64,000 nucleotides of DNA, taken from assembly GCA_003134785.1 (NCBI GenBank), contig PLCN01000020.1, forward strand, positions 124,001 through 188,000. The letters are read 5' to 3'. Origin of the DNA: Spartobacteria bacterium. GTDB taxonomy: Bacteria; Verrucomicrobiota; Verrucomicrobiia; Chthoniobacterales; UBA10450. Made by a program: the position numbers and the translations under genes. Below the pieces are notes generated by a model. It made no database searches. It saw only the letters and a program-made list of their open reading frames with translations, and was not told the origin of the DNA. Positions 1-64,000 of this stretch are shown here, one piece after another. Numbering within the stretch: the first letter of the stretch is position 1; each line of letters begins with the position of its first letter.

Positions 1-1591
1 CGGTCACTTCGTAACCAAGCGTTCCGAGAAGTTGCGAAGTGAGTTCTCGAATCGCCGCTTCGTCGTCCATCACCAACACGCGCTGATGATTGAAATGGAA
101 AGCGCGTTGCGGCACTCGCGTTTCTGCAGCCGCCAGCTTGCGGTCGCTGGCCCGCAGGTAAAACGCAAACGTGGAGCCTTCCGGCGATGCGCTTTCCAGC
201 AGCAGCATGCCGCCATGTTTTTTCACGATCGAGTAGCTGATCGCCAGCCCGAGCCCTGTTCCGGTCGGCTTGGTGGTGAAGTAAGGATCGAAAATTTTCG
301 CCCGCAATTCCTCGGGTATTCCAGCGCCGCAGTCGGTGATGGTGATCTTGACGTAAGGCCCCGCGGGCAGGATCGCGTCGGCTTCTTCCTCGAGCACCAC
401 ATTGCGCGCGCGAACGCGGACGGTGCCGCCGCCCGACATAGCTTCCCGCGCATTGAGCATCAACGCATTCACCACTTGCTCGATCTGTCCGGCGTCCACT
501 TCCGCTTTCCAAAGATCGACTGCGAGATCGAAGTCCGCGCGCAGGTTCGATCCGTAGAGGGAGAACTCAGCCGAGTGTTCGAGCAATTCTCCGATCGAGA
601 CGACTTTCTTGAGCGGCGTGCCACCCTTCGAAAAAGTGAGGAGCTGACCGGAAAGATGCGCCGCATGTTGCGCGGCCTGTCCTGCTTTCGAGAGAAAACC
701 AAGAAGACTCCCGGATTCCGCCGGAGCTTCGATTTGAGCCAGGCCGATGTTTCCAGAAATCACGGTGAGGATGTTATTCAAATCGTGCGCGATGCCGCCG
801 GCGAGAGTGCCGAGCGATTCGAGCTTGCTCGTGGTCAGGCGTTCGGATTCGCTTTTTTTCCGTTCGCTAATCTCTCGGAAGAAAACGGAGACGCCGCCAT
901 TGGTCCGGTAAGCGTGCACTTCATGCCAAACTTTTCCGCTGGGATCACTTGCCTCGAATTCTATCGGGGCCGCCTCCGCCATGACCTTTCGATAATTGGC
1001 TTCGTAGACGGAACCGACCAATTCAGGAAATTTTTCCCAAAGCACGCCGCCGAGCAAATCATCGCGCGAGCGCGCGAGCATCGCCTCCGCCTTAGCGTTC
1101 AAGTAAGTCAATTTCCATTCGGAATCGACGGTGAAATAGCCATCCGTCGTGTTCTCGAGAATGTTCGCCATCGTGTGCGCGGATTCCAGCAAGGCTGCAC
1201 GTGCGTGGTTGCGCTCCGACAGCTCGCGAATCTGCCGCTCCGCCACGGAAAGCCGCACATTGAGCAATTCGAGATCGAGAGGTTTGGTCAGGTAATCATT
1301 CGCTCCCGCTTCGAGCGCCTGCTCGAGGTCCGCGGTATCGGCCCGCGCGGTCACGAGAACGATAAACATTGCGTCGCCGTTTGGTTGCGCGCGTAATTGG
1401 CGGCAGAGATCGACGCCGCTTTTTCCCGGCAGCATCCAATCGAGAATCAAAAAAGGGAAATTCTCCGACGCGAGCGCCGCTTCGGCCTCTTCCGCGCTGC
1501 CGACACCGAGTACCTCGTGTCCACGCCGCTCGATAAGCCGCTTCAGATTTTTGCGACTCCCCGGGTGATCCTCTACAAGCAAAATTTTCAT
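1..1591 (-). CDS. Hybrid sensor histidine kinase (REC-PAS-HisKA-HATPase-REC), C-terminus cut by window edge
   Basis: Reading leftward from an ATG at 1591 the frame stays open to the window edge (about 530 codons). It begins MKILLVEDHPGSRKN, a receiver domain (acidic pocket near residues 8-9, phospho-acceptor Asp in LILDWMLPG near 52, conserved Lys in LTKPLD near 105). A PAS domain follows (about 140-250; TTDGYFTVDSEW), then a histidine box (GGIAHDLNNILTV), an N box (NALMLNAREAM), the G1 box DCGAGIPEEL, and FDPYFTTKPTGTGLGLAI. A second receiver starts near residue 505 (RVLVMDDEAAIREL) and is truncated. It is a cytoplasmic two-component protein with no membrane segment, so the signal probably enters through the N-terminal receiver or the PAS domain. 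The stimulus is unknown. The next gene is divergent. Confidence 0.9.
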   Translation of the reverse strand, partial: MKILLVEDHPGSRKNLKRLIERRGHEVLGVGSAEEAEAALASENFPFLILDWMLPGKSGVDLCRQLRAQPNGDAMFIVLVTARADTADLEQALEAGANDYLTKPLDLELLNVRLSVAERQIRELSERNHARAALLESAHTMANILENTTDGYFTVDSEWKLTYLNAKAEAMLARSRDDLLGGVLWEKFPELVGSVYEANYRKVMAEAAPIEFEASDPSGKVWHEVHAYRTNGGVSVFFREISERKKSESERLTTSKLESLGTLAGGIAHDLNNILTVISGNIGLAQIEAPAESGSLLGFLSKAGQAAQHAAHLSGQLLTFSKGGTPLKKVVSIGELLEHSAEFSLYGSNLRADFDLAVDLWKAEVDAGQIEQVVNALMLNAREAMSGGGTVRVRARNVVLEEEADAILPAGPYVKITITDCGAGIPEELRAKIFDPYFTTKPTGTGLGLAISYSIVKKHGGMLLLESASPEGSTFAFYLRASDRKLAAAETRVPQRAFHFNHQRVLVMDDEAAIRELTSQLLGTLGYEVT

Positions 1592-1851
1592 TTAAAGGAG
1601 AAGCAATATCGCACGCATCGAGAGTTTTTCGAACCACCGACGCGCGTTAATCCGCCTACGCGGAATGTGTGTAATCCCCTTCCTTTCGTGAGCAGGATGA
1701 TTGCCACAACACGGTCTTGTAGCCGGAAATTACTGCCGTGAACGCCGCTTCGGCAGAATAATCGAGAGAGAGTTCCCGGGGCGGGCAACTTGCGTTGCAA
1801 GTCGCCTCTGCTACATACACCGGAAGTTTTCCCGATCCGACTTGCCATCCA

Positions 1852-2721
1852 ATGTTTGCCCGACGGTTGCTCGCTCTTGCTTCATCCAGTTTCCTCGCTC
1901 TTCAAGCGGTTTCAGGGCAAAATGTTCCTCCTGCGCAGCCGGTCGAAAAGAGCACGGCCACGCCGGCCCCGGTGCGCGCGGCTATCGCAGCCCCCACTTC
2001 GCCAGTTCAACCGCAGGTGACTTTCAATTCCGTTCACGTTGACGGACCCTACATCGCCCTCACCTTCGACGACGGTCCGAACAAAACTCTGACGCCGAAA
2101 TTGCTCGACCTTCTCGCGGCGCATCATATGAAGGCGACCTTCTTCGTGGTGGGCCAAAACGCGGTTGACCATCCGGAAATTCTCCAGCGCGCCGTTCGTG
2201 AAGGTCATGAGATCGGGAACCATTCGTGGTCGCATCCGAATTTGGGCAAGATGTCGGATGAAGCGGTGCGCCGCGAACTGCAAAAAACGGACGACGCGAT
2301 TACGGCGGCGATCGGCAAACACCCAACGCTGTTGCGTCCGCCGTACGGCTCGATCACCGCGCATCAGAAGCGCTGGATCCATGACGAGTTTGGTTATCGC
2401 ATCATCATCTGGGACGTGGATCCGCTCGATTGGAAGAGGCCGGGACCGAGTGTCGTCACCAGTCGAATCCTGAAGGAAACGCACGCGGGTTCGATCGTTC
2501 TGTCGCACGATATTCATCCCCCGACGATCGAAGCAATGCCGGCGACCTTTGATCAATTGGAGCGGAAAGGTTTTAAGTCCGTCACGGTGACCGAGCTGCT
2601 CGCGATGGCGACACCGCTGCCGCCGAAGCCAACGCCCACGCCGCGTCCGAGTCCCGCGCCCGGTGCCTCGCCTGCTTCCGCCTATACTCCCCCGCCCAGC
2701 ACTACCGCTCCAGGCGGATAG
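1852..2721 (+). CDS. Secreted polysaccharide deacetylase (NodB/CE4 family)
   Basis: Predicted to remove N- or O-acetyl groups from a polysaccharide such as peptidoglycan or chitin-like oligomers outside the cytoplasm. The ATG at 1852 gives a signal peptide (MFARRLLALASSSFLALQ); an upstream in-frame start at 1795 would put non-signal residues before it. The NodB domain has TFDDGPN (catalytic/metal Asp, about residue 73), the metal-binding HSWSHP, RPPYGS, WDVDPLDW and LSHDIH, so all CE4 motifs are present. The last 40 residues are Pro/Thr/Ser-rich and low in complexity, as in a cell-wall spacer. The gene ends 9 bases before the dynamin-like GTPase, which suggests co-transcription. The exact substrate cannot be told. 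Confidence 0.88.
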   Translation: MFARRLLALASSSFLALQAVSGQNVPPAQPVEKSTATPAPVRAAIAAPTSPVQPQVTFNSVHVDGPYIALTFDDGPNKTLTPKLLDLLAAHHMKATFFVVGQNAVDHPEILQRAVREGHEIGNHSWSHPNLGKMSDEAVRRELQKTDDAITAAIGKHPTLLRPPYGSITAHQKRWIHDEFGYRIIIWDVDPLDWKRPGPSVVTSRILKETHAGSIVLSHDIHPPTIEAMPATFDQLERKGFKSVTVTELLAMATPLPPKPTPTPRPSPAPGASPASAYTPPPSTTAPGG

Positions 2722-2730
2722 CAGGCCGGC

Positions 2731-4458
2731 ATGATCGCCGATAATTATTTGCAGCTTCGAACCGAGCTCGAAGCTGCACTCGCGGGGCTGCTGAAACTCA
2801 GCTCCGACATACGCCGCGACCCAGCCATCCTCGATACGCTGCACGGTTTGCTGACGGACGTTCGGGAGCCGTTGCTCTTTGTGGTCGTGGGCGAAGTCAA
2901 AGCGGGCAAATCATCGTTGCTCAACGCGCTTTTTGGCCACGAATTTGCGAAGGTGGATGTGCTCCCAGCCACCGACCGCGTTTACATTTTTCGTTACGGC
3001 GCCGAGGAGAAATCGGTCGTGGTCTCGCCGCAGCTGACCGAGCGCTATTTGCCGATCTCGTTTCTGCGCGACTTCAATGTCGTGGACACGCCCGGCACGA
3101 ACACCATGGTGCCGGAACACCAGACGATCACCGAAAGTTTTATTCCCCGCGCCGATCTCGTTCTCTTTGTCTTCTCGGTCGTGAACCCATGGTCGCAATC
3201 CGCTTGGGATCTGCTGAATTTCGTCCAAAAAAAATGGCTGAAGAACGTCGTCTTCCTCCTTCAACAAGCGGATTTGCGCGAGCCCACGGAGATCGACGTC
3301 ATTCATCGTCATCTGCAGGACACGGCCATGCAAAAACTGGGATTCGCGCCGCCGATCTTCCCCGTGTCGGCCCGCAAGGCGCTGCGCGCACGCACCACCG
3401 GTATGGACAAAGAAAGACTGTGGCAGGAGAGCCAGTTCGGACCGCTGGAAGACCAGATCAGTCACATGGTGACGGAATCCGGCGTGCGCATTTTGAAATT
3501 GCGCTCGACCGCGCGGACGGCGGGCGTGATCCTCGGAGAAGTCGCGGAAGAAATTCGCGGCTGTTTCGATACGATCCTGCGGGATGAAGCACAGCTCACT
3601 CGCGTGGAGGAATTTCTTCGAGCGCGAAAAGACCAGACCTTGCGTCAGGTAGCCGGGTTTCTTCGCGGCGTCGAGCAGGCCTGCCGTGAGGGCGCCCGGC
3701 AGGGAACAAAGCTGCTCGAGGAAAAGCTTTCCTTCTGGCGAACGTGGCGGCTCGTCTGGAGCCGGCAGCAATGGCAACAGGAATTCCAAACCGAAGTGGA
3801 AGCGAAACTGCGCCAGACGGTCCAACCGCAAATCGAGAACGCAGTCCAGTTGCTCGAGATCGATCTGCGAGGTCTCTGGCCGCAACTGCAAGACATGCTC
3901 GGGGCGCAATTCGATTCCGCGGACAAGAACCGCATGAGCACAAACGTGCCCGACTTCGCGCGCCAACGCCGCGATCTTCTGCAATCAATTCAACTCACGC
4001 TGGTCGAGCGCATCGCCTCCAAGGGCGTGGAGGAACAACTCGCCAAGATGTTTCGTGAAACGGCCGCCTGGCTTCGGTTGCCGGCCGGAGTAGCGGCAGC
4101 CGGTGGCATCATCACCGTGATCGTGGCGATGAGCAGCGCGTCCGTGGCGGATGTAACCGGAGTGCTCGCGGCGTCCGCCGCCGTCATCGGAACGATCGTC
4201 GCATTCACCCAGCGAAGAAAAATCTTGTCCGCTTACGACAACGAAATGGAAATGAAACGCCTGGAATTGGTCCACGCGATCGAACAGCAGATGAATCACG
4301 CCATTGATCTTTTCTATCAGGAGATCTCCGTGGCGTTCGCACCACTTGCCGCCTTCTGTACGACTGAGCGCAAGCGCTACGAACCACTCACGCAGCGAGC
4401 GGAAACGCTCACGGACACATTTCGGGCGTTGTCGACGAAACTCGGCGCCGCGGAATAA
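2731..4458 (+). CDS. Dynamin-like GTPase, membrane associated
   Basis: 575 residues. The N-terminal GTPase domain has a P-loop GEVKAGKSS at about 54-62 and the G3 box VVDTPGTNT at about 118-125. The expected G4 NKxD is replaced by QQADL, keeping only the Asp. A long helical region with charged, coiled-coil-like segments follows (about 260-440). Two hydrophobic stretches, around 445-465 and 470-492, end in QRRK and may form a paddle or hairpin membrane anchor. Bacterial dynamin-like proteins remodel or protect membranes; this one would act on the inner face of the cytoplasmic membrane. It follows the deacetylase by 9 bases. The atypical G4 leaves nucleotide specificity uncertain. Confidence 0.82.
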   Translation: MIADNYLQLRTELEAALAGLLKLSSDIRRDPAILDTLHGLLTDVREPLLFVVVGEVKAGKSSLLNALFGHEFAKVDVLPATDRVYIFRYGAEEKSVVVSPQLTERYLPISFLRDFNVVDTPGTNTMVPEHQTITESFIPRADLVLFVFSVVNPWSQSAWDLLNFVQKKWLKNVVFLLQQADLREPTEIDVIHRHLQDTAMQKLGFAPPIFPVSARKALRARTTGMDKERLWQESQFGPLEDQISHMVTESGVRILKLRSTARTAGVILGEVAEEIRGCFDTILRDEAQLTRVEEFLRARKDQTLRQVAGFLRGVEQACREGARQGTKLLEEKLSFWRTWRLVWSRQQWQQEFQTEVEAKLRQTVQPQIENAVQLLEIDLRGLWPQLQDMLGAQFDSADKNRMSTNVPDFARQRRDLLQSIQLTLVERIASKGVEEQLAKMFRETAAWLRLPAGVAAAGGIITVIVAMSSASVADVTGVLAASAAVIGTIVAFTQRRKILSAYDNEMEMKRLELVHAIEQQMNHAIDLFYQEISVAFAPLAAFCTTERKRYEPLTQRAETLTDTFRALSTKLGAAE

Positions 4459-4461
4459 AAG

Positions 4462-4576
4462 CCGGTTTCCAAACCGTCTTCCCAAGGAGGGGCGCTTTCC
4501 AAACCGCCCGTCTTTTCCTAGGCGGTTTCCATCCGCCCCTTTTTTCGGTCGGCGGTTTAGAAACCGCCGCTCCTTG
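4462..4576. repeat. Cluster of short palindromes between convergent genes
   Basis: The gap between the GTPase stop and the convergent gene's stop holds several related hairpins: CGGTTTccAAACCG at 4463-4476, GGCGG(tttccat)CCGCC at 4521-4537 followed by CCTTTTTT, and GGCGGTTT(ag)AAACCGCC at 4551-4568. The T-run after the second makes a bidirectional terminator plausible. Confidence 0.6.
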
Positions 4577-4607
4577 GTTGCTGCGATCAAGCGTAAAAAA
4601 ACGCTCG

Positions 4608-5432
4608 TTACTTCTTCTTCTTATCCGTCTCTTCCTGCACCACCCGTTGCTCGGTCTGGCGCTTGGCGATGACGAAATGATTGTTATCGCCATAGTTGCG
4701 CCACGGACCCGGCGGCACATCACGCACTTCGACAAATTGCCAGTCGGTCACATCCGTCGGTGACAGCCCAAGGTAATCCCGCACCGCCGGCGAAACATCA
4801 AGACCCGCGCCCCGATTCAAGTTTGGCTTCGGCCGTTCGTTCTGGAAAACGTATTGAAAATGGTCGGTGCGAAACGGGCCGCAATCTTCCCATTGCGCGT
4901 AGCAGGTGCGGTTGCCTTTGCGAATGGCGAGCCAGCGGTCCTTGCAAACCGAGTGGCCCGGCTCGCTGTAGACTTGCTTGAACCACGGAATCACCAGCGC
5001 GGCTTCCGGTTTGAATTGTCCATGCGTGACATCGTTGTAAGGCAGCGCGACATAAAATGGATTTTGCCGCGGGACGAACGAGACCGGGATGTAATTCCGG
5101 CGTGAACCGGCGTCGGGCGTATCGAAGCCGCCGTAGTTTGAAGTCCAATTGGCGTCCCAGGAACTTTTCACATTCGGCACCGGATTATTTCCGCCTGCGG
5201 CTTCGCCAATCCAAAAAACGGTGGTCACGATATTCGTCTTCCACGGAAAGCGCGTCATGCTGGTGCGCGAGGTCGTGGGAACGAAAACTTGCGGCTCGAC
5301 TTTAAGGAGAGCCTGCTCGCGTAATTTCATCGCATACTTCGCGAAGTCGGCGCTGCTCTCGTAGGGCGATTGGCCGCGCAGACCAGCGGCGCTCACCATG
5401 AGCAAGGCGAAAAGGACGGAGAATCTTTTCAT
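4608..5432 (-). CDS. Secreted protein of unknown function, possible double-psi beta-barrel
   Basis: 274 residues with a clear signal peptide (MKRFSVLFALLMVSAAGLRG). The mature part is rich in aromatic residues and has three cysteines. The stretch with VALPYNDV, WEDCGPF and LDVSPAVRDYLGL then WQFVEV resembles the layout of RlpA/3D-type double-psi beta-barrels, where a Cys/Asp/Gly motif is followed by a GLDLSPAV-like segment. That reading is inference from pattern alone. The C-terminus is a lysine run (TDKKKK). The gene is convergent with the GTPase gene and stands alone. If the barrel assignment holds, a role in peptidoglycan binding or cleavage in the periplasm would fit. Confidence 0.7.
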   Translation of the reverse strand: MKRFSVLFALLMVSAAGLRGQSPYESSADFAKYAMKLREQALLKVEPQVFVPTTSRTSMTRFPWKTNIVTTVFWIGEAAGGNNPVPNVKSSWDANWTSNYGGFDTPDAGSRRNYIPVSFVPRQNPFYVALPYNDVTHGQFKPEAALVIPWFKQVYSEPGHSVCKDRWLAIRKGNRTCYAQWEDCGPFRTDHFQYVFQNERPKPNLNRGAGLDVSPAVRDYLGLSPTDVTDWQFVEVRDVPPGPWRNYGDNNHFVIAKRQTEQRVVQEETDKKKK

Positions 5433-5554
5433 TAGGCGATAAGCGGATTGTTTTTATCCGATAAAACCCGGAAAGGCAAGTGTTTCCCTCGGAGACCGCC
5501 TGGCGCCGTCCGGGCTGCCTCCTTACATAGCACTAACCAAGCCAGCTGAATTCA

Positions 5555-7153
5555 TCACGTCCGGCTAACCAGCGTGTCCCGCTTGAACACCCGATCCGAG
5601 AGTCCCGGATAATCGAGAGTGAAGTGCAACCCGCGGCTTTCCTTCCGGCTCAGCGCGGAATCCACGATGAGCGCGGCGACCGTCGCAAGATTACGAAGCT
5701 CGAGTAGGTCCACCGAGATTTTGAAGTTCCAATAAAACTCCCGGATTTCGCGTTGCAGATTGCGCAGCCGAGCGCTGGCTCGCTGGAGCCGCTTGTCCGT
5801 GCGCACGATGCCGACGTAATCCCACATCAGCCGCCGGATCTCGTCCCAATTGTGATAGATGACCACGAGTTCATCCACATTTTGCACATCGCCCGCCTCC
5901 CATTCCGGCAACGAGATTGCCCGAACAGCGTGCGAAGTAGGCTGCTCACGCACCAGCGCGTCGACCGCACGATGCGCCAGGACCAATCCCTCCAGGAGCG
6001 AATTGCTCGCCAGCCGATTCGCGCCGTGCAAGCCGGTACAAGCGACCTCGCCGATCGCATACAGCCCCGGCATGGTCGTCGCGCCATTCAAGTCAGTCTT
6101 GATGCCGCCACATTGATAATGCGCTGCCGGGACCACGGGGATCGGTTGCTTGGCCATATCAATCCCCCAGCGCAAACAAGTTTCGTAGATGTGCGGAAAA
6201 CGTTCCTGCAAAAATTCCAGGGAGCGGTGCGTGATGTCGAGAAAGACGCATGAGGCGCCAGAGCGTTTCATCTCGGCGTCGATAGCGCGCGCGACGATGT
6301 CGCGGGGAGCGAGCGACCGCTGCGGATGATAACGGCTCATGAAATCTTCGCCCCGGCTGTTGCGTAAAATTCCGCCTTCACCGCGCACCGCCTCGGACAC
6401 GAGAAACGATTTTGCCTGGGGATGAAAAAGACAGGTCGGATGGAATTGGATGAACTCCATGTTTGCGATAACTGCACCCGCGCGCCAGGCCATGGCCACG
6501 CCGTCGCCGGTCGCGATGTCGGGATTCGTCGTATAAAGATAAACTTTCCCGCAACCGCCCGTGGCCAGGACCAGCCGGTCGGTCCGGATCGTTTCCACTT
6601 CGCCGGAGCGCTCATCGAGCACGTAGACCCCGAGGCAGCGGTCCTCCGTGGCGAAGCCAAGTTTTCCAGCCGTAATCAAATCGACGGCCATGTGATGCTC
6701 GAGTAACTCCACCCGGGGCGAGCGATCGAGTTCTCGCAGCAAAGTCTTTTCGATCTCCAGCCCGGTCACATCCTGGACATGCAAAACGCGTCGCTTCGAA
6801 TGGCCACCCTCCCGGCCGAGATCTGGCTCGCGATGGCCGGAGACTTCGCGGTCGTCGAAATGCAATCCGAGTCCGACCAACTCGCGAACACGCGTCGGGC
6901 CTTCCATCACGATCGTCCGCACAGCGGTCTCGTCGCACAGGCCCGCGCCGGCTTCGAGCGTGTCCTGCACATGAAGCTCAAAGGAATCTTCGTCGCTCGT
7001 CACGCACGCGATCCCGCCCTGCGCCCAGGCCGTATTCGAATCCGCCCCTTTGCGTTTCGTGACCACAGCAACGGATCCGTGCTTCGCCGCTTTCAAAGCG
7101 AACGTCAGCCCGGCAATGCCGCTGCCGATCACGACGAAATCGTATTCCTTCAT
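5555..7153 (-). CDS. nadB: L-aspartate oxidase
   Basis: 532 residues, normal length. It oxidises L-aspartate to iminoaspartate with FAD, the first step of de novo NAD synthesis. The N-terminal FAD fold has VIGSGIAGLTFAL (about 7-19), followed by SNTAWAQGGIACV. Substrate and flavin-domain motifs are present: FIQFHPTC, SLAPRDIVARAID, and the second FAD-binding region GLYAIGEVACTGLHGANRLASN shortened here to its core GEVACTG. The C-terminal helical domain runs from about 400. The start ATG overlaps the panC stop by one base (TGATG), so the two are translationally coupled. nadA and nadC are not in the window. Confidence 0.96.
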   Translation of the reverse strand: MKEYDFVVIGSGIAGLTFALKAAKHGSVAVVTKRKGADSNTAWAQGGIACVTSDEDSFELHVQDTLEAGAGLCDETAVRTIVMEGPTRVRELVGLGLHFDDREVSGHREPDLGREGGHSKRRVLHVQDVTGLEIEKTLLRELDRSPRVELLEHHMAVDLITAGKLGFATEDRCLGVYVLDERSGEVETIRTDRLVLATGGCGKVYLYTTNPDIATGDGVAMAWRAGAVIANMEFIQFHPTCLFHPQAKSFLVSEAVRGEGGILRNSRGEDFMSRYHPQRSLAPRDIVARAIDAEMKRSGASCVFLDITHRSLEFLQERFPHIYETCLRWGIDMAKQPIPVVPAAHYQCGGIKTDLNGATTMPGLYAIGEVACTGLHGANRLASNSLLEGLVLAHRAVDALVREQPTSHAVRAISLPEWEAGDVQNVDELVVIYHNWDEIRRLMWDYVGIVRTDKRLQRASARLRNLQREIREFYWNFKISVDLLELRNLATVAALIVDSALSRKESRGLHFTLDYPGLSDRVFKRDTLVSRT

Positions 7154-7992
7154 CAGAGCCGGATGTTATCGATCAGCCGAGTCTGTCCGAAAAAGGCCGC
7201 GACAGCGATGAGCGAATTCTCTTCCAGCGCTTCGATCGGTGCCAAAGTCTCGGCATTCACCAACTCGAGATAATCGATCCGCGCGAGCGGCGACCCATTT
7301 ATGATTTTGCGCGCAGCGTCGATGATCGCCGCCGCCGAACGTTCGCCGCCCCCGGCAAGCCGCGCCGCTTCCAGCAAAGCGGCGCGCAAGACCGGCGCCT
7401 GCTGCCGCTCGGTCGGACTCAGATATTGATTGCGCGAGCTGCACGCCAGTCCATCGGTTTCCCGCACAGTCGGAGCGCCGATGATCTCGATTCGAAAATT
7501 CAGGTCGCGCACCATCCGGCGAATGATCGCGAGCTGCTGGAAATCCTTCTCACCGAACACTGCTGCGTCCGGCGCGAGAACATGAAAGAGCTTCGCCACC
7601 ACCGTACAGACGCCGCGAAAATGTCCGGGCCGGGACTTCCCTTCCAGCGTGCTGGAAAGCGAATTCTCCTCGACGGCGACAGAGAAATCATTCGTATACA
7701 TCTCGTCCGCACTCGGCCGGAAAAGAATATCCACGCCAGCGCCGCGGCAAAGTTCCTCATCGCCCGTTTCGGGCCGCGGATATTTTTCAAAATCTCCTCC
7801 CGCAGCGAACTGAAGCGGGTTCACAAAAATGCTCACCGCGACTTCGCCCTCCTTCCCAGCCGCAGTCCGCGCGATGCGGATCAATTCGAGGTGACCTCGG
7901 TGGAGCGCGCCCATCGTCGGCACGAGAATTCTTCGCTCCGCACCGTTGCGCGCTAAAGCGATGGCGGCGGCGACGGTTTGGACAACGTGCAC
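7153..7992 (-). CDS. panC: Pantothenate synthetase
   Basis: Joins pantoate and beta-alanine using ATP, the last step of pantothenate (vitamin B5/CoA precursor) synthesis in the cytoplasm. Motifs: VPTMGALHRGHLEL (ATP-binding HxGH region), FVNPLQFAAGGDFEKYPR, PDAAVFGEKDFQQ and LACSSRNQYLSP. A GTG at 7992 gives MHVVQTVAAA, which matches the usual PanC N-terminus. An in-frame GTG at 8022 would add ten residues; neither has a good ribosome-binding site. It is the first gene of a two-gene unit with nadB, linking two cofactor pathways that both draw on aspartate-derived metabolites. Confidence 0.94.
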   Translation of the reverse strand: MHVVQTVAAAIALARNGAERRILVPTMGALHRGHLELIRIARTAAGKEGEVAVSIFVNPLQFAAGGDFEKYPRPETGDEELCRGAGVDILFRPSADEMYTNDFSVAVEENSLSSTLEGKSRPGHFRGVCTVVAKLFHVLAPDAAVFGEKDFQQLAIIRRMVRDLNFRIEIIGAPTVRETDGLACSSRNQYLSPTERQQAPVLRAALLEAARLAGGGERSAAAIIDAARKIINGSPLARIDYLELVNAETLAPIEALEENSLIAVAAFFGQTRLIDNIRL

Positions 7993-8114
7993 GGTCGCAA
8001 TAATTGCGCAGCGCGACTCCACGCGCCAGTCAATCCGACCACCGGTGTCATGTCAGCGATTTAAGCCGAAAGGTCCTGACCAGCCTCAACATTATTTACA
8101 ACGCGTAAGAAGAT

Positions 8115-8142
8115 TTGACGCCAGGGACTGGGATGATACTAA
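8115..8142 (+). promoter_or_regulatory. Possible sigma-70-type promoter
   Basis: TTGACG at 8115-8120, a 16-base spacer, then TACTAA at 8137-8142, about 110 bases upstream of the delta-60 protein gene. The match is partial and by eye only. Confidence 0.3.
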
Positions 8143-8254
8143 TCGTGCCTGCGCGACTGCTCAGCGGTGCGTCGATTAAGCCCCCGATCAACCTCCTCCT
8201 AAATTCGGATCACTCTTTCGTGACTTACTCCGCAAAAGAATCCCTTTCCTGAGG

Positions 8255-9160
8255 ATGAAAACTCCTTTGCTGATTCCTCACCCGACACAATCAATTCCCA
8301 GTGTCGCGAGATTCTTCGACCGCACGCTGATTCTCTCACTTTGCCTTGGATTAATTGGCGGACTCTTAACCTCTGCGCCCGCAGGGGCCGCGGGTCTTAC
8401 GCCAGGCACAAACTTTCGAGCTCCTTTTTTTGTCAAACCGGTCGCTCCCGAACGCGCCCTCCTCCTGCCGGACGGGAAATACCTCCTCTTTTTCGATCCC
8501 GACACCCTAACGGATCAGCCGTCTGGTGCGATCACACGATTTCTGGCCGACGGGACGCTGGACACTTCCTTCAATTTTAGTCGCATCTACAAATCGGTCG
8601 GGGCAGCCACTCCAGCCGGCAATAGCAAAATCTACGTCGCCGCCACGCGCTACCTTTATGGCGCCAAAGACGCTGAGCAGATTCTCCGGCTGAACGCGGA
8701 TGGATCAATCGACTCAAGCTTCGCGCCCGCGACTGTCGGCGGGCCCGACACCTACTTGGATGTGCGGCAAATTCTCGTCCAGCCGGATGGAAAGGTTTTG
8801 GTCGTCGGCCTTTTTCTTACGTTCGCAGGAAACGATCCCCGCGAAGGCATTGTTCGACTCCTGGCCGATGGCACGGTGGATTCGAGTTTTGTTCCTGTCA
8901 GCTTCCCCGATTATGGGCTGCTTTATTCGGCGGCGCTCCAACCTGATGGAAAGGTTTTGATCGGCGGAGCCTTCGACGCTGTGGATGGCACGGCCCCTCC
9001 TGGAGTTGCCCGGCTCAACGACAACGGTTCCCTAGATTCGACCTTCCACGCGGCCGGCTTTACCCGCACCCCTACCAGTCCGGTTCGTTCGATCGTCGTT
9101 CAAAGCGATGGCAAGATGTCCTCTCGGGTCGTTTCCAATTTGGAACTGGATCCGCGATGA
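8255..9160 (+). CDS. Delta-60 repeat surface protein, N-terminal fragment before first frameshift
   Basis: Starts MKTPLLIPHPTQ with a signal peptide or membrane segment around residues 24-46 (LILSLCLGLIGGLL...AGA). Delta-60 repeats follow: units of about 50-60 residues with ADGTLDTSF, QPDGKVLVVG and ARLNDNGSLDSTF signatures, expected to form a beta-propeller. The frame fails after VQSDGKM: one missing base near 9116 would give DGKxVLSGRFQFGTGSA and join the next fragment without a break. The next fragment begins at once in frame -1. Either the gene is decaying or the sequence has an indel error. The protein would be exported and probably surface exposed. Confidence 0.75.
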   Translation: MKTPLLIPHPTQSIPSVARFFDRTLILSLCLGLIGGLLTSAPAGAAGLTPGTNFRAPFFVKPVAPERALLLPDGKYLLFFDPDTLTDQPSGAITRFLADGTLDTSFNFSRIYKSVGAATPAGNSKIYVAATRYLYGAKDAEQILRLNADGSIDSSFAPATVGGPDTYLDVRQILVQPDGKVLVVGLFLTFAGNDPREGIVRLLADGTVDSSFVPVSFPDYGLLYSAALQPDGKVLIGGAFDAVDGTAPPGVARLNDNGSLDSTFHAAGFTRTPTSPVRSIVVQSDGKMSSRVVSNLELDPR

Positions 9161-9516
9161 CGCGGGCGCCCTTGGTTCGGCTGAATGCAGATGGTAGTCT
9201 CGACGCGGGTTTCAGTTCCACCTCAACAATCACAAGCCTGCTAACCGGGCGCGATCTCGTGCTTCAACCCGATGGAAAGTTCGTCGCCGCGGTTAACAAT
9301 TCCGTCTATCGCTTCAACAGCGACGGTTCGAAAGACACCAGCTTTCGCCAGCCTGTCATGATAGACGGCACGTTTAATCCGGCCATAGCTGGAACACCAG
9401 TCTCCGTCCAGCTGCAGTCCGACGCGCGGATTTTGGTCGGAGGCATATTTACTGATGTCGATCCGCCCGGAGCTCCGACCAATTCGCATTTCCGGTGTAG
9501 CCAGGCTCAATTCTGA
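9118..9516 (+). CDS. Delta-60 repeat surface protein, middle fragment between frameshifts
   Basis: This frame continues the preceding repeat protein (VLSGRFQFGTGSAM, then RLNADGSLDAGFSS and LQPDGKFVAAVN repeats). It runs out at SHFRCSQAQF just after RILVGGIFTDVD. Removing one base near 9483 restores the expected ISGVARLNSDGTID and rejoins the original frame. It has no start codon or ribosome-binding site of its own; the first ATG is at 9157. It is not an independent gene. The two frameshifts are opposite in sign and about 370 bases apart, so the overall frame of the 8255-11563 gene is preserved outside this segment. Confidence 0.7.
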   Translation, partial: VLSGRFQFGTGSAMTRAPLVRLNADGSLDAGFSSTSTITSLLTGRDLVLQPDGKFVAAVNNSVYRFNSDGSKDTSFRQPVMIDGTFNPAIAGTPVSVQLQSDARILVGGIFTDVDPPGAPTNSHFRCSQAQF

Positions 9517-11563
9517 TGGCACGATCGATCCCAGCTTAACTTCGAGCCACAGAACCGGTGTGGACACCGCCCCGAACAGCTTTGCCAGGCTCTCCGATGG
9601 CTCAACTCTCGTGGGCTTCGGCGACAAGATCGATCTCGCGATTCCTTACAACATCGGGCGTCTTCTGAGCGACGGTTCGCTCGATCCGAACTTTACCCTC
9701 TCGAGTTCCGACCCGAACAGTTTTCTCACCGGCGGTTTTAGCGCCCGGGGTTTAACGCCTTTGCCCGACGGCACATTCTTTGTTTTCGGGCTAAAAGCGA
9801 ACGCTTTCACTTACGGCAAAGTTCTACCCAACGGGACGCAGGATACTGCCTTCGCCACGGACGCTCCGCCGGTTTTCCAGAATGCGATCGCTGCCCCGGA
9901 GGGAAAGGTGCTCCTTTGCGCCGGCACCGACAGTCAATCGATGGTCTACAGCACTCTCACGCGTCTCCGGGCCGACGGCCACTTTGACACGTTTGCATTC
10001 CCGGATTCGATCCGGTCCACCCAAGTCCACCGCGGTGAGACCGGACAGTTGTTCGGGATGAACGTTGGCAGTCGCAGCTTAGCCGTGCAACCCGACGGGA
10101 AAACCCTGTTCGAATACCTTGCGCTTACGTCGGACTGGCTCTTCCATCTCGTGCGGTTGAATGCCGATGGGTCAATCGACGCTGGTTTTACGGAAACCAC
10201 GTTCACGCCGCTCGATCTAAGCCAGACCTTCCCGGTCCTCTTCGATCCGATAACAGGCCAGACCATTCAACCGAACGAAGGCGTCTGGACGGCCAGCCTC
10301 CCCTTGCTCGATGCGCAGATTCAGTCCGACGGCCGCATCATCATTGCAGGCCACTTTACCTCCTTCAATGGAACCGCGGCACGAGGGATTGTTCGGCTCC
10401 AATCCGACGGCACGGTGGATAACACGTTTACATCTGGAGGTGGCGCGCAATGGACCGCGACGACCGAGACCTCCACATTCTTTCCTGGCGTAGAGAACAT
10501 TGAGCCACAATTTGACGGAAAACTTCTGATCACCGGCACGTTTGAAGCCTTCAACGGAGCACCTGCTCCTGGCATCGCCAGCTTGAATCCCGACGGCTCA
10601 GTCGACACCTCCTTTGTCGCCCCAGCGTTCCGTGAGAAATATTCACGCCTCGCTAGCACGCTAGCGCGCCAACTTGATGGTTCATTCCTGCTCAGCGGCC
10701 CATATCATTTTCCAAACGAAACTACTGCGCCGTCGCTTCTCCGCCTGGTCGGCCCAGCTGGCTCGACCATCGGAAATGTTTCAACCCGCTTGCCAGTCGG
10801 CACGGATGATAACGTTTTGATCGAGGGTTTTATCGTTCAGGGACCGGCTGGCTCGAGCAAGAAAATGATGGTGCGCGCGATTGGTCCATCACTCGCCGGC
10901 TTTGGGATCGGTGACGCCTTGGCAAATCCGACCCTGGAGATTCATGATGCGAGTAATGCGATCGTCGCGAAAAATGACGATTGGAAAATCACCCAGCTTG
11001 GTGGCCTCATTACCGGCGATCAATCTGCAGAGATCGCGGCGAGCCAGCTGGCACCGGGCAACGACTTGGAATCCGCTGTCATCGCCAACCTTGCTCCGGG
11101 CAGTTACACCGCGGTGGTGCGCGGAGTGGGCAACACCATTGGCACCGGCGTGGTCGACGCTTACGATCTCAGCCCTGCCTCTCCTGCCAGACTGGCAAAC
11201 ATCGCCACGAGAGGATTGATCCAACCCGGCGATAAACTCATGATCGCGGGCTTCATCGTGCAGAATGGCCCCGTGCGAGTCGTGGTCCGTGCGATTGGTC
11301 CCTCCTTGTTCGCGTTTGGTATCACGAACGCCCTGACTGATACCACCCTCCAGCTAAGGGACCAGAACGGCGCAATCGTGCTGGAGAATGACGATTGGAA
11401 AACAACGCAACGGCAGGAGCTCGAGTACACCGGCCTGCAACCGACCCACGATTTGGAAGCGGCCCTCGTTACTACCATACCGCCCGGACAATACACCGCA
11501 CAGGTGCGAGGCAAAGGTGAGGCAACCGGCATTGGCGTTGTTCAGGTCTATTTTCTTCAGTGA
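9455..11563 (+). CDS. Delta-60 repeat surface protein, C-terminal fragment with tandem NISTR/GGFI module
   Basis: Continuation of the same protein in the original frame; the ATG at 9455 is probably not a real start. More delta-60 repeats (LLSDGSLDPNF, LNADGSIDAGF, LQSDGTVDNTF, LNPDGSVDTSF) lead to the shared C-terminal module in two copies. The first has NVSTRLPVGTDDNVLIEGF then VRAIGPSLAGFG, LEIHD and KNDDWK. The second has ANIATRGLIQPGDKLMIAGF, VRAIGPSLFAFG, LQLRD and ENDDWK. The chain ends VQVYFLQ. The same module ends five other proteins here. The whole gene, 8255-11563, would encode about 1,100 residues. Function unknown; an exported or surface location is likely. Confidence 0.8.
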   Translation: MSIRPELRPIRISGVARLNSDGTIDPSLTSSHRTGVDTAPNSFARLSDGSTLVGFGDKIDLAIPYNIGRLLSDGSLDPNFTLSSSDPNSFLTGGFSARGLTPLPDGTFFVFGLKANAFTYGKVLPNGTQDTAFATDAPPVFQNAIAAPEGKVLLCAGTDSQSMVYSTLTRLRADGHFDTFAFPDSIRSTQVHRGETGQLFGMNVGSRSLAVQPDGKTLFEYLALTSDWLFHLVRLNADGSIDAGFTETTFTPLDLSQTFPVLFDPITGQTIQPNEGVWTASLPLLDAQIQSDGRIIIAGHFTSFNGTAARGIVRLQSDGTVDNTFTSGGGAQWTATTETSTFFPGVENIEPQFDGKLLITGTFEAFNGAPAPGIASLNPDGSVDTSFVAPAFREKYSRLASTLARQLDGSFLLSGPYHFPNETTAPSLLRLVGPAGSTIGNVSTRLPVGTDDNVLIEGFIVQGPAGSSKKMMVRAIGPSLAGFGIGDALANPTLEIHDASNAIVAKNDDWKITQLGGLITGDQSAEIAASQLAPGNDLESAVIANLAPGSYTAVVRGVGNTIGTGVVDAYDLSPASPARLANIATRGLIQPGDKLMIAGFIVQNGPVRVVVRAIGPSLFAFGITNALTDTTLQLRDQNGAIVLENDDWKTTQRQELEYTGLQPTHDLEAALVTTIPPGQYTAQVRGKGEATGIGVVQVYFLQ

Positions 11564-11598
11564 GTCGGAAGGACTGGAATGCATTTAGGCGACACCGT

Positions 11599-12309
11599 CT
11601 AAAAAATTTTCTTCGGCGCCGGTTCGAGCCAGATGGCCTGGCGGATGAAACGAAATTCGCGGTGTCCAAAGTTCTTCCATCCCGCGCGTTCGGCGAGCGA
11701 GCGAAATTCACGAAAAGAAAACGCGCGCGCGGCTGAGAGCCTTGCATCCGTGCGGGTCATGACCTCCCGATAGATGAAGACGGTAAGCAGATAGACGCCG
11801 ACAGAGGCGAGCCAACCGCGTCTGAGATCGGAAACTAGAACAAATTTTCTCGATAATTTCCGGCAGCGTTCGAGCAGTTGCGTCGCCGCGCCTTCGTCAA
11901 AATGATGAAGCGCTAGCGAACAGAGGACGATGTCGTATTGGCCATCGTCCCCGAACGAGAGGATATCGCCCTGGATGAAATCGATCTCTGGATAATTCGC
12001 GCTCAACCCGCGCGCGATCTCCAGGGTGGAGCTTTGCTGATCGACTGCCTCCACCGTCACTTTCGCGCCAACTTTTCTGGCGTAGTCGATCACGAGCCGC
12101 GGAATATCTCCGGAGCCAGTGGCGAGATCGAGCACGCGCACTTGCGCGCCGGGCTGGATCCAGCGCCGCAGGAAATGCAGGATGAGCGCGTAGCTGCCAA
12201 AGCAGCGATTGAGCTGGCGCAGGTTGCGCAAATCGCTCACCAATTCCGGCGTGACCGGCTGCGGCCGGTCCATTAACTCTGGCTCGGCCGGGTTGAAGCT
12301 GCGCTTCAT
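11599..12309 (-). CDS. Class I SAM-dependent methyltransferase
   Basis: 236 residues from the ATG at 12309 (MKRSFNPAEPELMDRP). The frame is open further upstream, but that stretch is a palindromic repeat and is not counted. The Rossmann-fold motif I VLDLATGSGDIPRLV is followed by an acidic motif II (VEAVDQQ), FIQGDILSF, and the motif IV-like DIVLCSLALHHFDE. This resembles UbiE-like small-molecule methyltransferases more than nucleic-acid enzymes. A hydrophobic segment (VGVYLLTVFIY) near residue 170 could touch membrane or lipid substrates. It lies downstream of the cupin and glycosyltransferase genes on the same strand, so a role in envelope glycan or lipid modification is possible. The substrate is unknown. 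Confidence 0.8.
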   Translation of the reverse strand: MKRSFNPAEPELMDRPQPVTPELVSDLRNLRQLNRCFGSYALILHFLRRWIQPGAQVRVLDLATGSGDIPRLVIDYARKVGAKVTVEAVDQQSSTLEIARGLSANYPEIDFIQGDILSFGDDGQYDIVLCSLALHHFDEGAATQLLERCRKLSRKFVLVSDLRRGWLASVGVYLLTVFIYREVMTRTDARLSAARAFSFREFRSLAERAGWKNFGHREFRFIRQAIWLEPAPKKIF

Positions 12310-12314
12310 CGTTT

Positions 12315-12393
12315 CCTGTAGCGGCGGTCTATGACCGCCGACGGATCGAGCGTTAGGAAAAGAAAGCCGGCGGCCATAGACCGCCGCTACAGG
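12315..12393. repeat. Palindromic repeat, family A (copy 1)
   Basis: Inverted arms at 12315-12340 and 12368-12393 (26 bases, core GGCGGTCTATGACCGCC, one mismatch) with a 27-base loop. It fills the space between the methyltransferase start and the cupin end and includes the cupin stop codon. A second copy lies at 31132-31204. Confidence 0.88.
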
Positions 12394-13133
12394 TTCAGGA
12401 AACGCTGCCACGATTCCGGCAGCGTTGCCGTTTCGATTTCGCTCGCGATCCGCCCTTCGAACTCCGGAGTAAACGACGTGCTCGTTCCGTAAACCATGAT
12501 CACATCCTCGGATCCCTCGACCCGGATGGCGTGCGCGACTCCCGGCGGCACCACGAAGCCAATGTTGTGCACGCTGCGATGGTTATCACCGTCGATGAAG
12601 AAACGCATCGTCCGCGAAGGCAATCCCGCACGCACGTCTTTGAGAATCACTTCCGCGACTCCTTGCACGAAAAACATGACGTCCCACTGCTCTTTCTCGT
12701 AACGGCGCAGCGAATAATTTTCCGGCTCATCGAGAAAACAGCGGCGCATCCAGTCCGCCGGCGCAGTCCCATCGGGGATGCTAGGCGGATGCACGTGAAA
12801 GCCTTTTGCGGTCGGCGCGAACATGCGCGCGCTGGCCCATTGCGTGGGCCAGAAGCCGATCCGCGCCAGCACGCCTTCATCGCGACGGACAAATTCGCCG
12901 AACGAACCTCGATGCCGCTGCGGATAGATCGTGCGCGGGAAAATTTCGACACCCGGAATCCAGGCCTCGCGCACTTCCGCGCTCGTCCGATCCGCCGAGG
13001 CCAATTTTCCCGCGTCGATGCCAGCTCCGGCCACTTGCTGCGAAAATGTTTGCGGCGCGTAATCGCGGAGAACGAGCGCCGTTCGCGCCTCCGGCGTCAG
13101 GCCTTGCCACAATTTGTTATCGGGAGTGCTCAT
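12387..13133 (-). CDS. Cupin protein, dTDP-4-dehydrorhamnose 3,5-epimerase (RmlC)-like
   Basis: 248 residues. The C-terminal two thirds read as an RmlC-type jelly roll: KGFHVHPPSIPDG, QWDVMFFVQGVAEVILKDVR, GLPSRTMRF, and PPGVAHAIRVEG. The first histidine and the PxGxAH turn are where the family keeps catalytic and structural residues. The N-terminal 85 residues are not recognised. It may epimerise a nucleotide sugar for cell-surface polysaccharide, which fits the double glycosyltransferase 15 bases upstream on the same strand. No other rhamnose genes (rmlA, B, D) are nearby, so rhamnose itself is not proven. The last bases and the stop codon come from palindromic repeat family A. Confidence 0.75.
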   Translation of the reverse strand: MSTPDNKLWQGLTPEARTALVLRDYAPQTFSQQVAGAGIDAGKLASADRTSAEVREAWIPGVEIFPRTIYPQRHRGSFGEFVRRDEGVLARIGFWPTQWASARMFAPTAKGFHVHPPSIPDGTAPADWMRRCFLDEPENYSLRRYEKEQWDVMFFVQGVAEVILKDVRAGLPSRTMRFFIDGDNHRSVHNIGFVVPPGVAHAIRVEGSEDVIMVYGTSTSFTPEFEGRIASEIETATLPESWQRFLNL

Positions 13134-13148
13134 ATCAGAAGTCGGAGA

Positions 13149-15602
13149 TTAGTTGCCTAACGAGAAATCGGCGCGGTCGCGCGAAAGGTTTGGGTTGTAA
13201 TACGGATCGCGTTCGAGCACCTCGGGCCAGCGTTCGCGTATCACCTCGGTCTCGAGTGGTTCCACCGTTCGCCGCCGCGTGCCGGATTCGTGGTGATACA
13301 GCTTCGCGAACGGAGTGTAAACAATGAGATAACCAGCGCGCCGCATCTTGAGACAGAGATCGACGTCATTAAAGGTAACCGGCAGGCGCTCCTCATCGAA
13401 TCCTCCCACCTCGTCGAACACATCGCGGCGCGTGAGCAAACACGCGCCGGTCACGGAGCTGTAATTGCGCGTCACTTGCAATTGCCGGCAAACGCCCGGC
13501 GCTTCCGCGGGCAACCCGCGAAAAGCGTGCTCTGCGATCCCGCCCACGCCCACGACAATACCCGCGTGCTGCACCGTATCATCTGGATAAAGCAGGCGCG
13601 CTCCCACCGCGCCCACCTCGGTCCGTTGCACATGCTCTGCCATCGTGGTGAGCCAATCGCCCTCAATCACTTCGGTGTCGTTATTCAAAAAGAGGAGCCA
13701 CGGGCTGTCGGTTTGCTCGACCGCGAAATTATTCACTGCGGAAAAATTGAAAGGGCCGCTGTAACGCAAAAGCCGGTGCTTGAACTGCGAGAAATACGCG
13801 CGCGCCTCCTCGGACTGGCTGTCGTTATCGACCACAACGATCTCATAGGGCGCATAACGGGTTTTGCTCGTCAGGCTCTCGAGACAGCGGGCCAGCAAAT
13901 CGACGCGGTCGCGCACGGGGATGATAATCGAAATCTTTTTCGCTTCCGCCAGCTCGCGCTTGATCCAGTAGGCGTGCGTGCGCCAGTCGATTGAGACATG
14001 CCCCGCCTGCTGCCGTCGTTCCAGGTGCGCTTCGAGCGCCAGGCGGCCGGTCTCGAGCGAGCCGGGCTTGCGCCGGATATTGTCCGCGGTGGAAGCGAGG
14101 CTGCGCCGCCAGTGATAAAGTACGCGCGGGATGTGATCGATTCGGTCAGTTCGTTCTGTCACGCGCAGAAAGAGATCGTAGTCCTGCGCGCCATCAAACT
14201 CCGAACGGAAACCACCCACCTCCCTGACCAGGTCGCGGCGAATGAGCGTGAAATGGCAAATGTAGTTGCATGAGAGAAAATAATCCGGAGACCAGTCCGG
14301 TTTGAAAATGGGCGAATCGAAGCCTGTCTCCGTCAGTTTGTCTTCATCCGAATAAATCAGGTCCGAGTCGGGATGCTCTTGCAGCCATTTCACGTTTTGA
14401 AAAAGCGCATCCGGTTCGAGCACATCGTCGTGATCGAGGAACGCCACCCAATCACCTTGCGCGAGCGCGAGGCCGCGATTTGAGGCGGCGGAAATCCCGC
14501 CTCTCTTGTCATCGCTCCCCAGAATGATGCGCGAATCCCGGGCCGCAAGTTCCTGCAAACATCGAAGTGTTTCCGGATCGGTCGAAGAATCATCGACCAG
14601 GATGTGCTCCCATTTTTCGTAAGTCTGGACGAGCACCGACTCGACGCACTCGGTCAGCCATGTCACCGGGGTATTGAAAACCGGTGTGATAATGCTGATG
14701 CAAGGTTGGTAGGAGAAAGCACGTCCTTGATCGCGCAAGGCACCAAGCTCGCCGCTCTGGGCGAGCCGCTTCTCGATCCACTTATGATATTCGCTGGGTG
14801 CGGCCACGCGAGACGACTCGTTAGGCTTGGGAAATCGCTTGCGCACTTCGCGCAGCAGTTTCTGCGGCAAACGGTAGGGCGCGAGCAGGACCTGGCCGAT
14901 CTTGCGTTCCGGCGATTTGCGGAGCGCCTGTTTTTCCTGCTTCAACTGCTTCAACTGGCGCTTAGCCTCTTTTAACTTCAGCAGTTTCTCTTCGAGCTTT
15001 GCGATATGGTGGTCCGCCGCTTCGAGCTCCGACATTCGCGTGCTCAGTGTCCGTTGCAATCCGCGCACATGCCGATGGAGCCGCGCGAAAGCGGATTCGA
15101 CCGCAGGAACGAGCGCCTCCTGCGAATCGCCTGCGTGACGCACCAACCGCAGCGCTGTCGGTTCGAAATCTCCCAAATCGCATTCGTAATCCGGCCGCAA
15201 ACCGAGACGACGGAATGATTCCACCAAATGTGGACGACGCTTCGAAATTTCCGCTCCGACTCCGGACACCAGCAGGATATCCCGGGCGCGGCCCGCGATT
15301 TCCTCCGCCGCGCGCTCGTCCTGAATTTTTTCCGGCGGATAAAACCAAACCGCGAGATCGGCCGGCGGCCCACTTCCATTCCGCGGAAGCGTGGACGCCA
15401 ATTCGTCGATGGAAGCGCAGATCGTCGCGCGCGCGCCAGCCTCCTCGAATTGCCGAGTCAACTCCTCCCGCTCCGGGCCGATGATCAAAAACGGGCCACG
15501 TCCGAATTTTTGCGCAACAAACTGCGCAAAATCCGAACGAACAGAATGGGGACGTGACCGCAACACAGGGACAGTATATTGATTGAAGCAGGGCGCAGGC
15601 AA
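13149..15602 (-). CDS. Two-domain family 2 glycosyltransferase (O-antigen/surface polysaccharide type)
   Basis: About 817 residues. Residues 1-170 look like a degenerate methyltransferase-like fold (GPFLIIGPEREELTRQFE). A coiled coil follows at about 185-235 (LEEKLLKLKEAKRQLKQ). The first GT2 domain starts near 300 (CISIITPVFNTP, HILVDDSSTD, WVAFLDHDDVLEPDAL with the DxD-type motif). The second starts near 555 (KISIIIPVRDRVD, EIVVVDNDSQ, LLFLNNDTEVI). Such tandem enzymes add two sugars to surface glycans from the cytoplasmic side. There is no ATG at the 5' end: the frame opens at a TTG (15602), with an in-frame GTG at 15566, so the true start is uncertain. It is divergent from the LpxL-WaaF fusion and leads the cupin-methyltransferase group. 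Confidence 0.85.
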   Translation of the reverse strand: MPAPCFNQYTVPVLRSRPHSVRSDFAQFVAQKFGRGPFLIIGPEREELTRQFEEAGARATICASIDELASTLPRNGSGPPADLAVWFYPPEKIQDERAAEEIAGRARDILLVSGVGAEISKRRPHLVESFRRLGLRPDYECDLGDFEPTALRLVRHAGDSQEALVPAVESAFARLHRHVRGLQRTLSTRMSELEAADHHIAKLEEKLLKLKEAKRQLKQLKQEKQALRKSPERKIGQVLLAPYRLPQKLLREVRKRFPKPNESSRVAAPSEYHKWIEKRLAQSGELGALRDQGRAFSYQPCISIITPVFNTPVTWLTECVESVLVQTYEKWEHILVDDSSTDPETLRCLQELAARDSRIILGSDDKRGGISAASNRGLALAQGDWVAFLDHDDVLEPDALFQNVKWLQEHPDSDLIYSDEDKLTETGFDSPIFKPDWSPDYFLSCNYICHFTLIRRDLVREVGGFRSEFDGAQDYDLFLRVTERTDRIDHIPRVLYHWRRSLASTADNIRRKPGSLETGRLALEAHLERRQQAGHVSIDWRTHAYWIKRELAEAKKISIIIPVRDRVDLLARCLESLTSKTRYAPYEIVVVDNDSQSEEARAYFSQFKHRLLRYSGPFNFSAVNNFAVEQTDSPWLLFLNNDTEVIEGDWLTTMAEHVQRTEVGAVGARLLYPDDTVQHAGIVVGVGGIAEHAFRGLPAEAPGVCRQLQVTRNYSSVTGACLLTRRDVFDEVGGFDEERLPVTFNDVDLCLKMRRAGYLIVYTPFAKLYHHESGTRRRTVEPLETEVIRERWPEVLERDPYYNPNLSRDRADFSLGN

Positions 15603-15650
15603 CTTTACGCTTCGGCGCGAATCTTACCGGCCTCGTCTCGCTGATCCTGC

Positions 15651-17594
15651 ATGCTCGATTTCAGCATCTACCTTTTGTATCGCGCGGGCACGGCGATCAT
15701 GAGCGCATTTCCGGTGCGCGTCCTGTTCGCGCTCGGAAATTTCCTGGGTTTCGCCGCGTGGCTGTTGCTCCCCCAGTATCGCCGACTCGCCCGGCGTAAT
15801 CTTGAGATCGCCTTCGGGAAAGAAAAATCGCCGGCCGAATTGCGACGGATTGTCCGCCGCCACTTCCAAAATCTCAGCGCCAATTTGATTTGCGGCGTCA
15901 AGATGGGATCGATGCCGCCGGAAAAACTGGCGCGATATGTCGAAACGGAAAATCTAGAGGCGGTCCATCGCGAGCTGCGCGCGGGCCAGCCCGTCATCCT
16001 GCTCTTGAGCCATATCGGAAACTGGGAATTGTTTGCGCAGCTGGTGCCGCACTATGCCGATTACGCAAGGATCGGAACGGTCTATCAAAAACTCGCAAAC
16101 CGGTACATCGACCAGGACGTAAGTCGAAAACGAGCGGCGGCCGGCGCCGAGCTCTTCGATCGCGGCGAAGGCTTTCACAAGCCAATCGAATTGCTTCGTT
16201 CCGGTGGGCTCATTGGAATTCTGGGCGATCAGCACGCGGGCGACCACGGTCTCTGGACGCCATTTTTCGGCCGGCTCGCCTCGACTTCACCGCTCTCCGG
16301 TCTGCTGGCAAAGAGAACCGGCGCGACGGTAATCGCGGCGGCGGTTCATACCGAGGGCCCGGCGCGCTGGCGGATGGTTTTTACTCCACGCATCGATTCG
16401 CCCGGCGACTCCGTGAACGCCATTACCGCGAAAGCGAACGAGCAGATCGAGCAGCAGATTCGGCGGACGCCCGAGGATTGGTTGTGGGTACACAATCGTT
16501 GGAAGACTCCGAAGCCCTTCTTTCTTCTGACGCATTACAAGCGCGGTGTTTACGTTCCGCCCGAAACGCATGACTTGAAGCCATTCCGGATTCTGATCCG
16601 TAGTTCAAACTGGCTGGGCGACAGCATCATTAGCATGCCCGCAGTGCGCGCGATCAAGGCGGGACGTCCAGACGCGCATATCACCATTGCCGCCCCGGAG
16701 AAATTCGTCGCCGTCTGGAAACTCCTGCCTGAAGTTGACGAGATCATCGGCCTAACGAGTGGTTCGCTTCTCCGCGCCGTCCGGTTGATTCGGCGGCAAC
16801 CACGCTTCGATGTCGCCGTGCTTTTTCCGAATTCGTTGCGCACCGCTTTGGAAGTTTGGCTCGCGGGGATCCCGCGCCGAGTCGCTTATCGCGGTCATCA
16901 TCGCCGGTGGCTCGTCAATCAGATTATTGCCGAGCCATTGAAGCGCGGCCCGATCGAGCATCAGGTTTACCGGTATCTTCAAATCGCGCGCGAATTGGGC
17001 GGACCCGCGGATTCCCCGCCAGCTCGCATGTTTTTGCCCCGCGCGAAACGCAATGGCGCAACCGCGAAGATCGCCCTTTGCCCGGGCGCCGAATACGGTC
17101 CGGCGAAGCGATGGCTCCCGGAGCGCTTTGCCGAGGTCGCTCTGACTGTTTCAGGTCAGAGACCAGTTCAATGGATTCTGTTCGGCACCTCCGCTGATAA
17201 GGAGACCGGGGCGCTGATCGAAGCCGCGGTTGGCGTCAACTGCATCAATCGTATCGGTCAAACGACGCTCCCGGAGCTTATCAACGAGCTAAGCGAGTGC
17301 GCCGTGCTGCTCACGAATGACACGGGGACGATGCATCTCGCCACGATCCTTGGTGTTCCCGTCGTCGCTGTCTTCGGCTCGACCGAACCTCGTCTCACCG
17401 GTCCGCTCGGAACCGGCCACCGCGTAATTCGCCACCAGGTTGAATGCAGTCCGTGTTTCCTGCGCAAATGCCCGATCGATTTCCGCTGCATGAAAGCGGC
17501 CACTGTCGATGAAGTCGCGGATTCAGTTTCCTCGCTGCTGAAAAGGTGGGAAGCCCCTCTCGACCGCAGCGATCCCGCGCATTCCAACAACTGA
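15651..17594 (+). CDS. Fusion of LpxL-like lipid A acyltransferase and WaaF-like heptosyltransferase
   Basis: 647 residues. Residues 1-300 match lysophospholipid/lipid A acyltransferases: an N-terminal membrane segment (ALGNFLGFAAWLLL), YRRLARRNLEIAFG, the HX4E catalytic motif in LSHIGNWELFAQL, and GDQHAGDHGLW. Residues about 318-630 are a family 9 glycosyltransferase: RILIRSSNWLGDSIISMPAV, IALCPGAEYGPAKRW, LLTNDTGTMHLATILGVP and FGSTEPRLTGP. The acyltransferase would add secondary acyl chains to lipid A and the heptosyltransferase would extend the inner core, both at the cytoplasmic face of the inner membrane. These are usually separate genes; here they are one open frame with no frameshift or internal stop. 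Confidence 0.9.
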   Translation: MLDFSIYLLYRAGTAIMSAFPVRVLFALGNFLGFAAWLLLPQYRRLARRNLEIAFGKEKSPAELRRIVRRHFQNLSANLICGVKMGSMPPEKLARYVETENLEAVHRELRAGQPVILLLSHIGNWELFAQLVPHYADYARIGTVYQKLANRYIDQDVSRKRAAAGAELFDRGEGFHKPIELLRSGGLIGILGDQHAGDHGLWTPFFGRLASTSPLSGLLAKRTGATVIAAAVHTEGPARWRMVFTPRIDSPGDSVNAITAKANEQIEQQIRRTPEDWLWVHNRWKTPKPFFLLTHYKRGVYVPPETHDLKPFRILIRSSNWLGDSIISMPAVRAIKAGRPDAHITIAAPEKFVAVWKLLPEVDEIIGLTSGSLLRAVRLIRRQPRFDVAVLFPNSLRTALEVWLAGIPRRVAYRGHHRRWLVNQIIAEPLKRGPIEHQVYRYLQIARELGGPADSPPARMFLPRAKRNGATAKIALCPGAEYGPAKRWLPERFAEVALTVSGQRPVQWILFGTSADKETGALIEAAVGVNCINRIGQTTLPELINELSECAVLLTNDTGTMHLATILGVPVVAVFGSTEPRLTGPLGTGHRVIRHQVECSPCFLRKCPIDFRCMKAATVDEVADSVSSLLKRWEAPLDRSDPAHSNN

Positions 17595-17664
17595 CGATAG
17601 CAAAATAGTCGGCGTCTCGAACAAACCTCCTGCCTGCGACAATTCCGTTGCTTTAGGGAAACCT

Positions 17665-17684
17665 TGCGAAATGATAGTTTCGCA
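17665..17684 (+). promoter_or_regulatory. Small hairpin overlapping a start codon
   Basis: TGCGAAA (17665-17671) and TTTCGCA (17678-17684) are perfect 7-base inverted repeats around a 6-base loop. The last base is the A of the thioesterase ATG, so the structure would cover the initiation region. No ribosome-binding site is evident upstream. Regulation of translation is only a possibility. Confidence 0.35.
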
Positions 17685-18109
17685 TGTTGAACGACAGCGC
17701 GCCTCGCATCCGCACCGACGTGCAGGTGATGTTCTTCGATACGGATTGCGCGGCCGTAGTGCACAACATCGCCTACCTGCGCTTCATCGAAATCGCGCGA
17801 ACGCATCTCGCCGAGCAGCTTGGGCTCGGCCTCGCCCAGATGGCCGACAACCAGAAGTATCCGGTGGTCGTGCGGACCGAAATCGATTACCGGCGCGCGG
17901 CCAAGCTGGGCGATCGGCTGGTGATCGAAGGCTGGCTCGACCAACTCGAGCGAGTTCGATTTTGGTGCGCCTTTCGAGTCACCCGCCCGGCTGATGAAAC
18001 GCTGATCGCGGAATGCCGCCAGATGCTCGCGATCATTCAGATGCCCGAGGCAAAGTTGCTTCGCGTCCCGGACGAATGGGATCGATATCGCATTCCGGAC
18101 GGAGGATGA
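17684..18109 (+). CDS. Acyl-CoA thioesterase, 4HBT/YbgC-type hotdog fold
   Basis: 141 residues, the standard size for the family. The motif VQVMFFDTDCAAVVHNIAYL carries the conserved Asp and the His/Asn-Tyr segment of YbgC-like 4-hydroxybenzoyl-CoA thioesterases; IDYRRAAKLGDRLVIEGWL follows as the second strand block. It would hydrolyse acyl-CoA or acyl-ACP thioesters in the cytoplasm. YbgC often sits with the Tol-Pal envelope genes; here its neighbours are lipid A and glycan genes, so a role in acyl supply or phospholipid turnover is plausible. A leading ATG-proximal hairpin may limit translation. Confidence 0.88.
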   Translation: MLNDSAPRIRTDVQVMFFDTDCAAVVHNIAYLRFIEIARTHLAEQLGLGLAQMADNQKYPVVVRTEIDYRRAAKLGDRLVIEGWLDQLERVRFWCAFRVTRPADETLIAECRQMLAIIQMPEAKLLRVPDEWDRYRIPDGG

Positions 18110-18168
18110 AGCCGGAACAAACGATCGAGCTCGAGGGCGGCGCTCGCGTGGCCTAACGAATTGTCGCC

Positions 18169-19875
18169 ATGGTTGCCGGCGCTCGCACTTTCACGCTCGA
18201 AGATACGCTGATCGAGCCGCAGGTGCTCGATCCGCCGCCGACTCGTCACGCTCTTTTCATTTTTCTCCTCGCGCTCGCGGCCGTTCTGCATCTCGCCACC
18301 GCCGGCTGGGGCGATCTCTATGACGGCGTGGAAGGACAAACCGCCGGCGGCGCTCGTGAAATGCTGGCCACGCAGCAATGGCTCGCGCCGACTAATGACG
18401 GCGTCGCGCTCTTGCAAACTCCGCCGCTGGTCTACTGGCTGATCATCCTGTCCTACAAAATTTTCGGCGTGACGGCGATGGCCGCGCGCCTGCCGATCGC
18501 GCTCGCCATGATCGCATCGGTCGCTCTGACCTTCCTGATCGGGGAACGACTCGCAGGTTATTGGCGGGGCTTTGCGGCGGGCTTGATCGATCTTTGTTCC
18601 GCCGGTGCCTTTCTGCTCGGCCGGGCTGTCACCCCGGAGCCGATTTTCAGCGCCTTCATCGCCGGCGCGATTTTTTGTGCGGTTTGCGGTTATCAACGGC
18701 GCCAGTTCCGGCGCGCTTGGTTCGCCGGGTTTTGGCTCTGCGCCGGTTTCGCATGCCTGAGTAAAGGCCCGGAAGCTCTTTTCTATCTTGCCGGCGTTTG
18801 TGTGCTCCTGGCGATTTTTTTTCGGGAAGCTCGCCTGCGTTTTCGCTTCCTCTTGCGATGGAGTTATCTGCTTCTCTTCCTCGCGATCGTCGCCCCCTGG
18901 TTCATCTGGGCCCAACGACATTTCCCGGGATTTTTTCCTAGAATGTTTGGCTGGCCCCGCGATCCCGGCTTGCCGCGATGGCGATTCCTTGTCCTGCACT
19001 TCGCCTGGTGGTTTCCGGCCTCCATTCTGGTGCTGCCCGGAATGCTTTTCGCGACGCGCAAAATCATCCGGCCACACGAGATCACTTTCGCCGACGCGCT
19101 TCCGCTTTGCTGGATGGTAGTTGGATTCCTACCGCTCCTTTTGTTAGGCCACCAAACCGCGTTTTCTTCGATGAGCATGTGGAGCGCTTTTGCTCTCTGG
19201 GCGGCCGTGGTTTGGGAGCGCACCCCAAGCACGCTGCGAGGCGCCGGGCTTGGCTTGCTTATTCTTGCGGGATCCGCCATTGCCACCGTCGCTTTTTTCG
19301 CGCCGGAGATTCTGGCCGGCTTCGCGCCCGCGAGCATCGCGGTCGCGAATTGGCCCGCGTTCTCTCACATGCTCGAAATCGCCGGAGTGGCGCTGGGCAT
19401 TTCCGCCGTCGCCGCGCTCTATTTCGCCGTCAGGCAACGCTCGGAAATCGCGTTGGTCCTGATCCTGGTCTCGATGGTCCCGATCGGTCTGGGCCTCGCC
19501 GACGGCCGATCGCGGATGGCTCCTTCTTTCTCTCTCGCCGGCGCCGCGCGCTTTCTAAATCCGCGTCTCGGCGAACGTGGTCAGGTCATTTTCGAAGGAG
19601 CGCCGCCTCGCGGTAGCACCCTCACCTTCTACTTGAATCGAAAGTTTTTTCTCGTGAACCAGAGGCCCGATTTCTCCGACCAAAGCGCGGCCGCGCAGGA
19701 AAAATATCTCGACGAAAACTTCGTGCTCGACGTGTGGAACCGTTCCGATCCCATTTATCTCGTCATCGATGAGAATCGCATTCCTTATTGGCAAAAACTG
19801 GTCACCGCGCGCGTCCACATTTACCATCAGGTGACGACGTGCGGCCACTATGTCGTGCTGAGCAACCAGCTTTGA
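18169..19875 (+). CDS. ArnT-like membrane glycosyltransferase (GT39/PMT superfamily)
   Basis: 568 residues with about ten hydrophobic segments. After the first membrane segment a periplasmic loop holds DLYDGVEGQTAGGAREML and LLQTPPLVYWLII, the spacing and acidic residue expected in the catalytic loop of ArnT/PMT-type enzymes, where the usual text is D...EG..A.....KPPL.YW. Such proteins move a sugar from an undecaprenyl-phosphate carrier to lipid A or protein on the outer face of the inner membrane. The C-terminal soluble part (about 450-568) is periplasmic (PPRGSTLTFYLNRKFFLV). Neighbours (acyltransferase-heptosyltransferase fusion) support an LPS role, but the sugar and acceptor are unknown. 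Confidence 0.82.
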   Translation: MVAGARTFTLEDTLIEPQVLDPPPTRHALFIFLLALAAVLHLATAGWGDLYDGVEGQTAGGAREMLATQQWLAPTNDGVALLQTPPLVYWLIILSYKIFGVTAMAARLPIALAMIASVALTFLIGERLAGYWRGFAAGLIDLCSAGAFLLGRAVTPEPIFSAFIAGAIFCAVCGYQRRQFRRAWFAGFWLCAGFACLSKGPEALFYLAGVCVLLAIFFREARLRFRFLLRWSYLLLFLAIVAPWFIWAQRHFPGFFPRMFGWPRDPGLPRWRFLVLHFAWWFPASILVLPGMLFATRKIIRPHEITFADALPLCWMVVGFLPLLLLGHQTAFSSMSMWSAFALWAAVVWERTPSTLRGAGLGLLILAGSAIATVAFFAPEILAGFAPASIAVANWPAFSHMLEIAGVALGISAVAALYFAVRQRSEIALVLILVSMVPIGLGLADGRSRMAPSFSLAGAARFLNPRLGERGQVIFEGAPPRGSTLTFYLNRKFFLVNQRPDFSDQSAAAQEKYLDENFVLDVWNRSDPIYLVIDENRIPYWQKLVTARVHIYHQVTTCGHYVVLSNQL

Positions 19876-19884
19876 CGCTCTACA

Positions 19885-20454
19885 TTATTTCCGCAACGGC
19901 GCGCGCACGTCATCGCTTAGCAGACGGCCCCACAAACTGCTGTAGGGATGAACGGTCGTGACCGGCTTATCCCCGCTCACCAGCGGCCGATGTTCGTTGG
20001 CCCATTGGAAAATCGAACCCTCTAGATTCCGGACGTTGGCGAAACCCGCCTCGCGCAACTTTGTCGCCAGCGCGCCGGATCGATAGCCGATAGCGCAATA
20101 GGTCACAATCGGAGTTTCCTTCGATATTCCAACGGTCGCGTCTTCGACGGAAGCATTCGGTTTCACCCGCCGCGCACCTGGCAGATGGCTCACGTTCCAT
20201 TCCTCCTCTGTTCGCACATCGAGTAGAACTGGCGGCTGCCGCTGTTTGTCCGTCAAACAAGCGGCGAGTTGCGCCGTCGTGATCCACTCCACCTTCGGAA
20301 AACGGTGCCGGAGCGACTGTTCCAAGACAAACCATTCGATGCCGCGCATTCCGAAAAACGCAATCGCCGCCACGATCAAACCGGTCATGAGCAATCCGAC
20401 GCGCGCATTCGACGTCCGCGGCCCGCGGTCTGGAATGGGACTGACGATTTCCAT
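19885..20454 (-). CDS. Membrane-anchored rhodanese-domain protein
   Basis: 189 residues. One N-terminal membrane helix (VGLLMTGLIVAAIAFFGM, about 19-36), then a single rhodanese domain: VLLDVRTEEEWNVSHLPGA and the active-site loop YCAIGYRSGALATKL with the catalytic cysteine, then GFANVRNLEGSIFQW. It would carry persulfide sulfur or act as a sulfurtransferase outside or at the membrane; the side is not certain. It is convergent with the ArnT-like gene (9-base gap) and divergent from mtnA, so no operon partner is evident. A regulatory, non-catalytic role cannot be excluded. Confidence 0.87.
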   Translation of the reverse strand: MEIVSPIPDRGPRTSNARVGLLMTGLIVAAIAFFGMRGIEWFVLEQSLRHRFPKVEWITTAQLAACLTDKQRQPPVLLDVRTEEEWNVSHLPGARRVKPNASVEDATVGISKETPIVTYCAIGYRSGALATKLREAGFANVRNLEGSIFQWANEHRPLVSGDKPVTTVHPYSSLWGRLLSDDVRAPLRK

Positions 20455-20518
20455 CTTAGCAACAACGTTAATTTTCCGATCTAGCTTTGCACGAATGTTG
20501 ATCGCATTCTAACTGCTG

Positions 20519-21700
20519 GTGAACGTACGCGGACAACATTACCGGACGATCTGGCCTAACGAGACTGACAGCCGTGTCATCCAGCTGATCGACCAGCGCT
20601 TTCTTCCGCACCGTTTCGTGATCGAAGAGGTGCGCACGGTCGGTGAGATGGCGAGTGCAATCAAAGAAATGCACGTGCGCGGCGCGGGATTGATCGGAGC
20701 GGCAGCGGGATACGGAATGTATCTGGCGACGCTGGGAGCAGCATCTGCCTCTTCGTTCGACGATGAGCTGGCTGACGCGGCCGCACAATTGAAGGCGACG
20801 AGGCCGACCGCGGTGAATCTCGCGTGGGCCATCGAGCGACAATTGAAAAGCATTGGCGCCGCGCAAAGCGTGGAAGAAAAACAGCGCACAGCGTTCAACA
20901 CCGCCCAGCAAATCGCGGACGAAGACGCTGAATACTGCCGGAGAATCGGGGAGCACGGCGTGGAATTGATACGGCGCCTCAGCAAGGAAAAAATCGGCAC
21001 GCCCGTGAATGTGTTGACGCATTGCAACGCGGGCTGGCTGGCTTTCGTCGATCACGGATCCGCTACGTCCCCGATCTACGCCGCGCACGATGAGGGAATT
21101 CCGATCCATGTCTGGGTGGATGAGACCAGACCGAGGAGCCAGGGGTCCAAGCTGACGGCGTGGGAGCTGGGTGAACACGGCGTGCCGCACACTGTCATCG
21201 CCGACAACGCGGGCGGGCATTTGATGCAGCACGGGAAAGTGGACGCTGTGATGGTGGGGACCGATCGGACCACTTACACCGGCGATGTCGCAAACAAGAT
21301 CGGCACCTATCTCAAGGCGCTGGCGGCGAAGGATAACGGGATTCCATTTTACGTCGCTCTCCCCTCCTCTTCTTTCGATTGGAATATTCGTGACGGGTTG
21401 AAGGAAATCCCGATCGAAGAACGCGGTTCGGAAGAAGTGAACTACGCGGACGGATGGCACAACGGTGAACAGGTGGAGGTACGCGTGACTCCGCAGACGA
21501 GTGCCGCCGCGAATTTCGGATTTGATGTCACGCCGCGGCAATTGGTCACGGGATTGATTACCGAACGGGGAATATGTGAGGCCAACGAAGAAAGCATTCT
21601 TCAGCTTTTTCCCGAACATCGCGGCGGCTCGACCCGTAACGCGGCGGACGAAGTCGGCGAGGCCGGGCTTTCAGAGTCTCGCCCTACCAGAAGAGAGTGA
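20519..21700 (+). CDS. mtnA: S-methyl-5-thioribose-1-phosphate isomerase
   Basis: 393 residues, starting at a GTG. It converts 5-methylthioribose-1-phosphate to methylthioribulose-1-phosphate in methionine salvage. Family motifs: MHVRGAGLIGAAAGYG (usually RGAPAIG), LTHCNAGWLA with the catalytic cysteine, WVDETRPRSQGSKLTAWEL, VMVGTDRTTYTGDVANKIG with the catalytic Asp, and PFYVALPSSSFDW. It is longer than most MtnA (~350), and several motif positions differ, so it could be a close paralogue in the eIF2B-like group. The last ~11 codons (after VGEAG) are encoded by palindromic repeat family C, so the tail is probably not functional. Confidence 0.85.
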   Translation: MNVRGQHYRTIWPNETDSRVIQLIDQRFLPHRFVIEEVRTVGEMASAIKEMHVRGAGLIGAAAGYGMYLATLGAASASSFDDELADAAAQLKATRPTAVNLAWAIERQLKSIGAAQSVEEKQRTAFNTAQQIADEDAEYCRRIGEHGVELIRRLSKEKIGTPVNVLTHCNAGWLAFVDHGSATSPIYAAHDEGIPIHVWVDETRPRSQGSKLTAWELGEHGVPHTVIADNAGGHLMQHGKVDAVMVGTDRTTYTGDVANKIGTYLKALAAKDNGIPFYVALPSSSFDWNIRDGLKEIPIEERGSEEVNYADGWHNGEQVEVRVTPQTSAAANFGFDVTPRQLVTGLITERGICEANEESILQLFPEHRGGSTRNAADEVGEAGLSESRPTRRE

Positions 21701-21732
21701 CAGGGGATGGTAGGGCGAGACTCCGTCGAGGC
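21674..21732. repeat. Palindromic repeat, family C (copy 1)
   Basis: GTCTCGCCCTACCA at 21676-21689 is the inverse of TGGTAGGGCGAGAC at 21708-21721, which is followed by TCCGTCGAG. The left arm is inside the mtnA coding end. A longer copy lies at 38807-38878. Confidence 0.8.
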
Positions 21733-21824
21733 GGGGCAGAACTGGTTGTGGATAACCAGTTGAAAAAGCGAAGTCGCATCGTAAGGTGGGCGCTCGATTT
21801 CGGAAACAGAAGCAGGAGCATTTT

Positions 21825-21980
21825 ATGTCGCAACATCGCAGTCTAAAGGGAGCCAGCACGATCACCGCGAAACGGAATGTCCTGAAGCGTTTCGAACGCG
21901 TCGAACTGCTCAAGAAACGCGGGCAATTCAAAGAAGGCACGAAAGTCATTGGCCTTCCCAAGACGAAGCCGGACGCGTGA
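21825..21980 (+). CDS. Small basic protein of the Chlamydiae/Verrucomicrobia type
   Basis: 51 residues from ATG 21825 (MSQHRSLKGASTITAKRNVL), preceded by AGGAG at 21814-21818, a good ribosome-binding site; the in-frame ATG at 21786 lacks one. It is very rich in Lys and Arg. I recognise it as the short basic protein conserved in Verrucomicrobia and Chlamydiae that has been proposed to be ribosome or rRNA associated; that function is not shown by the sequence. A hairpin 25 bases after the stop could be its terminator, followed by the pseudouridine synthase gene, which also acts on rRNA. Confidence 0.85.
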   Translation: MSQHRSLKGASTITAKRNVLKRFERVELLKKRGQFKEGTKVIGLPKTKPDA

Positions 21981-22004
21981 TTGGGGAAAAGCTGAGAGTT
22001 CTTG

Positions 22005-22049
22005 GTTGAGAGTTGAGAGAGTCTCAATACTCATCTTTCAACTCTCAAC
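22005..22049 (+). terminator. Hairpin after the small basic protein gene
   Basis: GTTGAGAGTTGA (22005-22016) pairs with TCAACTCTCAAC (22038-22049). There is no T-run, so it may be an RNA-processing or intergenic repeat hairpin and not a classical terminator. Confidence 0.45.
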
Positions 22050-22061
22050 TTCTTCGAAAGC

Positions 22062-22769
22062 GTGCGCCTAAACCGTTTCCTCGCGGCTGCCGGCGTCGGC
22101 TCGCGGCGCCATTGCGACCAACTGATTGCGGACGGTCGCGTGACAATCAACGGTCACGTCTGCACGGACTTCAGCGCGCAGCCGGCGGCGGGCGATCATG
22201 TTAAAGTGGGGAACAAGCTGGTCCACAGCGAACGCAAGCTCTACGTCATCCTGCACAAACCGGCGGGCTTCGTTTCTACCCGCGCCGATCCAAATGCGCG
22301 GGATACGATTTTCGATCTGCTGCCGCCGAAGTTCCCACGTCTTTTCAATATCGGCCGGCTCGACGCGCAGACGGAGGGGCTTCTTATTCTCACCAACGAC
22401 GGCGACCTCGCGCAACGCTTGACGCATCCGCGCTACAAAGTCGAAAAGGAATATGAAGTGACGCTCGATCGTCCCTGGGAGCCAGCGCTCGCGCCAAAAT
22501 TACTGGCCGGGATGATGCTGGATGGAGAACGCGCGCGAATGGAAAAGGTGCAGTCGATCCGGATGACGCGCGTGAGGGTGGTGTTGCGTCAGGGAATTAA
22601 TCGCCAAATTCGCCGGATGTTTTACGAGTTGGGATACGAGGTGAAAAAGCTGGTTCGTGTTCGCGTCGGCCATTTGCGCCTGGGCGATTTGCCGCGCGGC
22701 CATTGGCGGCCACTCAGCAAAAGCGAGTTGAAATCGCTCCAGCCGGAGTCGCGTCGCGATCGAATGTAG
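22062..22769 (+). CDS. Pseudouridine synthase, RsuA/RluB/E/F family
   Basis: 235 residues from GTG 22062. An S4 RNA-binding domain (MRLNRFLAAAGVGSRR, DGRVTINGHV, about 1-60) precedes the catalytic domain: KPAGFVST, FNIGRLDAQTEGLLILTNDGD with the catalytic Asp, RLTHPRYKVEKEYEV, and GINRQIRRMFYELGYEV. It isomerises a uridine in 16S or 23S rRNA; the short length and S4 domain fit RsuA or RluB, and the exact site cannot be told. The gene follows the small basic protein by 81 bases. Confidence 0.92.
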   Translation: MRLNRFLAAAGVGSRRHCDQLIADGRVTINGHVCTDFSAQPAAGDHVKVGNKLVHSERKLYVILHKPAGFVSTRADPNARDTIFDLLPPKFPRLFNIGRLDAQTEGLLILTNDGDLAQRLTHPRYKVEKEYEVTLDRPWEPALAPKLLAGMMLDGERARMEKVQSIRMTRVRVVLRQGINRQIRRMFYELGYEVKKLVRVRVGHLRLGDLPRGHWRPLSKSELKSLQPESRRDRM

Positions 22770-22784
22770 ACAACGCGCCGCACG

Positions 22785-22925
22785 GTCATCCCGAGGCTGG
22801 CGTAGCGCGCCGAGGGACCTCTCCCATGCAATTTTCGTCACGCGAAAAAGAGAACGCGAAGATTGCAGTTGCGAGGTCGGCGCTCCTCCCATGGTCGCGG
22901 TCCCGTCTGCGCGGCTCGGGATGAC
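22785..22925. repeat. Palindromic repeat, family E (copy 1)
   Basis: Ends GTCATCCCGAG (22785-22795) and CTCGGGATGAC (22915-22925), with inner GAGGGACCTC/GAGGTC. It begins 16 bases after the pseudouridine synthase stop. Other copies: 39597-39764 and 42442-42596. Confidence 0.85.
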
Positions 22926-22968
22926 AACGCTTTATGTTTCCGCCCTTGTTAGTTTGCGCCGTACGATT

Positions 22969-25509
22969 TCACTCCGCTTCCGCGCGCAGAATTTCCAGCG
23001 GTGGCCGGCTCGCCACGCCCCGACTCGCCATCAGTCCGATCGCAACCGTCAGCAAACTGACCGACGCAGCCGTGACCAGCAGCGGCCACGGAGATGGCGC
23101 GTAACTGAGCTTGAAAACGAACCTGGCCAACGCCCAGCTTGAAGCGACCGCTAGAACAATCCCTGTCGCGCTGGCAAAAACGCCGAGCAGAAAATACTCC
23201 GCGCAAAGGATCTTCCAGATTTGCGCGCGCGACGCGCCGAGCGTGCGCAGCAGAATGCTTTCCTGCAATCGCTGATAGCGGCCGCTCCAGATCGTGCTCG
23301 CGAGAACAATGATCCCCGCGCCAACGGTGAAGAGCGATATCACGCGAATCACGAGAGCGACCTTGCTCAGAATCCCATCCACGGTTTGGATCACTGAGGT
23401 CAGATCGATGGCGGAGACATTGGGATACTTCGCGACGACGGCGTTCTGTAGGCGCGCCGAATCAGCCGGCGTCTCCACGCGACTCACGAGGACATTAAAC
23501 GTCGGCGCGTTCTCCAGGACACCTGAGGGAAAAACCACGAAAAAATTCGTCTGGAATCGTTTCCAGTCGACGGTGCGCAGGCTGGCGATCGTCGTTTTGA
23601 TCGGGATTCCCTGCACATCGAAGATCAGCTCGTCGCCGATTTTCGCGTCGAAGTCCTTCGCGATCTCGCCATCGAGCGAAATCGGAACGGTGTCGCCCGG
23701 ATGATAATCAACGCGCCCAATCCAGCGGCCTGCGGTGATTTTCTCCGTGTCCGATAATTGTTCGCGGTAAGTGCACCGGTATTCCCGCTGGAGTTCCCAC
23801 TCCGGAATTTTTCGATGCCGGTCTGCGAGGATATCCACCGTCTTTCGCCCTTTGATTTCCGTGAGCCGCATCGTCACGATGGGCGCTTCTTGAATGACCG
23901 GCATCCCAGCGGCGCACACGATTTCCGCGACTCCCGCCTTCTGATCGGCTTGAATGTCGAAAAGGAAAATGTTCGCCTGATTCTTCGTGGCGACAGACTG
24001 GAACTGCGCCAGCAGCACGTCGCGGCTCAGATAAAGATTCAGCATCAGAAAAGTGCCCAGGCCTAACGACAGCGTTAGCAGGAGCGTGCGATTGTTTGGG
24101 CGGTAGAGATTCGCCAGTCCTTGCCGCAAGACGAAACTCCAACCGTGCGGGAAGAATTTTCGGATCCCCACGATCAATAACTTCGCCACGCCCGCAAAGA
24201 TTCCGACCGCCACTCCCAACGCAGCGGCGAAAACCAATCCACGAGTCAACGTTTCCGTTTGGGAAATGGCGAAGCCGGTGACACCGGCGACGATCAACGC
24301 ATACACGAGCCACAGGATGGGATCGCGTTTGGTCGATCGCGGTTCGACGTCGACGTCCGCCCGAAAAACACGCAAAGGCGAGAGACGCCGAAACCGGAGC
24401 AGCGGAGGCAGCGCAAAGAGGATGCAGATGGCAAAGCCAAGCGAGACGCCGCGCATGATTGGCTCCCAGGCGATCGTGGTCGGAATCGCGAGCGGCAAAA
24501 ATGTTTTCAGAATGCGCGGGAAGAGGCGCTGCATGGCCACACCAAGAACTGCGCCGGTGGTTGCGCCTACGAGACCCATTGCCGCGGTTTGCAGCAGGTA
24601 AACGAGCACGGTTCCGCGCGACGACATTCCGAGACAACGCAAAATCGCGCCGGTCCTGGTTTTTTGTTGCAGATGCGCCTGGATCGCACTGGCTACGCCG
24701 ACCGCGCCGAGCAGAAGCGAGACGAAGCCGACGAGATTCAAAAAGCGATAGAGATTTTCCAGCGCTGTCCCGAGATCCTTCTTCCGCTTGGCCACAGTGT
24801 CGTATTCGAGACCGAGACGCTGGATTTGGGGCGCGAGAATCTCGATCCGTTGCATCACGTCGGTGCCGTCGGGGAACTTCACGTAATCGCGATAGTGCGC
24901 GATGCTGCCGGGTTTCAGGAGATTGGTGGCGGCAAGATCTTGCAGCGGAATGTAAACGCGCGGCGCGAACGACCCCGCGGCTGAGGCTTCGCCCGGCATC
25001 TTCGTCAGCGCGCCGGCGATGGTGAATTCCAAATCGCCGATCTTGATTGGGTCGCCCGCCTGGCCGTGGAATTGAAGAAGGAGGCTTTCCTCGACGAGAG
25101 CGCGGGCGCCCGCGCGAAAGTCACGCGCGGCGGAAGCCGGGACCGTTTCCATCGCGCCATAAAACGGAAAGTCGCCGCCGAGAGCGCGGACATGGACAAG
25201 CCGGGTGGAATTGCTGCGGGGGAAAACGGCCATGCTCGAGAAGCGAACTTCGCGGGCCTGCGGTTCGCCTAACGAGTGCAGAAGCGCTTCGTCTTCCGGG
25301 CGAAAGGGCCGAGTCGATTCGACCACCAAATCGGCGCCGATCAAACTGCGCGCCTGGTCGTCGATCGCCTGCGCCAGGCTGTGACGAAACGATCCAATCC
25401 CGACGAGGGCCGCAATCCCGAGAGTGATCGAGATGGAAAAGAGGAGCAACCGCCGCCGGCTCGACCGGCTGTCCCGCCACGCCATTTTCCAAACGAAAGA
25501 AGAAATCAT
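22969..25509 (-). CDS. ybbP: ABC transporter permease, FtsX/YbbP family
   Basis: 846 residues from ATG 25509 (MISSFVWKMAWRDSR); upstream in-frame codons lie in a palindromic repeat. The first membrane helix (LLLFSISITLGIAALVGIG) is followed by a large extracytoplasmic domain, then blocks of helices around 290-470 and 740-830, with two FtsX domains (GAVGVASAIQAHLQQ; VGAGIIVLASTIWSGRYQ). Such permeases work with a YbbA/LolD-type ATPase and usually move or release lipids or lipoproteins, or transmit force, without importing small solutes. In E. coli ybbA-ybbP is next to divergent tesA, and the same trio is here. It is separated from its ATPase gene by repeat family B. Confidence 0.9.
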   Translation of the reverse strand: MISSFVWKMAWRDSRSSRRRLLLFSISITLGIAALVGIGSFRHSLAQAIDDQARSLIGADLVVESTRPFRPEDEALLHSLGEPQAREVRFSSMAVFPRSNSTRLVHVRALGGDFPFYGAMETVPASAARDFRAGARALVEESLLLQFHGQAGDPIKIGDLEFTIAGALTKMPGEASAAGSFAPRVYIPLQDLAATNLLKPGSIAHYRDYVKFPDGTDVMQRIEILAPQIQRLGLEYDTVAKRKKDLGTALENLYRFLNLVGFVSLLLGAVGVASAIQAHLQQKTRTGAILRCLGMSSRGTVLVYLLQTAAMGLVGATTGAVLGVAMQRLFPRILKTFLPLAIPTTIAWEPIMRGVSLGFAICILFALPPLLRFRRLSPLRVFRADVDVEPRSTKRDPILWLVYALIVAGVTGFAISQTETLTRGLVFAAALGVAVGIFAGVAKLLIVGIRKFFPHGWSFVLRQGLANLYRPNNRTLLLTLSLGLGTFLMLNLYLSRDVLLAQFQSVATKNQANIFLFDIQADQKAGVAEIVCAAGMPVIQEAPIVTMRLTEIKGRKTVDILADRHRKIPEWELQREYRCTYREQLSDTEKITAGRWIGRVDYHPGDTVPISLDGEIAKDFDAKIGDELIFDVQGIPIKTTIASLRTVDWKRFQTNFFVVFPSGVLENAPTFNVLVSRVETPADSARLQNAVVAKYPNVSAIDLTSVIQTVDGILSKVALVIRVISLFTVGAGIIVLASTIWSGRYQRLQESILLRTLGASRAQIWKILCAEYFLLGVFASATGIVLAVASSWALARFVFKLSYAPSPWPLLVTAASVSLLTVAIGLMASRGVASRPPLEILRAEAE

Positions 25510-25539
25510 TGGGTGTGCGAGCGCGGGGCCCGGCTTGAT

Positions 25540-25703
25540 CTGGGGAGCGCACGCGCCCCCGCGTGCTGGCGCTGGCGCCACGCCAGCGCGAACTTCGGAG
25601 ATCGACACAATAAGAACGCGCTCGATGCACATAATGCTTTTCCCGGAAAATCTGTTGCGGCGAGGCGCCGCAACCAGCACGCGAGGGCGCGTGCGCTCCC
25701 CAG
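25540..25703. repeat. MITE-like palindromic element, family B (copy 1)
   Basis: Terminal inverted repeats of 30 bases at 25540-25569 (CTGGGGAGCGCACGCG...) and 25674-25703, with one mismatch. Each is followed inward by its own hairpin (GCGCTGGCG-cca-CGCCAGCGC on the left; TTGCGGCG-agg-CGCCGCAA on the right). It lies between ybbA and ybbP. A relative is at 31013-31268. Confidence 0.88.
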
Positions 25704-25738
25704 AATTACGAAATCGTGACTCATTATTTGAACTCGCA

Positions 25739-26410
25739 TTAGACCGACTCTCCGTTGCGAAGGCGGATGGTGCGCTCGGTCAAACCGGCGACGTCGGGAT
25801 CGTGCGTGACCAGAACCAGCGCGGTCCCCGCGCTGCGGTTCAATTCGAGCATGATCTCGATAACCGCACTGCTTGTTTCCGCGTCGAGATTACCTGTCGG
25901 CTCATCCGCGAAAAGAATCTTGGGACGATTGATGAACGCGCGGGCGAGCGCGACGCGTTGCTGTTCTCCGCCCGAAAGTTGCGCCGGATAATGATCGACG
26001 CGCTCCGCCAATCCGACGCGCTGGAGCAAATCGAGGCCCAGCGAGCGAGCGCTGCGATCTCCTCGCAATTCCATCGGCACCGTGACGTTCTCCAGCGCTG
26101 TCAGCGTCGGAATGAGTTGGAAATTTTGAAAAACGAAACCGACATGCTCGTTGCGGATGCGCGCACGCTCGTCCTCTCCCGCCTCGCCCAAAGTGATTCC
26201 GTTCAGCAGCACGGAACCGGAGGTAGGCCGGTCAAGCCCAGCGCAGAGACCGAGCAGCGTCGTCTTCCCGCTGCCGGACGGGCCGAGGATCGAGCAGGTC
26301 GCGCCCTGCGGGAGCACGAAAGAAATATCCCTGAGCACGGTCAACTTACCGGCGCCGGTCGCGTAGGTTTTGGTGAGGCTTTGAACGTTGAGGATCGGGA
26401 ATGCAGTCAT
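25739..26410 (-). CDS. ybbA: ABC transporter ATP-binding protein, YbbA/LolD type
   Basis: 223 residues from ATG 26410 (MTAFPILNVQSLTKTY), the family's normal size; the open frame upstream lies over the divergent tesA gene and is not coding. It has Walker A LGPSGSGKTTLLG, Q-loop FQNFQLIPTLTALENV, signature LSGGEQQRVALARA, Walker B ILFADEPTGNLD and the H-loop VTHD. It powers the YbbP-type permease encoded downstream, at the cytoplasmic membrane. The gap to ybbP (230 bases) is mostly a palindromic element. It shares its 5' region with divergent tesA. Confidence 0.94.
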   Translation of the reverse strand: MTAFPILNVQSLTKTYATGAGKLTVLRDISFVLPQGATCSILGPSGSGKTTLLGLCAGLDRPTSGSVLLNGITLGEAGEDERARIRNEHVGFVFQNFQLIPTLTALENVTVPMELRGDRSARSLGLDLLQRVGLAERVDHYPAQLSGGEQQRVALARAFINRPKILFADEPTGNLDAETSSAVIEIMLELNRSAGTALVLVTHDPDVAGLTERTIRLRNGESV

Positions 26411-26460
26411 TGACGGTGGGATCGGGTTCGTCTTGCTTACGCGAACATGAATCGCCGCGC

Positions 26461-27111
26461 ATGAGGAAAACGATGCCAGCAATTTGCGGAATTGCGCTCG
26501 CCCTCTGCTTTTTTTCGCGAGCGATTTTCGCGCAAGCCTCGACGCCGGTGCCGGCGAAGGCGCTGGTTTTTCTCGGCGACAGCCTGACCGCCGGATTAGG
26601 CGTGCAACCAAGCGAAGCTTTTCCGGCGTTGATCGCGGAGAAAGTTCGCGCCGCCGGATTGCCCTTCCAAGTCGAGAACGCCGGCTTGAGCGGTGATACG
26701 AGCGCCGGCGCTCTGCGGCGGATGGAGTGGCTGCTTCAGCGACCGATCGATGTGCTCGTGATCGAACTGGGAGGGAACGACGGACTGCGCGGTCTGCCGG
26801 TAAAATCGCTAAAGGCAAACCTGCAATCGATCATCGACAAAGCGAAAGCGAAGAATCCGGCGGTGAAGATCGTGATCGCCGGAATGCAAATTCCGCCGAA
26901 CCTGGGCGCCGATTACGCGGCCGCCTTCGCAGACGTCTATGCCGAACTCGCGCGGGAAAATACCGCGGTCTTGATTCCATTTCTGCTCGAGGGAGTGGGA
27001 GGTCACCGCGATCTCAATCAACCGGACATGATTCATCCCACCGCCGCCGGACATCGAATCGTGGCTGAGCTAGTCTGGCGGACGCTCGAACCGATTCTGC
27101 GCAAAGGATGA
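26461..27111 (+). CDS. tesA: Periplasmic GDSL lipase/arylesterase/thioesterase I
   Basis: 216 residues from ATG 26461, with a signal peptide (MRKTMPAICGIALALCFFSRAIFA). SGNH-hydrolase blocks: FLGDSLTAGLG (nucleophile Ser), NAGLSGDTSAG, IELGGNDGLRG and DMIHPTAAGH (catalytic Asp-His). It hydrolyses acyl esters or thioesters in the periplasm; substrate range is broad in E. coli TesA. The divergent ybbA-ybbP next to it reproduces the E. coli arrangement, which supports the symbol. The stop overlaps the start of the SDR gene (ATGA), so the two are coupled. Confidence 0.93.
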   Translation: MRKTMPAICGIALALCFFSRAIFAQASTPVPAKALVFLGDSLTAGLGVQPSEAFPALIAEKVRAAGLPFQVENAGLSGDTSAGALRRMEWLLQRPIDVLVIELGGNDGLRGLPVKSLKANLQSIIDKAKAKNPAVKIVIAGMQIPPNLGADYAAAFADVYAELARENTAVLIPFLLEGVGGHRDLNQPDMIHPTAAGHRIVAELVWRTLEPILRKG

Positions 27112-27914
27112 GCAAGTTCGATCTCGAAGGTTCCAACGCGCTAATCACGGGTGCGTCTGCCGGCATCGGGCGGGAATTCGCGCGGCAGTTGGCGGGACGC
27201 GCCCGCTCGCTCGTCCTGGTGGCGCGGCGGCGGGAGCGGCTGGAAGAATTGCGCGATGAACTGCCGAAGCGCGATCCGAATCTAAGTGTTTATATTCGAG
27301 TAACCGATTTGTCGGATCAGAGCGCGGTTATCGATTTGTGCGATTGGCTCGAACGCGAAAAGATCACGATCGATCTTCTCATTAACAACGCGGGACTCGG
27401 CGATCTGGGGTCGTTTGCGACGAGTGAGTTGCAACGCGTGAAGGAAATGTTGGCGGTGAATGTCACGGCTCTGACGCTGCTGACGCGATTGCTGCTTCCG
27501 GGAATGATCGCGCGAAAACGCGGCGCGATTCTCAACGTGAGTTCATCGGCCAGTTTCCTGCCGATCGCGGGGTTTGCAGTTTATGCGGCGACGAAGGCGT
27601 ACGTCACCAGTTTTTCCGAAGCGATCCGAGCGGAACTGCACGACACTGGCATAACCGTGACTTCACTGTGCCCAGGACCGGTACACACAGAGTTCACCAA
27701 GGTGGCTCATCGCAATGCAGCTTCGCGCAAGAAATCGGGTCCCGAGTTTACGCATGTCTCCGTCGAGACCGTCGTGCAAGAGGCGCTCGAGGCACTCGAA
27801 CGGAACAAGCCACTCGTTATCCCGGGCTTCGTCATGAAGCTAGCGATGCTACTCGTTAGGCTGACGCCAATGCCTATCCTGCGCCTGGCGTCGAGACTCT
27901 CGGCGAAAGTGTAG
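27108..27914 (+). CDS. Short-chain dehydrogenase/reductase
   Basis: 268 residues. A Rossmann fold with TGASAGIG (14-21, cofactor binding), ARRRERLEEL (basic residues that favour NADP), INNAG at 92-96, catalytic Ser in LNVSSSASF, YAATK (Tyr159/Lys163), and PGPVHTEF. This is the classical SDR type similar to DltE/YqjQ-like ketoreductases acting on acyl or keto substrates. The C-terminal hydrophobic stretch (KLAMLLVRLTPMPILRLA) could attach it to membrane. It is coupled to tesA by a 4-base overlap, so a role in lipid metabolism is a fair guess. Substrate unknown. Confidence 0.9.
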   Translation: MSKFDLEGSNALITGASAGIGREFARQLAGRARSLVLVARRRERLEELRDELPKRDPNLSVYIRVTDLSDQSAVIDLCDWLEREKITIDLLINNAGLGDLGSFATSELQRVKEMLAVNVTALTLLTRLLLPGMIARKRGAILNVSSSASFLPIAGFAVYAATKAYVTSFSEAIRAELHDTGITVTSLCPGPVHTEFTKVAHRNAASRKKSGPEFTHVSVETVVQEALEALERNKPLVIPGFVMKLAMLLVRLTPMPILRLASRLSAKV

Positions 27915-27919
27915 AGGCG

Positions 27920-28528
27920 TTATTTGTACTTCACCGAGCAGCCATAAGGCCGCGAGCTGGGCGTTGTGACCGTCTTACCAGCGAGCGATTCATCGAGCGC
28001 GACTTTGACGTAATTTGTCGCGCTCGCGATGTCGGAAGGATTCGCGGTGGGTTTGCTGTCGATGGCGCCTTCGTAAATCACTTTGCCTTCGGGATTGATG
28101 ATGAACATGTGGGGCGTGTTCTTCGCGCCATAGCTCCGGCCGGCCTTACCATCGGGATCGAGGAGGAACGCGGTCGAACGCGCTTTCCATTCCGCAATCT
28201 TCGCATTCGCCTGCTCGGCCGTGAGGTTGCCCTCCGTTCCCGGGGCGGACGAATCGATCGTGAGCCAGACGACGCCTTTGCTGGTAAATTCCTGCTGCAA
28301 TTTCTGCATGTTGCCGCTGCCGTAATGCTTCTTCACGAACGGGCACTCGGGATTGAACCATTCCAACACGACGTATTTGCCTTTGTATTGCGAAAGAGTC
28401 TGCGTCTTGCCCTTCGAATCGGTCGCCGAAATATCGGGCGCCGTGCTGCCGACGGGCGGTGAATCGGCGGCGAAGAGGGCGGTGGCAACGAGAGAGACAG
28501 CGAGGCTAAGAAGAAGTTTGGTTTTCAT
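27920..28528 (-). CDS. Exported redoxin (AhpC/TSA-like thioredoxin fold)
   Basis: 202 residues with a signal peptide (MKTKLLLSLAVSLVATALFA). The redoxin domain has APDISATDSKGKTQTLSQYKG cut here to its start, EWFNPECPFVKKHY with one conserved Cys in the CxxC position (ECPF, so no second Cys), and NTPHMFIINPEGKVIYEGAID. A further Cys lies near the C-terminus (YGCSVKY). It is likely a periplasmic thiol peroxidase or reductase partner. The DsbD-like gene ends 2 bases upstream on the same strand and probably supplies its electrons. Confidence 0.9.
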   Translation of the reverse strand: MKTKLLLSLAVSLVATALFAADSPPVGSTAPDISATDSKGKTQTLSQYKGKYVVLEWFNPECPFVKKHYGSGNMQKLQQEFTSKGVVWLTIDSSAPGTEGNLTAEQANAKIAEWKARSTAFLLDPDGKAGRSYGAKNTPHMFIINPEGKVIYEGAIDSKPTANPSDIASATNYVKVALDESLAGKTVTTPSSRPYGCSVKYK

Positions 28529-28530
28529 TT

Positions 28531-30690
28531 TTATTCAGCGGCAACGTGAGGTGTTACGGTTTCGAGTTTATCCAAAATGATGCTTTGGGTGAGCAGCTCC
28601 GGAAACAAAATCGGTTCCGCGTTCCTGCCATCTGGGTAAAGCACATACATTGGGACACCGGGCCGGCCAAATTGTTTCAAAATTTTCGTGATGGCGGGAT
28701 CGGCGTTCGTCCAGTCGGCTTTGAATTTGACGATGCCGCGCCGTTGAAACGCGTCGCGCACGGCGCTGCTTTCGAGCACGGTGGCTTCGTTGAATTTGCA
28801 GGTCAGGCACCAGGCCGCGGTGAAATCGACGAAGACAGCGCGGCCTTGTTCGAGTTCGGTCTGCAAACGTTCTGGCGTGAACGCGAGCCAGTCGCCATGC
28901 GTTTGGGTGTCGCCGGATGCGAGTTTCGTATCGTTGAATTTTTCGCCGATGAAATAAAGGCCGCTGCCGATCACGAGCACGAGCATGAGCACGATGGAAA
29001 CCAAGCGGCTCATGACGGAAGCGGTCGGCCCGAGGAAGGCGCCTTTCATCCAACAGGCGACGCTCAGCGCGAGCAGGAAGCACGAAGTCCAGATAACTGC
29101 TTCGACGCCACGCTCCGCGCCAATGACCCAGAGCAGAAAGAGTAAGGTGGCGAGGAGAAAAAAACCCATCAGTTGTTTCACGCGCTCCATCCAGGCCCCG
29201 GGTTTCGGCAGGAGGCGTAGCCATGCCGGCTGCGCGGAAAGAAGAAAATAAGGAGAACTCATCCCCGCGGCGATCGCGACGAACATGGCGAGAATCGTCC
29301 AGCCCGATTGAGTGAAGGCGAATCCGAGGGCCGTGCCGAGAAACGGCGCGGTGCATGGCGTCGCAAGGACGGTCGCGAAAACGCCTTGGAAAAACGAACC
29401 GGCGTCCCCTTCCCGCGCGGTCCACGCGAGCAAGCCGCGATTCGCGCTTTGCGGCAATGAGATTTCAAAGACGCCAAACAAGTTGAGCGCGAAGACGAGC
29501 ACGACCGCGCTCATGATGAGAACGAAGTACGGGTTGGTGAATTGAAACGCCCAGGTGATTTCGCGGCCGGCTGATTTTAGCGCGATCAGCAAAAGCGCGA
29601 GCCCGATAAACCACGCGAAGATTCCGGCGACGAAGGCGAGACCACTGCGCAGGATGCGGCCACGACTCTGGCCGGCGTGCTGAATGAATCCGAAAATCTT
29701 GAGCGAGATGACGGGCAAAACGCACGGCATCAAATTAAGGATGAAACCGCCGAGAAAACCGAAGAGGAGAAATTTCGCGAGTCCTCTCGGTGCGCCCGCA
29801 GGCGACGGGGAAACGCTGGAAGCCGAAACTGAGGCATTGCCAGTGCGCAGCCACGCGTTGCGACCCGGGCCATTCGCGTCCTGTCCGAAGACGACGATTC
29901 CACTGAGCGACGACAGTTTTTCATCCTGGGTTTCGATAGAAACGCTAAACGTGATTTTCCCCCCAGGGGCGCGCTCCGTTTTCGGATGGCCGACGACCAC
30001 GGTGCCCTGAGGAAGCGGAAAAAAATCGACGACGGGATAATTCGCCAGCGCCGCGCTCGTGACCGTGAGAAACAGCTCGGAACCAGTCCGCTTCCAACTC
30101 GCGCTGGCAGTGCTGCCCTCGGGCCAGGCTTGCGGCAGCGCGCGGCGGTAGCGTGCGAAAAGATCTTCATTGGCCGGTGCGTTTTGAGCAGCGACTGGCA
30201 GCTCGAGTTGAAGCTTCGCGCTTCCAGGAATGCAGATTTTTTCGCAGACGAGCCAATTCGCTTCGGCGGACAGATTAGCCACAGCTCCCGTCAGCGGCGC
30301 TGGCGGAGTGATTTCCTGGAGGAGCAAGACTTCGTCGTGGTAGCCGTAAATCTGAATATCGCCGGGCTCGTTTAGCTTGAGCGGAATCGGCCACTGGATT
30401 TCGCCGGCTTTCCATCCATCCGGCAATTTCCATTTCGTTTCTGTGGCGATGCCGGCATCGCCAGGGAATTTCCAATAGGTGTGCCAGTTGGGGGCCATCC
30501 GCAGGAGCAATCCTACCGTGAACGGTTTTCCAGGAACGATCGCGGTGACATCGGCGACCAGGCTCGCGCGGACCAACTCGCGGCCCTCCCACGTCTGACT
30601 CTGGCCGGAACGCGGCAGCGCCGCGAGCAAGAGCATCGCAAAAAATGCGATGGACCAGGGACGGCGCGAGATCATGCGCTTACTTACCAT
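28531..30690 (-). CDS. DsbD-like thiol:disulfide interchange protein
   Basis: 719 residues. Signal peptide at the N-terminus (an alternative ATG at 30675 begins MISRRPWS). An N-terminal periplasmic DsbD-alpha-like domain (about 30-270; GLLLRMAPNWHTYWKFPG) is followed by eight or nine membrane helices from about 300 (LLFGFLGGFILNLMPCVLPV holds the channel Cys; ATPCTAPFLG the second). A C-terminal thioredoxin domain carries FVDFTAAWCLTCKFNEAT with CxxC. It passes electrons from cytoplasmic thioredoxin across the membrane to periplasmic partners. The redoxin gene lies 2 bases downstream and is the likely client. Confidence 0.93.
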   Translation of the reverse strand: MVSKRMISRRPWSIAFFAMLLLAALPRSGQSQTWEGRELVRASLVADVTAIVPGKPFTVGLLLRMAPNWHTYWKFPGDAGIATETKWKLPDGWKAGEIQWPIPLKLNEPGDIQIYGYHDEVLLLQEITPPAPLTGAVANLSAEANWLVCEKICIPGSAKLQLELPVAAQNAPANEDLFARYRRALPQAWPEGSTASASWKRTGSELFLTVTSAALANYPVVDFFPLPQGTVVVGHPKTERAPGGKITFSVSIETQDEKLSSLSGIVVFGQDANGPGRNAWLRTGNASVSASSVSPSPAGAPRGLAKFLLFGFLGGFILNLMPCVLPVISLKIFGFIQHAGQSRGRILRSGLAFVAGIFAWFIGLALLLIALKSAGREITWAFQFTNPYFVLIMSAVVLVFALNLFGVFEISLPQSANRGLLAWTAREGDAGSFFQGVFATVLATPCTAPFLGTALGFAFTQSGWTILAMFVAIAAGMSSPYFLLSAQPAWLRLLPKPGAWMERVKQLMGFFLLATLLFLLWVIGAERGVEAVIWTSCFLLALSVACWMKGAFLGPTASVMSRLVSIVLMLVLVIGSGLYFIGEKFNDTKLASGDTQTHGDWLAFTPERLQTELEQGRAVFVDFTAAWCLTCKFNEATVLESSAVRDAFQRRGIVKFKADWTNADPAITKILKQFGRPGVPMYVLYPDGRNAEPILFPELLTQSIILDKLETVTPHVAAE

Positions 30691-30751
30691 CAGCGCATCC
30701 GCGCGGCAACGTGACCCGGCCGGTGGCTCGCAGTCTGCTCTGAATTACTGC

Positions 30752-30979
30752 ATGCGAACCGCTGTCGTAATTCTTATCATGGCCGGCCTCGGCGGCGTTT
30801 TCCTCGTGCAGAAGCATCACGAACATGAAGCCGCCATCGCAAAAGCCGCGGCTCCGCAAACCGCCGCGTCACCGCGCCCGGTCAGCGAACATGATTGGGC
30901 GAAGCATGCGCTCGACACGACGGCAAAGGTGACGCGTCAGGTCGTGCAGCAGCGAAAAGAAGACGGCGTTCGGAAGTAA
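30752..30979 (+). CDS. Small single-pass membrane protein of unknown function
   Basis: 75 residues from ATG 30752 (MRTAVVILIMAGLGGVFLVQKHH). One N-terminal hydrophobic segment, then a short soluble tail rich in Ala, Lys and His (HHEHEAAIAKAAAPQTAAS) ending KEDGVRK. The in-frame extension upstream to 30650 overlaps the divergent DsbD-like start and is unlikely. No family recognised. It is divergent from the dsbD-redoxin unit and is followed by a large palindromic element. Confidence 0.6.
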   Translation: MRTAVVILIMAGLGGVFLVQKHHEHEAAIAKAAAPQTAASPRPVSEHDWAKHALDTTAKVTRQVVQQRKEDGVRK

Positions 30980-31012
30980 ATCATCGCACTGCGATCGCGG
31001 TCGATCTTCCGT

Positions 31013-31268
31013 CTGGGTAGCGCACGCGTCACGCGTGCTGGGTTCGGCGTCTCGCCGAAACGAACTTCAAAATCGACGACAAGGGTACGCGGGAGCTAAC
31101 GAGCTTGCCGTCGCCGTGGCTAAAGGATCTTCTGTAGCGGCGGTCTATGACCGCCGTCGAGCTGGCACTTAATTCGGTTCGGCGGTCATAGACCGCCGCT
31201 ACAGAAAATTCGCGACTCGCGAAGGGCTTTCGAAGTCGACACGCACGCGAGGCGCGTGCGCTACCCAG
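31013..31268. repeat. MITE-like palindromic element, family B (copy 2), with family A nested inside
   Basis: Ends CTGGGTAGCGCACGCG at 31013-31028 and its inverse CGCGTGCGCTACCCAG at 31253-31268; the longer arms (31013-31041 and 31240-31268) are imperfect. The left arm is followed by a hairpin TTCGGCG-tct-CGCCGAA and CGAACTTC, as in copy 1. The right end abuts the next gene's stop. The whole gap from 30980 to 31269 is repeat. Confidence 0.85.
31132..31204. repeat. Palindromic repeat, family A (copy 2)
   Basis: Perfect 25-base inverted arms at 31132-31156 and 31180-31204 (core GGCGGTCTATGACCGCC), 23-base loop. It lies inside family B copy 2. Confidence 0.92.
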
Positions 31269-31269
31269 C

Positions 31270-31839
31270 TTATTTTACCACCGCTTGAGACAATCGCTGG
31301 CGAATCGCCGCTTTGAAATCCGCCGTCGAGAGGGACTCGCCGGAGACAGTCGCATTCTCGGTTTTCCCCAGCGTCGCCACATTCGAGACCCGCGCGCCGC
31401 TGTCCTTGGCGACAGTCTCGCGGCCATTCTCATCCTTTAGAACATGGAACCGCCCATGCATGATCCCGACCAGCGGCACGAATTGGTTGCCATTGTGTTC
31501 GACGAAAAGAATGTCTCGATCGCCCACTTTGAATTTAGGCGCGTCGGACACTTCCATCGTGTCCTTACCCACGGTGCCTCCGAGCATCCGGATGGTGTAG
31601 CTGTTCCCCGGATTACCCTTGATGGCGTCTTCAATCGCGAAGGTCACAAAAGTGACGATACGATGTTCAGGTCCTTCGCCGATCCATTGTGAATGTGCTT
31701 CCGTGACCGCGCCCTGAAAGATCAACTCCGCTTCAGTGACCAGCTCATCAAACGTGGGCGGAATAACGGTGGTAGAGCGAACGCTCGCCGTTGCGAGAGC
31801 AAGGCATAAAATCGGGAGGAGGCAGCGGGTCAGTTTCAT
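31270..31839 (-). CDS. Secreted protein of unknown function
   Basis: 189 residues with a signal peptide (MKLTRCLLPILCLALATASVRS). The mature chain is beta-rich: LVTEAELIFQGAVTEAHSQW, FAIEDAIKGN, YTIRMLGGTVG, KVGDRDILFVEHNG and GIMHGRFHVL. This looks like an OB- or FHA-like small beta domain, but no family is identified with confidence. The layout (signal for export, then a GDRxILFV segment) recurs in proteins encoded next to secreted matrixin-type proteases, and here the protease gene lies about 110 bases away on the same strand. Its stop sits 2 bases from palindromic element B. Confidence 0.75.
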   Translation of the reverse strand: MKLTRCLLPILCLALATASVRSTTVIPPTFDELVTEAELIFQGAVTEAHSQWIGEGPEHRIVTFVTFAIEDAIKGNPGNSYTIRMLGGTVGKDTMEVSDAPKFKVGDRDILFVEHNGNQFVPLVGIMHGRFHVLKDENGRETVAKDSGARVSNVATLGKTENATVSGESLSTADFKAAIRQRLSQAVVK

Positions 31840-31950
31840 AGGTGGTTCAGCGTGGGTTTGGGATAATTTACGTTCGAATGACTTTTATTCAACGGGCGAA
31901 ACCCGGCGCGATCCTCGCGAAAATTTCCAAGCGCTCGCTCATTCAAAAAA

Positions 31951-33414
31951 TTACGGATCTAGGTCGTAGACTTCCACCAAGGCGACGCCGGTAGTGTTGT
32001 TCGCGCCACGGACCACCGCAGTGTAGTTTCCCGCTCCCAGCGTGGCGATCACGGCGGACTCCCGGTTATTGGTCGGTGCAACGGTGCTCTGGATAATTTC
32101 GTTCGCCTGTGGGCCATTGGCCCAATCGTCGTTCGCAGCGATCAAGTTTCCGGAGCCGTCATGCAATTCCAAAACGGGATCGGCCAGGACGTCAGTGATC
32201 GGGCTGGATCCGCCGCCAAGTGAAGGCCCGAGAGCACGGACTATTACTCTTTTCGCGTCGCTGCCTTGAACGATCAATCCGCCGATCATCGCTTCATCGT
32301 CGGCTTCCACGCGGCCCCGGGTTGAGATGTTGACCAGTCGGGTCGCATTGCCATCAAGTTCGTATGCTTCCACTAAAGCCACACCCTGGCCGCCGCCGTA
32401 TCCGCTTACGACCGCAGTGTAACTTCCCGGCGCCAATGTAGCGATGATCGCCGATTCAGCCGTGTTGCTGGGAGCAACGCCGCTCTGCTGAATCTCGACC
32501 ACTTGCGGGCTGACGAGCCAATCGTTGTTTGCTGCGATCACCGCGCCGGTCGAATCGTGCAACTCCAAATTTGGATCGGCCATGGCATTCGCCACCCCCA
32601 TGGCGGCAAGCGAAGGCCCGATCGCTCGCAAAATCAATTTCTTCGGCTCCGAACCCCTAATAATGAAACCGCCAATCAAGAGGTTCTCGCCCAATCCGAC
32701 GTTCATTCGCGTGGAGATATTTGCGAGATGACTCGCAGAGCCTGGTCCCGGAGTGGGCGTCGGAAGCGGGGGCGGAGTAGGAGTTGGCAGGGCCGGCACG
32801 CCGTAGAGATATTGCCCGCCGTGGATGTCGTCGTCCGAAAGGACTTCCTGATTACTCACGACTGAGTTCATCACCGCAATGACATGCTGTCCGCCGGTAT
32901 CGGGATGTCCCAGACCGAGGGTATGGCCCAGCTCATGGAGAAAAACGCGCCGGATATCCGCAATGGCGGTACTATGAGGCGGGAATTGCAGCGGACCCCG
33001 GTAGGAGTCAAATTTTGCCGCGGTATTAAAAAGTGTATCGGATTCGATGAAGGTCGACCCCGAGTAAGTGAGATAGGTGATTGCGAGTGTGCTTCCGCCA
33101 AAGGATTGGCCGAAAACAGTACTCGAAAACGCGACCGAGTTCACGTGATCATTCTTGCCAGCTGGAGAACCTGGGCCCACCGGGCTTACGACCTGGATAC
33201 GCAGCAGCTTTTCGTTCCACATGCCCGCGACGGGGACCACGGCATCGTCCCAGGAAGTGTTACCGTCTTGAAGGGTTCGGCCCGCACTTCCGAGGTTCAA
33301 TTGCACAACGAGCACAGTGCCAGACGGCCAGCTCTGTCCTTCAAGCACATAACCGTGCGATGTGCTGGCGAAACCTGCGAGGGCGATCGCGAGGAAGCAA
33401 AGCGCGAACTTCAT
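31951..33414 (-). CDS. Secreted matrixin-like metalloprotease with tandem NISTR/GGFI module
   Basis: 487 residues from ATG 33414 (signal MKFALCFLAIALAGFASTSHG); a further upstream frame exists but would bury the signal. The peptidase domain (about 25-210) carries the extended zinc motif HELGHTLGLGHPD (HExxHxxGxxH) and AVMNSVV, the Met-turn. A Pro/Thr linker (PTPTPPPLPTPTPGPG) joins it to two C-terminal modules: ANISTRMNVGLGENLLIGGF then VNISTRGRVEADDEAMIGG, each with IRAIGPSL or VRALGPSL, LELHD, NDW and ESAVIATL. It ends VEVYDLDP. A zinc endopeptidase exported and probably surface held. It could process the other module-bearing proteins; that is speculation. Confidence 0.9.
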   Translation of the reverse strand: MKFALCFLAIALAGFASTSHGYVLEGQSWPSGTVLVVQLNLGSAGRTLQDGNTSWDDAVVPVAGMWNEKLLRIQVVSPVGPGSPAGKNDHVNSVAFSSTVFGQSFGGSTLAITYLTYSGSTFIESDTLFNTAAKFDSYRGPLQFPPHSTAIADIRRVFLHELGHTLGLGHPDTGGQHVIAVMNSVVSNQEVLSDDDIHGGQYLYGVPALPTPTPPPLPTPTPGPGSASHLANISTRMNVGLGENLLIGGFIIRGSEPKKLILRAIGPSLAAMGVANAMADPNLELHDSTGAVIAANNDWLVSPQVVEIQQSGVAPSNTAESAIIATLAPGSYTAVVSGYGGGQGVALVEAYELDGNATRLVNISTRGRVEADDEAMIGGLIVQGSDAKRVIVRALGPSLGGGSSPITDVLADPVLELHDGSGNLIAANDDWANGPQANEIIQSTVAPTNNRESAVIATLGAGNYTAVVRGANNTTGVALVEVYDLDP

Positions 33415-33624
33415 CGCGGATATCTTGTAATGGACAGGCCCCAAAGAAGATAGCGGTTTATCAACGGAGAAGATTTGAAGGGGGTTGCGCTTCATAATCT
33501 CCATAAAAGCAGGAAACGTACGCGCGCCGCCGAAAGTCAGGGATTTTTTCACAGCGCTTCGTAAAAAAGATGCGCGCTCTCCGATCGCCTCTAACTCGCC
33601 CGCGAGTGAGAATCGCGCTGAAAA

Positions 33625-34155
33625 TTACGGAACCAGAAAAATTTTGCCCGAATACGGATCCTTCACCTTGCTTCCGGAGGTGTAGCCGTTCACATCGACA
33701 TAACCGCCGCTCGGATCAAACGGACTGAATACGTAACCGGGTTTTCCGGGCACCGGTTTCGCGGTCGGGTATTGCGGAGGCTGACTAGTCACGCTGCGCG
33801 GCCCTGGCGTCGGACTGGGCTTCGATTTCTCGACTGTCGCTGTTCGCGAAACGCGCGGAGTGGCCGTGGGGCTGGGCTGGTTTTGCGTCGTCACTTGCCG
33901 GCGTGGCTGATTCCGATCACTGGGCGCAACCGTGACGGTTCTGCCCGGAGTATTGACATCCGAAGTCGTAGTTGTCGTGGTCGTCGTCGTTTCCGCGGGC
34001 GAGTCAACCCGCTGGCGGACGAAATTGGCGGGCGCATCCAGCACGCGGAACGAAGTCACCGCTACGTCGTGCGCCGTGCTACACCCGCTCAGAACGATCG
34101 TCCCCAAAAGTAGAATCCGTCGGGCGGCTTTCACGCGACTACTCTTATATCGCAT
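33625..34155 (-). CDS. Lipoprotein with Pro/Thr-rich low-complexity middle
   Basis: 176 residues from ATG 34155 (an in-frame GTG lies at 34164). The N-terminus has basic residues, a hydrophobic stretch and the lipobox LSGC, so the protein should be lipid-anchored. The middle has a run of nine Thr and repeated PSPTATP/PSPTPGP text, probably disordered. The C-terminal 45 residues are ordered and rich in Gly, Tyr and Pro (PGYVFSPFDPSGGYVDVNG, then DPYSGKIFLVP). I recognise this tail as typical of small verrucomicrobial lipoproteins, without known function. No operon partner; the threonine aldolase gene is 44 bases further upstream on the same strand. Confidence 0.75.
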   Translation of the reverse strand: MRYKSSRVKAARRILLLGTIVLSGCSTAHDVAVTSFRVLDAPANFVRQRVDSPAETTTTTTTTTSDVNTPGRTVTVAPSDRNQPRRQVTTQNQPSPTATPRVSRTATVEKSKPSPTPGPRSVTSQPPQYPTAKPVPGKPGYVFSPFDPSGGYVDVNGYTSGSKVKDPYSGKIFLVP

Positions 34156-34199
34156 TCTCGGCACTGCCAGAGAATTTCTTCAGCGACAGACGTACTGCT

Positions 34200-35258
34200 T
34201 CACGAGGAAACATTGCGGCCGCTGCTTTTCAAATCCTGAATAAAATCATCGATGTCCTTTTCCGTCACGGACCAGGAACACATCAATCGATAAACATCCG
34301 GCTCGATGAACTTATAAAATTGCCAGCCGCGGCCGTGTAGTTGCGTGACGAGGTCATCGGGCATCCGCAAAAAGACGGCACTCGCCTCACGCGGAAATTC
34401 CAGCTTCATTCCCGCTTTGGATAATTTTTCCGCCAGCGTTTTCGCGCGTGAATTCGCGCGCCGGGCATTCTCGATCCAAACCTCACCGCTCAGCAAACCG
34501 GCCCAGGGCGCAGCGAGAAAACGCAGCTTCGAGGCAAGCTGCCCCGCTTGCTTGGCGCGGTAATCGAATTCATCTGCCAGCTCCTTCTTGAAAAAAATTA
34601 CCAGCTCACCGGCCGCGGTCCCGTTTTTTGTTCCACCGAAACAAAGTGCATCCACGCCGGCTTCCCACGTGATTGCCTTCGGCGCGCAATCGAGCGCCGC
34701 GACCGCGTTGGCGAAACGCGCTCCATCCATGTGCAGGAAAAGCGAGCGCGCTCGCGCGAACTCCGCAATCCTCTCGATCTCATTGCGCCGGTACACGGTC
34801 CCCAGCTCGGTCGCCTGCGTGATGCTGATCACGCGCGGTTTCGGTGCATGCAATCCGCGCTGCCGCTGCTCGAGAAACACCGCTTCAACTTCCGTCAGGT
34901 CGAGTTTTCCGGCGGCCCCCGACGTCGGAAGCAACTTCAATCCGCCACCGAAAAATTCCGGGCCGCCGCATTCGTCCGTTTCGATGTGCGCGGACTCGTG
35001 ACAAATAACGCTGTGGTACGAACGGGCCAGGTGCGCGAGGGCAAGTGAATTTGCCGCCGTTCCGTTGAAAACGAAAAAGACTTCGCAATCGGTCTCGAAG
35101 ATTTCCCGCACGCGATCGGACACGCGTTGGGTCCACTTATCGTCGCCATAGGAAGCAGCTCCCTCCGCATTCGCTTCCACGAGCGCCGCCCACGCCTCCG
35201 GGCAAATCGCCGCGGTGTTATCGCTCGCGAATTCGTATCGATCTGGCGCCGCGGTCAT
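34200..35258 (-). CDS. ltaE: Low-specificity L-threonine aldolase-like PLP enzyme
   Basis: 352 residues, normal for the family. A fold type I PLP enzyme: FVFNGTAANSLALAHL (cofactor phosphate region), HESAHIETDECGGPEFFGGG cut to HESAHIETDE, LFLHMDGARFANAVAAL (Asp binding the pyridine), and CFGGTKNGTAAGE with the Schiff-base Lys. It cleaves L-threonine or L-allo-threonine to glycine and acetaldehyde in the cytoplasm, supplying glycine or C2 units. A related serine-, alanine- or phenylserine-specific aldolase cannot be excluded. It stands alone, upstream of the lipoprotein gene. Confidence 0.88.
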   Translation of the reverse strand: MTAAPDRYEFASDNTAAICPEAWAALVEANAEGAASYGDDKWTQRVSDRVREIFETDCEVFFVFNGTAANSLALAHLARSYHSVICHESAHIETDECGGPEFFGGGLKLLPTSGAAGKLDLTEVEAVFLEQRQRGLHAPKPRVISITQATELGTVYRRNEIERIAEFARARSLFLHMDGARFANAVAALDCAPKAITWEAGVDALCFGGTKNGTAAGELVIFFKKELADEFDYRAKQAGQLASKLRFLAAPWAGLLSGEVWIENARRANSRAKTLAEKLSKAGMKLEFPREASAVFLRMPDDLVTQLHGRGWQFYKFIEPDVYRLMCSWSVTEKDIDDFIQDLKSSGRNVSS

Positions 35259-35401
35259 CGAGCGTTTTTCCTACGCGACTTCCCGCCGCGGAGCAAACGC
35301 TGACGCCGTCTCAATCCCCGGACAAAAAGATCGCCTGGCTGGAACTTCCGAGCATGACCCGGAACTCCACCAGGCGGATCCCTCTACTGGCGTCCTAACT
35401 C

Positions 35402-35518
35402 CTATGTGCAACCACGCAGCAGAAAAAACAAAAACAAAATCGGAATCGGAATTCCAAGGAGCCACAGCAAAATATATCCCGCGGCCCCCACTTGCTTGAT
35501 TCGCTCTTTGAGTTTCAT
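35402..35518 (-). CDS. 38-residue single-pass membrane protein
   Basis: A very short gene: ATG at 35518, stop at 35402, with AAAGGA about 8 bases upstream as a ribosome-binding site. It begins MKLKERIKQVGAAGYILL and continues with WLLGIPIPILFLFFLL, ending RGCT. The amphipathic basic start, one hydrophobic helix with an IPIP kink, and a terminal Arg-Gly-Cys are features of a small hypothetical family that I have seen in several Gram-negative phyla; the function is unknown. The surrounding 480-base gap otherwise has no gene except palindromes to its right. Confidence 0.75.
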   Translation of the reverse strand: MKLKERIKQVGAAGYILLWLLGIPIPILFLFFLLRGCT

Positions 35519-35604
35519 ATCGATTTGATCCTTTCGCTGTCAGTAGTCATTTCGCAGCACGCCTCTTGGCTGATCGTGTGAAAGAATTAAATTTCTCTTC
35601 CTAC

Positions 35605-35678
35605 TCGTGCTCGTGATCGTGCTCGAATCGTCCCTTTCCTCCCCCAGATCGATCACGAGCACGATTACGATTACGATT
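35605..35678. repeat. Inverted repeat and hexamer tandem
   Basis: TCGTGCTCGTGATCG (35605-35619) pairs with CGATCACGAGCACGA (35650-35664). Three hexamers ACGATT follow at 35661-35678. It sits about 60 bases before putA. No gene in the rest of the gap. Confidence 0.75.
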
Positions 35679-35738
35679 GGAATTACGACCTAACGGATCG
35701 GCTTTGCCGAATCTGAGCGGCGGAGTTAGAATCGCGTC

Positions 35739-38700
35739 ATGAGTTCTCTTCAAGGCGAGATCGAGGAGCGGGGCGAGCAGATTTTCGAGCTGGTCGACCG
35801 CAATCCCGAATCGATCTTCACCAAAGCCGGCTTTTACCAGCGGATGATGGCGTTCTCGATGCGGGACGAGCATTTCAAGGTGCAAATGTTCCGCTTCGTC
35901 GATGTGCTCGCGTCGCTCCGCAGCTCGCGCGACATCGTCCAGCATCTCGACGAATATTTCGCAGACATGCGCAACGGCTCCGTGCCGTTCCTGCAAACAG
36001 GCTTGCGCGCCGCGCGGATTCTGCCCTGGCTCACCGCCCCGATTCTGCGCTGGAACGTTTCCGGCATGGCGCGGCAATTCATCGCGGGCCGCAATCCCGA
36101 CGACGTGATGAAGACGCTGCGCAAGCGGCGAAAGGAGCGGATCGGATTCACCGTCGACTTGTTAGGCGAAGCGGTCGTGAGTGAACAGGAAGCGGACGAA
36201 TATGCCGGGCGCTGTTTCGAGCTGCTCGATGGATTGGCGCAACAAACCCGCGGCTGGACTGACCCGCTGGGCAAGAACACCGAGCTGTTCCCGGTCGTTA
36301 ATGTGTCGGTTAAAATTTCCGCGCTTTATTCGCAAATGAATCCGGCCGACCCGGAGGACGCGATCGCTCACCTCGCCCCGAAGTTGCGCCCGATCCTGCG
36401 TCGCGCGCGAGAAGTCGGTGCCTTCGTCAATTTCGACATGGAAAGTTACGCGCACAAAAACACCACGCTCGAACTTTTCCGAACGCTCTTTGCCGAGCCG
36501 GAATTTCGCGATTGGCCGCACGCCGGTATCGTCATCCAAGCATACTTGCGCGACGCCGAGCGCGATCTGCGCGATCTGCTCGATTGGGGCCGCGCGCGCG
36601 GAACGCGCTTCACCGTTCGCCTGGTGAAGGGCGCCTACTGGGATTACGAAAAGATCAAGGCGGCGCAGAACGGCTGGCGCTGTCCCGTCTTCCTGCAAAA
36701 ACCCGAAAGCGACGCCTGTTTCGAGAAATGCACGCGCATCCTGCTCGACAACGAATCAATCGTCACCTCCGCTTTCGGTTCGCACAACGTTCGCAGCATC
36801 GCGCACGCGCAAGCCTACGCGGAGCAACTCGGCCTCGATAAAAGCCGCTTCGAGTTTCAACTGCTCTACGGAATGGCCGGCCCGATCAAGCGCGCACTCG
36901 TCGAGATGGGCTATCGCGTGCGGGAATATTGTCCCGTCGGCGAATTGTTGCCGGGAATGTCGTATCTCGTCCGGCGTCTGCTCGAGAACACTTCGAACGA
37001 AGGATTCCTGAAAGCGAAGTTTTCCGACAAAGCCTCCGCCATCCAATTACTGCGCGATCCCAACTCCCTAATCGGAGGGACGCCCTCCGTGACGCCTGGA
37101 AAGTCTGCGTCGCATGCCTCTCCATCGCGCAACGGCGCCACGCTTGACACCCCGCCCGGCGACACCTACGAAAACTCGCCGCTGGTCAACTTTGTCCACC
37201 GTGCCAGCCAGGAAAAAATGCGGAACGCGCTCCGCGACGTCCGCGGCCGTTTGGGTCAAAAATATCCCATCGTCATCGATGGTCAGAAGATTTGGACCGG
37301 CGCCCTCATTGACTCGATCAATCCCAGCTCACCGCAACAAGTCGTCGGGGCCGTAGCGGAAGCGGGAATTCCGGAGGCGGAAGCCGCCATCGCCGCCGCG
37401 CGCAAAGCGTTCCGCCATTGGTGCCGCGTCAGCGTCGAGCACCGCGCGGAATTGCTCGAACGCGTGGCCTCTATCATGGATCGCCGGCGTTTCGAACTTT
37501 CCGCTCTCGAAGTTTTTGAAGTAGGCAAACCGTGGGCCGAAGCCGACGGCGATATCCGCGAGGCGATTGATTTCCTCCTCTTCTACGCGCAACAGATGCG
37601 CTTGCGCGGTCTCCCGCGACTCACGCAGCACGTGCCCGGTGAAGAAAGCTATCAGCATTACTGGCCGCGTGGCGTCACCCTCGTCATCGCTCCATGGAAC
37701 TTTCCGATGGCGATTTTGACCGGCATGGTTTCCGCCGCGCTGGTCACCGGCAACACCGTCATCATGAAACCGGCCGAGCAATCGGCCGTTTGCGGCGCGA
37801 TGGTGATGGAAATGTTTGAGGAAGCGGGTGTGCCACCCGGCGTCCTCAATTTCCTCCCAGGCAAGGGCCGGGTCATCGGCCAGCATCTCGTCGATCACAA
37901 AGATGTCGACATGATCGCGTTCACCGGTTCGCGCGAAGTAGGCCTGAGAATCTGGGAGAGCGCCGGCAAGACTCTTCCCGGCCAGCGCGAGTTGAAACGT
38001 GTGGTCTGCGAGATGGGCGGCAAGAATGCCGTCATCGTCGACTCGGATGCCGACCTCGACGAAGCGATCGTCGATTCGATTTATTCCGCTTTCGGCTATC
38101 AGGGTCAAAAATGTTCTGCGCTCTCGCGCCTGATCGTTCTCGACGAAAACTACGATCGCGTCGTTAAGCGGCTCGTTGAAGCGGCCGCGAGCCTGCGCGT
38201 CGGCAATCCGGAAACGCCCGGCATCACCGTCGGCCCTGTCATCGATGAAACCGCTTACCGGCGCATGCTCGACACAATCGAAGCCGGAAAGAAAGAAGCG
38301 ACGCTCGCGTATCAGGGAAAAGATTTTCCCGCCGAAGGGTACTTCATCCCGCCGACGATTTTCACCGACGTCAAACCAACCATGCGGCTCTCCTGCGAAG
38401 AAATTTTCGGACCGGTGTTGAGCGTCATTCGCGTGCGCGATCTCGACGAAGCCATCCGCGTCGCAAACGACACCGACTACGCGCTCACCGGCGGATTTTT
38501 CTCTCGCAGTCCCGCGAACATTGAGCGCGTGAAAGCGGAATTGGTCGCCGGCAATGTTTACATCAATCGCTCCTGCACCGGCGCCGTCGTCGGCCGCCAT
38601 CCCTTCGGCGGATTCAAGATGAGCGGCGGCGGAACGAAGGCCGGCGGCGGCGATTACCTGCTCCAATTCCTGGTCCCCCGCGTCGTCACGGAAAACATCA

Positions 38701-38774
38701 TGCGCCACGGCTTCGCACCGGACACGACTCCCGAATATCGACCGCCATTTGGCGCCGTGTCGGAGCGAAGTTGA
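35739..38774 (+). CDS. putA: Bifunctional proline dehydrogenase / delta-1-pyrroline-5-carboxylate dehydrogenase
   Basis: 1011 residues. It oxidises proline to glutamate in two steps: FAD proline dehydrogenase, then NAD-dependent aldehyde dehydrogenase. The dehydrogenase half (about 1-440) has RLVKGAYWDYE, FEFQLLYGMAG and YCPVGELLPGMSYLVRRLLE shortened to YCPVGELLPGMSYL. The ALDH half (about 500-1000) has APWNFPMAILTG, FTGSREVGLRI, CEMGGKNAVIV and GYQGQKCSALSRL with the catalytic Cys. A low-complexity linker (about 450-480) joins them. It lacks the N-terminal DNA-binding domain of E. coli PutA, so it should not repress its own gene. Electrons go to the quinone pool at the membrane. Confidence 0.95.
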   Translation: MSSLQGEIEERGEQIFELVDRNPESIFTKAGFYQRMMAFSMRDEHFKVQMFRFVDVLASLRSSRDIVQHLDEYFADMRNGSVPFLQTGLRAARILPWLTAPILRWNVSGMARQFIAGRNPDDVMKTLRKRRKERIGFTVDLLGEAVVSEQEADEYAGRCFELLDGLAQQTRGWTDPLGKNTELFPVVNVSVKISALYSQMNPADPEDAIAHLAPKLRPILRRAREVGAFVNFDMESYAHKNTTLELFRTLFAEPEFRDWPHAGIVIQAYLRDAERDLRDLLDWGRARGTRFTVRLVKGAYWDYEKIKAAQNGWRCPVFLQKPESDACFEKCTRILLDNESIVTSAFGSHNVRSIAHAQAYAEQLGLDKSRFEFQLLYGMAGPIKRALVEMGYRVREYCPVGELLPGMSYLVRRLLENTSNEGFLKAKFSDKASAIQLLRDPNSLIGGTPSVTPGKSASHASPSRNGATLDTPPGDTYENSPLVNFVHRASQEKMRNALRDVRGRLGQKYPIVIDGQKIWTGALIDSINPSSPQQVVGAVAEAGIPEAEAAIAAARKAFRHWCRVSVEHRAELLERVASIMDRRRFELSALEVFEVGKPWAEADGDIREAIDFLLFYAQQMRLRGLPRLTQHVPGEESYQHYWPRGVTLVIAPWNFPMAILTGMVSAALVTGNTVIMKPAEQSAVCGAMVMEMFEEAGVPPGVLNFLPGKGRVIGQHLVDHKDVDMIAFTGSREVGLRIWESAGKTLPGQRELKRVVCEMGGKNAVIVDSDADLDEAIVDSIYSAFGYQGQKCSALSRLIVLDENYDRVVKRLVEAAASLRVGNPETPGITVGPVIDETAYRRMLDTIEAGKKEATLAYQGKDFPAEGYFIPPTIFTDVKPTMRLSCEEIFGPVLSVIRVRDLDEAIRVANDTDYALTGGFFSRSPANIERVKAELVAGNVYINRSCTGAVVGRHPFGGFKMSGGGTKAGGGDYLLQFLVPRVVTENIMRHGFAPDTTPEYRPPFGAVSERS

Positions 38775-38806
38775 TCTTCACGTGCAGAAATCGGTCGTGT
38801 CGACTT

Positions 38807-38878
38807 GGTAGGGCGAGACTCCGTCGAGCCTGACGTGGCAGCAAACATTCCCGGCTCGACAGAGTCTCGCCCTACCAC
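38807..38878. repeat. Palindromic repeat, family C (copy 2)
   Basis: Arms of 25 bases at 38807-38831 (TGGTAGGGCGAGACTCCG...) and 38854-38878 with one mismatch and a 22-base loop. It occupies most of the gap between putA and rsmI. Copy 1 is at the end of mtnA. Confidence 0.9.
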
Positions 38879-38907
38879 ATGGGTGGCGAACCGCAGTTTT
38901 TCGAGGG

Positions 38908-39588
38908 ATGATGAACGCCATGCTCTACGTGATCGCCACACCGATCGGCAATCTCGACGACATCACTTTGCGCGCGCTCGAAGCGCTCAAAGCGGCGGAC
39001 GTGATCGCGACGGAGGACACGCGGCATTCTGGAAATTTGCTGCGGCATTTCGAAATCCGAAAGCCGCTCGTCAGTTATCACGAACACAATGAGGCTATGC
39101 GCGCGGAACAGCTCGCGGAGCGCCTCGCCGCGGGTGAAAATGTCGCGCTCATCACGGATGCGGGCATGCCCGGCCTTTCGGATCCGGGCGCGCGGCTCAT
39201 CCGGAAATGCATCGAGCAGGACCTGCCTTATACGATCGTGCCTGGTGTTTCCGCGATTCTGACTGCATTGGTCGGTTCGGGGATTTCGACGAAGCGATTT
39301 TGTTTTCGCGGATTTCTGCCGGTGAAAAGCGGCCAGCGCGAGCGCGAACTGCGCGCCGCATTGGACCGCGAAGAAACGTCCGTCTTTTTCGAGTCACCGT
39401 ACAGGATTCTGAAAACCCTCGCGGCTTGCGCGGCGATCATGCCGGATCGGCTGCTTTGCGTCGCGCGGGAGCTAACGAAGAAGTTTGAAGAATTCCGGCG
39501 CGGAACGGCCGCTGAGTTGCTGGCGCATTACGAGGCGCATCCGGCTAAAGGAGAAATCACGCTCGTTATCAGCGGTGCGGAGCGGTGA
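38908..39588 (+). CDS. rsmI: 16S rRNA (cytidine-1402-2'-O)-methyltransferase
   Basis: About 226 residues, slightly shorter than the ~285 of E. coli RsmI because the C-terminal domain is missing. It methylates the ribose of C1402 in the ribosomal P site using S-adenosylmethionine. Family motifs: YVIATPIGNLDDITLRAL, IATEDTRHSGNLL, SYHEHNE, LITDAGMPGLSDPG, VPGVSAILTAL and FFESPYRI. Two adjacent ATGs at 38908 and 38911 follow GAGGG, and a third at 38920 begins the conserved part; the first is used. A family E palindrome begins 9 bases after the stop. Confidence 0.93.
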   Translation: MMNAMLYVIATPIGNLDDITLRALEALKAADVIATEDTRHSGNLLRHFEIRKPLVSYHEHNEAMRAEQLAERLAAGENVALITDAGMPGLSDPGARLIRKCIEQDLPYTIVPGVSAILTALVGSGISTKRFCFRGFLPVKSGQRERELRAALDREETSVFFESPYRILKTLAACAAIMPDRLLCVARELTKKFEEFRRGTAAELLAHYEAHPAKGEITLVISGAER

Positions 39589-39596
39589 TAGCGCGT

Positions 39597-39764
39597 GTCA
39601 TCCCGAGTCGCGCAGACGACGAGGGACCTCACAGGCGCTGTTGCCTCACACAAATTAGCGGCAACCATGTTCGCCACGACGATCTTCGTGGATCGCGAAA
39701 GCGGCTTTGCGTTATGCGTCGTGCAACTGTGACGTCCCTCGCCGTCTGCGCGGCTCGGGATGAC
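39597..39764. repeat. Palindromic repeat, family E (copy 2)
   Basis: Ends GTCATCCCGAG (39597-39607) and CTCGGGATGAC (39754-39764), with GAGGGACCTC near the left end and GTCCCTCGCCGTCTGCGCGG on the right. It starts 9 bases after rsmI. The rest of the 288-base gap is the rplU leader. Confidence 0.9.
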
Positions 39765-39814
39765 GCCCGTCCAGCTGTTGTCCCGTCACCTCTGAAACCC
39801 GGGCGGATTTCCGC

Positions 39815-39843
39815 TTGTCAAAGCGGCGCATCCGTGTGATTTT
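39815..39843 (+). promoter_or_regulatory. Possible rplU-rpmA promoter
   Basis: TTGTCA at 39815-39820, 17-base spacer, GATTTT at 39838-39843, about 33 bases before the L21 start. The -35 is good, the -10 weak. Confidence 0.3.
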
Positions 39844-39876
39844 GCGCGGCTTTTCCCCAAGGCATTTTTTTCTCCT

Positions 39877-40242
39877 ATGGCTTACGCAATTATCAAAACA
39901 GGCGGCAGACAACATCGCGTCGCCGAGGGCGATATTATCGATGTGGATTTCCTTAATGAGGAACCCGGAAGAGAAGGCGTGTTTGCCGACGTTTTGTTTC
40001 ACAGCGATGGCGAGAAACTTACGCATGGAAACCCGCTTATCGAAGGCGCCACCGTCACGGGTGAGGTAATCGAGCAGCGCAAGGACAAGAAGGTTATCGC
40101 GTTCAAGTACCGCCGCCGGAAAGGTTATCACCGGACCGTGGGCCATCGGCGAAAATTAACGCGCGTAAAAATCACCGGCATCAGTCTCGGCGGAAAAACC
40201 TCGAAGACGAAGAAAGCAAAGGTAGAGGAAGAGGCCGAATAA
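39877..40242 (+). CDS. rplU: Large-subunit ribosomal protein bL21
   Basis: 121 residues. It binds 23S rRNA near helix 46/domain V with bL20. The family start [17 protein letters not shown] is unmistakable, followed by VEVG-type residues ([10 protein letters not shown]), [21 protein letters not shown] shortened here to [11 protein letters not shown], and TRVKITGI. A lysine/glutamate tail (about 18 residues, [15 protein letters not shown]) extends beyond the usual ~103 residues, as in some Verrucomicrobia. The L27 gene follows 52 bases later, the usual pairing. Confidence 0.97.
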
Positions 40243-40294
40243 CTATCGCGGCGAAATCGATCAACCATCAACCCTCAACCATCAACTTTCCCCA

Positions 40295-40549
40295 ATGGCT
40301 CATAAAAAAGGACAAGGCAGCGTCAAGAACGGACGGGACAGCGTCAGCAAACGGCTGGGCGTGAAAAAATTTGGGAGCGAGGCTGTCATCGCCGGCAACA
40401 TCATCATCCGTCAGCGCGGGACGAAATTTTTGCCGGGCAAGAATGTTGGGCTTGGCCGCGATTACACCATCTTTGCGCTCGTTGACGGGCAGGTGCGTTT
40501 CGATCGAGCGGGACGGCGTGTGAACGTCGAGCCGCTGGCAGCGAAGTAG
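40295..40549 (+). CDS. rpmA: Large-subunit ribosomal protein bL27
   Basis: 84 residues, standard size. It reaches the peptidyl-transferase centre through its N-terminal tail. Signature: [16 protein letters not shown], then [26 protein letters not shown] and [13 protein letters not shown]. The N-terminus starts directly with the A-H-K-K tail and has no Firmicute-like cleavage extension. The 52 bases upstream contain repeats of CATCAAC/CCTCAACC. It is co-transcribed with rplU. Confidence 0.97.
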
Positions 40550-40653
40550 CGGCTCCCGCCGGGTCAACGCGCGTTTTTCCGCGCCCACGCGCCTCGCGCA
40601 TTATTTGAGAGGTTGTGCCCGCGAATGGTTTTGGCCTATAACTGAAAGTTCCC

Positions 40654-41265
40654 ATGAAATACCAGACCTACATTCTCTTCGGCGCGCCCGGGAGCGGCAA
40701 AGGCACCCAAGGCCGGACCCTCGGCAGCATCCCGCGGTTTTTTCATTGCGCTTGCGGAGATGTCTTTCGCTCGATCGACACGCGCACGAAAGTCGGTCGC
40801 GCTTTTCTTGACTACTCCAGCAAGGGCCAGCTCGTGCCCGATGAGATCACGGTGGAACTTTGGAGAGCGCAAATCGATGCGGCGGTCAATGGGCATTCTT
40901 TCAAGCCTGACATCGACATTCTCGTCCTCGACGGCATTCCGCGAAATGTCGGCCAGGCAAAAATCATGGATGAGCTGATCGACGTGCTCAGGGTTTTTCA
41001 CCTTTCCTGCCCGAACCGCGACGCGCTTTTCGAACGGCTCAAGAAGCGGGCTTTGAAAGACAATCGCCTCGACGACGCGAACGAGGAAGTGATCAATCGC
41101 CGGCTGGCGACCTACGAGACGGAATCGAAGCCCGTGCTGGGTTATTACGGGCAGGATCGAATCACCTGCATCGACGCGACGGAACCGCCGGCGAAGGTGT
41201 TGCTCCACATTCTCGAGAGCGTGAACGACGGGGTAAATGGGTCGCATGAGCCAGCAGCAGTTTGA
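40654..41265 (+). CDS. adk: Adenylate kinase-type nucleoside monophosphate kinase
   Basis: 203 residues. It transfers phosphate between ATP and AMP (or a related NMP). P-loop FGAPGSGKGTQGRTLG, the AMP-binding region FHCACGDVFRS, LVLDGIPRNVGQA, and RLDDANEEVINRRLATYE. The insert between the last two blocks is short and lacks the four-Cys or LID lobe of long adenylate kinases, so it is of the short type. Its 3' end overlaps the following small zinc-ribbon gene by 20 bases, suggesting coupling. Specificity for AMP is expected but not proven. Confidence 0.88.
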   Translation: MKYQTYILFGAPGSGKGTQGRTLGSIPRFFHCACGDVFRSIDTRTKVGRAFLDYSSKGQLVPDEITVELWRAQIDAAVNGHSFKPDIDILVLDGIPRNVGQAKIMDELIDVLRVFHLSCPNRDALFERLKKRALKDNRLDDANEEVINRRLATYETESKPVLGYYGQDRITCIDATEPPAKVLLHILESVNDGVNGSHEPAAV

Positions 41266-41494
41266 GAATTTCACTGCCTCGAGCCTCTATTGCGAGAAGT
41301 GCAAGACCGCGATGCCGGTGCGGGAACGGCTTCTCCTGATTCTGCCGGACAAGGAAATCTACGATTATCTCTGCACCGGCTGCGCTTCATCGGTGGGCCA
41401 GCGCGAGGTGACGGCGGGTGACAAATTGATGGCGCGCAACGCAGCCCCGCGCCGGTCACGGCGTCGCGCACCCGCGCCACGGATCCAGCTTTAG
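41246..41494 (+). CDS. Small zinc-ribbon protein of unknown function
   Basis: 82 residues from ATG 41246 (MSQQQFENFTASSLYCEKC). Two CxxC pairs, YCEKCKTAMP and YLCTGCASSVG, 31 residues apart, can bind one zinc. The C-terminal third is very basic (APRRSRRRAPAPRIQL), which suggests RNA or DNA contact. The gene starts inside the end of adk and ends 6 bases before fmt, so it lies in a tight translation-linked operon. I do not recognise a named family; an RNA-associated role is inferred only from charge and context. Confidence 0.72.
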   Translation: MSQQQFENFTASSLYCEKCKTAMPVRERLLLILPDKEIYDYLCTGCASSVGQREVTAGDKLMARNAAPRRSRRRAPAPRIQL

Positions 41495-41500
41495 CGCGCG

Positions 41501-42436
41501 ATGCGCGTTCTTTTCATCGGGACCGGCGAAATCGGCGTGCCGGTTTTGCGTTCGCTCCTGAACTCGCAGGAGCACGAGCTGGTCGGTGTGGTCACGCAGC
41601 CCGACAAGCCTGTCGGTCGCACGCAACAGATCGAAGCGCCGCCAATCAAAACGGCGTTGGCGGGAAACACGCTGCCGATTTTTCAACCCGAGCGAATCAA
41701 ACGGGAGGAAGCCGTCACGAAGATTCGTGAGCTTGCGCCTGATGCGATTGTGGTAATGGCCTATGGGCAAATCCTGCCGCGATCTGTGCTCGAGATCCCG
41801 CGCGTGGCGTGTCTGAACTTGCACGCTTCGTTACTGCCGCGACATCGCGGCGCGGCGCCGATTCAAGCGGCTATTCTTGCGGGCGATCGCGCGTCCGGCA
41901 TCACGGTCATGTATATGGATGAAGGGCTGGATACGGGAGATATTCTGCTGCAATCGCGTCTCGAGCTCGCGGCGGACGAGACCGGTGGGTCTCTCCATGA
42001 TCGGCTGGCGCAGATCGCGCCGGACGCGTTGCGGGAAGCCCTCGGCCAACTTGAGCGAGGCGCCGCCGATCGGGTTCCGCAAGATTCGTTGGCCGCGACG
42101 TATGCGCCCAAGCTCGAACGCGAAGATGGCCGCATCGAGTGGACGGAATCGGCGGCGCTGATCGAGCGCAAGATCCGCGCCTTCAATCCGTGGCCGGGCG
42201 CGTTCACACTCTTGCGTGGTGCGGCGGGTCGCGACCGGAAGTTGAAAATATTTAGCGCGAAGGTGGAGACGGCCGCGAGGTGTGCGCCCGGGGAAATTCT
42301 GAGATCCAACGATTCGCTCGTAATCGGCGCTAATGATCGCGCTCTGTCGTTAGGCGAAGTGCAGCTCGAAGGGAAGCGCCAGATGAGCGCGGGCGAATTT
42401 CTGCGAGGCCACGCCGCATCTTTAAGCATCATCTAA
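41501..42436 (+). CDS. fmt: Methionyl-tRNA formyltransferase
   Basis: 311 residues, normal size. It formylates the initiator Met-tRNA with 10-formyl-THF in the cytoplasm. N-terminal formyltransferase domain: VLFIGTGEIGVPVLRSL, GVVTQPDKPVGRTQ, ACLNLHASLLPRHRGAAPIQ shortened here to LPRHRGAAPIQ (with the catalytic Asn/His pair), and TVMYMDEGLDTGDILLQ. The C-terminal OB domain (about 210-311) has YAPKLEREDGRIEW and RAFNPWPGAF. It follows the zinc-ribbon gene by 6 bases. def is not nearby. A family E palindrome starts 6 bases after its stop. Confidence 0.96.
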   Translation: MRVLFIGTGEIGVPVLRSLLNSQEHELVGVVTQPDKPVGRTQQIEAPPIKTALAGNTLPIFQPERIKREEAVTKIRELAPDAIVVMAYGQILPRSVLEIPRVACLNLHASLLPRHRGAAPIQAAILAGDRASGITVMYMDEGLDTGDILLQSRLELAADETGGSLHDRLAQIAPDALREALGQLERGAADRVPQDSLAATYAPKLEREDGRIEWTESAALIERKIRAFNPWPGAFTLLRGAAGRDRKLKIFSAKVETAARCAPGEILRSNDSLVIGANDRALSLGEVQLEGKRQMSAGEFLRGHAASLSII

Positions 42437-42441
42437 TGCGT

Positions 42442-42596
42442 GTCATCCCGAGGCGCGCGAGACGCCAAGGGACCTCACAACTGAAAGTGCGGTCACACAA
42501 TGCAAATCGCGCGCAATTGACGTGAACGCGTGATGTAGCACGGAAGCGGAAGTAGCGCTTGCGAGGTCCCTCGCCGTCTGCGCGGCTCGGGATGAC
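42442..42596. repeat. Palindromic repeat, family E (copy 3)
   Basis: Ends GTCATCCCGAG (42442-42452) and CTCGGGATGAC (42586-42596), with AGGGACCTCACA on the left and GAGGTCCCTCGCCGTCTGCG on the right. It starts 6 bases after fmt. Confidence 0.9.
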
Positions 42597-42675
42597 ACGC
42601 GTTTGCTATGATCGCATTCGGTGGCCGTGCATTTTGCTTCCCAACCTTCCGCCGTTCTGTTGATCATTGCCGGCC

Positions 42676-43407
42676 ATGCCAAGCGAAACGCCCATACCCG
42701 CGTACAAGCGCATCGTCCTCAAGTTGAGCGGTGAAGCTCTTCGCGAACGCGGAGCGCGCGAAAATATTTCGCCGCAGATCGTGCGTGAGATCGCCCAACG
42801 CATCAAGGAAGTGCGGGAACTGGGCGTGCAGACTTCGGTGGTGATCGGGGGCGGCAATATCTGGCGCGGTTTGTCCGCCAGCCATCGCGGCATGGACCGC
42901 ACGACGGCTGATTACATGGGCATGCTCGCCACCGTGATCAATGGGCTTGCGCTCCAAAGCGCCCTCGAGCAGGCCGGCGTGGAAACGCGCGTGCAAACAG
43001 CGATCGAAATGAAAAACGTGGCCGAGCCGTTCATCCTCGGTCGCGCCATTCGCCATCTCGAGCTCGGGCGCGTGGTCATTTTCGTCGCCGGCACCGGCAA
43101 TCCTTATTTCTCCACCGACACAACAGCCGCCCTCCGCGCCAGTGAGATTCGCGCCGACATTATCTTGAAGGCCACGAAGGTGGACGGCGTTTACGATCGC
43201 GATCCAAAAACCGATCCGAACGCGAAGCGCTTCGATCGAATCACTTTCACTGAAGCGCTCACGCAACGCCTGCAAGTGATGGATTCCACCGCCTTCAGTT
43301 TGTGCATGGATAACAAAATTCCGATTGTTGTTTTCGACATGAACAAGCCGACCAATTTTACCGACATCGTGCTTGGGAAAGAGGTCGGCACGATGGTCTC
43401 CGAGTAG
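42676..43407 (+). CDS. pyrH: UMP kinase
   Basis: 243 residues from ATG 42676; a TTG three codons earlier is less likely. It phosphorylates UMP to UDP with ATP. Amino-acid-kinase fold: [73 protein letters not shown] and [12 protein letters not shown]. Bacterial UMP kinases are hexameric and cytoplasmic. As usual it precedes frr, but here a palindromic repeat (family D) separates the two. Confidence 0.96.
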
Positions 43408-43418
43408 GTGGTTTGCTA

Positions 43419-43505
43419 TCGTGGCACAGGCATCTTGCCTGTGGGGCCGATGGGCGTCTCGCCCGTTGCTTTCAGTTGTGATCAGGCAAGATGCCTGTGC
43501 CACGA
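43419..43505. repeat. Palindromic repeat, family D
   Basis: Perfect 23-base inverted arms at 43419-43441 (TCGTGGCACAGGCATCTTG...) and 43483-43505 with a 41-base loop containing GGGCGTCTCGCCC. It sits between pyrH and frr. Confidence 0.92.
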
Positions 43506-43578
43506 CCCAAGCGATTTCGTGATTGCGATTCTCGCTTCAGCGGGTTTCTATTGCTCGCCGCTATCCGGCCCCACGATC

Positions 43579-44139
43579 ATGACCGCTGAAGAAATTTTGT
43601 TCGACGCCGAAGTCTCGATGGAGAAAAGCGTCGATTATATGGTGCACGAATTTTCCAGCGTGCGCACCGGGAAGGCATCGCCGGCGCTGGTGGAAAACGT
43701 GGACGTGGAAGCCTACGGCTCGGCGATGAAGTTGAAACAGCTGGCGCTGATCACGACGCCGGAGCCGCGGCTGCTGGTGGTCCAGCCGTTTGACGCGGGG
43801 ACGGTGAAAGACATCGAGAAGGCGCTGAAGGAATCGAAGATCGGGATCATGCCGCTGGTGGACGGGAAGATTATTCGCCTGCCGATTCCGGAGCTGTCAG
43901 AAGAGCGGCGGAAAGATCTGGTGAAATCATTGCGGCAGATGGCGGAGGAAGCGCGAGTGCGCGTGCGCGCGAATCGCCGCACCGCGGTGGACGACGGAAG
44001 AAAAATGCAGAAGGGCGGCGAATTGACGGAGGACGGTTTGCGGGATTTGGAGAGCGATGTGCAGAAGTTGACGGATAAGTCCGTCAAAGAGATCGATGGA
44101 CACCTTGAGCGAAAAGAGGCCGAGGTCATGAAGATCTAG
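43579..44139 (+). CDS. frr: Ribosome recycling factor
   Basis: 186 residues from ATG 43579 (MTAEEILFDAEVSMEKSVDY). It splits post-termination ribosomes with EF-G. Motifs: EFSSVRTGKASPALVENVDV shortened here to SSVRTGKASPALVE, VEAYGSAMKL, LVVQPFDAGTVKDIEKAL, IIRLPIPELSEERRKDLVK and the long C-terminal helix with DESDVQKLTDK-like text (LESDVQKLTDKSVKEID). An in-frame extension to 43408 is only palindromic repeat and is rejected. It follows pyrH and ends before a convergent gene. Confidence 0.97.
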   Translation: MTAEEILFDAEVSMEKSVDYMVHEFSSVRTGKASPALVENVDVEAYGSAMKLKQLALITTPEPRLLVVQPFDAGTVKDIEKALKESKIGIMPLVDGKIIRLPIPELSEERRKDLVKSLRQMAEEARVRVRANRRTAVDDGRKMQKGGELTEDGLRDLESDVQKLTDKSVKEIDGHLERKEAEVMKI

Positions 44140-44142
44140 CAG

Positions 44143-44235
44143 CTCTTTCTCTTCCGCTACCTCTTCCTCTTCATTGCTCAAAAATGCAGCTCGTCCCTTG
44201 TCGACGAAGACTAAGAGGTAGCGGAAGAGGAAGAG
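44143..44235. terminator. Long palindrome between convergent genes
   Basis: 23-base arms at 44143-44165 (CTCTTTCTCTTCCGCTACC...) and 44213-44235 with one mismatch. It fills the gap between the frr stop and the convergent membrane-protein stop, so a bidirectional terminator is likely. Confidence 0.6.
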
Positions 44236-44236
44236 T

Positions 44237-45052
44237 TTACAGCCGCACCAAGTCCAAAAGAAACTGGCACCAGAGATAAACCATCCCGCGCCAGGAGTAT
44301 TTCACCTCGCCATCGGGCGTCGATTTCAGCACGCCTTTCTTAATGTTGTGCGCGATCTGGTCGCGTAAATCATTTTCGACTTCGAGCTGGATGCGATCCT
44401 CGTCCATCGGGTCGATCACTTTCGTCTCCACTTGGTTGAGCCGCAGAAATTCGCGGTGGCTTTGGTAAAGCTGCCAAAAGGATTGATCCGGCCGCTGGCG
44501 GTTGATCTTGAATTGCGGGGTGAGCTTCAATCCATACGAGAGGGGGTAATTCCAAGTCGTCCAGATGATCCCGTCATTCGCGCGCGAGGAAATGCGCAGG
44601 TAATAAAACGCGAGATCGTTTTGTTCGTTCAGGCAAATGGTCGCCTGCGCACGATCCTCCTCCTTGTAAAAGAGGCGGAAGAATTGCCGGTAGTCTTCCC
44701 AGTCCCATCCCGCGTCGTTGATGTGCGCGAAGCCTTCGTTCTGAATCTCGTGGGTGATTTCCTCGAGCGTGGGAAAAACTTCCGAGGAAGGCGGGCTCTT
44801 GGGCCGGAGCGTCTTCTCCTTCGGCAAACGCAACGCGCGGATGCGCGTGAGAATTTCGAGCCAGGGCAGGAAGAGCCAGGTCAGCGCCGCGATCAATCCC
44901 AGCACCCAGTTTCCCGTCACGAAATAAATCGCGAGAAAAGTCGAGATGAGGATGCCGGCCGCGCCCGCCTTTTGCGCGAACGAAGTCTGGTAACTCCGCA
45001 AGGCGACGCTGAGTACAGCGACGCCGAGCGTAAGAAAAAGACCAAACAGCAT
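44237..45052 (-). CDS. Membrane protein of unknown function
   Basis: 271 residues. Three N-terminal hydrophobic segments (LFGLFLTLGVAVLSVAL, AGILISTFLAIYFVTG, VLGLIAALTWLFLPW; about 2-68), then a soluble domain of about 200 residues with many acidic and aromatic residues (WDWEDYRQFFRLFYKEEDRA, then FAHINDAGWD). The domain is probably cytoplasmic by the positive-inside rule (LTRIRALRLPKEK follows the third helix). No family recognised. Its ATG overlaps the stop of the glutaredoxin gene (TAATG), so the two are coupled and may share a redox or membrane-protein task. Confidence 0.78.
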   Translation of the reverse strand: MLFGLFLTLGVAVLSVALRSYQTSFAQKAGAAGILISTFLAIYFVTGNWVLGLIAALTWLFLPWLEILTRIRALRLPKEKTLRPKSPPSSEVFPTLEEITHEIQNEGFAHINDAGWDWEDYRQFFRLFYKEEDRAQATICLNEQNDLAFYYLRISSRANDGIIWTTWNYPLSYGLKLTPQFKINRQRPDQSFWQLYQSHREFLRLNQVETKVIDPMDEDRIQLEVENDLRDQIAHNIKKGVLKSTPDGEVKYSWRGMVYLWCQFLLDLVRL

Positions 45053-45303
45053 TACGGTTCGATCCCGTGCTCGCTCAAAAATTTTTCCAACTGATCGGTA
45101 TCAAAGTTGGCGAGCACTTCCTCGCCGGCCACCAGCGTCGGCACGTAGGTCTGGTCGGAGAGTTCCAGCATATCGTCATAAGCCTCCCGGTCCCGGCCCA
45201 CATCGATTTCGGTAAACCGGTAACCGCGCTCCGCCAAATAATCTTTCGCGTCCATACACCACGAGCACATTGGGCGGCTGTAAAGTGTGAGTTCGATCGG
45301 CAC
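45052..45303 (-). CDS. Glutaredoxin-family protein
   Basis: 83 residues from GTG 45303 (MPIELTLYSRPMCSWC); a TTG at 45336 would add 11 residues that do not fit the family. A thioredoxin-like fold with the active site YSRPMCSWCMDAKDYL (CSWC), the cis-Pro loop in TYVPTLVAGEEV (VPT) and the C-terminal NFDTDQLEKFL helix. It would reduce disulfides or glutathione-like mixed disulfides in the cytoplasm. It is the first gene of a two-gene unit with the 271-residue membrane protein. Confidence 0.88.
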   Translation of the reverse strand: MPIELTLYSRPMCSWCMDAKDYLAERGYRFTEIDVGRDREAYDDMLELSDQTYVPTLVAGEEVLANFDTDQLEKFLSEHGIEP

Positions 45304-45339
45304 GCAGGAATAAACAGTCCCATCCCGCCTCGTCAACCG

Positions 45340-45535
45340 CGCCCTGTGGTCGGATCATGCGCGCACAAATGGCCGAGCGTTTTTATATTTGGCAGCTTGC
45401 CGTAGATCGCCTCGTTAGGCGGCTCATCATTTTTTCCCGGCCGTTTTCGGCGCGAGGGGGGCAACGATTTTTTCGAAGTGTCGTCACTTAAGTTTTCGAA
45501 TGGCAGCACTGCGATACTTTTTTCCAGCGCCCCGG
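45340..45535 (-). pseudogene. Remnant of an adenylate-cyclase-like TPR/FlgO gene start
   Basis: In the frame just downstream of the TPR gene the text EKSIAVLPFENLSDDTSKK appears. That is the hallmark start of FlgO-domain/TPR proteins common in soil bacteria, where the sentence continues with a FADGIQDEIL-type text; here it breaks into unrelated residues (LPPSRRKRPG) and soon ends. No complete gene follows. It is a decayed fragment, possibly from a second gene copy. Confidence 0.6.
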
Positions 45536-45538
45536 ACG

Positions 45539-46858
45539 TTATGGCTGGATAGTTGTTAGAACAGTTTTGGGCTCCGGTCCCGCGAGGATTTTCTGGAAAC
45601 GTGGATCGCTCTGCAGCGAATCCCATTCCCAGCGCAGCCGCAGGTCCGCCAGCGTGATATTACTCGGAAAATCCGGGTACTGGGCCGGACCGGGAGTGGA
45701 GAGGAGGCGCTCGATCAGCGTTATCGCCTGGTCCGGTTCGGTTACGAGTGCATAAATCAGCGCCAGATTCGCCGCGCTCGTGGCGCCATGAAATGCATTC
45801 TGGCTTTCTGGTTCTATTTCAACGGCCCGACGACACTCCCGGATAGCATCTTCCTTCCGCTGCCCGTAGGCATAGAGTAATCCTAGTTGAGCGTGGCGGT
45901 TCGGATCGTCGGGACCGTCCTGCACCCACTTTTCGATATCTGGGATCGCTGCGGCAAAGTAACGCCGAGCGGCTACGACCTCGCCGCGGGCCAGCGCGAG
46001 GCGGCCCAGGTAATATGTCTTCGGCGCATCTCCGGCCTTTGGAAACTCCTGGAGCGGAAAATCGGTCAGGATTTTTTCCGCGCTAGCGTAATCCCGCTCC
46101 ATCATGGCCAGGTCCCAGCGAGCCCCGGTGACCATTCCATTCGGATCAATGCCGGCAGGAATGTTCTGCAAGATCTTGCGGCCGGCAGCAGGATCGCTGT
46201 TTTGAAACACTTCGAGATAGGCCAGGCCGACCTTGGCGTAAGCCGAATCGGGCGCAATCTCCAGCGCGCGGTTGTAACACGCCCTCGCGCCCGGCCAATC
46301 ACGCACCAAAAGGTGATCGATGGCAGCCAGGACGATAATTTCGCGATTACGAGGATCGAGGTCCTGGGCGCGCTGATAGGTTGCGAGCGATTCCCGCCAG
46401 AGTCCCTGCCGGCGCTGAATTCCGGCGATGTAATGAAGAATGTCGGGCTCGTTAGGCAATGTCGCCGCGGCGACGGAAAACTCTTCTAGCGCTGCTGGGT
46501 AATCCTTGTCGCCCCAATACATACAGAGGCCGAGGGCCGTATGGGCTTCGCCCAGAGACGGCGCCAGGCGCAACGCCTCATCCGCCGCAGCGCGCGCCCT
46601 GATTTTCCGATCGTCGGTCGCTTCAGAGCCGAGTTGGGTTTGCACGATGGAAAGGCGCGTGTGGGCCAGGGCAAATTTGGGATCGAGCGCAATCGCCTGC
46701 GTATAGAGCTGCTCGGCTGCAATGCGGTCCTCGGTCGAACGATTAACCGCTCCTTCGCGCCCGCGAGCTTTCAAGCCGTGCAGAAGCGCGCAGAGGCAGG
46801 AATCGCCCGACGAAAAATCGCCGCAAGCCGCCGGGGGGATTGCGATTTCGTGCAACAT
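45539..46858 (-). CDS. TPR protein, probably a truncated FlgO/TPR-family gene
   Basis: 439 residues. Eight or more TPR units from about residue 40: AEQLYTQAIALDPKFALAHTRL, ARACYNRALEIAPDSAYAKVG cut here to AIALDPKFALAH and ALEIAPDSAYAKVG, plus CRRAVEIEPESQNAF. This is the C-terminal TPR half of proteins that normally begin with a FlgO-like or DNA-binding half (KSIAVLPFENLSDD). The start MLHEIAIPPAACGDF has neither signal nor that half, and 300 bases upstream show no recognisable extension, so it is likely a broken remnant. It might still be expressed as a scaffold protein. A fragment of the missing half's start is seen just downstream instead. Confidence 0.6.
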   Translation of the reverse strand: MLHEIAIPPAACGDFSSGDSCLCALLHGLKARGREGAVNRSTEDRIAAEQLYTQAIALDPKFALAHTRLSIVQTQLGSEATDDRKIRARAAADEALRLAPSLGEAHTALGLCMYWGDKDYPAALEEFSVAAATLPNEPDILHYIAGIQRRQGLWRESLATYQRAQDLDPRNREIIVLAAIDHLLVRDWPGARACYNRALEIAPDSAYAKVGLAYLEVFQNSDPAAGRKILQNIPAGIDPNGMVTGARWDLAMMERDYASAEKILTDFPLQEFPKAGDAPKTYYLGRLALARGEVVAARRYFAAAIPDIEKWVQDGPDDPNRHAQLGLLYAYGQRKEDAIRECRRAVEIEPESQNAFHGATSAANLALIYALVTEPDQAITLIERLLSTPGPAQYPDFPSNITLADLRLRWEWDSLQSDPRFQKILAGPEPKTVLTTIQP

Positions 46859-47200
46859 GCCCTACGGAATCCCTTTGTACAAGGAAAGCAATCTTGGCTT
46901 TGAAACCAGTAACCGCATCCCAGATCCGGAAGAGCCAGCGCCCGAACGATTGTGGCGGGCGGCATTCGCTCGTCCGGCTGGCGATGAAAGACGAACCACT
47001 TTTTCCCGCGCAGACGCTTCTGCTTTCTACGGACTCCGCTCGCTCCGGCGGACTTCAGCCAACGATAGGACGCATTCGAGAGTTGCTGAAAAGCGCGTTG
47101 ATAGTAGCTCTGAGGCTCTGGGTGGCGACAGAGGACGAGGTCAACCGGAAGGGTATGCTCGACACCGCCTTTTGACGCGAACTATACATAGTATGAAATC
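46859..47200. other. Gap with no recognisable gene
   Basis: Open frames exist on both strands but none has a start, ribosome site or recognisable protein. It may contain the decayed 5' part of the TPR gene on the minus strand and the promoter of the kelch gene on the plus strand. Confidence 0.5.
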
Positions 47201-49936
47201 ATGAAAGGGTTTCCTTCTCCATTAATCCTCTTCGTTTGCGCTTTGCGCGGAGCGCTCTTTCTCGGCGCTGGGCTGCTGTTTGTGCAACCGTGCGCCGGTG
47301 GTTCTGGCGCTTTTGAGAATACAGGCAGCCTCGCTACGCGTCGATATTATCATACGGCGACCTTACTGCCCAACGGGAACGTGCTAGTCGCCGACGGAGA
47401 AGAATTCCCCGGGAGCTATCCCGCCCCCGCCGTCTATCTCGCGAGTGCGGAACTGTACGATTCGGCGAACGGGACCTGGACGGCGACCGGCAGTCTGGGC
47501 TCCGCACGCTATGGTCACAGGGCGACGCTGCTGCCTAACGGCAAGGTGCTCGTCGCAGGCGGTTATAACGGCAGCGTTCTTGCAAGCGCGGAACTGTACG
47601 ATCCGTCGAGCGGGACCTGGAGTGCGACCGGCAGCCTCGCCACCGCACGCTATTTTTATGCGGCGATTTTACTGTCCGACGGCAAGGTGCTCGTCGCAGG
47701 TGGTTTCAATGGCGGCACGCCCACCGTCCTGGCGAGCGCGGAACTGTACGATCCGTCGAGCGGGACCTGGAGTGCCACTGGCAGCCTCGCCACCGCACGC
47801 TATGGTCCTACAGTGACGTTGCTACCCAACGGCTGGGTGCTGGTCGCAGGAGGAACTAACAACAGCAGTAGCCATATCGCGAGTGCGGAACTGTACGATC
47901 CGGGGAAACGCACTTGGCTTGCCGCTGGCAGCCTCGCCATCGCACGCGGTGGTCACACCGCAACATTGCTGCCCAACGGCAAGGTGCTCGTCGCAGGAGG
48001 AAGTGACAGCAGCTTCACCACTCTCGCAACCGCGGAACTGTACGATCCGGCGAGCGGGACCTGGAGTGCCACTGGCAGCCTTGCCACTGCACGCGGTGAT
48101 CACACGGCGACGTTGCTGCCCAACGGCAAGGTGCTCGTCGCAGGAGGAACTAACAAGAGCAGTAGCAATATCGCGAGCGCGGAACTGTACGACCCGGCGA
48201 GCGGGACGTGGGCTCCCACCGGTAGTCTCAACACCGCACGCGTTGAACACACCGCGACGCTGCTGTCCAACGGCAACGTGCTCGCCGCAGGCGGGACTAA
48301 CAGCGGCGGCTCTCTCGCGAGTGCAGAGCTGTACGTTCCGGGCTCAGCACCAGTGATTACGAGTCCGCTCACGGCGAGTAGCTTGGTGGGTCAGCAATTC
48401 ACGTATCAGTTCGAGGCGACCGGTGCGACCTCCCTTAGCGCGTCCAATCTTCCGTCCGGGCTTACCTTCAGTACCGCGCTCAGCGCAATCGTCGGCAGTC
48501 CGACCGCAGCCGGAGTATTTCAAGTGGGACTGGCCGCTTCGAATGCCAATGGCACTAACACTGCAACTCTTACCATTACGGTGTCGCCCCCTCCATCTTC
48601 GGGACTCGTCATCCTGAGCAGCTCGAGCGCGACCGGCAGAACTGGCCAACCCTTCAATCTTCAAATCATAGCGACGGGCAAAGGCACTGCGCAGACCATA
48701 ACCGCGAGCGCCCTGCCAACGGGATTGACGATTGATGCCTTGACAGGGCTCATCAGCGGAACTTCAACCTCCGATACCAGTACGGCGGTAACCGTAACGG
48801 TAACCGACGGGAACCTAACGACCAGCTCTATCCTCGAGTTAACGTTCTCATCCGATCTGGGACGGCCGGTCATCGTCAGTCCCAGTTCCACCACGGTCGC
48901 AGCTGGCCAGGTTTTTAGTTATACGATCGACGCTCCGGCTAACTCCGATCCTTCCGATCCCACTGTGTTTACACTTATCGGGACACTTCCAGCCGGGCTA
49001 ACCTTTGATTCCCAAACCGGGACGATTTCGGGGACGTTCACCGGTAATAACCTGCGGCGTGGCCCATCGCCAAACCTATCTGGAGGCATCGTGACCAACG
49101 TCCAGCTTTTCGCCACCAATTCCCACGGTACCTCTACCTTGCCGCTGGTCTTCTTCCTCGCTCCCGCGGGAACAGTGAATATCTCCACGCGACTGGCTAT
49201 CGGCACCGGCGACAATGTCCTCATTGCCGGGTTCATCATCACGGGCAACGCACCCAAGAAAGTAATGATCCGGGCGCTTGGACCTTCCTTGCCCGTGCCG
49301 GGCGCGGTCCAGGACACAACTTTGGAATTGCACGATGCGGATGTGACGCTGGGCTCGAACGATAATTGGAGAGAGACCCAGGAAAACGAGATCACCGCCG
49401 CCGGCATCGCCCCATCGGACGACCGTGAGTCGGCCATCATCGCGATCCTCAATCCAGGGAATTATAGCGCCGTCGTGCGGGGTAAGAACGACGCCACGGG
49501 CATCGCCGTGGTGGAAGTATATGACCTGGGCACAGCCAGTCTGGATAACTCCAGCAATTCGAAACTCGCAAACATCGCCACGCGCGGACCTGTTCTCGTT
49601 GGCGACAACGTCATGATCGGCGGCTTCATCGTTTCCAAGCAGGACTCGAAAGTCGTCGTCTGCGCCACCGGACCATCACTCTCGGCTTCTGGAATAGCCG
49701 GAGCGCTGCAAGATCCGACCCTCGCACTGAAAGACGCAAACGGCTTGACTCTTATCGATAACGACGACTGGCAACAGGGGCAGCCAGCTGACATTGAACA
49801 GACAGGTCTCGCTCCGACCGATCCCCGCGAGTCCGCCCTGATCGCGACACTCGCGCCCGGGAATTACACCGCGATTGTGAGCGGGAAGGAGAATGCCACC
49901 GGCGTGGCTTTGGTCGCGGTTTATGAATTGCAATGA
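47201..49936 (+). CDS. Secreted kelch-propeller protein with Ig-like domains and tandem NISTR/GGFI module
   Basis: 911 residues with a signal peptide (MKGFPSPLILFVCALRGALFLGAG, cleaved near PCAGG). Seven kelch-like repeats of about 48 residues (TGSLATARxxHTATLLPNG, KVLVAGG, ASAELYDPASGTW) span about 45-385 and should close one seven-bladed propeller. Two He_PIG-type Ig domains follow (FTYQFEATGATSLSASNLPS, VGSPTAAGVFQVG). Next come a shared segment with FTLIGTLPAGLTFDSQTGTI, and GGIVTNVQLFATNSHGTST. Two C-terminal modules close the protein (VNISTRLAIGTGDNVLIAGF; ANIATRGPVLVGDNVMIGGF), ending VAVYELQ. It is exported; a ligand-binding or adhesin role is a guess. It starts the 47-64 kb surface locus. 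Confidence 0.9.
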   Translation: MKGFPSPLILFVCALRGALFLGAGLLFVQPCAGGSGAFENTGSLATRRYYHTATLLPNGNVLVADGEEFPGSYPAPAVYLASAELYDSANGTWTATGSLGSARYGHRATLLPNGKVLVAGGYNGSVLASAELYDPSSGTWSATGSLATARYFYAAILLSDGKVLVAGGFNGGTPTVLASAELYDPSSGTWSATGSLATARYGPTVTLLPNGWVLVAGGTNNSSSHIASAELYDPGKRTWLAAGSLAIARGGHTATLLPNGKVLVAGGSDSSFTTLATAELYDPASGTWSATGSLATARGDHTATLLPNGKVLVAGGTNKSSSNIASAELYDPASGTWAPTGSLNTARVEHTATLLSNGNVLAAGGTNSGGSLASAELYVPGSAPVITSPLTASSLVGQQFTYQFEATGATSLSASNLPSGLTFSTALSAIVGSPTAAGVFQVGLAASNANGTNTATLTITVSPPPSSGLVILSSSSATGRTGQPFNLQIIATGKGTAQTITASALPTGLTIDALTGLISGTSTSDTSTAVTVTVTDGNLTTSSILELTFSSDLGRPVIVSPSSTTVAAGQVFSYTIDAPANSDPSDPTVFTLIGTLPAGLTFDSQTGTISGTFTGNNLRRGPSPNLSGGIVTNVQLFATNSHGTSTLPLVFFLAPAGTVNISTRLAIGTGDNVLIAGFIITGNAPKKVMIRALGPSLPVPGAVQDTTLELHDADVTLGSNDNWRETQENEITAAGIAPSDDRESAIIAILNPGNYSAVVRGKNDATGIAVVEVYDLGTASLDNSSNSKLANIATRGPVLVGDNVMIGGFIVSKQDSKVVVCATGPSLSASGIAGALQDPTLALKDANGLTLIDNDDWQQGQPADIEQTGLAPTDPRESALIATLAPGNYTAIVSGKENATGVALVAVYELQ

Positions 49937-50057
49937 GCGGGCGCGACCTTCCAGTTTACGCTCCAATCGGCTAAGGCCGGCCCCGCGCAGAATGGCTCCG
50001 TTCTTTTTCGATTGTGCCAGCTAAAAAGTTCGGAAGCGGTCGGCGCTTGCTAAGCGG

Positions 50058-53000
50058 ATGACAATTCAATTATCCTCGTTGCCCGTGAGGAGAAAGGCTT
50101 TGGTTGCAATCGTCCTGGCTGGGAATCTGATTATTCGGATTGCCGCGGCTGAGACTGCGGAGAACGCTTCGCTGCTAAGCAAGGAAAACGTTGTGGACTC
50201 GGCGAGCAGCAGTGGCTCGTGGGCGCCGGCCACCGTCGGTCAGCCGCTCGCAGTTCGTGACCGGTTGCGCACGGGAGAAGATAGCCGGGCGGCGGTGCGC
50301 ATGACCGACCTGAGCGTCTTGCGAATCGATGAACTGACGACGATCGAGATCACACCGCCTGCGACCACCAGCGACAAGCCGTCCCTGAACGTCAAGGAGG
50401 GCACAACGTATTTTTTCAGCCGGGAAAAATCGCGCGAGATGCGGGTGGAAACTCCGGCGGCCAACGGAGCCATGCGCGGCACGGAGTTCGTCGTCGCGGT
50501 CGCGGCCAATGGAAGCACTACCGTGACCATGCTGGATGGCGAGGTGGAACTCTCCAATGCGCAGGGCTCGCTCGTTGTGACCAGCGGCGAGCAGGCCAAG
50601 GTGGATGTGGGCGGAACGCCAAGGAAAACCGCGGTGCTGGAGGCGATCAATTCCGTCCAATGGTGCCTCTATTATCCCGGGGTTCTTGATTTGAAGGAAC
50701 TCGGTTACTCCCGCAATCCGAACGCATCGATCTCCGCTTATAACGAAGGCGATTTGCTGGCGGCGCTGGCTGCCTACGGACATCAAAGCCGTTCCGGATC
50801 AAACGCGGATAAGGTTTATCACGCAGGGTTGCTGCTGGCGGTCGGTCAGGTCGACAAGGCAAACCGTCTGCTCAATGCCGCCGGCCGTGGAACCCCGGGC
50901 CGGCAAGCTTTGTTGACCTTGATTGCGGCGGTCACGTTGAAACCGCGGCCGGATTCTACTGCGCCGCAAACCGCGAGCGATTGGATCGCGGAATCGTATT
51001 ACCTGCAATCGCAAGCCAATCTTCCGGGCGCGTTGGAAGCAGCAAAACATGCCACCGAGGTCGATCCGGAATTTGGCTTCGCCTGGACGCGAGTGGCGGA
51101 ATTGCAGTTCAGTTTCGGCCGCATACCACAAGCGAAAGCCGCCTTGGAAAAAGGCGTGCAGCTTTCTCCGCGCAATCCGGCGGCGCATGCGCTCCTCGGT
51201 TTCTTGTTCAGCGCGGAAAATAAGATCAACCAGGCCAAAGGCGCGTTCGAGAATGCGATGGCGATCGATGGCGCCTTGGGCAACGCGTGGCTCGGCCGCG
51301 GGCTCTGCCTCATCCGCCAGGGCAAGGATGACGATGGCCGCCGCGATCTCCAGGTAGCCGCGGCGCTTGAACCGAACCGGGCTTTCTTTCATAGCTATCT
51401 CGGCAAAGCCTTCAGCAACGATGGCAACGAGCCAAAGGCGCGGCTGGAATTGGAACGCGCCAAGACGCTGGACCCGAAAGATCCTACTCCCTGGATTTAT
51501 TCGGCGATCGAAAACAAACAGGACAGCCGGATCAATGAAGCCGTGCGCGACCTGGAGAAGTCCCAGGAACTAAACGATAACCGGCGCGTTTACCGCTCGC
51601 AGTTTCTGCTCGACCAGGATCGGGCGGTGCGTAGCGCCAACCTCGCCGCCATCTATCAGGCTGACGGAATGGAAGACGTGAGCGTGCGCGAAGCGGCCCG
51701 CGGCGTGGATTCGGATTACGCGACGGCTTCTTCGCATTTGTTCCTGGCCAACAGCTACAACGCGCTCCGCGATCCGAATCGGATCAACCTTCGTTACGAG
51801 ACGCCTTGGTTCAATGAACTGTTACTCGCGAATCTGCTCTCTCCCGTCGGCGGCGGGCCCTTGTCGCAATATGTCTCCGAGCAGGAATACTCAAAGCTAT
51901 TCGAAGCCGACCGGCTCGGAATCAGTTCTACCACGACTTACTTCAGCACCGGCGAACTGCGCGAAACCGCTTCGCAATACGGAACCTTCGGAAACGTCAG
52001 TTACTCGCTCGATTCGGAATTTCAGTACGACAACGGCCGCCGGCCTAACAACGAGATCACGCGCTCCGAGTCCTACGGCCAGGTGAAATTGCAGCTTACC
52101 CCGCAGGACACGATTTTCTTGCAAACGAAATACCAGGACGTTCGCCAGGGCGACTTGGTCCAATATTACGATCAGCGGGACGCCGCGCCTGGGTTGCATT
52201 TCCGCGAGCTACAACAACCGGCCATCCTTCTTCTTGGTTATCACCACGAATGGGCGCCCGGCATTCACACTCTTCTCCTGGCCGGCCGGCTCTCCGACGA
52301 GATATTTTTCTCCGACCTCAACACAGATGCTGATATCGCGGCGTTTAACCAGACAGGCATCCTGCCCAATGTAAGCCGATCGTTGGTCCTGCTTCATGAC
52401 AGCGCGGGGCACGTCACTAACGCGTTCGGTTTCCCGCTGCTCGAGCCGCTCGACCTGCAATATCATAGCACCTTCACGACCTACACCGGTGAGCTGAACC
52501 AAATCTGGGAACAAGATAACAATACCCTCATTTTCGGCGCGCGTTTTCAGTCGGGTGAATTTCACACGAGTGATCGCCTGGATAATGCCGTTGCACCCAT
52601 ACCCCCCTTCTTCTTTAGCGTCCCGCCGGCCGCGCACGATTTCACTACCTCGCTGGAGCGACAGAGTGTTTATATCTATGACACCTGGCGGCCGTTTCGC
52701 ACCCTGTCTCTGACGGCCGGCCTTAGCTATGATCACCTGGAGTTTCCCACTGATTACCGCAACTCACCGATCGTTAGCGGCGAGGATTCCCGGGATCGGC
52801 TTTCGCCGAAGGTCGGCGTGATTTGGAATCCTATCGGAAATCTATTTGTGCGCGGCGCTTATACTCAATCTTTGGGCGGAGTGAGCTTCGATCAGAGTGT
52901 CGGACTCGAACCGAACCAGGTCGCAGGATTCAACCAGGTCTTTCGCAGCATCATTTCCGAATCGGTGGTGGGCTCCGTGGCGGCGCCGACCTACGATACC

Positions 53001-53630
53001 GCCGGCATCCTCATCGAAGACAGGTTTCCCACGGGAACATATGTCGGTATCCAAGTCACCGATATGCAGTCGGACGTGGATAGCACTGTGGGCACGTTCG
53101 ACGCGTTTCTCACCCCGCCTCCGCCCCCACTCTTCCTCAATCCGCCCATCGTCTCTTCGTCTACTCCGCAGAAGTTGCGTTACGATGAACAGGATCTTCT
53201 GGTGACGGTGAATCAATTAGTAGGCGATGAATGGTCGTTCGGCGGCAGTTATCAGCTCTCCTATGCAAACCTCGAGACGATCTTTCCAGCAATTCCGACC
53301 GCCATTTTGCCTGGCGCGGATCACCGTGAGAAAGCAACTCTGCATCAAGGACAGCTCTTCGCGCTCTACAATCATCGCTCCGGATTCTTCGCGCGGATCG
53401 AAGGCTATTGGGCGCGGCAGAGTAACGTCGGTTACTCGCCTGACATTCCGGGCGACGATATCTTTCAATTGAACGCCTACGTCGGTTATCGGTTCCGGCG
53501 GAATTTCGGCGACATCACTCTCGGCTTCCTCGACATAACGGACCAGGATTACAAATTGAATCCGCTCAATTACTACAACGAGCTGCCCCGCGAGAGGACC
53601 TTAGTCGCCCGCGTCCGTCTTAACTTCTGA
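50058..53630 (+). CDS. FecR-TPR-outer-membrane beta-barrel protein
   Basis: 1190 residues. A signal peptide (about 1-31) is followed by a FecR domain (about 50-190: LRTGEDSRAAVRMTDLSVLR, MRGTEFVVAV, TMLDGEVELSN, VVTSGEQAKV). TPR repeats cover about 220-540 (ALEAAKHATEVDPEFGFAWT, ALEKGVQLSPRNPAAHALLG, AFENAMAIDGALGNAWLGRG). From about 600 alternating hydrophobic strands with Tyr/Trp/Phe ends form a TonB-receptor-like barrel (YQDVRQGDLVQYYDQRD, WRPFRTLSLTAGLSYDHLEF, LFVRGAYTQSLGGVSFDQSV). It ends in Phe (RVRLNF), as outer-membrane barrels do. There is no plug domain or TonB box. It is coupled to the next gene (1-base overlap). It may sense, recruit or export something at the outer membrane; role unknown. 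Confidence 0.85.
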   Translation: MTIQLSSLPVRRKALVAIVLAGNLIIRIAAAETAENASLLSKENVVDSASSSGSWAPATVGQPLAVRDRLRTGEDSRAAVRMTDLSVLRIDELTTIEITPPATTSDKPSLNVKEGTTYFFSREKSREMRVETPAANGAMRGTEFVVAVAANGSTTVTMLDGEVELSNAQGSLVVTSGEQAKVDVGGTPRKTAVLEAINSVQWCLYYPGVLDLKELGYSRNPNASISAYNEGDLLAALAAYGHQSRSGSNADKVYHAGLLLAVGQVDKANRLLNAAGRGTPGRQALLTLIAAVTLKPRPDSTAPQTASDWIAESYYLQSQANLPGALEAAKHATEVDPEFGFAWTRVAELQFSFGRIPQAKAALEKGVQLSPRNPAAHALLGFLFSAENKINQAKGAFENAMAIDGALGNAWLGRGLCLIRQGKDDDGRRDLQVAAALEPNRAFFHSYLGKAFSNDGNEPKARLELERAKTLDPKDPTPWIYSAIENKQDSRINEAVRDLEKSQELNDNRRVYRSQFLLDQDRAVRSANLAAIYQADGMEDVSVREAARGVDSDYATASSHLFLANSYNALRDPNRINLRYETPWFNELLLANLLSPVGGGPLSQYVSEQEYSKLFEADRLGISSTTTYFSTGELRETASQYGTFGNVSYSLDSEFQYDNGRRPNNEITRSESYGQVKLQLTPQDTIFLQTKYQDVRQGDLVQYYDQRDAAPGLHFRELQQPAILLLGYHHEWAPGIHTLLLAGRLSDEIFFSDLNTDADIAAFNQTGILPNVSRSLVLLHDSAGHVTNAFGFPLLEPLDLQYHSTFTTYTGELNQIWEQDNNTLIFGARFQSGEFHTSDRLDNAVAPIPPFFFSVPPAAHDFTTSLERQSVYIYDTWRPFRTLSLTAGLSYDHLEFPTDYRNSPIVSGEDSRDRLSPKVGVIWNPIGNLFVRGAYTQSLGGVSFDQSVGLEPNQVAGFNQVFRSIISESVVGSVAAPTYDTAGILIEDRFPTGTYVGIQVTDMQSDVDSTVGTFDAFLTPPPPPLFLNPPIVSSSTPQKLRYDEQDLLVTVNQLVGDEWSFGGSYQLSYANLETIFPAIPTAILPGADHREKATLHQGQLFALYNHRSGFFARIEGYWARQSNVGYSPDIPGDDIFQLNAYVGYRFRRNFGDITLGFLDITDQDYKLNPLNYYNELPRERTLVARVRLNF

Positions 53631-55633
53631 TGCAACTGCGCGAGCTCAAGCGTCTCGCTCGAGCCCTCAGCATTGTCGCGGGATGTCTCCTGGCGATCGG
53701 AGCAGGGTTTGCGTGTCTGAATTACTCCTTCGCCGAGCCCCTGACCCGGACAAGCTATGACCTGCCATTTGTCTGGCGCGCAAATCTGGACACGCACGAA
53801 ATCGTCCTGGTTTACCTCGACGAAGAATCAGCGAAACAATTGCAGCAGCCGATCGATGACATTTGGAATCGCTCCCTGCACGTGCCGCTCCTTGAACGTC
53901 TGGCGAAGGATGGAGCGCGCCTCGTTGTCTACGACATCATTTTCGATCAGCCATCGCCTGACGCCGCGAGGGACACAGCTTTTGCAAGTGCGTTGCAAAG
54001 TTCAGGTAAAGTCATTTTAGGCGGTGGGCTCGAGATCGTGCAACCGATGGGTGGAGTGAAGCAGGAGCGAATTCTTGCGCCCCTCAAAACCTTTCGCAAG
54101 GCCGCCGCCGGTTGGGGGATCATGGTCTTCAGGCCGGTCGATGCCGACTATGCCGTGCGGCAACTGTTCACCGGCACGAGCGACATTCCGACCGGGACTT
54201 GGAAGGCAGCCGAGGTCCTCGGCGCACCAGCTACTCGTGAACCGCGGGAAGCGTCCGTGCAACGCTGGATCAACTACTATGGACCAAAGAACACCTTCTC
54301 CTCCATTAACCTGGCGCAAGCCTTGGATCCGCAAGGTGTGCCGCCCGGTTTTTTTAAAGACAAGATCGTTCTGGTCGGGGGCCGCTCGGCGGTAGGTTAT
54401 CTTGCCGCGGGTCGAGATGAATTTGGAACGCCCTATTCCCGAGGCAGTCATCAATTTACTTCAGGCCTCGAAATTCACGCCACTATTCTCTTGAACTTGG
54501 TCCGCGGCGAATGGCTCACCCGAATTTCCAATCAAAAGGAATCCGCCATTCTCATCCTCGTCGGCTTGATCGCTGGTGCGCTCGCGGCTTTGCGCCCGTC
54601 CTTCGCGGTGGTTTCGGCGCTTATCGTCTCCTTTGCCATCGCGTGCCTGGCCTTCTTGTTTGTCTGGCATCGGCAGGTCTGGTTCGATTGGATGGTTCCC
54701 GCGGCAATCCAGATGCCGCTAGGTCTCGCCTGGTCGGTCGGTTCGCAGTACCTTCTCGAATCACGCCGCCGAAAAGAGTTGCGCCGCGCCTTCGGGTTCT
54801 ATTTGTCGCCGGAAATGGCGGACAAGATCGCCGACTCTGATTTCGACCTAAAGCCTGGCGGCAAAGTAGTTGAGGTCACAGTTATCTTTACCGACCTCGA
54901 GAGCTTTACCTCGATCACAGAGAACCTCGACCCGGAGGAGGTAACCGAAATTCTTACCTCCTATTTCGGACAAACGACCAAGTGCATTCTCGAGAACAAG
55001 GGAACAATCATTAAGTATATCGGCGATGCCGTCTTCGCGGCCTGGGGCGCGCCCATTGACGATCCGCAGCATGCGATGCGCGCCGTGGAAACCGCCTGTA
55101 ACTTGCGCTGCCTTTCGGAACTGGTAGTCCACGGGAAGACCTTGCGCACTCGGGTAGGCATCCACAGCGGAAAGGTGCTCGCGGGAAATTTAGGTTCCAA
55201 CTATCGCTTCGATTACACGATGATCGGCGACGCCGTTAACTTCGCCTCGCGCCTGGAGTCTCTGAACAAATACCTTAGCACGCAGGTGCTCATCTCCGAT
55301 GCCGTGCGGCAGCAGTTGGGCGATGGCTTCATCACGCGACAGCTCGGGGAATTTCGCGTCGCAGGCAAGACAAATAGCGTCATCATTCATGAACTGCTAT
55401 GCCGCTGCGGCGCCGAGTCGGGCGAGAAACAATGGATCGACGTTTTCGAGCAAGGTTTGAGCGTCTTCCGCGCGGGTGAGTTCAAAGCCAGCCGCGATTA
55501 CATGACTCGGACCCGCGAGCTGCGCGGTGGATCAGATGGCCCCTCTGAGTTCTACTTGCGAAAAATTACCGACCTGGAGGCGAACGGCCACCATGGAGAT
55601 TGGACCGGTATCGTCCAGTTATCGGATAAGTAA
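53630..55633 (+). CDS. CHASE2-domain class III adenylate/guanylate cyclase
   Basis: 667 residues. One N-terminal membrane helix (about 14-32), a periplasmic CHASE2 sensor domain (about 35-300: VLVYLDEESAKQLQQPIDDI, RLVVYDIIFDQPSPDAARDT, VILGGGL), three helices (about 305-375) and a cytoplasmic cyclase domain (about 410-590). The cyclase has both metal Asp residues (IFTDLESFTSI and YIGDAVFAAWG), the Lys in IIKYIGD, Thr in FDYTMIGDAVN, and NFASRLESL, so it is probably active and makes cAMP; guanylate use cannot be excluded. A C-terminal helical tail follows. Its ATG overlaps the stop of the FecR-TPR-barrel gene, suggesting a shared sensing system across the envelope. Confidence 0.92.
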   Translation: MQLRELKRLARALSIVAGCLLAIGAGFACLNYSFAEPLTRTSYDLPFVWRANLDTHEIVLVYLDEESAKQLQQPIDDIWNRSLHVPLLERLAKDGARLVVYDIIFDQPSPDAARDTAFASALQSSGKVILGGGLEIVQPMGGVKQERILAPLKTFRKAAAGWGIMVFRPVDADYAVRQLFTGTSDIPTGTWKAAEVLGAPATREPREASVQRWINYYGPKNTFSSINLAQALDPQGVPPGFFKDKIVLVGGRSAVGYLAAGRDEFGTPYSRGSHQFTSGLEIHATILLNLVRGEWLTRISNQKESAILILVGLIAGALAALRPSFAVVSALIVSFAIACLAFLFVWHRQVWFDWMVPAAIQMPLGLAWSVGSQYLLESRRRKELRRAFGFYLSPEMADKIADSDFDLKPGGKVVEVTVIFTDLESFTSITENLDPEEVTEILTSYFGQTTKCILENKGTIIKYIGDAVFAAWGAPIDDPQHAMRAVETACNLRCLSELVVHGKTLRTRVGIHSGKVLAGNLGSNYRFDYTMIGDAVNFASRLESLNKYLSTQVLISDAVRQQLGDGFITRQLGEFRVAGKTNSVIIHELLCRCGAESGEKQWIDVFEQGLSVFRAGEFKASRDYMTRTRELRGGSDGPSEFYLRKITDLEANGHHGDWTGIVQLSDK

Positions 55634-55679
55634 TTTCTCGACATTGCGTTAAATCTGGCGAAACTCATCGCTGGTCGAG

Positions 55680-58118
55680 ATGATCCTGCCGCTTCATTTG
55701 CCTGCCATAATCAGATCGGGCCGCGCGCGGCTCGCGCTCCTGCTGGTTGCTGGCGCGGCCCTGGTCCTTGCCTTGGAACCGAGCGCACGCGCGGACGGCA
55801 CGGACGTTTCGCTTCTCTCCGTCACGAAGACGGAACTCTACCTGCAAAACAGTTCGGCTAATCCCGCCCTCCAGGCGAATCCTTTTACCTTCGATACCGC
55901 AGCTAATCCCACTGGTGCAAACAGGATCGTCAGCGCCCAATTCCTACCGCCGGGAGGGACCCTTGAGACCATGACGAAAGGCCGGGCGAATTTTTCCTTC
56001 GACGGGGGCAATTTTGCCACGATGGCGGCGTTGAATGCCGCCTTTCCGAATGGCACCTACAATTTCGCCCTTCAAACCTCCACTCCGCCGACAGCCTTTA
56101 ACGACACGATCTCGATCACGGGCGATACCTATCCTAATATACCCAAGATCCTGAACGGGACCTGGTCTTCAGGAGCGCTCCAGATCGACGCGACCCAAAG
56201 CTATTCTATCACTTGGAACGACGTTTCTCCTACGAGCTCGACCCAGATGGTGTTCGAAATCGCCGACGCTTCCGGAGCGATCGTCTTTAGCCAGGTGGTG
56301 GCGCCCGATCCCAGTGGCTTCAACATCAATCGAACCATATCGGCGAACACGCTTCAAGTAGGTGCCTACTACACGGCAAACCTTACCTTCCAGCGCAGGC
56401 AAGTTACCCAAGTAAACGGTTCCTTCGCCAAGGTGGCTATCTACGCCACCACCACCACCTTTAAGATTGCCACGATTGGGGCCATTCCGACCATCACCGG
56501 TCCTTCGAATCCGATGGGAACAGTCGGGCAAATGTTCATTTACCAGATCATCGCCAGCAACCACCCCTTCAGCTACGGGACGAGTGGTTCCTTGCCTCCA
56601 GGCCTAACCCTCGATAGTTCCCTGGGTATCATTAGCGGCGTTCCGACAGCGACCAGTGCAACCCAGATCTCGCTCAATGCCACCAACATCAATGGAACGG
56701 GAACCAAGGCTAACTTCGTGCCGGCGATCCAGGCCGCGCCCAGGGCCGGGCCGATCATTATCAGCAGCACCTGCGCCCAGTATTATGCCGGGCAGCCTTT
56801 CAGTTTTCAGGTCGCCACGAAAGGAGCTACTTCCGCGGCCAGGATAACGGCTACGGGCCTTCCGGCTGGGTTGAGCCTCGATCCGGTCACCGGAGTTATC
56901 TCGGGGACCACTGCTTCAGTTGGAAGTTTCCCAGTCAATCTCACGGTCACGGACGGAAGCTTTACCGTGGCAGGCTTCCTCCAGCTTACCTTTACGGCCG
57001 ACCCGGCTTATCCGGTAATCACGAACGCAGACAAGGTTACTGTCCCGCGAGGCCAGACATTTAGCTATACGATCGCTACCCCCGGCGCCTCGGATCCGGC
57101 CGACCCTCCAACCTTTACCATCATTGGGAACTTGCCGCCGGGATTGGGATTTGATCCGGCAACGGGTACCATTTCGGGAACCTATAGCGGCCCCTTGCAA
57201 AAGAGCATGAGCTCGAACGATAGCGGGGGCGCCCCCCCTGTCGTAAAGGAACTGTCCGGCGGCGCCTTACTGGGCAGCATCCAACTCTTTAGCACAAACT
57301 CCCATGGCACTTCCACCTTTCAGCTTCTCTTCCTGGCGCCACCTTCCGGAGCGGTCAATATCGCGACCCGCCTGTTTGTGGGCACGGGTGAGAATGTCCT
57401 GATTGGTGGCTTCATCGTTACAGGCAACGCACCGAAGGTAGTAATCGTTCGCGCGATTGGCCCTTCTACTGGAATTCCCGGGGCCTTGCAGGATCCAATT
57501 CTTCAGTTGCGCAATGAGCAAACCCAGGTCGTTGTCACTAATGATAACTGGCGGGATACCCAGGAGCAGCTGATCAAAGACACTACGATTCCACCGAACG
57601 ATGACCGCGAGTCTGCCATAGTCGCAGGACTCGATCCAGGTAACTACACGGCCATAGTATCCGGCAAGGACGGCGGCACTGGCATTGGACTGGTCGAAGT
57701 ATACGATCTCGGCACGGCGAGTCTCGATACTACCACTAAGGCGCAACTCGCCGAAATCTCGACTCGCGGCAATGTCCTTACGGCTGATAATGTCATCATC
57801 GGCGGCTTTATCATCTCGGGCGTTAACACCAAGGTTCTCGTCCGCGGCATTGGGCCATCGCTCGCTGCTTTCGGCATTGGCAACGCACTGCAAGATCCCA
57901 CGATAGAATTGCACGATGGAAACGGCACGACTATTGGAGCTAACGACAATTGGCGGAGCGATCAGGAACAAGCGATCATCAACACCTCAGTGCCTCCCAC
58001 CGATGATCGCGAGTCTGCGATTGTCGCAACCCTAGCTCCAGGCGCTTACACGGCGATCTTGCGCGGCAGTGGTAATACGACCGGAGTCGCCTTGGTGGAA
58101 GTTTACGCGTTGCAGTAA
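55680..58118 (+). CDS. Secreted Ig-like domain protein with tandem NISTR/GGFI module
   Basis: 812 residues with an N-terminal signal segment (LALLLVAGAALVLALEPSARA). The N-terminal 230 residues are an unrecognised beta-rich head (VSLLSVTKTELYLQNSSA, FAKVAIYATTTTFKIATIGA). Three He_PIG-type Ig domains follow (IYQIIASNHPFSYGTSG, GLTLDSSLGIISGVPTATS; FSFQVATKGATSAARITATG; FSYTIATPGASDPADPPTF). The shared GSIQLFSTNSHGTSTFQLLF segment leads to two C-terminal modules (VNIATRLFVGTGENVLIGGF; AEISTRGNVLTADNVIIGGF), ending VEVYALQ. It is exported and probably surface located. It begins 46 bases after the cyclase gene on the same strand, so it may belong to the same transcript. Function unknown. Confidence 0.88.
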   Translation: MILPLHLPAIIRSGRARLALLLVAGAALVLALEPSARADGTDVSLLSVTKTELYLQNSSANPALQANPFTFDTAANPTGANRIVSAQFLPPGGTLETMTKGRANFSFDGGNFATMAALNAAFPNGTYNFALQTSTPPTAFNDTISITGDTYPNIPKILNGTWSSGALQIDATQSYSITWNDVSPTSSTQMVFEIADASGAIVFSQVVAPDPSGFNINRTISANTLQVGAYYTANLTFQRRQVTQVNGSFAKVAIYATTTTFKIATIGAIPTITGPSNPMGTVGQMFIYQIIASNHPFSYGTSGSLPPGLTLDSSLGIISGVPTATSATQISLNATNINGTGTKANFVPAIQAAPRAGPIIISSTCAQYYAGQPFSFQVATKGATSAARITATGLPAGLSLDPVTGVISGTTASVGSFPVNLTVTDGSFTVAGFLQLTFTADPAYPVITNADKVTVPRGQTFSYTIATPGASDPADPPTFTIIGNLPPGLGFDPATGTISGTYSGPLQKSMSSNDSGGAPPVVKELSGGALLGSIQLFSTNSHGTSTFQLLFLAPPSGAVNIATRLFVGTGENVLIGGFIVTGNAPKVVIVRAIGPSTGIPGALQDPILQLRNEQTQVVVTNDNWRDTQEQLIKDTTIPPNDDRESAIVAGLDPGNYTAIVSGKDGGTGIGLVEVYDLGTASLDTTTKAQLAEISTRGNVLTADNVIIGGFIISGVNTKVLVRGIGPSLAAFGIGNALQDPTIELHDGNGTTIGANDNWRSDQEQAIINTSVPPTDDRESAIVATLAPGAYTAILRGSGNTTGVALVEVYALQ

Positions 58119-58475
58119 GAAGCCGTTGGCTACGCTGCCAAACGCAGCCGGTTTAGTCAGATGGATTTCCGAATGGTAGGAAAAGCGACGAATGGCTTCG
58201 AATGGCGGAGTCGATGGCTCTTTGAGTTAGGCTGGAGAGATCAGGTTGGCTTCTTCCGTCGTAGAACAGACTGTTCCGAAAGTTTCTTCCCGGGTTTCTT
58301 TCTGCTGGCGAATAAGCTTTACATGCCTTGGGTTCTCCCAAACAATCGCAGGCGCAATAAGTTCGTCAGGCGTCTCCAGCACAGCAACCTGCCCTCTTCC
58401 GGCCGGATAACCGGGAATATGGTAATGATTCGGACGGCTGACTGCTTGCTGTCTCATCGCGTCAATCTAATAACC
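58119..58475. other. Intergenic gap before the NHL gene
   Basis: 357 bases. The NHL reading frame is open here back to an ATG at 58161, but the residues (FRMVGKATNGFEWRSRW) show no conserved character and would hide the signal peptide. The paralogue at 63895 begins exactly at the GTG position. I see no other gene. Confidence 0.55.
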
Positions 58476-61400
58476 GTGAAAAGATTCCTTCTACCGTTAC
58501 TCCTCATCGGTTGCGCTTTAGGCGGAGCCACCACGACTCGGGCGCAATCGAATTACGAACCGTATTCCTTCACCACGCTCGCCGGGCTGGGACCGGGTAG
58601 CACTAGCGGCACCGGCAGCGCCGCGCGCTTCGATTTTCCAGATGGCGCGGCGGTGGATACCGCGGGCAATGTCTATGTGGCTGACTCGGGCAACGACATC
58701 ATCCGTAAGATCACTCCTGCTGGCGTGGTGAGTACTCTGGCTGGCCTGGCTGGCAGCTCTGGCAGCGCCGATGGCAACGGCAACGTCGCGCGCTTCTCTT
58801 TTCCCACTGGCGTGGCGGTGGATAGCGCGGGCAATGTCTATGTGGCCGACGATGGCAACAACACGATCCGCAAGATCACCCCGTGTGGCGCCGTGAGTAC
58901 TCTGGCCGGTCTGGCTGGCAGCACTGGCAGCGCTGATGGGAGCGGCAGCGCCGCGCGCTTCTCTCAACCATTCGGCGTGACGGTGGATGGCGCGGGCACT
59001 ATCTATGTGGCTGATAGGGATAACCACACGATTCGTAAAATCACCCCTGCCGGTGTAGTGAGTACATTTGCGGGTCTGGCTGGGAGCAGTGGCAGCGCCG
59101 ACGGCAACGGCAGCGCCGCGCGTTTCAATTTTCCGCTAGGTGTGGCGGTGGATAACGCGGGCAATCTCTTTGTGGCCGACACGAATAGCAGCACGGTCCG
59201 CAAGATCACCTCTTCTGGCGCCGTGAGTACATTTGCCGGTCTAGCTGGCAGCGGTGGCAGCGCCGATGGCACCGGCAATGCCGCGCGCTTCAATCAATTA
59301 TCCGGCGTAGGAGTGGATAGCGCGGGTAATGTCTATGTGGCCGACTACTTGAACCACACCATCCGCAAGATCACGCCTTCTCGCGTGGTGAGCACATTTG
59401 CCGGTTTAGCTGGCAGCGGTGGCAGCGCCGATGGCACCGGCAGCGCCGCGCGTTTCAATTTTCCATACGGCGTGGCGGTGGACGGCGCGGGCAACGCCTA
59501 TGTGGCTGACTCGGGCAACGACACCATCCGTAAGATCACGCCTTCTCGGGTAGTGAGTACTCTCGCCGGGCTAGCTGGCAGCTTTGGCAGCGCCGATGGC
59601 ACTGGCACCGTCGCGCGCTTCGGTTTTCCGGTTAGCGTGGCAGCGGATAACGCGGGCAATGCCTATGTGGCTGACTCGAGCAACCATACCATCCGTAAGA
59701 TTACACCTTCTCGCGTCGTGAGTACTCTAGCCGGCCTGGCTGGCAGCGCGGGCAGTACCAATGGGAGCGGCAGCGCCGCGCGCTTCAATAACCCATCCGG
59801 CGTGGCGGTAGATAGCGCCGGTAACGTCTATGTTGGCGACAGAGGTAACAATACGATCCGTAAGATCACCCCTGCTGGCGTAGTAAGTACTCTGGCGGGT
59901 CTGGCCGGCAGCAGTGGCAGCACGGATGGCACCGGTAACGCCGCTCGTTTCACTGAACCGCAAGGCGTGGCGGTGGATAGTGCGAGCAATGTTTATGTGA
60001 CCGACACGGACAACCACACGATCCGTAAGATCACATCTGCTGGCGCCGTGAGTACTCTTGCCGGATTAGCTGGCAGCAGTGGCAGCGCCGATGGCACTGG
60101 CAACGGCGCGCGCTTCGCTTTTCCGCAAGACGTGGCGGTTGATGGCGCCGGCAATGTCTATGTGGCCGACTCGAGTAACGACACGATCCGAAAGATCACC
60201 CCGGCTGGCGTAGTGACCACTCTGGCCGGTGTAGCTGGCAGCTTTGGCAGCGCCGATGGCATCGCGAACGATGCGCGATTCGACGGTCCAAGTGGCGTGG
60301 CAGTGGATAGCAATGGCAATGTCTACGTGGCCGAATACTTCAACAGCACGATCCGCAAGATAACCCCTGCGGGCGACGTGAGTACTCTGGCCGGTCTAAC
60401 TGGCAACACGGGCAGTGGCGATGGGATCGGCAGCGCCGCCCGCTTCCATAATCCGACCGGCGTGGCGGTGGATAACGCGGGCAATGTCTATGTGGCCGAC
60501 TACTTGAACAGCGCGATCCGCGTCGGCGTCAACGCACCACCGGTAATTACCACCGTGGGACAGCCTTTCGTTTACCAGTTAGACATCACCGGCACGACCT
60601 CTTTCGTGGTCAGCAACCTGCCGCCGGGCTTGAGCTTTAACAGCCAGCTGGCCGCCATTGTAGGAGTTCCCACCGCCGCCGGGACCTTCCAAGTGGGACT
60701 AAGCAGTATGAACTCCTCCGGCGCGACGAATAATAGCACGCTCACCATCACGGTGCAGCCCGCGCCTGGCTCCGGTCCCATCATTACCAGCAGCACGAGC
60801 GCGACGGGCAGGGTGGATCGGCTATTCAGCTTCCAGGTGGAAACAATCAACGCCAGCTCCGCCGCGCGCTTAAGCGCGAGTGGACTCCCGCCGGGTCTGT
60901 CGGCCGACCCAGTCACCGGAGTCATTTCAGGGACTGTGACCGCGGAAGGAAGTTCAGCGGTGACACTTACAGTCACGGACGGAGGTTTTACTGCGACCGC
61001 CAGTTTGCAATTGATCTTTACGGCGGATCCAGCATCGCCCGTCATCCTTAGCTCTAACACTGCATCTCTCGCGCCCGGCCAATCGTTCACTTACACGATC
61101 AACGTGGCGGCAGCCTGCGATCCTTCCGATGTAACTACTTTTACCCTTATCGGCACCCTGCCAGCAGGACTCTTCTTTGATCCCAACACCGGTACGATCT
61201 CAGGCACCTTTACTGGGCTGAGCCTGCACAGCGGAAACAGACCGGATGTCTCAGGAGGTATCGTCACCAACGTGCAGTTGTTTGCCACTAACTCGCACGG
61301 CACGTCTACGCTTCCTTTGATTTTCTTTCTGGCGCCGACTGGAGCAGTCAATATCTCAACTCGAATCGCGGTGGGTTCAGGCGATAACGTTTTGATTGGC

Positions 61401-62120
61401 GGCTTTATTATCACTGGGAACGCGCCTAAGAAGGTAGTCATCCGTGCGATAGGTCCTTCTTTGAAGGTCAATGGCGTTCCGATACCAGGAGCCATGCAAG
61501 ATCCGGTGCTGGAGCTGCATGACCCAACCGGACTGTTAGGGACGAATGACAATTGGAGAGACAGCCAGGAGAATGAAATCATCGGCACCGGTATTCCACC
61601 CACCGACGATCATGAATCGGCTATCCTGGCCTACCTCAGCCCCGGCAACTACACGGCCGTGGTCCTTGGTAAGGATGGGTCTACTGGCATCGCCGTGGTG
61701 GAAGTATACGACTTGGGGACAGTGAGCCTCGACCAATCGAGTAACGCGAAGCTCGCGCAAATCTCCACGCGCGGCACTGTCCTCACCGGTGACAATGTGA
61801 TGATCGGCGGCTTCATTGTCCAAACCAGTGCAACAAAGGTGATCGTGCGGGCTATCGGACCGTCCTTGAACGGAATTGTCCCTGGAACACTTCAAGATAC
61901 CGTCCTTGAGCTGCATGATGGCAGCGGGACAACGATCATGTCGAACGATGACTGGCGCAGCGATCAAGAGCAGCAGATCATCGATACTACCGTGCCGCCC
62001 AAGGACGATCACGAGTCTGCGATTGTCGCGACCCTAAATCCCGGCGCTTACACCGCGATCGTGCGCGGCAAGAACAATACTACCGGAGTCGCTTTGGTGG
62101 AGGTCTATACTTTGCAGTAA
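58476..62120 (+). CDS. Secreted NHL-repeat propeller protein with Ig-like domains and tandem NISTR/GGFI module
   Basis: 1214 residues from GTG 58476 (MKRFLLPLLLIGCALGGATT, a signal peptide). Twelve NHL repeats of exactly 55 residues (GVAVDSAGNVYVADSGN, TIRKITPAGV, VSTLAGLAGS, GTGSAARF) cover about 30-690 and fit two six-bladed or similar propellers. Two Ig-like domains follow (FVYQLDITGTTSFVVSNLPP; FSFQVETINASSAARLSASG), then GGIVTNVQLFATNSHGTSTL and two C-terminal modules (VNISTRIAVGSGDNVLIGGF; AQISTRGTVLTGDNVMIGGF), ending VEVYTLQ. From the Ig domains on it is closely similar to the kelch protein. It is exported; ligand unknown. A truncated paralogue begins at 63895. Confidence 0.9.
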   Translation: MKRFLLPLLLIGCALGGATTTRAQSNYEPYSFTTLAGLGPGSTSGTGSAARFDFPDGAAVDTAGNVYVADSGNDIIRKITPAGVVSTLAGLAGSSGSADGNGNVARFSFPTGVAVDSAGNVYVADDGNNTIRKITPCGAVSTLAGLAGSTGSADGSGSAARFSQPFGVTVDGAGTIYVADRDNHTIRKITPAGVVSTFAGLAGSSGSADGNGSAARFNFPLGVAVDNAGNLFVADTNSSTVRKITSSGAVSTFAGLAGSGGSADGTGNAARFNQLSGVGVDSAGNVYVADYLNHTIRKITPSRVVSTFAGLAGSGGSADGTGSAARFNFPYGVAVDGAGNAYVADSGNDTIRKITPSRVVSTLAGLAGSFGSADGTGTVARFGFPVSVAADNAGNAYVADSSNHTIRKITPSRVVSTLAGLAGSAGSTNGSGSAARFNNPSGVAVDSAGNVYVGDRGNNTIRKITPAGVVSTLAGLAGSSGSTDGTGNAARFTEPQGVAVDSASNVYVTDTDNHTIRKITSAGAVSTLAGLAGSSGSADGTGNGARFAFPQDVAVDGAGNVYVADSSNDTIRKITPAGVVTTLAGVAGSFGSADGIANDARFDGPSGVAVDSNGNVYVAEYFNSTIRKITPAGDVSTLAGLTGNTGSGDGIGSAARFHNPTGVAVDNAGNVYVADYLNSAIRVGVNAPPVITTVGQPFVYQLDITGTTSFVVSNLPPGLSFNSQLAAIVGVPTAAGTFQVGLSSMNSSGATNNSTLTITVQPAPGSGPIITSSTSATGRVDRLFSFQVETINASSAARLSASGLPPGLSADPVTGVISGTVTAEGSSAVTLTVTDGGFTATASLQLIFTADPASPVILSSNTASLAPGQSFTYTINVAAACDPSDVTTFTLIGTLPAGLFFDPNTGTISGTFTGLSLHSGNRPDVSGGIVTNVQLFATNSHGTSTLPLIFFLAPTGAVNISTRIAVGSGDNVLIGGFIITGNAPKKVVIRAIGPSLKVNGVPIPGAMQDPVLELHDPTGLLGTNDNWRDSQENEIIGTGIPPTDDHESAILAYLSPGNYTAVVLGKDGSTGIAVVEVYDLGTVSLDQSSNAKLAQISTRGTVLTGDNVMIGGFIVQTSATKVIVRAIGPSLNGIVPGTLQDTVLELHDGSGTTIMSNDDWRSDQEQQIIDTTVPPKDDHESAIVATLNPGAYTAIVRGKNNTTGVALVEVYTLQ
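58566..60530 (+). repeat. Twelve tandem 165-base coding repeats (NHL units)
   Basis: Units start GTGAGTACTCTGGCCGG (for example 58728, 58893, 59058), exactly 165 bases apart, with high nucleotide identity between neighbours. Copies 5-7 share the variant ITPSRV, pointing to recent local duplication. Confidence 0.9.
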
Positions 62121-62340
62121 ATCACGACTGCCATAGGCTATCTCATAAGATGTCTCATGCTGTAACCACAACACTCCGTTGCCAGGTGGCGGGGCCAGTA
62201 ACTAATAACGCGCCTTCGCCGGTCACGGCTGCCCAGGAAAATTACTTTATCAGAGAATTATAATGTTTGACGGAACCGCTCAAATCTGGACTCATGTTTG
62301 GGGAAATAGACGCTTTGGCAATTAACTAACCCGCCACTAT

Positions 62341-63714
62341 ATGAAGAAACTGAAAGTTTACTCATTCATCGCCGCAGGAACAGCGCTCCTGGCTTTTGCG
62401 ACTCCGGCATTTGCCGGGACGTTCATCGTGACCTCGGGTCCAACTTTTACGCCAAACGCGGCTTTCACGGACAACACGATCAAAGTAGAAACACTCCACA
62501 ATCCGCCGGGGGTGAACGGCGATCTGGTAAGAATTTCAGGCGGCGCGACGATCGCCCCGCCAGCCTCGAACAGCGCCGCGGTTGACATCGCCGGCAGTTA
62601 TTCCGCCAACGCCGGGGACCTTCTCTCAGCTGCTTATAGCTTCACGATAGACTCGAACGTCTCAGGGCCCGTAACCTACACCGTGCGCGCCTCCGCGACC
62701 GTTCTTGGCAGCCCACAGAATTTCACGAAGACCGACAACGTCCTGTCGGGATTGCATCAATATAAAGGCGCAATCCAGTTACCCGTTTCCTTCCCGTTCC
62801 CGGCCTCCGGGACCTTTTCGGCGACCTTTAGTCTGGATTTTGGCTCCGGGTCGGCCGGCACTCTCAACCTCAGGATCCAGCAGGCCGACATTCAGCTGGC
62901 TCCCACCGCGGCCACTATCCCGCCGGCTGCGCGGGCCCTTAACATTTCCACTCGTCTCGCCATAGCGACCGGCGACAACGTTCTCATTGGCGGCTTCATC
63001 ATCACCGGAAGCGACCCAAAGAAGGTCCTTATCCGCGGGAGGGGTCCTTCCCTCAATGGCGTTGGAGTTACTTTGCCTGATCCTACTTTGGAACTACATC
63101 AAGGCAGCACCACGGTATCTACGAACGACAACTGGAAAACAAAACCCGACGGCAGCAGCCAGCAAGCGGACATCGAGGCCACGACCATTCCGCCGACAAA
63201 CGATCTCGAGTCCGCCATTCTCGCCACTCTTGACCCTGGGACATACACCGCCATCCTTGCCGGTAAGGATGGAGGAACGGGCGTGGGCTTAATCGAGGTT
63301 TACGATCTCGCGCAAACCGCGAACTCCCAATTGGCCAACATTAGTACGCGTGGCTTTGTCCAAACCGGTGACAACATCATGATCGGCGGCTTCATTCTCG
63401 GTCCCAATAACAACGGCGCCGCCTCGGTCGTCGTGCGCGCGATCGGGCCTTCTCTCGCCTCAGCCGGCGTAGCCAACTCATTGCAGGACCCGACCCTCGA
63501 GTTGCACAGCGAGGACGGCACACTCATTGCCTCCAATGACAACTGGAAGGATGGCCCGGACAAGCAGACCATCATGGATAACGGTTTGGCGCCGGCGAAT
63601 GACAAAGAGTCGGCGCTGTTCGCCATCCCCGCGCCCGGCAATTACACCGCTGTCGTGCGCGGCGTGAACAACGTCACGGGGGTCGGCGTGGTGGAAGCGT
63701 ACAACCTCCAATAG
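62341..63714 (+). CDS. Secreted beta-sandwich protein with tandem NISTR/GGFI module
   Basis: 457 residues with a signal peptide (MKKLKVYSFIAAGTALLAFA, cleavage near AFA-GT). The head (about 25-200) is an unrecognised all-beta domain (GTFIVTSGPTFTPNAAFTDN, FPASGTFSATFSLDFGSGSA) with no cysteine. Two C-terminal modules follow (LNISTRLAIATGDNVLIGGF; ANISTRGFVQTGDNIMIGGF), with IRGRGPSLNGVG, VRAIGPSLASAG, LELHQ and LELHS, and NDNWK. It ends VEAYNLQ. It is the smallest member of the family here, so a good representative of the module. It lies between the two NHL genes on the same strand. Confidence 0.88.
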   Translation: MKKLKVYSFIAAGTALLAFATPAFAGTFIVTSGPTFTPNAAFTDNTIKVETLHNPPGVNGDLVRISGGATIAPPASNSAAVDIAGSYSANAGDLLSAAYSFTIDSNVSGPVTYTVRASATVLGSPQNFTKTDNVLSGLHQYKGAIQLPVSFPFPASGTFSATFSLDFGSGSAGTLNLRIQQADIQLAPTAATIPPAARALNISTRLAIATGDNVLIGGFIITGSDPKKVLIRGRGPSLNGVGVTLPDPTLELHQGSTTVSTNDNWKTKPDGSSQQADIEATTIPPTNDLESAILATLDPGTYTAILAGKDGGTGVGLIEVYDLAQTANSQLANISTRGFVQTGDNIMIGGFILGPNNNGAASVVVRAIGPSLASAGVANSLQDPTLELHSEDGTLIASNDNWKDGPDKQTIMDNGLAPANDKESALFAIPAPGNYTAVVRGVNNVTGVGVVEAYNLQ

Positions 63715-63894
63715 CGGAGGCGACCTTGATTAGAACCATCGCTGTCCGGCAGCAGCGCCTGGGACACCCCAGGCGTTAGGCATTGTTAAGCTCAGCAACG
63801 GCAAATTTCGAAACTCTTAAACTTCGTCACTCAGATCTCGTCGTTCTTATAAAGATCGACATAAGACGAAATTGTCGCTAGCAACGTAATCGGC

Positions 63895-64000
63895 GTGAAG
63901 AAATTTCTCTTGCCGTTGTTCTTCAGCGTTTGCGGTTTGAGTGGAGCCGTCACGACTCAGGCGCAATCGGTTTACGAACCGTATTCCTTCGCCACGCTCG
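63895..64000 (+). CDS. NHL-repeat protein paralogue, start only (cut by window edge)
   Basis: From GTG 63895 the frame reads MKKFLLPLFFSVCGLSGAVT, then TQAQSVYEPYSFATL up to the edge. This is clearly paralogous to the start of the NHL gene at 58476 (MKRFLLPLLLIGCALGGATT, then TRAQSNYEPYSFTTL), including the non-ATG start and signal peptide. The rest is outside the window, so repeat number and C-terminal module are not visible. Confidence 0.8.
   Translation, partial: MKKFLLPLFFSVCGLSGAVTTQAQSVYEPYSFATL

Follow-up and report, generated by a model that had tools for sequence, protein, structure and literature searches.

The window, by which we mean the whole stretch of DNA that was analysed (64,000 nucleotides), carries on its forward strand an lpxL-waaF fusion gene encoding a protein of 647 aa. 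The initial annotation had described two enzymes in one uninterrupted frame, and a frame running from ATG to TGA does lie exactly at 15651..17594 (+). Its first part is an LpxL/HtrB-family acyltransferase domain (aa 7-286, 15669..16508, +; PF03279, 2.9e-54) with the acyltransferase HxxxxE motif (H121 and E126; 16011..16028, +), which is invariant in 102/102 fused proteins. A linker (aa 287-312, 16509..16586, +), predicted by the AlphaFold2 model to be ordered (pLDDT ~88-92), leads to a heptosyltransferase II (WaaF/RfaF, GT9) domain at aa 313-630 (16587..17540, +; TIGR02195, 2.8e-56). Alignment places D324 (16620..16622, +) as the equivalent of the catalytic D13 of WaaC/WaaF, K486 (17106..17108, +) as the equivalent of K192 of WaaC, and DTGTMH (D557-H562; 17319..17336, +) as the GT9 signature D(T/S)(G/A)xxH. 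D324, K486, D557 and H562 thus match D13, K192, D261 and H266; the roles of D13, K192 and H266 and the signature itself are taken from an excerpt of PMC3559599.

The assignment of the two halves to an LpxL acyltransferase and a WaaF-type heptosyltransferase holds, since PF03279 (184.7 bits, Pfam cut-off 22.3), PF01075 (124.9 bits, Pfam cut-off 22) and the NCBIfam equivalog model TIGR02195 (191.1 against 134.6 bits) are all above their cut-offs. With the LpxL half, none of the LpxL-type NCBIfam models listed reaches its curated cut-off, TIGR02207 for example giving 112.0 against 297.8 bits. This half is 24-26% identical to E. coli LpxL/LpxM; the GT9 half has 32% identity to E. coli WaaF. When solved structures were searched by sequence, the GT9 half was nearest to E. 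coli WaaF (1psw, 4.2e-36) and the LpxL half to PatA and then to LpxM. An AlphaFold2 model of the whole fusion, built from 57 aligned relatives (pLDDT 89.6, pTM 0.87), superimposes on 1psw with Z 31.1 (rmsd 2.7, 303 aligned) and on A. baumannii LpxM, 5kn7, with Z 28.2 (rmsd 2.4, 250 aligned), and Foldseek agrees with both fold assignments. With the LpxL/HtrB family (PF03279; E. coli LpxL, A. baumannii LpxM 5kn7) the protein therefore shares the model fold, the HxxxxE motif and the conserved R and D, but it is only about 24% identical to E. coli LpxL and bears a second enzyme at its C-terminus. With WaaF/RfaF (TIGR02195, GT9; 1psw) it shares a score over the equivalog cut-off and the retained D13/K/D/H equivalents, whereas WaaF is a separate protein and the version in the window is fused behind LpxL. 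The LpxL half would be anchored in the membrane by its N-terminal helices.

Two neighbouring genes are not part of the enzyme. Downstream lies a YbgC/4HBT-type thioesterase recognized by domain models (17684..18109, +), which neighbours the fusion in 43 of the best 80 of 435 relatives, many of these loci being too short to show it. A divergent two-domain GT2 glycosyltransferase, identified with Pfam (13149..15602, -), occupies the other side, and such a gene is found nearby in 38 of the best 80 of 435 relatives.

The joined frame across the class

The phylum sample comprised 387 genomes, 126 of which, including that of the window, belong to the same class; below, G denotes a genome, L a locus or protein, f a family and g a genus of this sample. 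The initial annotation had proposed a search for the same fusion across Verrucomicrobiota, and it was found intact in 48 of the 126 sampled genomes of the class, from 32 genera, a count that includes G280, with its frame break, and G369, whose copy is divided by contig ends. A decayed GT9 half characterizes genus g11 (23/126); LpxL bears a C-terminal tail of about 100-190 aa in 22/126 and stands alone in 24/126, while seven genomes (f9, f12) have a GT9 gene unfused to LpxL and two are without LpxL. No fusion from outside the class was among the matches listed from the phylum sample. The genome of the window (G000; 4.39 Mb, 97% complete) has a single full-length fusion match, the others spanning one half only. 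Its two additional PF03279 matches (G000:C16:21296-22129 and G000:C11:107428-108186) are possibly a second late acyltransferase. In all four g16 genomes a PF03279 match was absent.

The joined frame could in principle have been produced by faulty assembly or sequencing, the objection foreseen in the initial annotation. We consider this practically negligible, given that both halves lie in one frame in 74 of the best 80 of 435 confirmed stretches (named genome contigs), and that four single-contig genomes (G018, G036, G057 and G088) share it. Of the remaining six loci a contig end truncates five, and in the sixth, L051, the frame is broken close to its end. Among the loci with the joined frame is that of an isolate, Chthoniobacter flavus Ellin428 (L060). 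It is a true fusion of two known enzyme families. The intact fusion is kept, together with WaaA, LpxK and HldA, by G036, a strongly reduced single-contig genome of 0.9 Mb from the same order. Frame breaks within or between the halves were seen in L102 (G280), L051 and L157 (G024) and are either sequencing errors or natural splits.

Judged by titles and abstracts, we did not find a description of an LpxL-WaaF fusion in the literature. Another fusion of lipid A-related genes, LpxC-FabZ, is described for Bacteroidetes, Chlorobi and Verrucomicrobia in an excerpt of PMC3087551; it is alike in kind, but joins other enzymes that act at other steps of the pathway. Two long GT9 frames, L127 (f12) and L128 (f9), were considered as further fusions and rejected, their N-terminal parts matching no Pfam family. 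As these parts resemble Arg/Pro-rich read-through of a GC-rich frame, both genes were taken as GT9 unfused to LpxL.

The region between the halves (aa 284-318) measures 31-42 residues across 102 fusions, 56 of which have exactly 37. We asked whether the GT9 half could have a start of its own here. In-frame start codons do occur in the region (ATG 29, GTG 34, TTG 46; n=102 fusions), no start codon is conserved among the 102, and an internal start may be used in some genomes.

Active sites and constraint in the two halves

Both active sites had been described as intact, and in the protein of the window H121/E126/R161/D193 and D324/K486/D557/H562 are indeed all present. The four residues of the LpxL half are invariant in the 102 full-length fused proteins. 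In a wider check of the class they were found in 111/117 rows; two of the six others are partial matches and four carry conservative changes (HDRD or HEKD). Among the same 102 proteins the equivalent of D13 is an Asp in 91 cases, a Glu in 10 and a gap in one, that of D261 is kept in 102/102, and those of K192 and H266 are each kept in 92/102, all ten deviants at the K and H positions being g11 proteins of family f8. The whole D/K/D/H set was seen in 46/48 intact genomes, the second pieces of G280 and G369 having been left out.

The GT9 half of g11 is degenerate. The D13 equivalent is E in 20 and A in two of the 22 genomes checked out of 23 (G024, whose halves lie in two overlapping frames, was left out of this check), and in the 17 genomes in which the K and H positions were reached they are never K or H. 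It had been stated beforehand that the functional reading would fail if one half were inactive in all homologues: for the class as a whole this is not what is seen, but in g11 it does describe the GT9 half, which has lost D13 in 22/22 genomes checked. This pseudo-heptosyltransferase attached to LpxL was recorded at L103-L112, L158, L164, L166, L168, L261-L265 and L267-L269.

Over 13 pairs of sequences dN/dS ranged from 0.08 to 0.15 in the LpxL half and from 0.08 to 0.38 in the GT9 half. The five well-diverged intact pairs gave 0.08-0.15 and 0.09-0.17, respectively, and the GT9 half was less constrained in two close intact pairs (0.38 for L034/L042 and 0.20 for L025/L035). The degenerate GT9 half of g11 is under purifying selection as well (0.08-0.22 in six pairs, all from L103-L112).

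Heptose kinase and the decay of the GT9 half

TIGR02198 was used to look for the heptose kinase HldA/HldE in each of the 126 genomes of the class, a score of at least 300 bits being required for a call; the curated cut-off of 345 is passed in only 2/26, 7/80 and 1/24 genomes, and the strongest match under 300 has 144 bits. The HldA-type match in the genome of the window, at 332 bits, is under that cut-off too, and TIGR02198 also matches in Synechococcus and Deinobacterium below it. Called in this way, HldA accompanies the intact fusion in 48/48 genomes and the unfused GT9 in 7/7, and it is present in 19/23 genomes of g11, 3/22 with an LpxL tail, 3/24 with a standalone LpxL and 0/2 where LpxL is absent. 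Since the kinase is found in 48/48 genomes with the intact fusion versus 6/46 with a tail or a standalone LpxL, the GT9 half is most likely a working heptosyltransferase II, with a tendency to decay in lineages that lose heptose. Counted by genus the contrast is 32/32 versus 6/26 (Fisher p 1.2e-10, a value that ignores shared descent), and the losses of HldA are spread over several families. Within genus g15 alone, G039 has the fusion and HldA, G048 has a standalone LpxL and is without HldA, and G108 has neither fusion nor HldA; in G140, G045, G119 and G381, all without HldA, no GT9 match was present. There are contrary cases in both directions: HldA persists in G268, G363, G080, G099, G271 and G339, none of which has an intact fused GT9, as it does in most genomes of g11, and a single GT9 gene is left in each of G251, G307, G240, G316 and G378, which lack HldA. 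The lone GT9 gene of the latter five f8 genomes (L215 and L217-L220, from G316, G307, G240, G378 and G251) groups with the decayed g11 half, and perhaps uses another sugar.

We regard this agreement between the heptose kinase and the condition of the GT9 half as the most useful result. It provides a natural series in which one half of a fused LPS enzyme goes from intact through dead and truncated to absent, and which largely follows the presence or absence of the kinase. If the reading is right, one gene would predict the composition of the LPS core across a large and poorly studied class.

The truncated members of this series were compared with GT9 by hhalign as groups and not as single proteins. 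Three groups of tails match the GT9 acceptor lobe, each from near its start: 13 tails of f8 (93%, E 3.6e-7), three tails of g11 (97.6%), and one f20 tail together with one f21 tail (96.5%). Five LpxL tails from f10 (g23/g17), also counted as tails, gave no GT9 match (hhalign probability 0.1%), and against the GT9 profile the tails of G080 and G342 score 25 and 30 bits. An apparent remnant of the acceptor lobe was noted in L122, L139, L149-L156, L159, L161 and L167 (f8), L191 and L193; the heptose kinase is absent in 13/15 genomes with these remnants.

The LpxL tree (102 rows; genomes classified later were left out) places the fusion lineage, with its decayed and truncated members and five standalone proteins, apart from canonical LpxL and E. 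coli LpxL/LpxM (95/94), the 15 rows of g11 forming one clade (100/100). The states require 10 changes on this tree versus 52 when shuffled. The simplest reading is a single fusion, probably at an early stage of the class, after which some lineages lost the GT9 half and others exchanged the gene for a canonical LpxL; the order and number of these events are inferred. Splits or more than one fusion are also possible, because the intact fusion L126 (G295) lies outside the fusion clade of the LpxL tree, with support and on a long branch, and because the fused halves are interspersed in the GT9 tree with unfused WaaF-type genes of f8, f9 and f12. The unfused genes of five f8 genomes stand there beside the decayed g11 half (100/99). 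Three true fusions (L132, L204 and L207) are labelled "alone" in the GT9 tree, and its count of label changes was not used.

A GH20 protein of g11 matches 6je8 over 467 residues with 944 bits. This entry we take to be from A. muciniphila. Genus g11 is accordingly probably Akkermansia, an identification that depends on the origin of 6je8; sialidase searches gave no name for the genus, and no paper on 6JE8 came up in the literature. According to excerpts of PMC13135019 and PMC12527988, the inner core of the A. muciniphila LOS, or an oligosaccharide described from it, has one heptose, and in one of these two excerpts the lipid A is mainly tetra-acylated. If g11 is Akkermansia, a loss of heptose II would fit the dead WaaF half. 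The A. muciniphila gene JFJHEM_01585 codes, according to the excerpt of PMC12527988, for an LpxL-like acyltransferase 23.7% identical to LpxL; the LpxL half of the g11 fusion L104 has 23.3% identity to E. coli LpxL, and the two would be the same gene. The words "fusion", "fused" and "heptosyl" are all absent from the main text of PMC12527988. Tentatively, and with somewhat less than even confidence, we suggest that in g11 the acyltransferase has become permanently joined to a pseudo-heptosyltransferase which serves as a binding or regulatory module, that the death of this half explains the single-heptose core, and that the neighbouring acceptor-lobe remnants, mostly without the kinase, represent later stages. 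If so, it would help to explain the unusual LOS of the gut bacterium Akkermansia, with its one heptose and few acyl chains.

Place in the pathway and proposed role

In E. coli LpxL acts on Kdo2-lipid IVA, WaaC adds heptose I and WaaF then adds heptose II. The initial annotation had regarded the fused activities as two consecutive steps. This does not stand: the transfer of heptose I intervenes, the fused half is WaaF-type, and the genome of the window has a separate WaaC-like gene. In the GT9 tree the fused halves group with E. coli WaaF with moderate support (82/75). Two further GT9 genes of this genome, L005 and L003, cluster with WaaC (98/91, on long branches) and with WaaQ (98/90), respectively. 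NCBIfam ranks L005 and L003 as the tree does, both under the cut-off of their best model, which for L005 is heptosyltransferase I. As L005 groups with WaaC and the fused half is WaaF-type, a WaaC step probably separates the LpxL and WaaF steps. A Kdo transferase and LpxK were also found in the genome.

The steps would be truly consecutive if the GT9 half added the first and only heptose to Kdo. Although excerpts of PMC13135019 and PMC12527988 report one heptose in the A. muciniphila LOS, and some genomes with the fusion (G013, G175) have just three GT9 matches, we consider this improbable, as the half is WaaF-type by both model and tree and the same genome has GT9 genes grouping with WaaC and WaaQ. 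Moreover, the fused half of g11 is degenerate while HldA is kept in most of its genomes, so that a single heptose in g11 is unlikely to be added by the fused half.

We think it fairly probable that the fusion is a bifunctional LPS enzyme that combines LpxL-type acylation with WaaF-type transfer of heptose II; both activities and the membrane tethering we infer from the two families. The N-terminal half, membrane-anchored like its family, would move a secondary acyl chain onto the Kdo-lipid A precursor, the product of a separate WaaC-like gene would add heptose I between the two steps, and the C-terminal half would use ADP-heptose to add the second L,D-heptose of the inner core. Both halves would share one lipid as their substrate, at the inner face of the inner membrane, and for this reason the fusion would fix the heptosyltransferase beside the growing lipid and tie its amount to that of the acyltransferase. 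A strict hand-over of the product from one half to the other is unlikely because the transfer of heptose I must intervene. Lineages giving up heptose would for the most part let the GT9 half decay and keep the LpxL half.

Alternatively, the fusion could be neutral, a stop having been lost between neighbouring genes and the product being later cleaved or simply tolerated, with the two activities uncoupled. The standalone LpxL (24/126) and the GT9 unfused to LpxL (7/126) elsewhere in the class agree with this, as do the copies with a frame broken between or inside the halves (G280, G024 and L051). Nevertheless, the joined frame spans 32 genera, the region of aa 284-318 is confined to 31-42 residues (37 in 56/102) and predicted to be ordered, and the GT9 part of g11 stays attached and constrained in six pairs despite its lost catalytic residues, which makes neutrality rather unlikely.

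A further GT9 gene stands beside the fusion on the opposite strand in 17 of the 18 f10 genomes with the fusion (L113, L114, L129, L130, L133, L135-L138, L141-L143, L165, L257-L259 and L271), and the four of these f10 neighbours that were placed in the GT9 tree group with WaaC, together with one gene from f15. In the f9 genome G042 an unfused waaF directly adjoins lpxK (L125 and G042:C1:531486-532538).

Follow-up and report, generated by a model that had tools for sequence, protein, structure and literature searches.

A putative NsrA–CyaK-type receptor–cyclase pair in a verrucomicrobial bacterium

NsrA and CyaK are known as a signaling device of the legume symbiosis. NsrA of Sinorhizobium meliloti is an outer-membrane β-barrel receptor that is required for signal perception through CyaK, and its barrel is given as residues 600–1200 (PMC7529298; PMC13001267). 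A linkage of FecR and CHASE2 domains has also been reported in Campylobacterota, in the form of FecR–TPR–CHASE2 cyclase–phosphodiesterase clusters (PMC9239204). In Burkholderia, an operon encodes a LysM–FecR protein together with a CHASE2 histidine kinase (PMC5192318).

Here we describe two overlapping genes of a Spartobacteria bacterium that probably encode a transenvelope cAMP signaling pair of the NsrA–CyaK type. The pair lies in a stretch of 64,000 nucleotides, called the window below (contig PLCN01000020.1, positions 124,001–188,000), and coordinates refer to this window unless another locus is named.

The receptor gene and an overlapping cyclase gene

The + strand carries one uninterrupted open reading frame (ORF) of 1190 codons at 50058–53630. 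The initial annotation had proposed that FecR, TPR, and β-barrel parts are joined here in a single polypeptide, and the intact ORF, the Pfam matches, and a structural model all agree with this proposal. It had not mentioned that a gene for a CHASE2 adenylate cyclase overlaps the receptor gene: the last base of the receptor's TGA stop codon is also the first base of the cyclase's ATG. The features of the pair are as follows.

50058–53630, + strand: predicted FecR–TPR–barrel outer-membrane receptor, NsrA-like, 1190 amino acids (ORF, Pfam, profile comparison, model)
50058–50150, + strand: signal peptide, residues about 1–31 (hydrophobicity; putative cleavage between ...AAA and ETAEN, read by eye)
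50259–50549, + strand: FecR domain PF04773, residues 68–164, predicted periplasmic (Pfam, E 1e-13)
50724–51767, + strand: TPR region, α-helical, residues 223–570 (Pfam and model)
51768–51914, + strand: pre-barrel segment, residues 571–619, candidate lumen gate or mini-plug (model, conservation; role inferred)
51915–53627, + strand: 22-strand TonB-receptor-type β-barrel, residues 620–1190, with a C-terminal Phe (Pfam, model, fold matches)
52875–52988, + strand: outer loop 7, 38 residues (940–977), candidate ligand or gating loop (conservation; role inferred)
53628–53632, + strand: TGATG in which the receptor stop and the cyclase start overlap, also seen in nsrA–cyaK (sequence)
53630–55633, + strand: CHASE2 adenylate cyclase, CyaK-like, inner membrane, 667 amino acids (ORF, Pfam)
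53714–54580, + strand: CHASE2 periplasmic sensor domain, cyclase residues 29–317 (Pfam)
54872–55375, + strand: class III cyclase catalytic domain, cyclase residues 415–582 (Pfam)

The sole hydrophobic segment of the receptor spans residues 13–34 and lies in the signal peptide. The hydrophobic-segment check found no inner-membrane helix, and Pfam found no anti-sigma N-terminal domain. Because the signal peptide is the only hydrophobic stretch, the FecR domain is predicted to be periplasmic, with no inner-membrane anchor provided by the receptor chain. The inner-membrane-spanning arrangement that the initial annotation gave as normal for FecR proteins therefore does not hold for this one.

Several TPR models of Pfam match the receptor between about residues 320 and 500, and the barrel model TonB_dep_Rec_b-barrel (PF00593) matches residues 725–949 with an E value of 3e-8, a match above the model's cut-off. 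The C terminus reads ...RVRLNF, and the barrel thus ends in Phe as had been noted. The Plug domain (PF07715) gives no match in the receptor even at E ≤ 1, so that the earlier statement that the barrel has no plug stands at the level of sequence.

In the cyclase, the catalytic motifs FTDLESF, IIKYIGDAVF, and GDAVNFASRLE are intact. Scans for promoters and terminators returned nothing beyond chance expectation, and no sigma-70 promoter match was obtained for the pair. We identified no phosphodiesterase gene beside the two genes.

Predicted structure and conservation of the receptor

The confidence of the AlphaFold2 model depends on the alignment supplied: mean pLDDT is 31 from the single sequence versus 85.5 with an alignment of 42 rows, and the pTM of the latter model is 0.83. 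In this model, the barrel region that had been put forward as receptor-like is recovered as 22 strands of the TonB-receptor type formed by residues 620–1189. The loops are 4–44 residues long after odd strands and 2–5 residues long after even strands. This alternation is that of an outer-membrane barrel whose N and C termini are both periplasmic. In Foldseek and VIA-align comparisons, the barrel resembles the TonB-dependent receptors FoxA, FhuA, BtuB, ChuA, and OprC (best match: Z 20.4, rmsd 3.1, 399 residues), and the TPR part resembles further TPR proteins. The exporters BcsC and PgaA are not among the fold matches listed, an absence that is not proof.

Conservation is greatest at the end of the TPR region, in the pre-barrel segment (571–619), and in outer loop 7 (940–977). 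Mean conservation is 0.72 in the pre-barrel segment, the highest among the segments compared, versus 0.54 in the barrel; outer loop 7, at 0.69, is the most conserved of the outer loops. Structural alignments to plugged receptors start at about residue 520–545, which in many cases is opposite the start of the plug. This pattern hints that part of residues 540–619 of the modeled receptor may occupy or underlie the barrel lumen.

Homologues, genomic context, and alternative explanations

When one genome was scanned per species, 44 related loci were found, and for 42 of these the record title names Verrucomicrobiota or one of its subgroups. The cultivable relatives Luteolibacter and Haloferula are represented (loci L050, L044). 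The two loci outside this group come from one assembly labeled Porticoccaceae, which may be misbinned. The family is patchy, being present in nine of 387 genomes of a phylum sample at E ≤ 1e-20, and its verrucomicrobial members were sampled in soil, groundwater, lakes, and the sea. A search for the same domain order among 36 full-length members found FecR in 35, TPR_2 in 34, and the receptor barrel in 31, and Plug in none at E ≤ 0.001.

Linkage to the cyclase could be counted at the 41 of 44 loci with enough flanking sequence. A CHASE2 cyclase gene lies directly downstream on the same strand in 29 of these; in 22 of the 29 the gap is at most 20 bp or the genes overlap, and the median gap is 9 bp. 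The cyclase is directly upstream at one further locus (L039) and within about 6 kb at three (L016, L048, and L042). No CHASE2 cyclase was found nearby at the other eight loci, which suggests that some homologues act via something else or via a distant cyclase. A separate genome collection agrees with these counts, and there even a receptor that is 28% identical adjoins a CHASE2 cyclase.

Two observations concern receptors with no adjacent cyclase. At L023, which has no cyclase, the end of the receptor gene is overlapped by an ORF resembling an ECF sigma factor (7947–8780). Large secreted-looking ORFs of 1760–1990 amino acids follow the receptors at L020 (8341–13626), L041 (7866–13824), and L042 (6951–12686).

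The TonB-receptor type of the barrel, seen both by Pfam and by fold, would also be expected of a TonB-dependent nutrient or siderophore receptor in which the FecR–TPR arm takes the place of the plug, with the cyclase as a bystander or a readout of uptake. We consider this explanation unlikely, given that Plug is missing from all 36 homologues, that no TonB box was seen by eye, that the mature N terminus leads straight into the FecR domain, and that the same genome already encodes three normal plugged receptors.

Three large secreted proteins of the Kelch/NHL/Ig type flank the pair (47201–49936, 55680–58118, and 58161–62120). They share a C-terminal half with 50%–61% identity, and similar proteins flank the pair at L009, L010, L011, and L014. 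The signaling pair might act on these flanking proteins or work together with them. They are also possible cargo if the receptor is instead a pore for export of exopolysaccharide or protein, with the cyclase regulating export; an export pore was one option raised by the initial annotation. Such a pore would resemble BcsC, PgaA, or PelB, with which the receptor shares the order of TPR followed by barrel, and the presence of large secreted β-propeller/Ig proteins here and in four close relatives would fit. However, these TPR-barrel exporters have a 16-strand barrel rather than the 22 TonB-receptor-type strands of the model, and they come with neither a FecR domain nor a cyclase. Neither a glycosyltransferase nor a polysaccharide synthase occurs among the neighbors scanned, and we regard an export pore as very unlikely.

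The genome as a whole contains four FecR-domain genes and five CHASE2 genes. CHASE2 cyclases are found within 3 kb of three of these four FecR genes, an outcome with a chance of ∼1e-6 if genes are placed at random and their general clustering is ignored. At two of the FecR–CHASE2 loci, L089 and L090, FecR and a small β-barrel protein are encoded by separate genes.

L089: cyclase 3180–5108; barrel 5186–6118 (Pfam PF10082); FecR 6151–7692
L090: cyclase 4437–6584; FecR 6677–7954; barrel-like protein 7961–8935 (read from sequence, no Pfam match)

These split sets also stand beside cyclases, so that they and the fused receptor seem to be alternative builds of a single module. At L089 (3180–9553), the FecR gene is followed by an ORF resembling a response regulator and then by a protein with a cNMP-binding domain, followed by an apparent histidine kinase. 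At L090 (4437–8935), the CHASE2 cyclase gene is divergent from the FecR and barrel-like genes. Seven cNMP-binding matches above the cut-off were found in the genome.

A sigma-factor partner was also sought beyond the window, and the nearest Sigma70_r2 match on the contig is ∼49 kb from the receptor gene. It is thus highly improbable that the receptor is a fused FecI/FecR-like cell-surface signaling protein controlling a sigma factor, for which the FecR domain and the ECF-sigma-like gene directly downstream in one homologue (L023) would speak, since it has neither an anti-sigma domain nor an inner-membrane helix and its conserved partner is a cyclase. The suggestion that the protein is a sensor gains support from this context; its partner, however, appears to be the CHASE2 adenylate cyclase rather than a sigma factor.

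Comparison with NsrA–CyaK and a proposed mechanism

Outside Verrucomicrobiota, coverage consisted of plasmids and published papers. A protein search of plasmids with the receptor matches rhizobial proteins, including a 1197-amino-acid FecR-domain protein of S. meliloti pSymB whose gene overlaps cyaK by TGATG. Pfam finds FecR, TPRs, and no Plug in this protein. We take nsrA to be the gene upstream of cyaK, following a 2018 abstract, and the pSymB gene, which lies directly upstream of cyaK, is identified as NsrA on this basis. At two rhizobial loci, a gene of the DUF5706/Pycsar-effector family stands divergently upstream of the nsrA-like gene (L053, 4172–4717; L097, 5181–5720); Pycsar-family effectors are linked to cyclic-nucleotide systems.

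Profiles of the receptor family and of the NsrA family align collinearly and at full length over 996 columns (E 1e-43). This supports common descent of the receptor and NsrA over their whole length. The barrel alone matches NsrA with a probability of 97 between profiles and of 61 against the single NsrA sequence. A control comparison of the barrel with a BtuB-like receptor gives 77 over 91 columns, and because a receptor of that kind reaches a similar score across a short stretch, the barrel by itself is no proof of special kinship with NsrA. The receptor is about 20% identical to NsrA, and the cyclase is 32% identical to CyaK. The verrucomicrobial and the NsrA-linked cyclases are not grouped in a cyclase tree, and a joint clade is not rejected (p-AU 0.10).

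For the NsrA–CyaK-type pair, we propose the following mechanism. The signal peptide would direct export of the receptor, whose C-terminal 22-strand barrel is predicted to insert in the outer membrane. A ligand would be bound by the outer loops, possibly by the conserved loop 7, and binding would shift the conserved pre-barrel segment and the periplasmic TPR/FecR arm. Co-occurrence of the genes suggests that this arm could contact the CHASE2 domain of the inner-membrane cyclase, and such a contact would, by analogy with NsrA–CyaK, change cAMP output. The cAMP may then act on cNMP-binding proteins, several of which are encoded in the genome; their tie to the pair is a proposal. Neither TonB energy nor a sigma factor would be needed.

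A more specific version can be offered only tentatively, and we think it somewhat less probable than an even chance would imply. The barrel may be a former TonB receptor that has lost its plug and its transport function and become a pure transducer. Here the pre-barrel segment would gate the lumen, and the ligand would move the FecR–TPR arm, switching the CHASE2 cyclase without TonB.

In open-licence papers we found no description of, or experiment on, such a receptor in Verrucomicrobiota, and an outer-membrane-to-cAMP receptor of the NsrA–CyaK kind is apparently undescribed in this phylum. The deep alignment and the confident model provide a basis for predicting the contact between FecR–TPR and CHASE2.

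The locus can be set beside four known arrangements. It resembles NsrA–CyaK in that a protein of ∼1200 amino acids with signal peptide, FecR, TPR, and C-terminal barrel is encoded in a TGATG overlap with a CHASE2 cyclase gene. The two differ in that the Pfam receptor-barrel model recognizes the barrel here and not that of NsrA, and in the outer loops, where 57 acidic residues are reported for NsrA (PMC7529298) versus 20 D/E in 190 loop residues here. The hosts also differ, S. meliloti in the one case and a verrucomicrobial bacterium in the other, and the ligand is therefore probably different from that of NsrA.

In the Campylobacterota clusters, separate genes are described for the FecR outer-membrane protein and for the TPR protein, and a phosphodiesterase accompanies them (PMC9239204), whereas FecR, TPR, and barrel are joined in one protein here. 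The Burkholderia operon likewise has a secreted FecR-domain protein encoded beside a CHASE2 sensor, but it signals through a histidine kinase and a response regulator and lacks an outer-membrane barrel (PMC5192318). The TonB-dependent receptors FecA, FoxA, and BtuB have a 22-strand barrel of the same fold as predicted here, with a Plug domain where this protein has a FecR–TPR arm.

The single-polypeptide architecture is thus shared with NsrA, and FecR–CHASE2 linkage is known from Campylobacterota and Burkholderia. The existence of a verrucomicrobial family with the NsrA–CyaK layout suggests a general bacterial scheme for signaling from the outer membrane to cAMP, parallel to the TonB/FecR/sigma-factor route.
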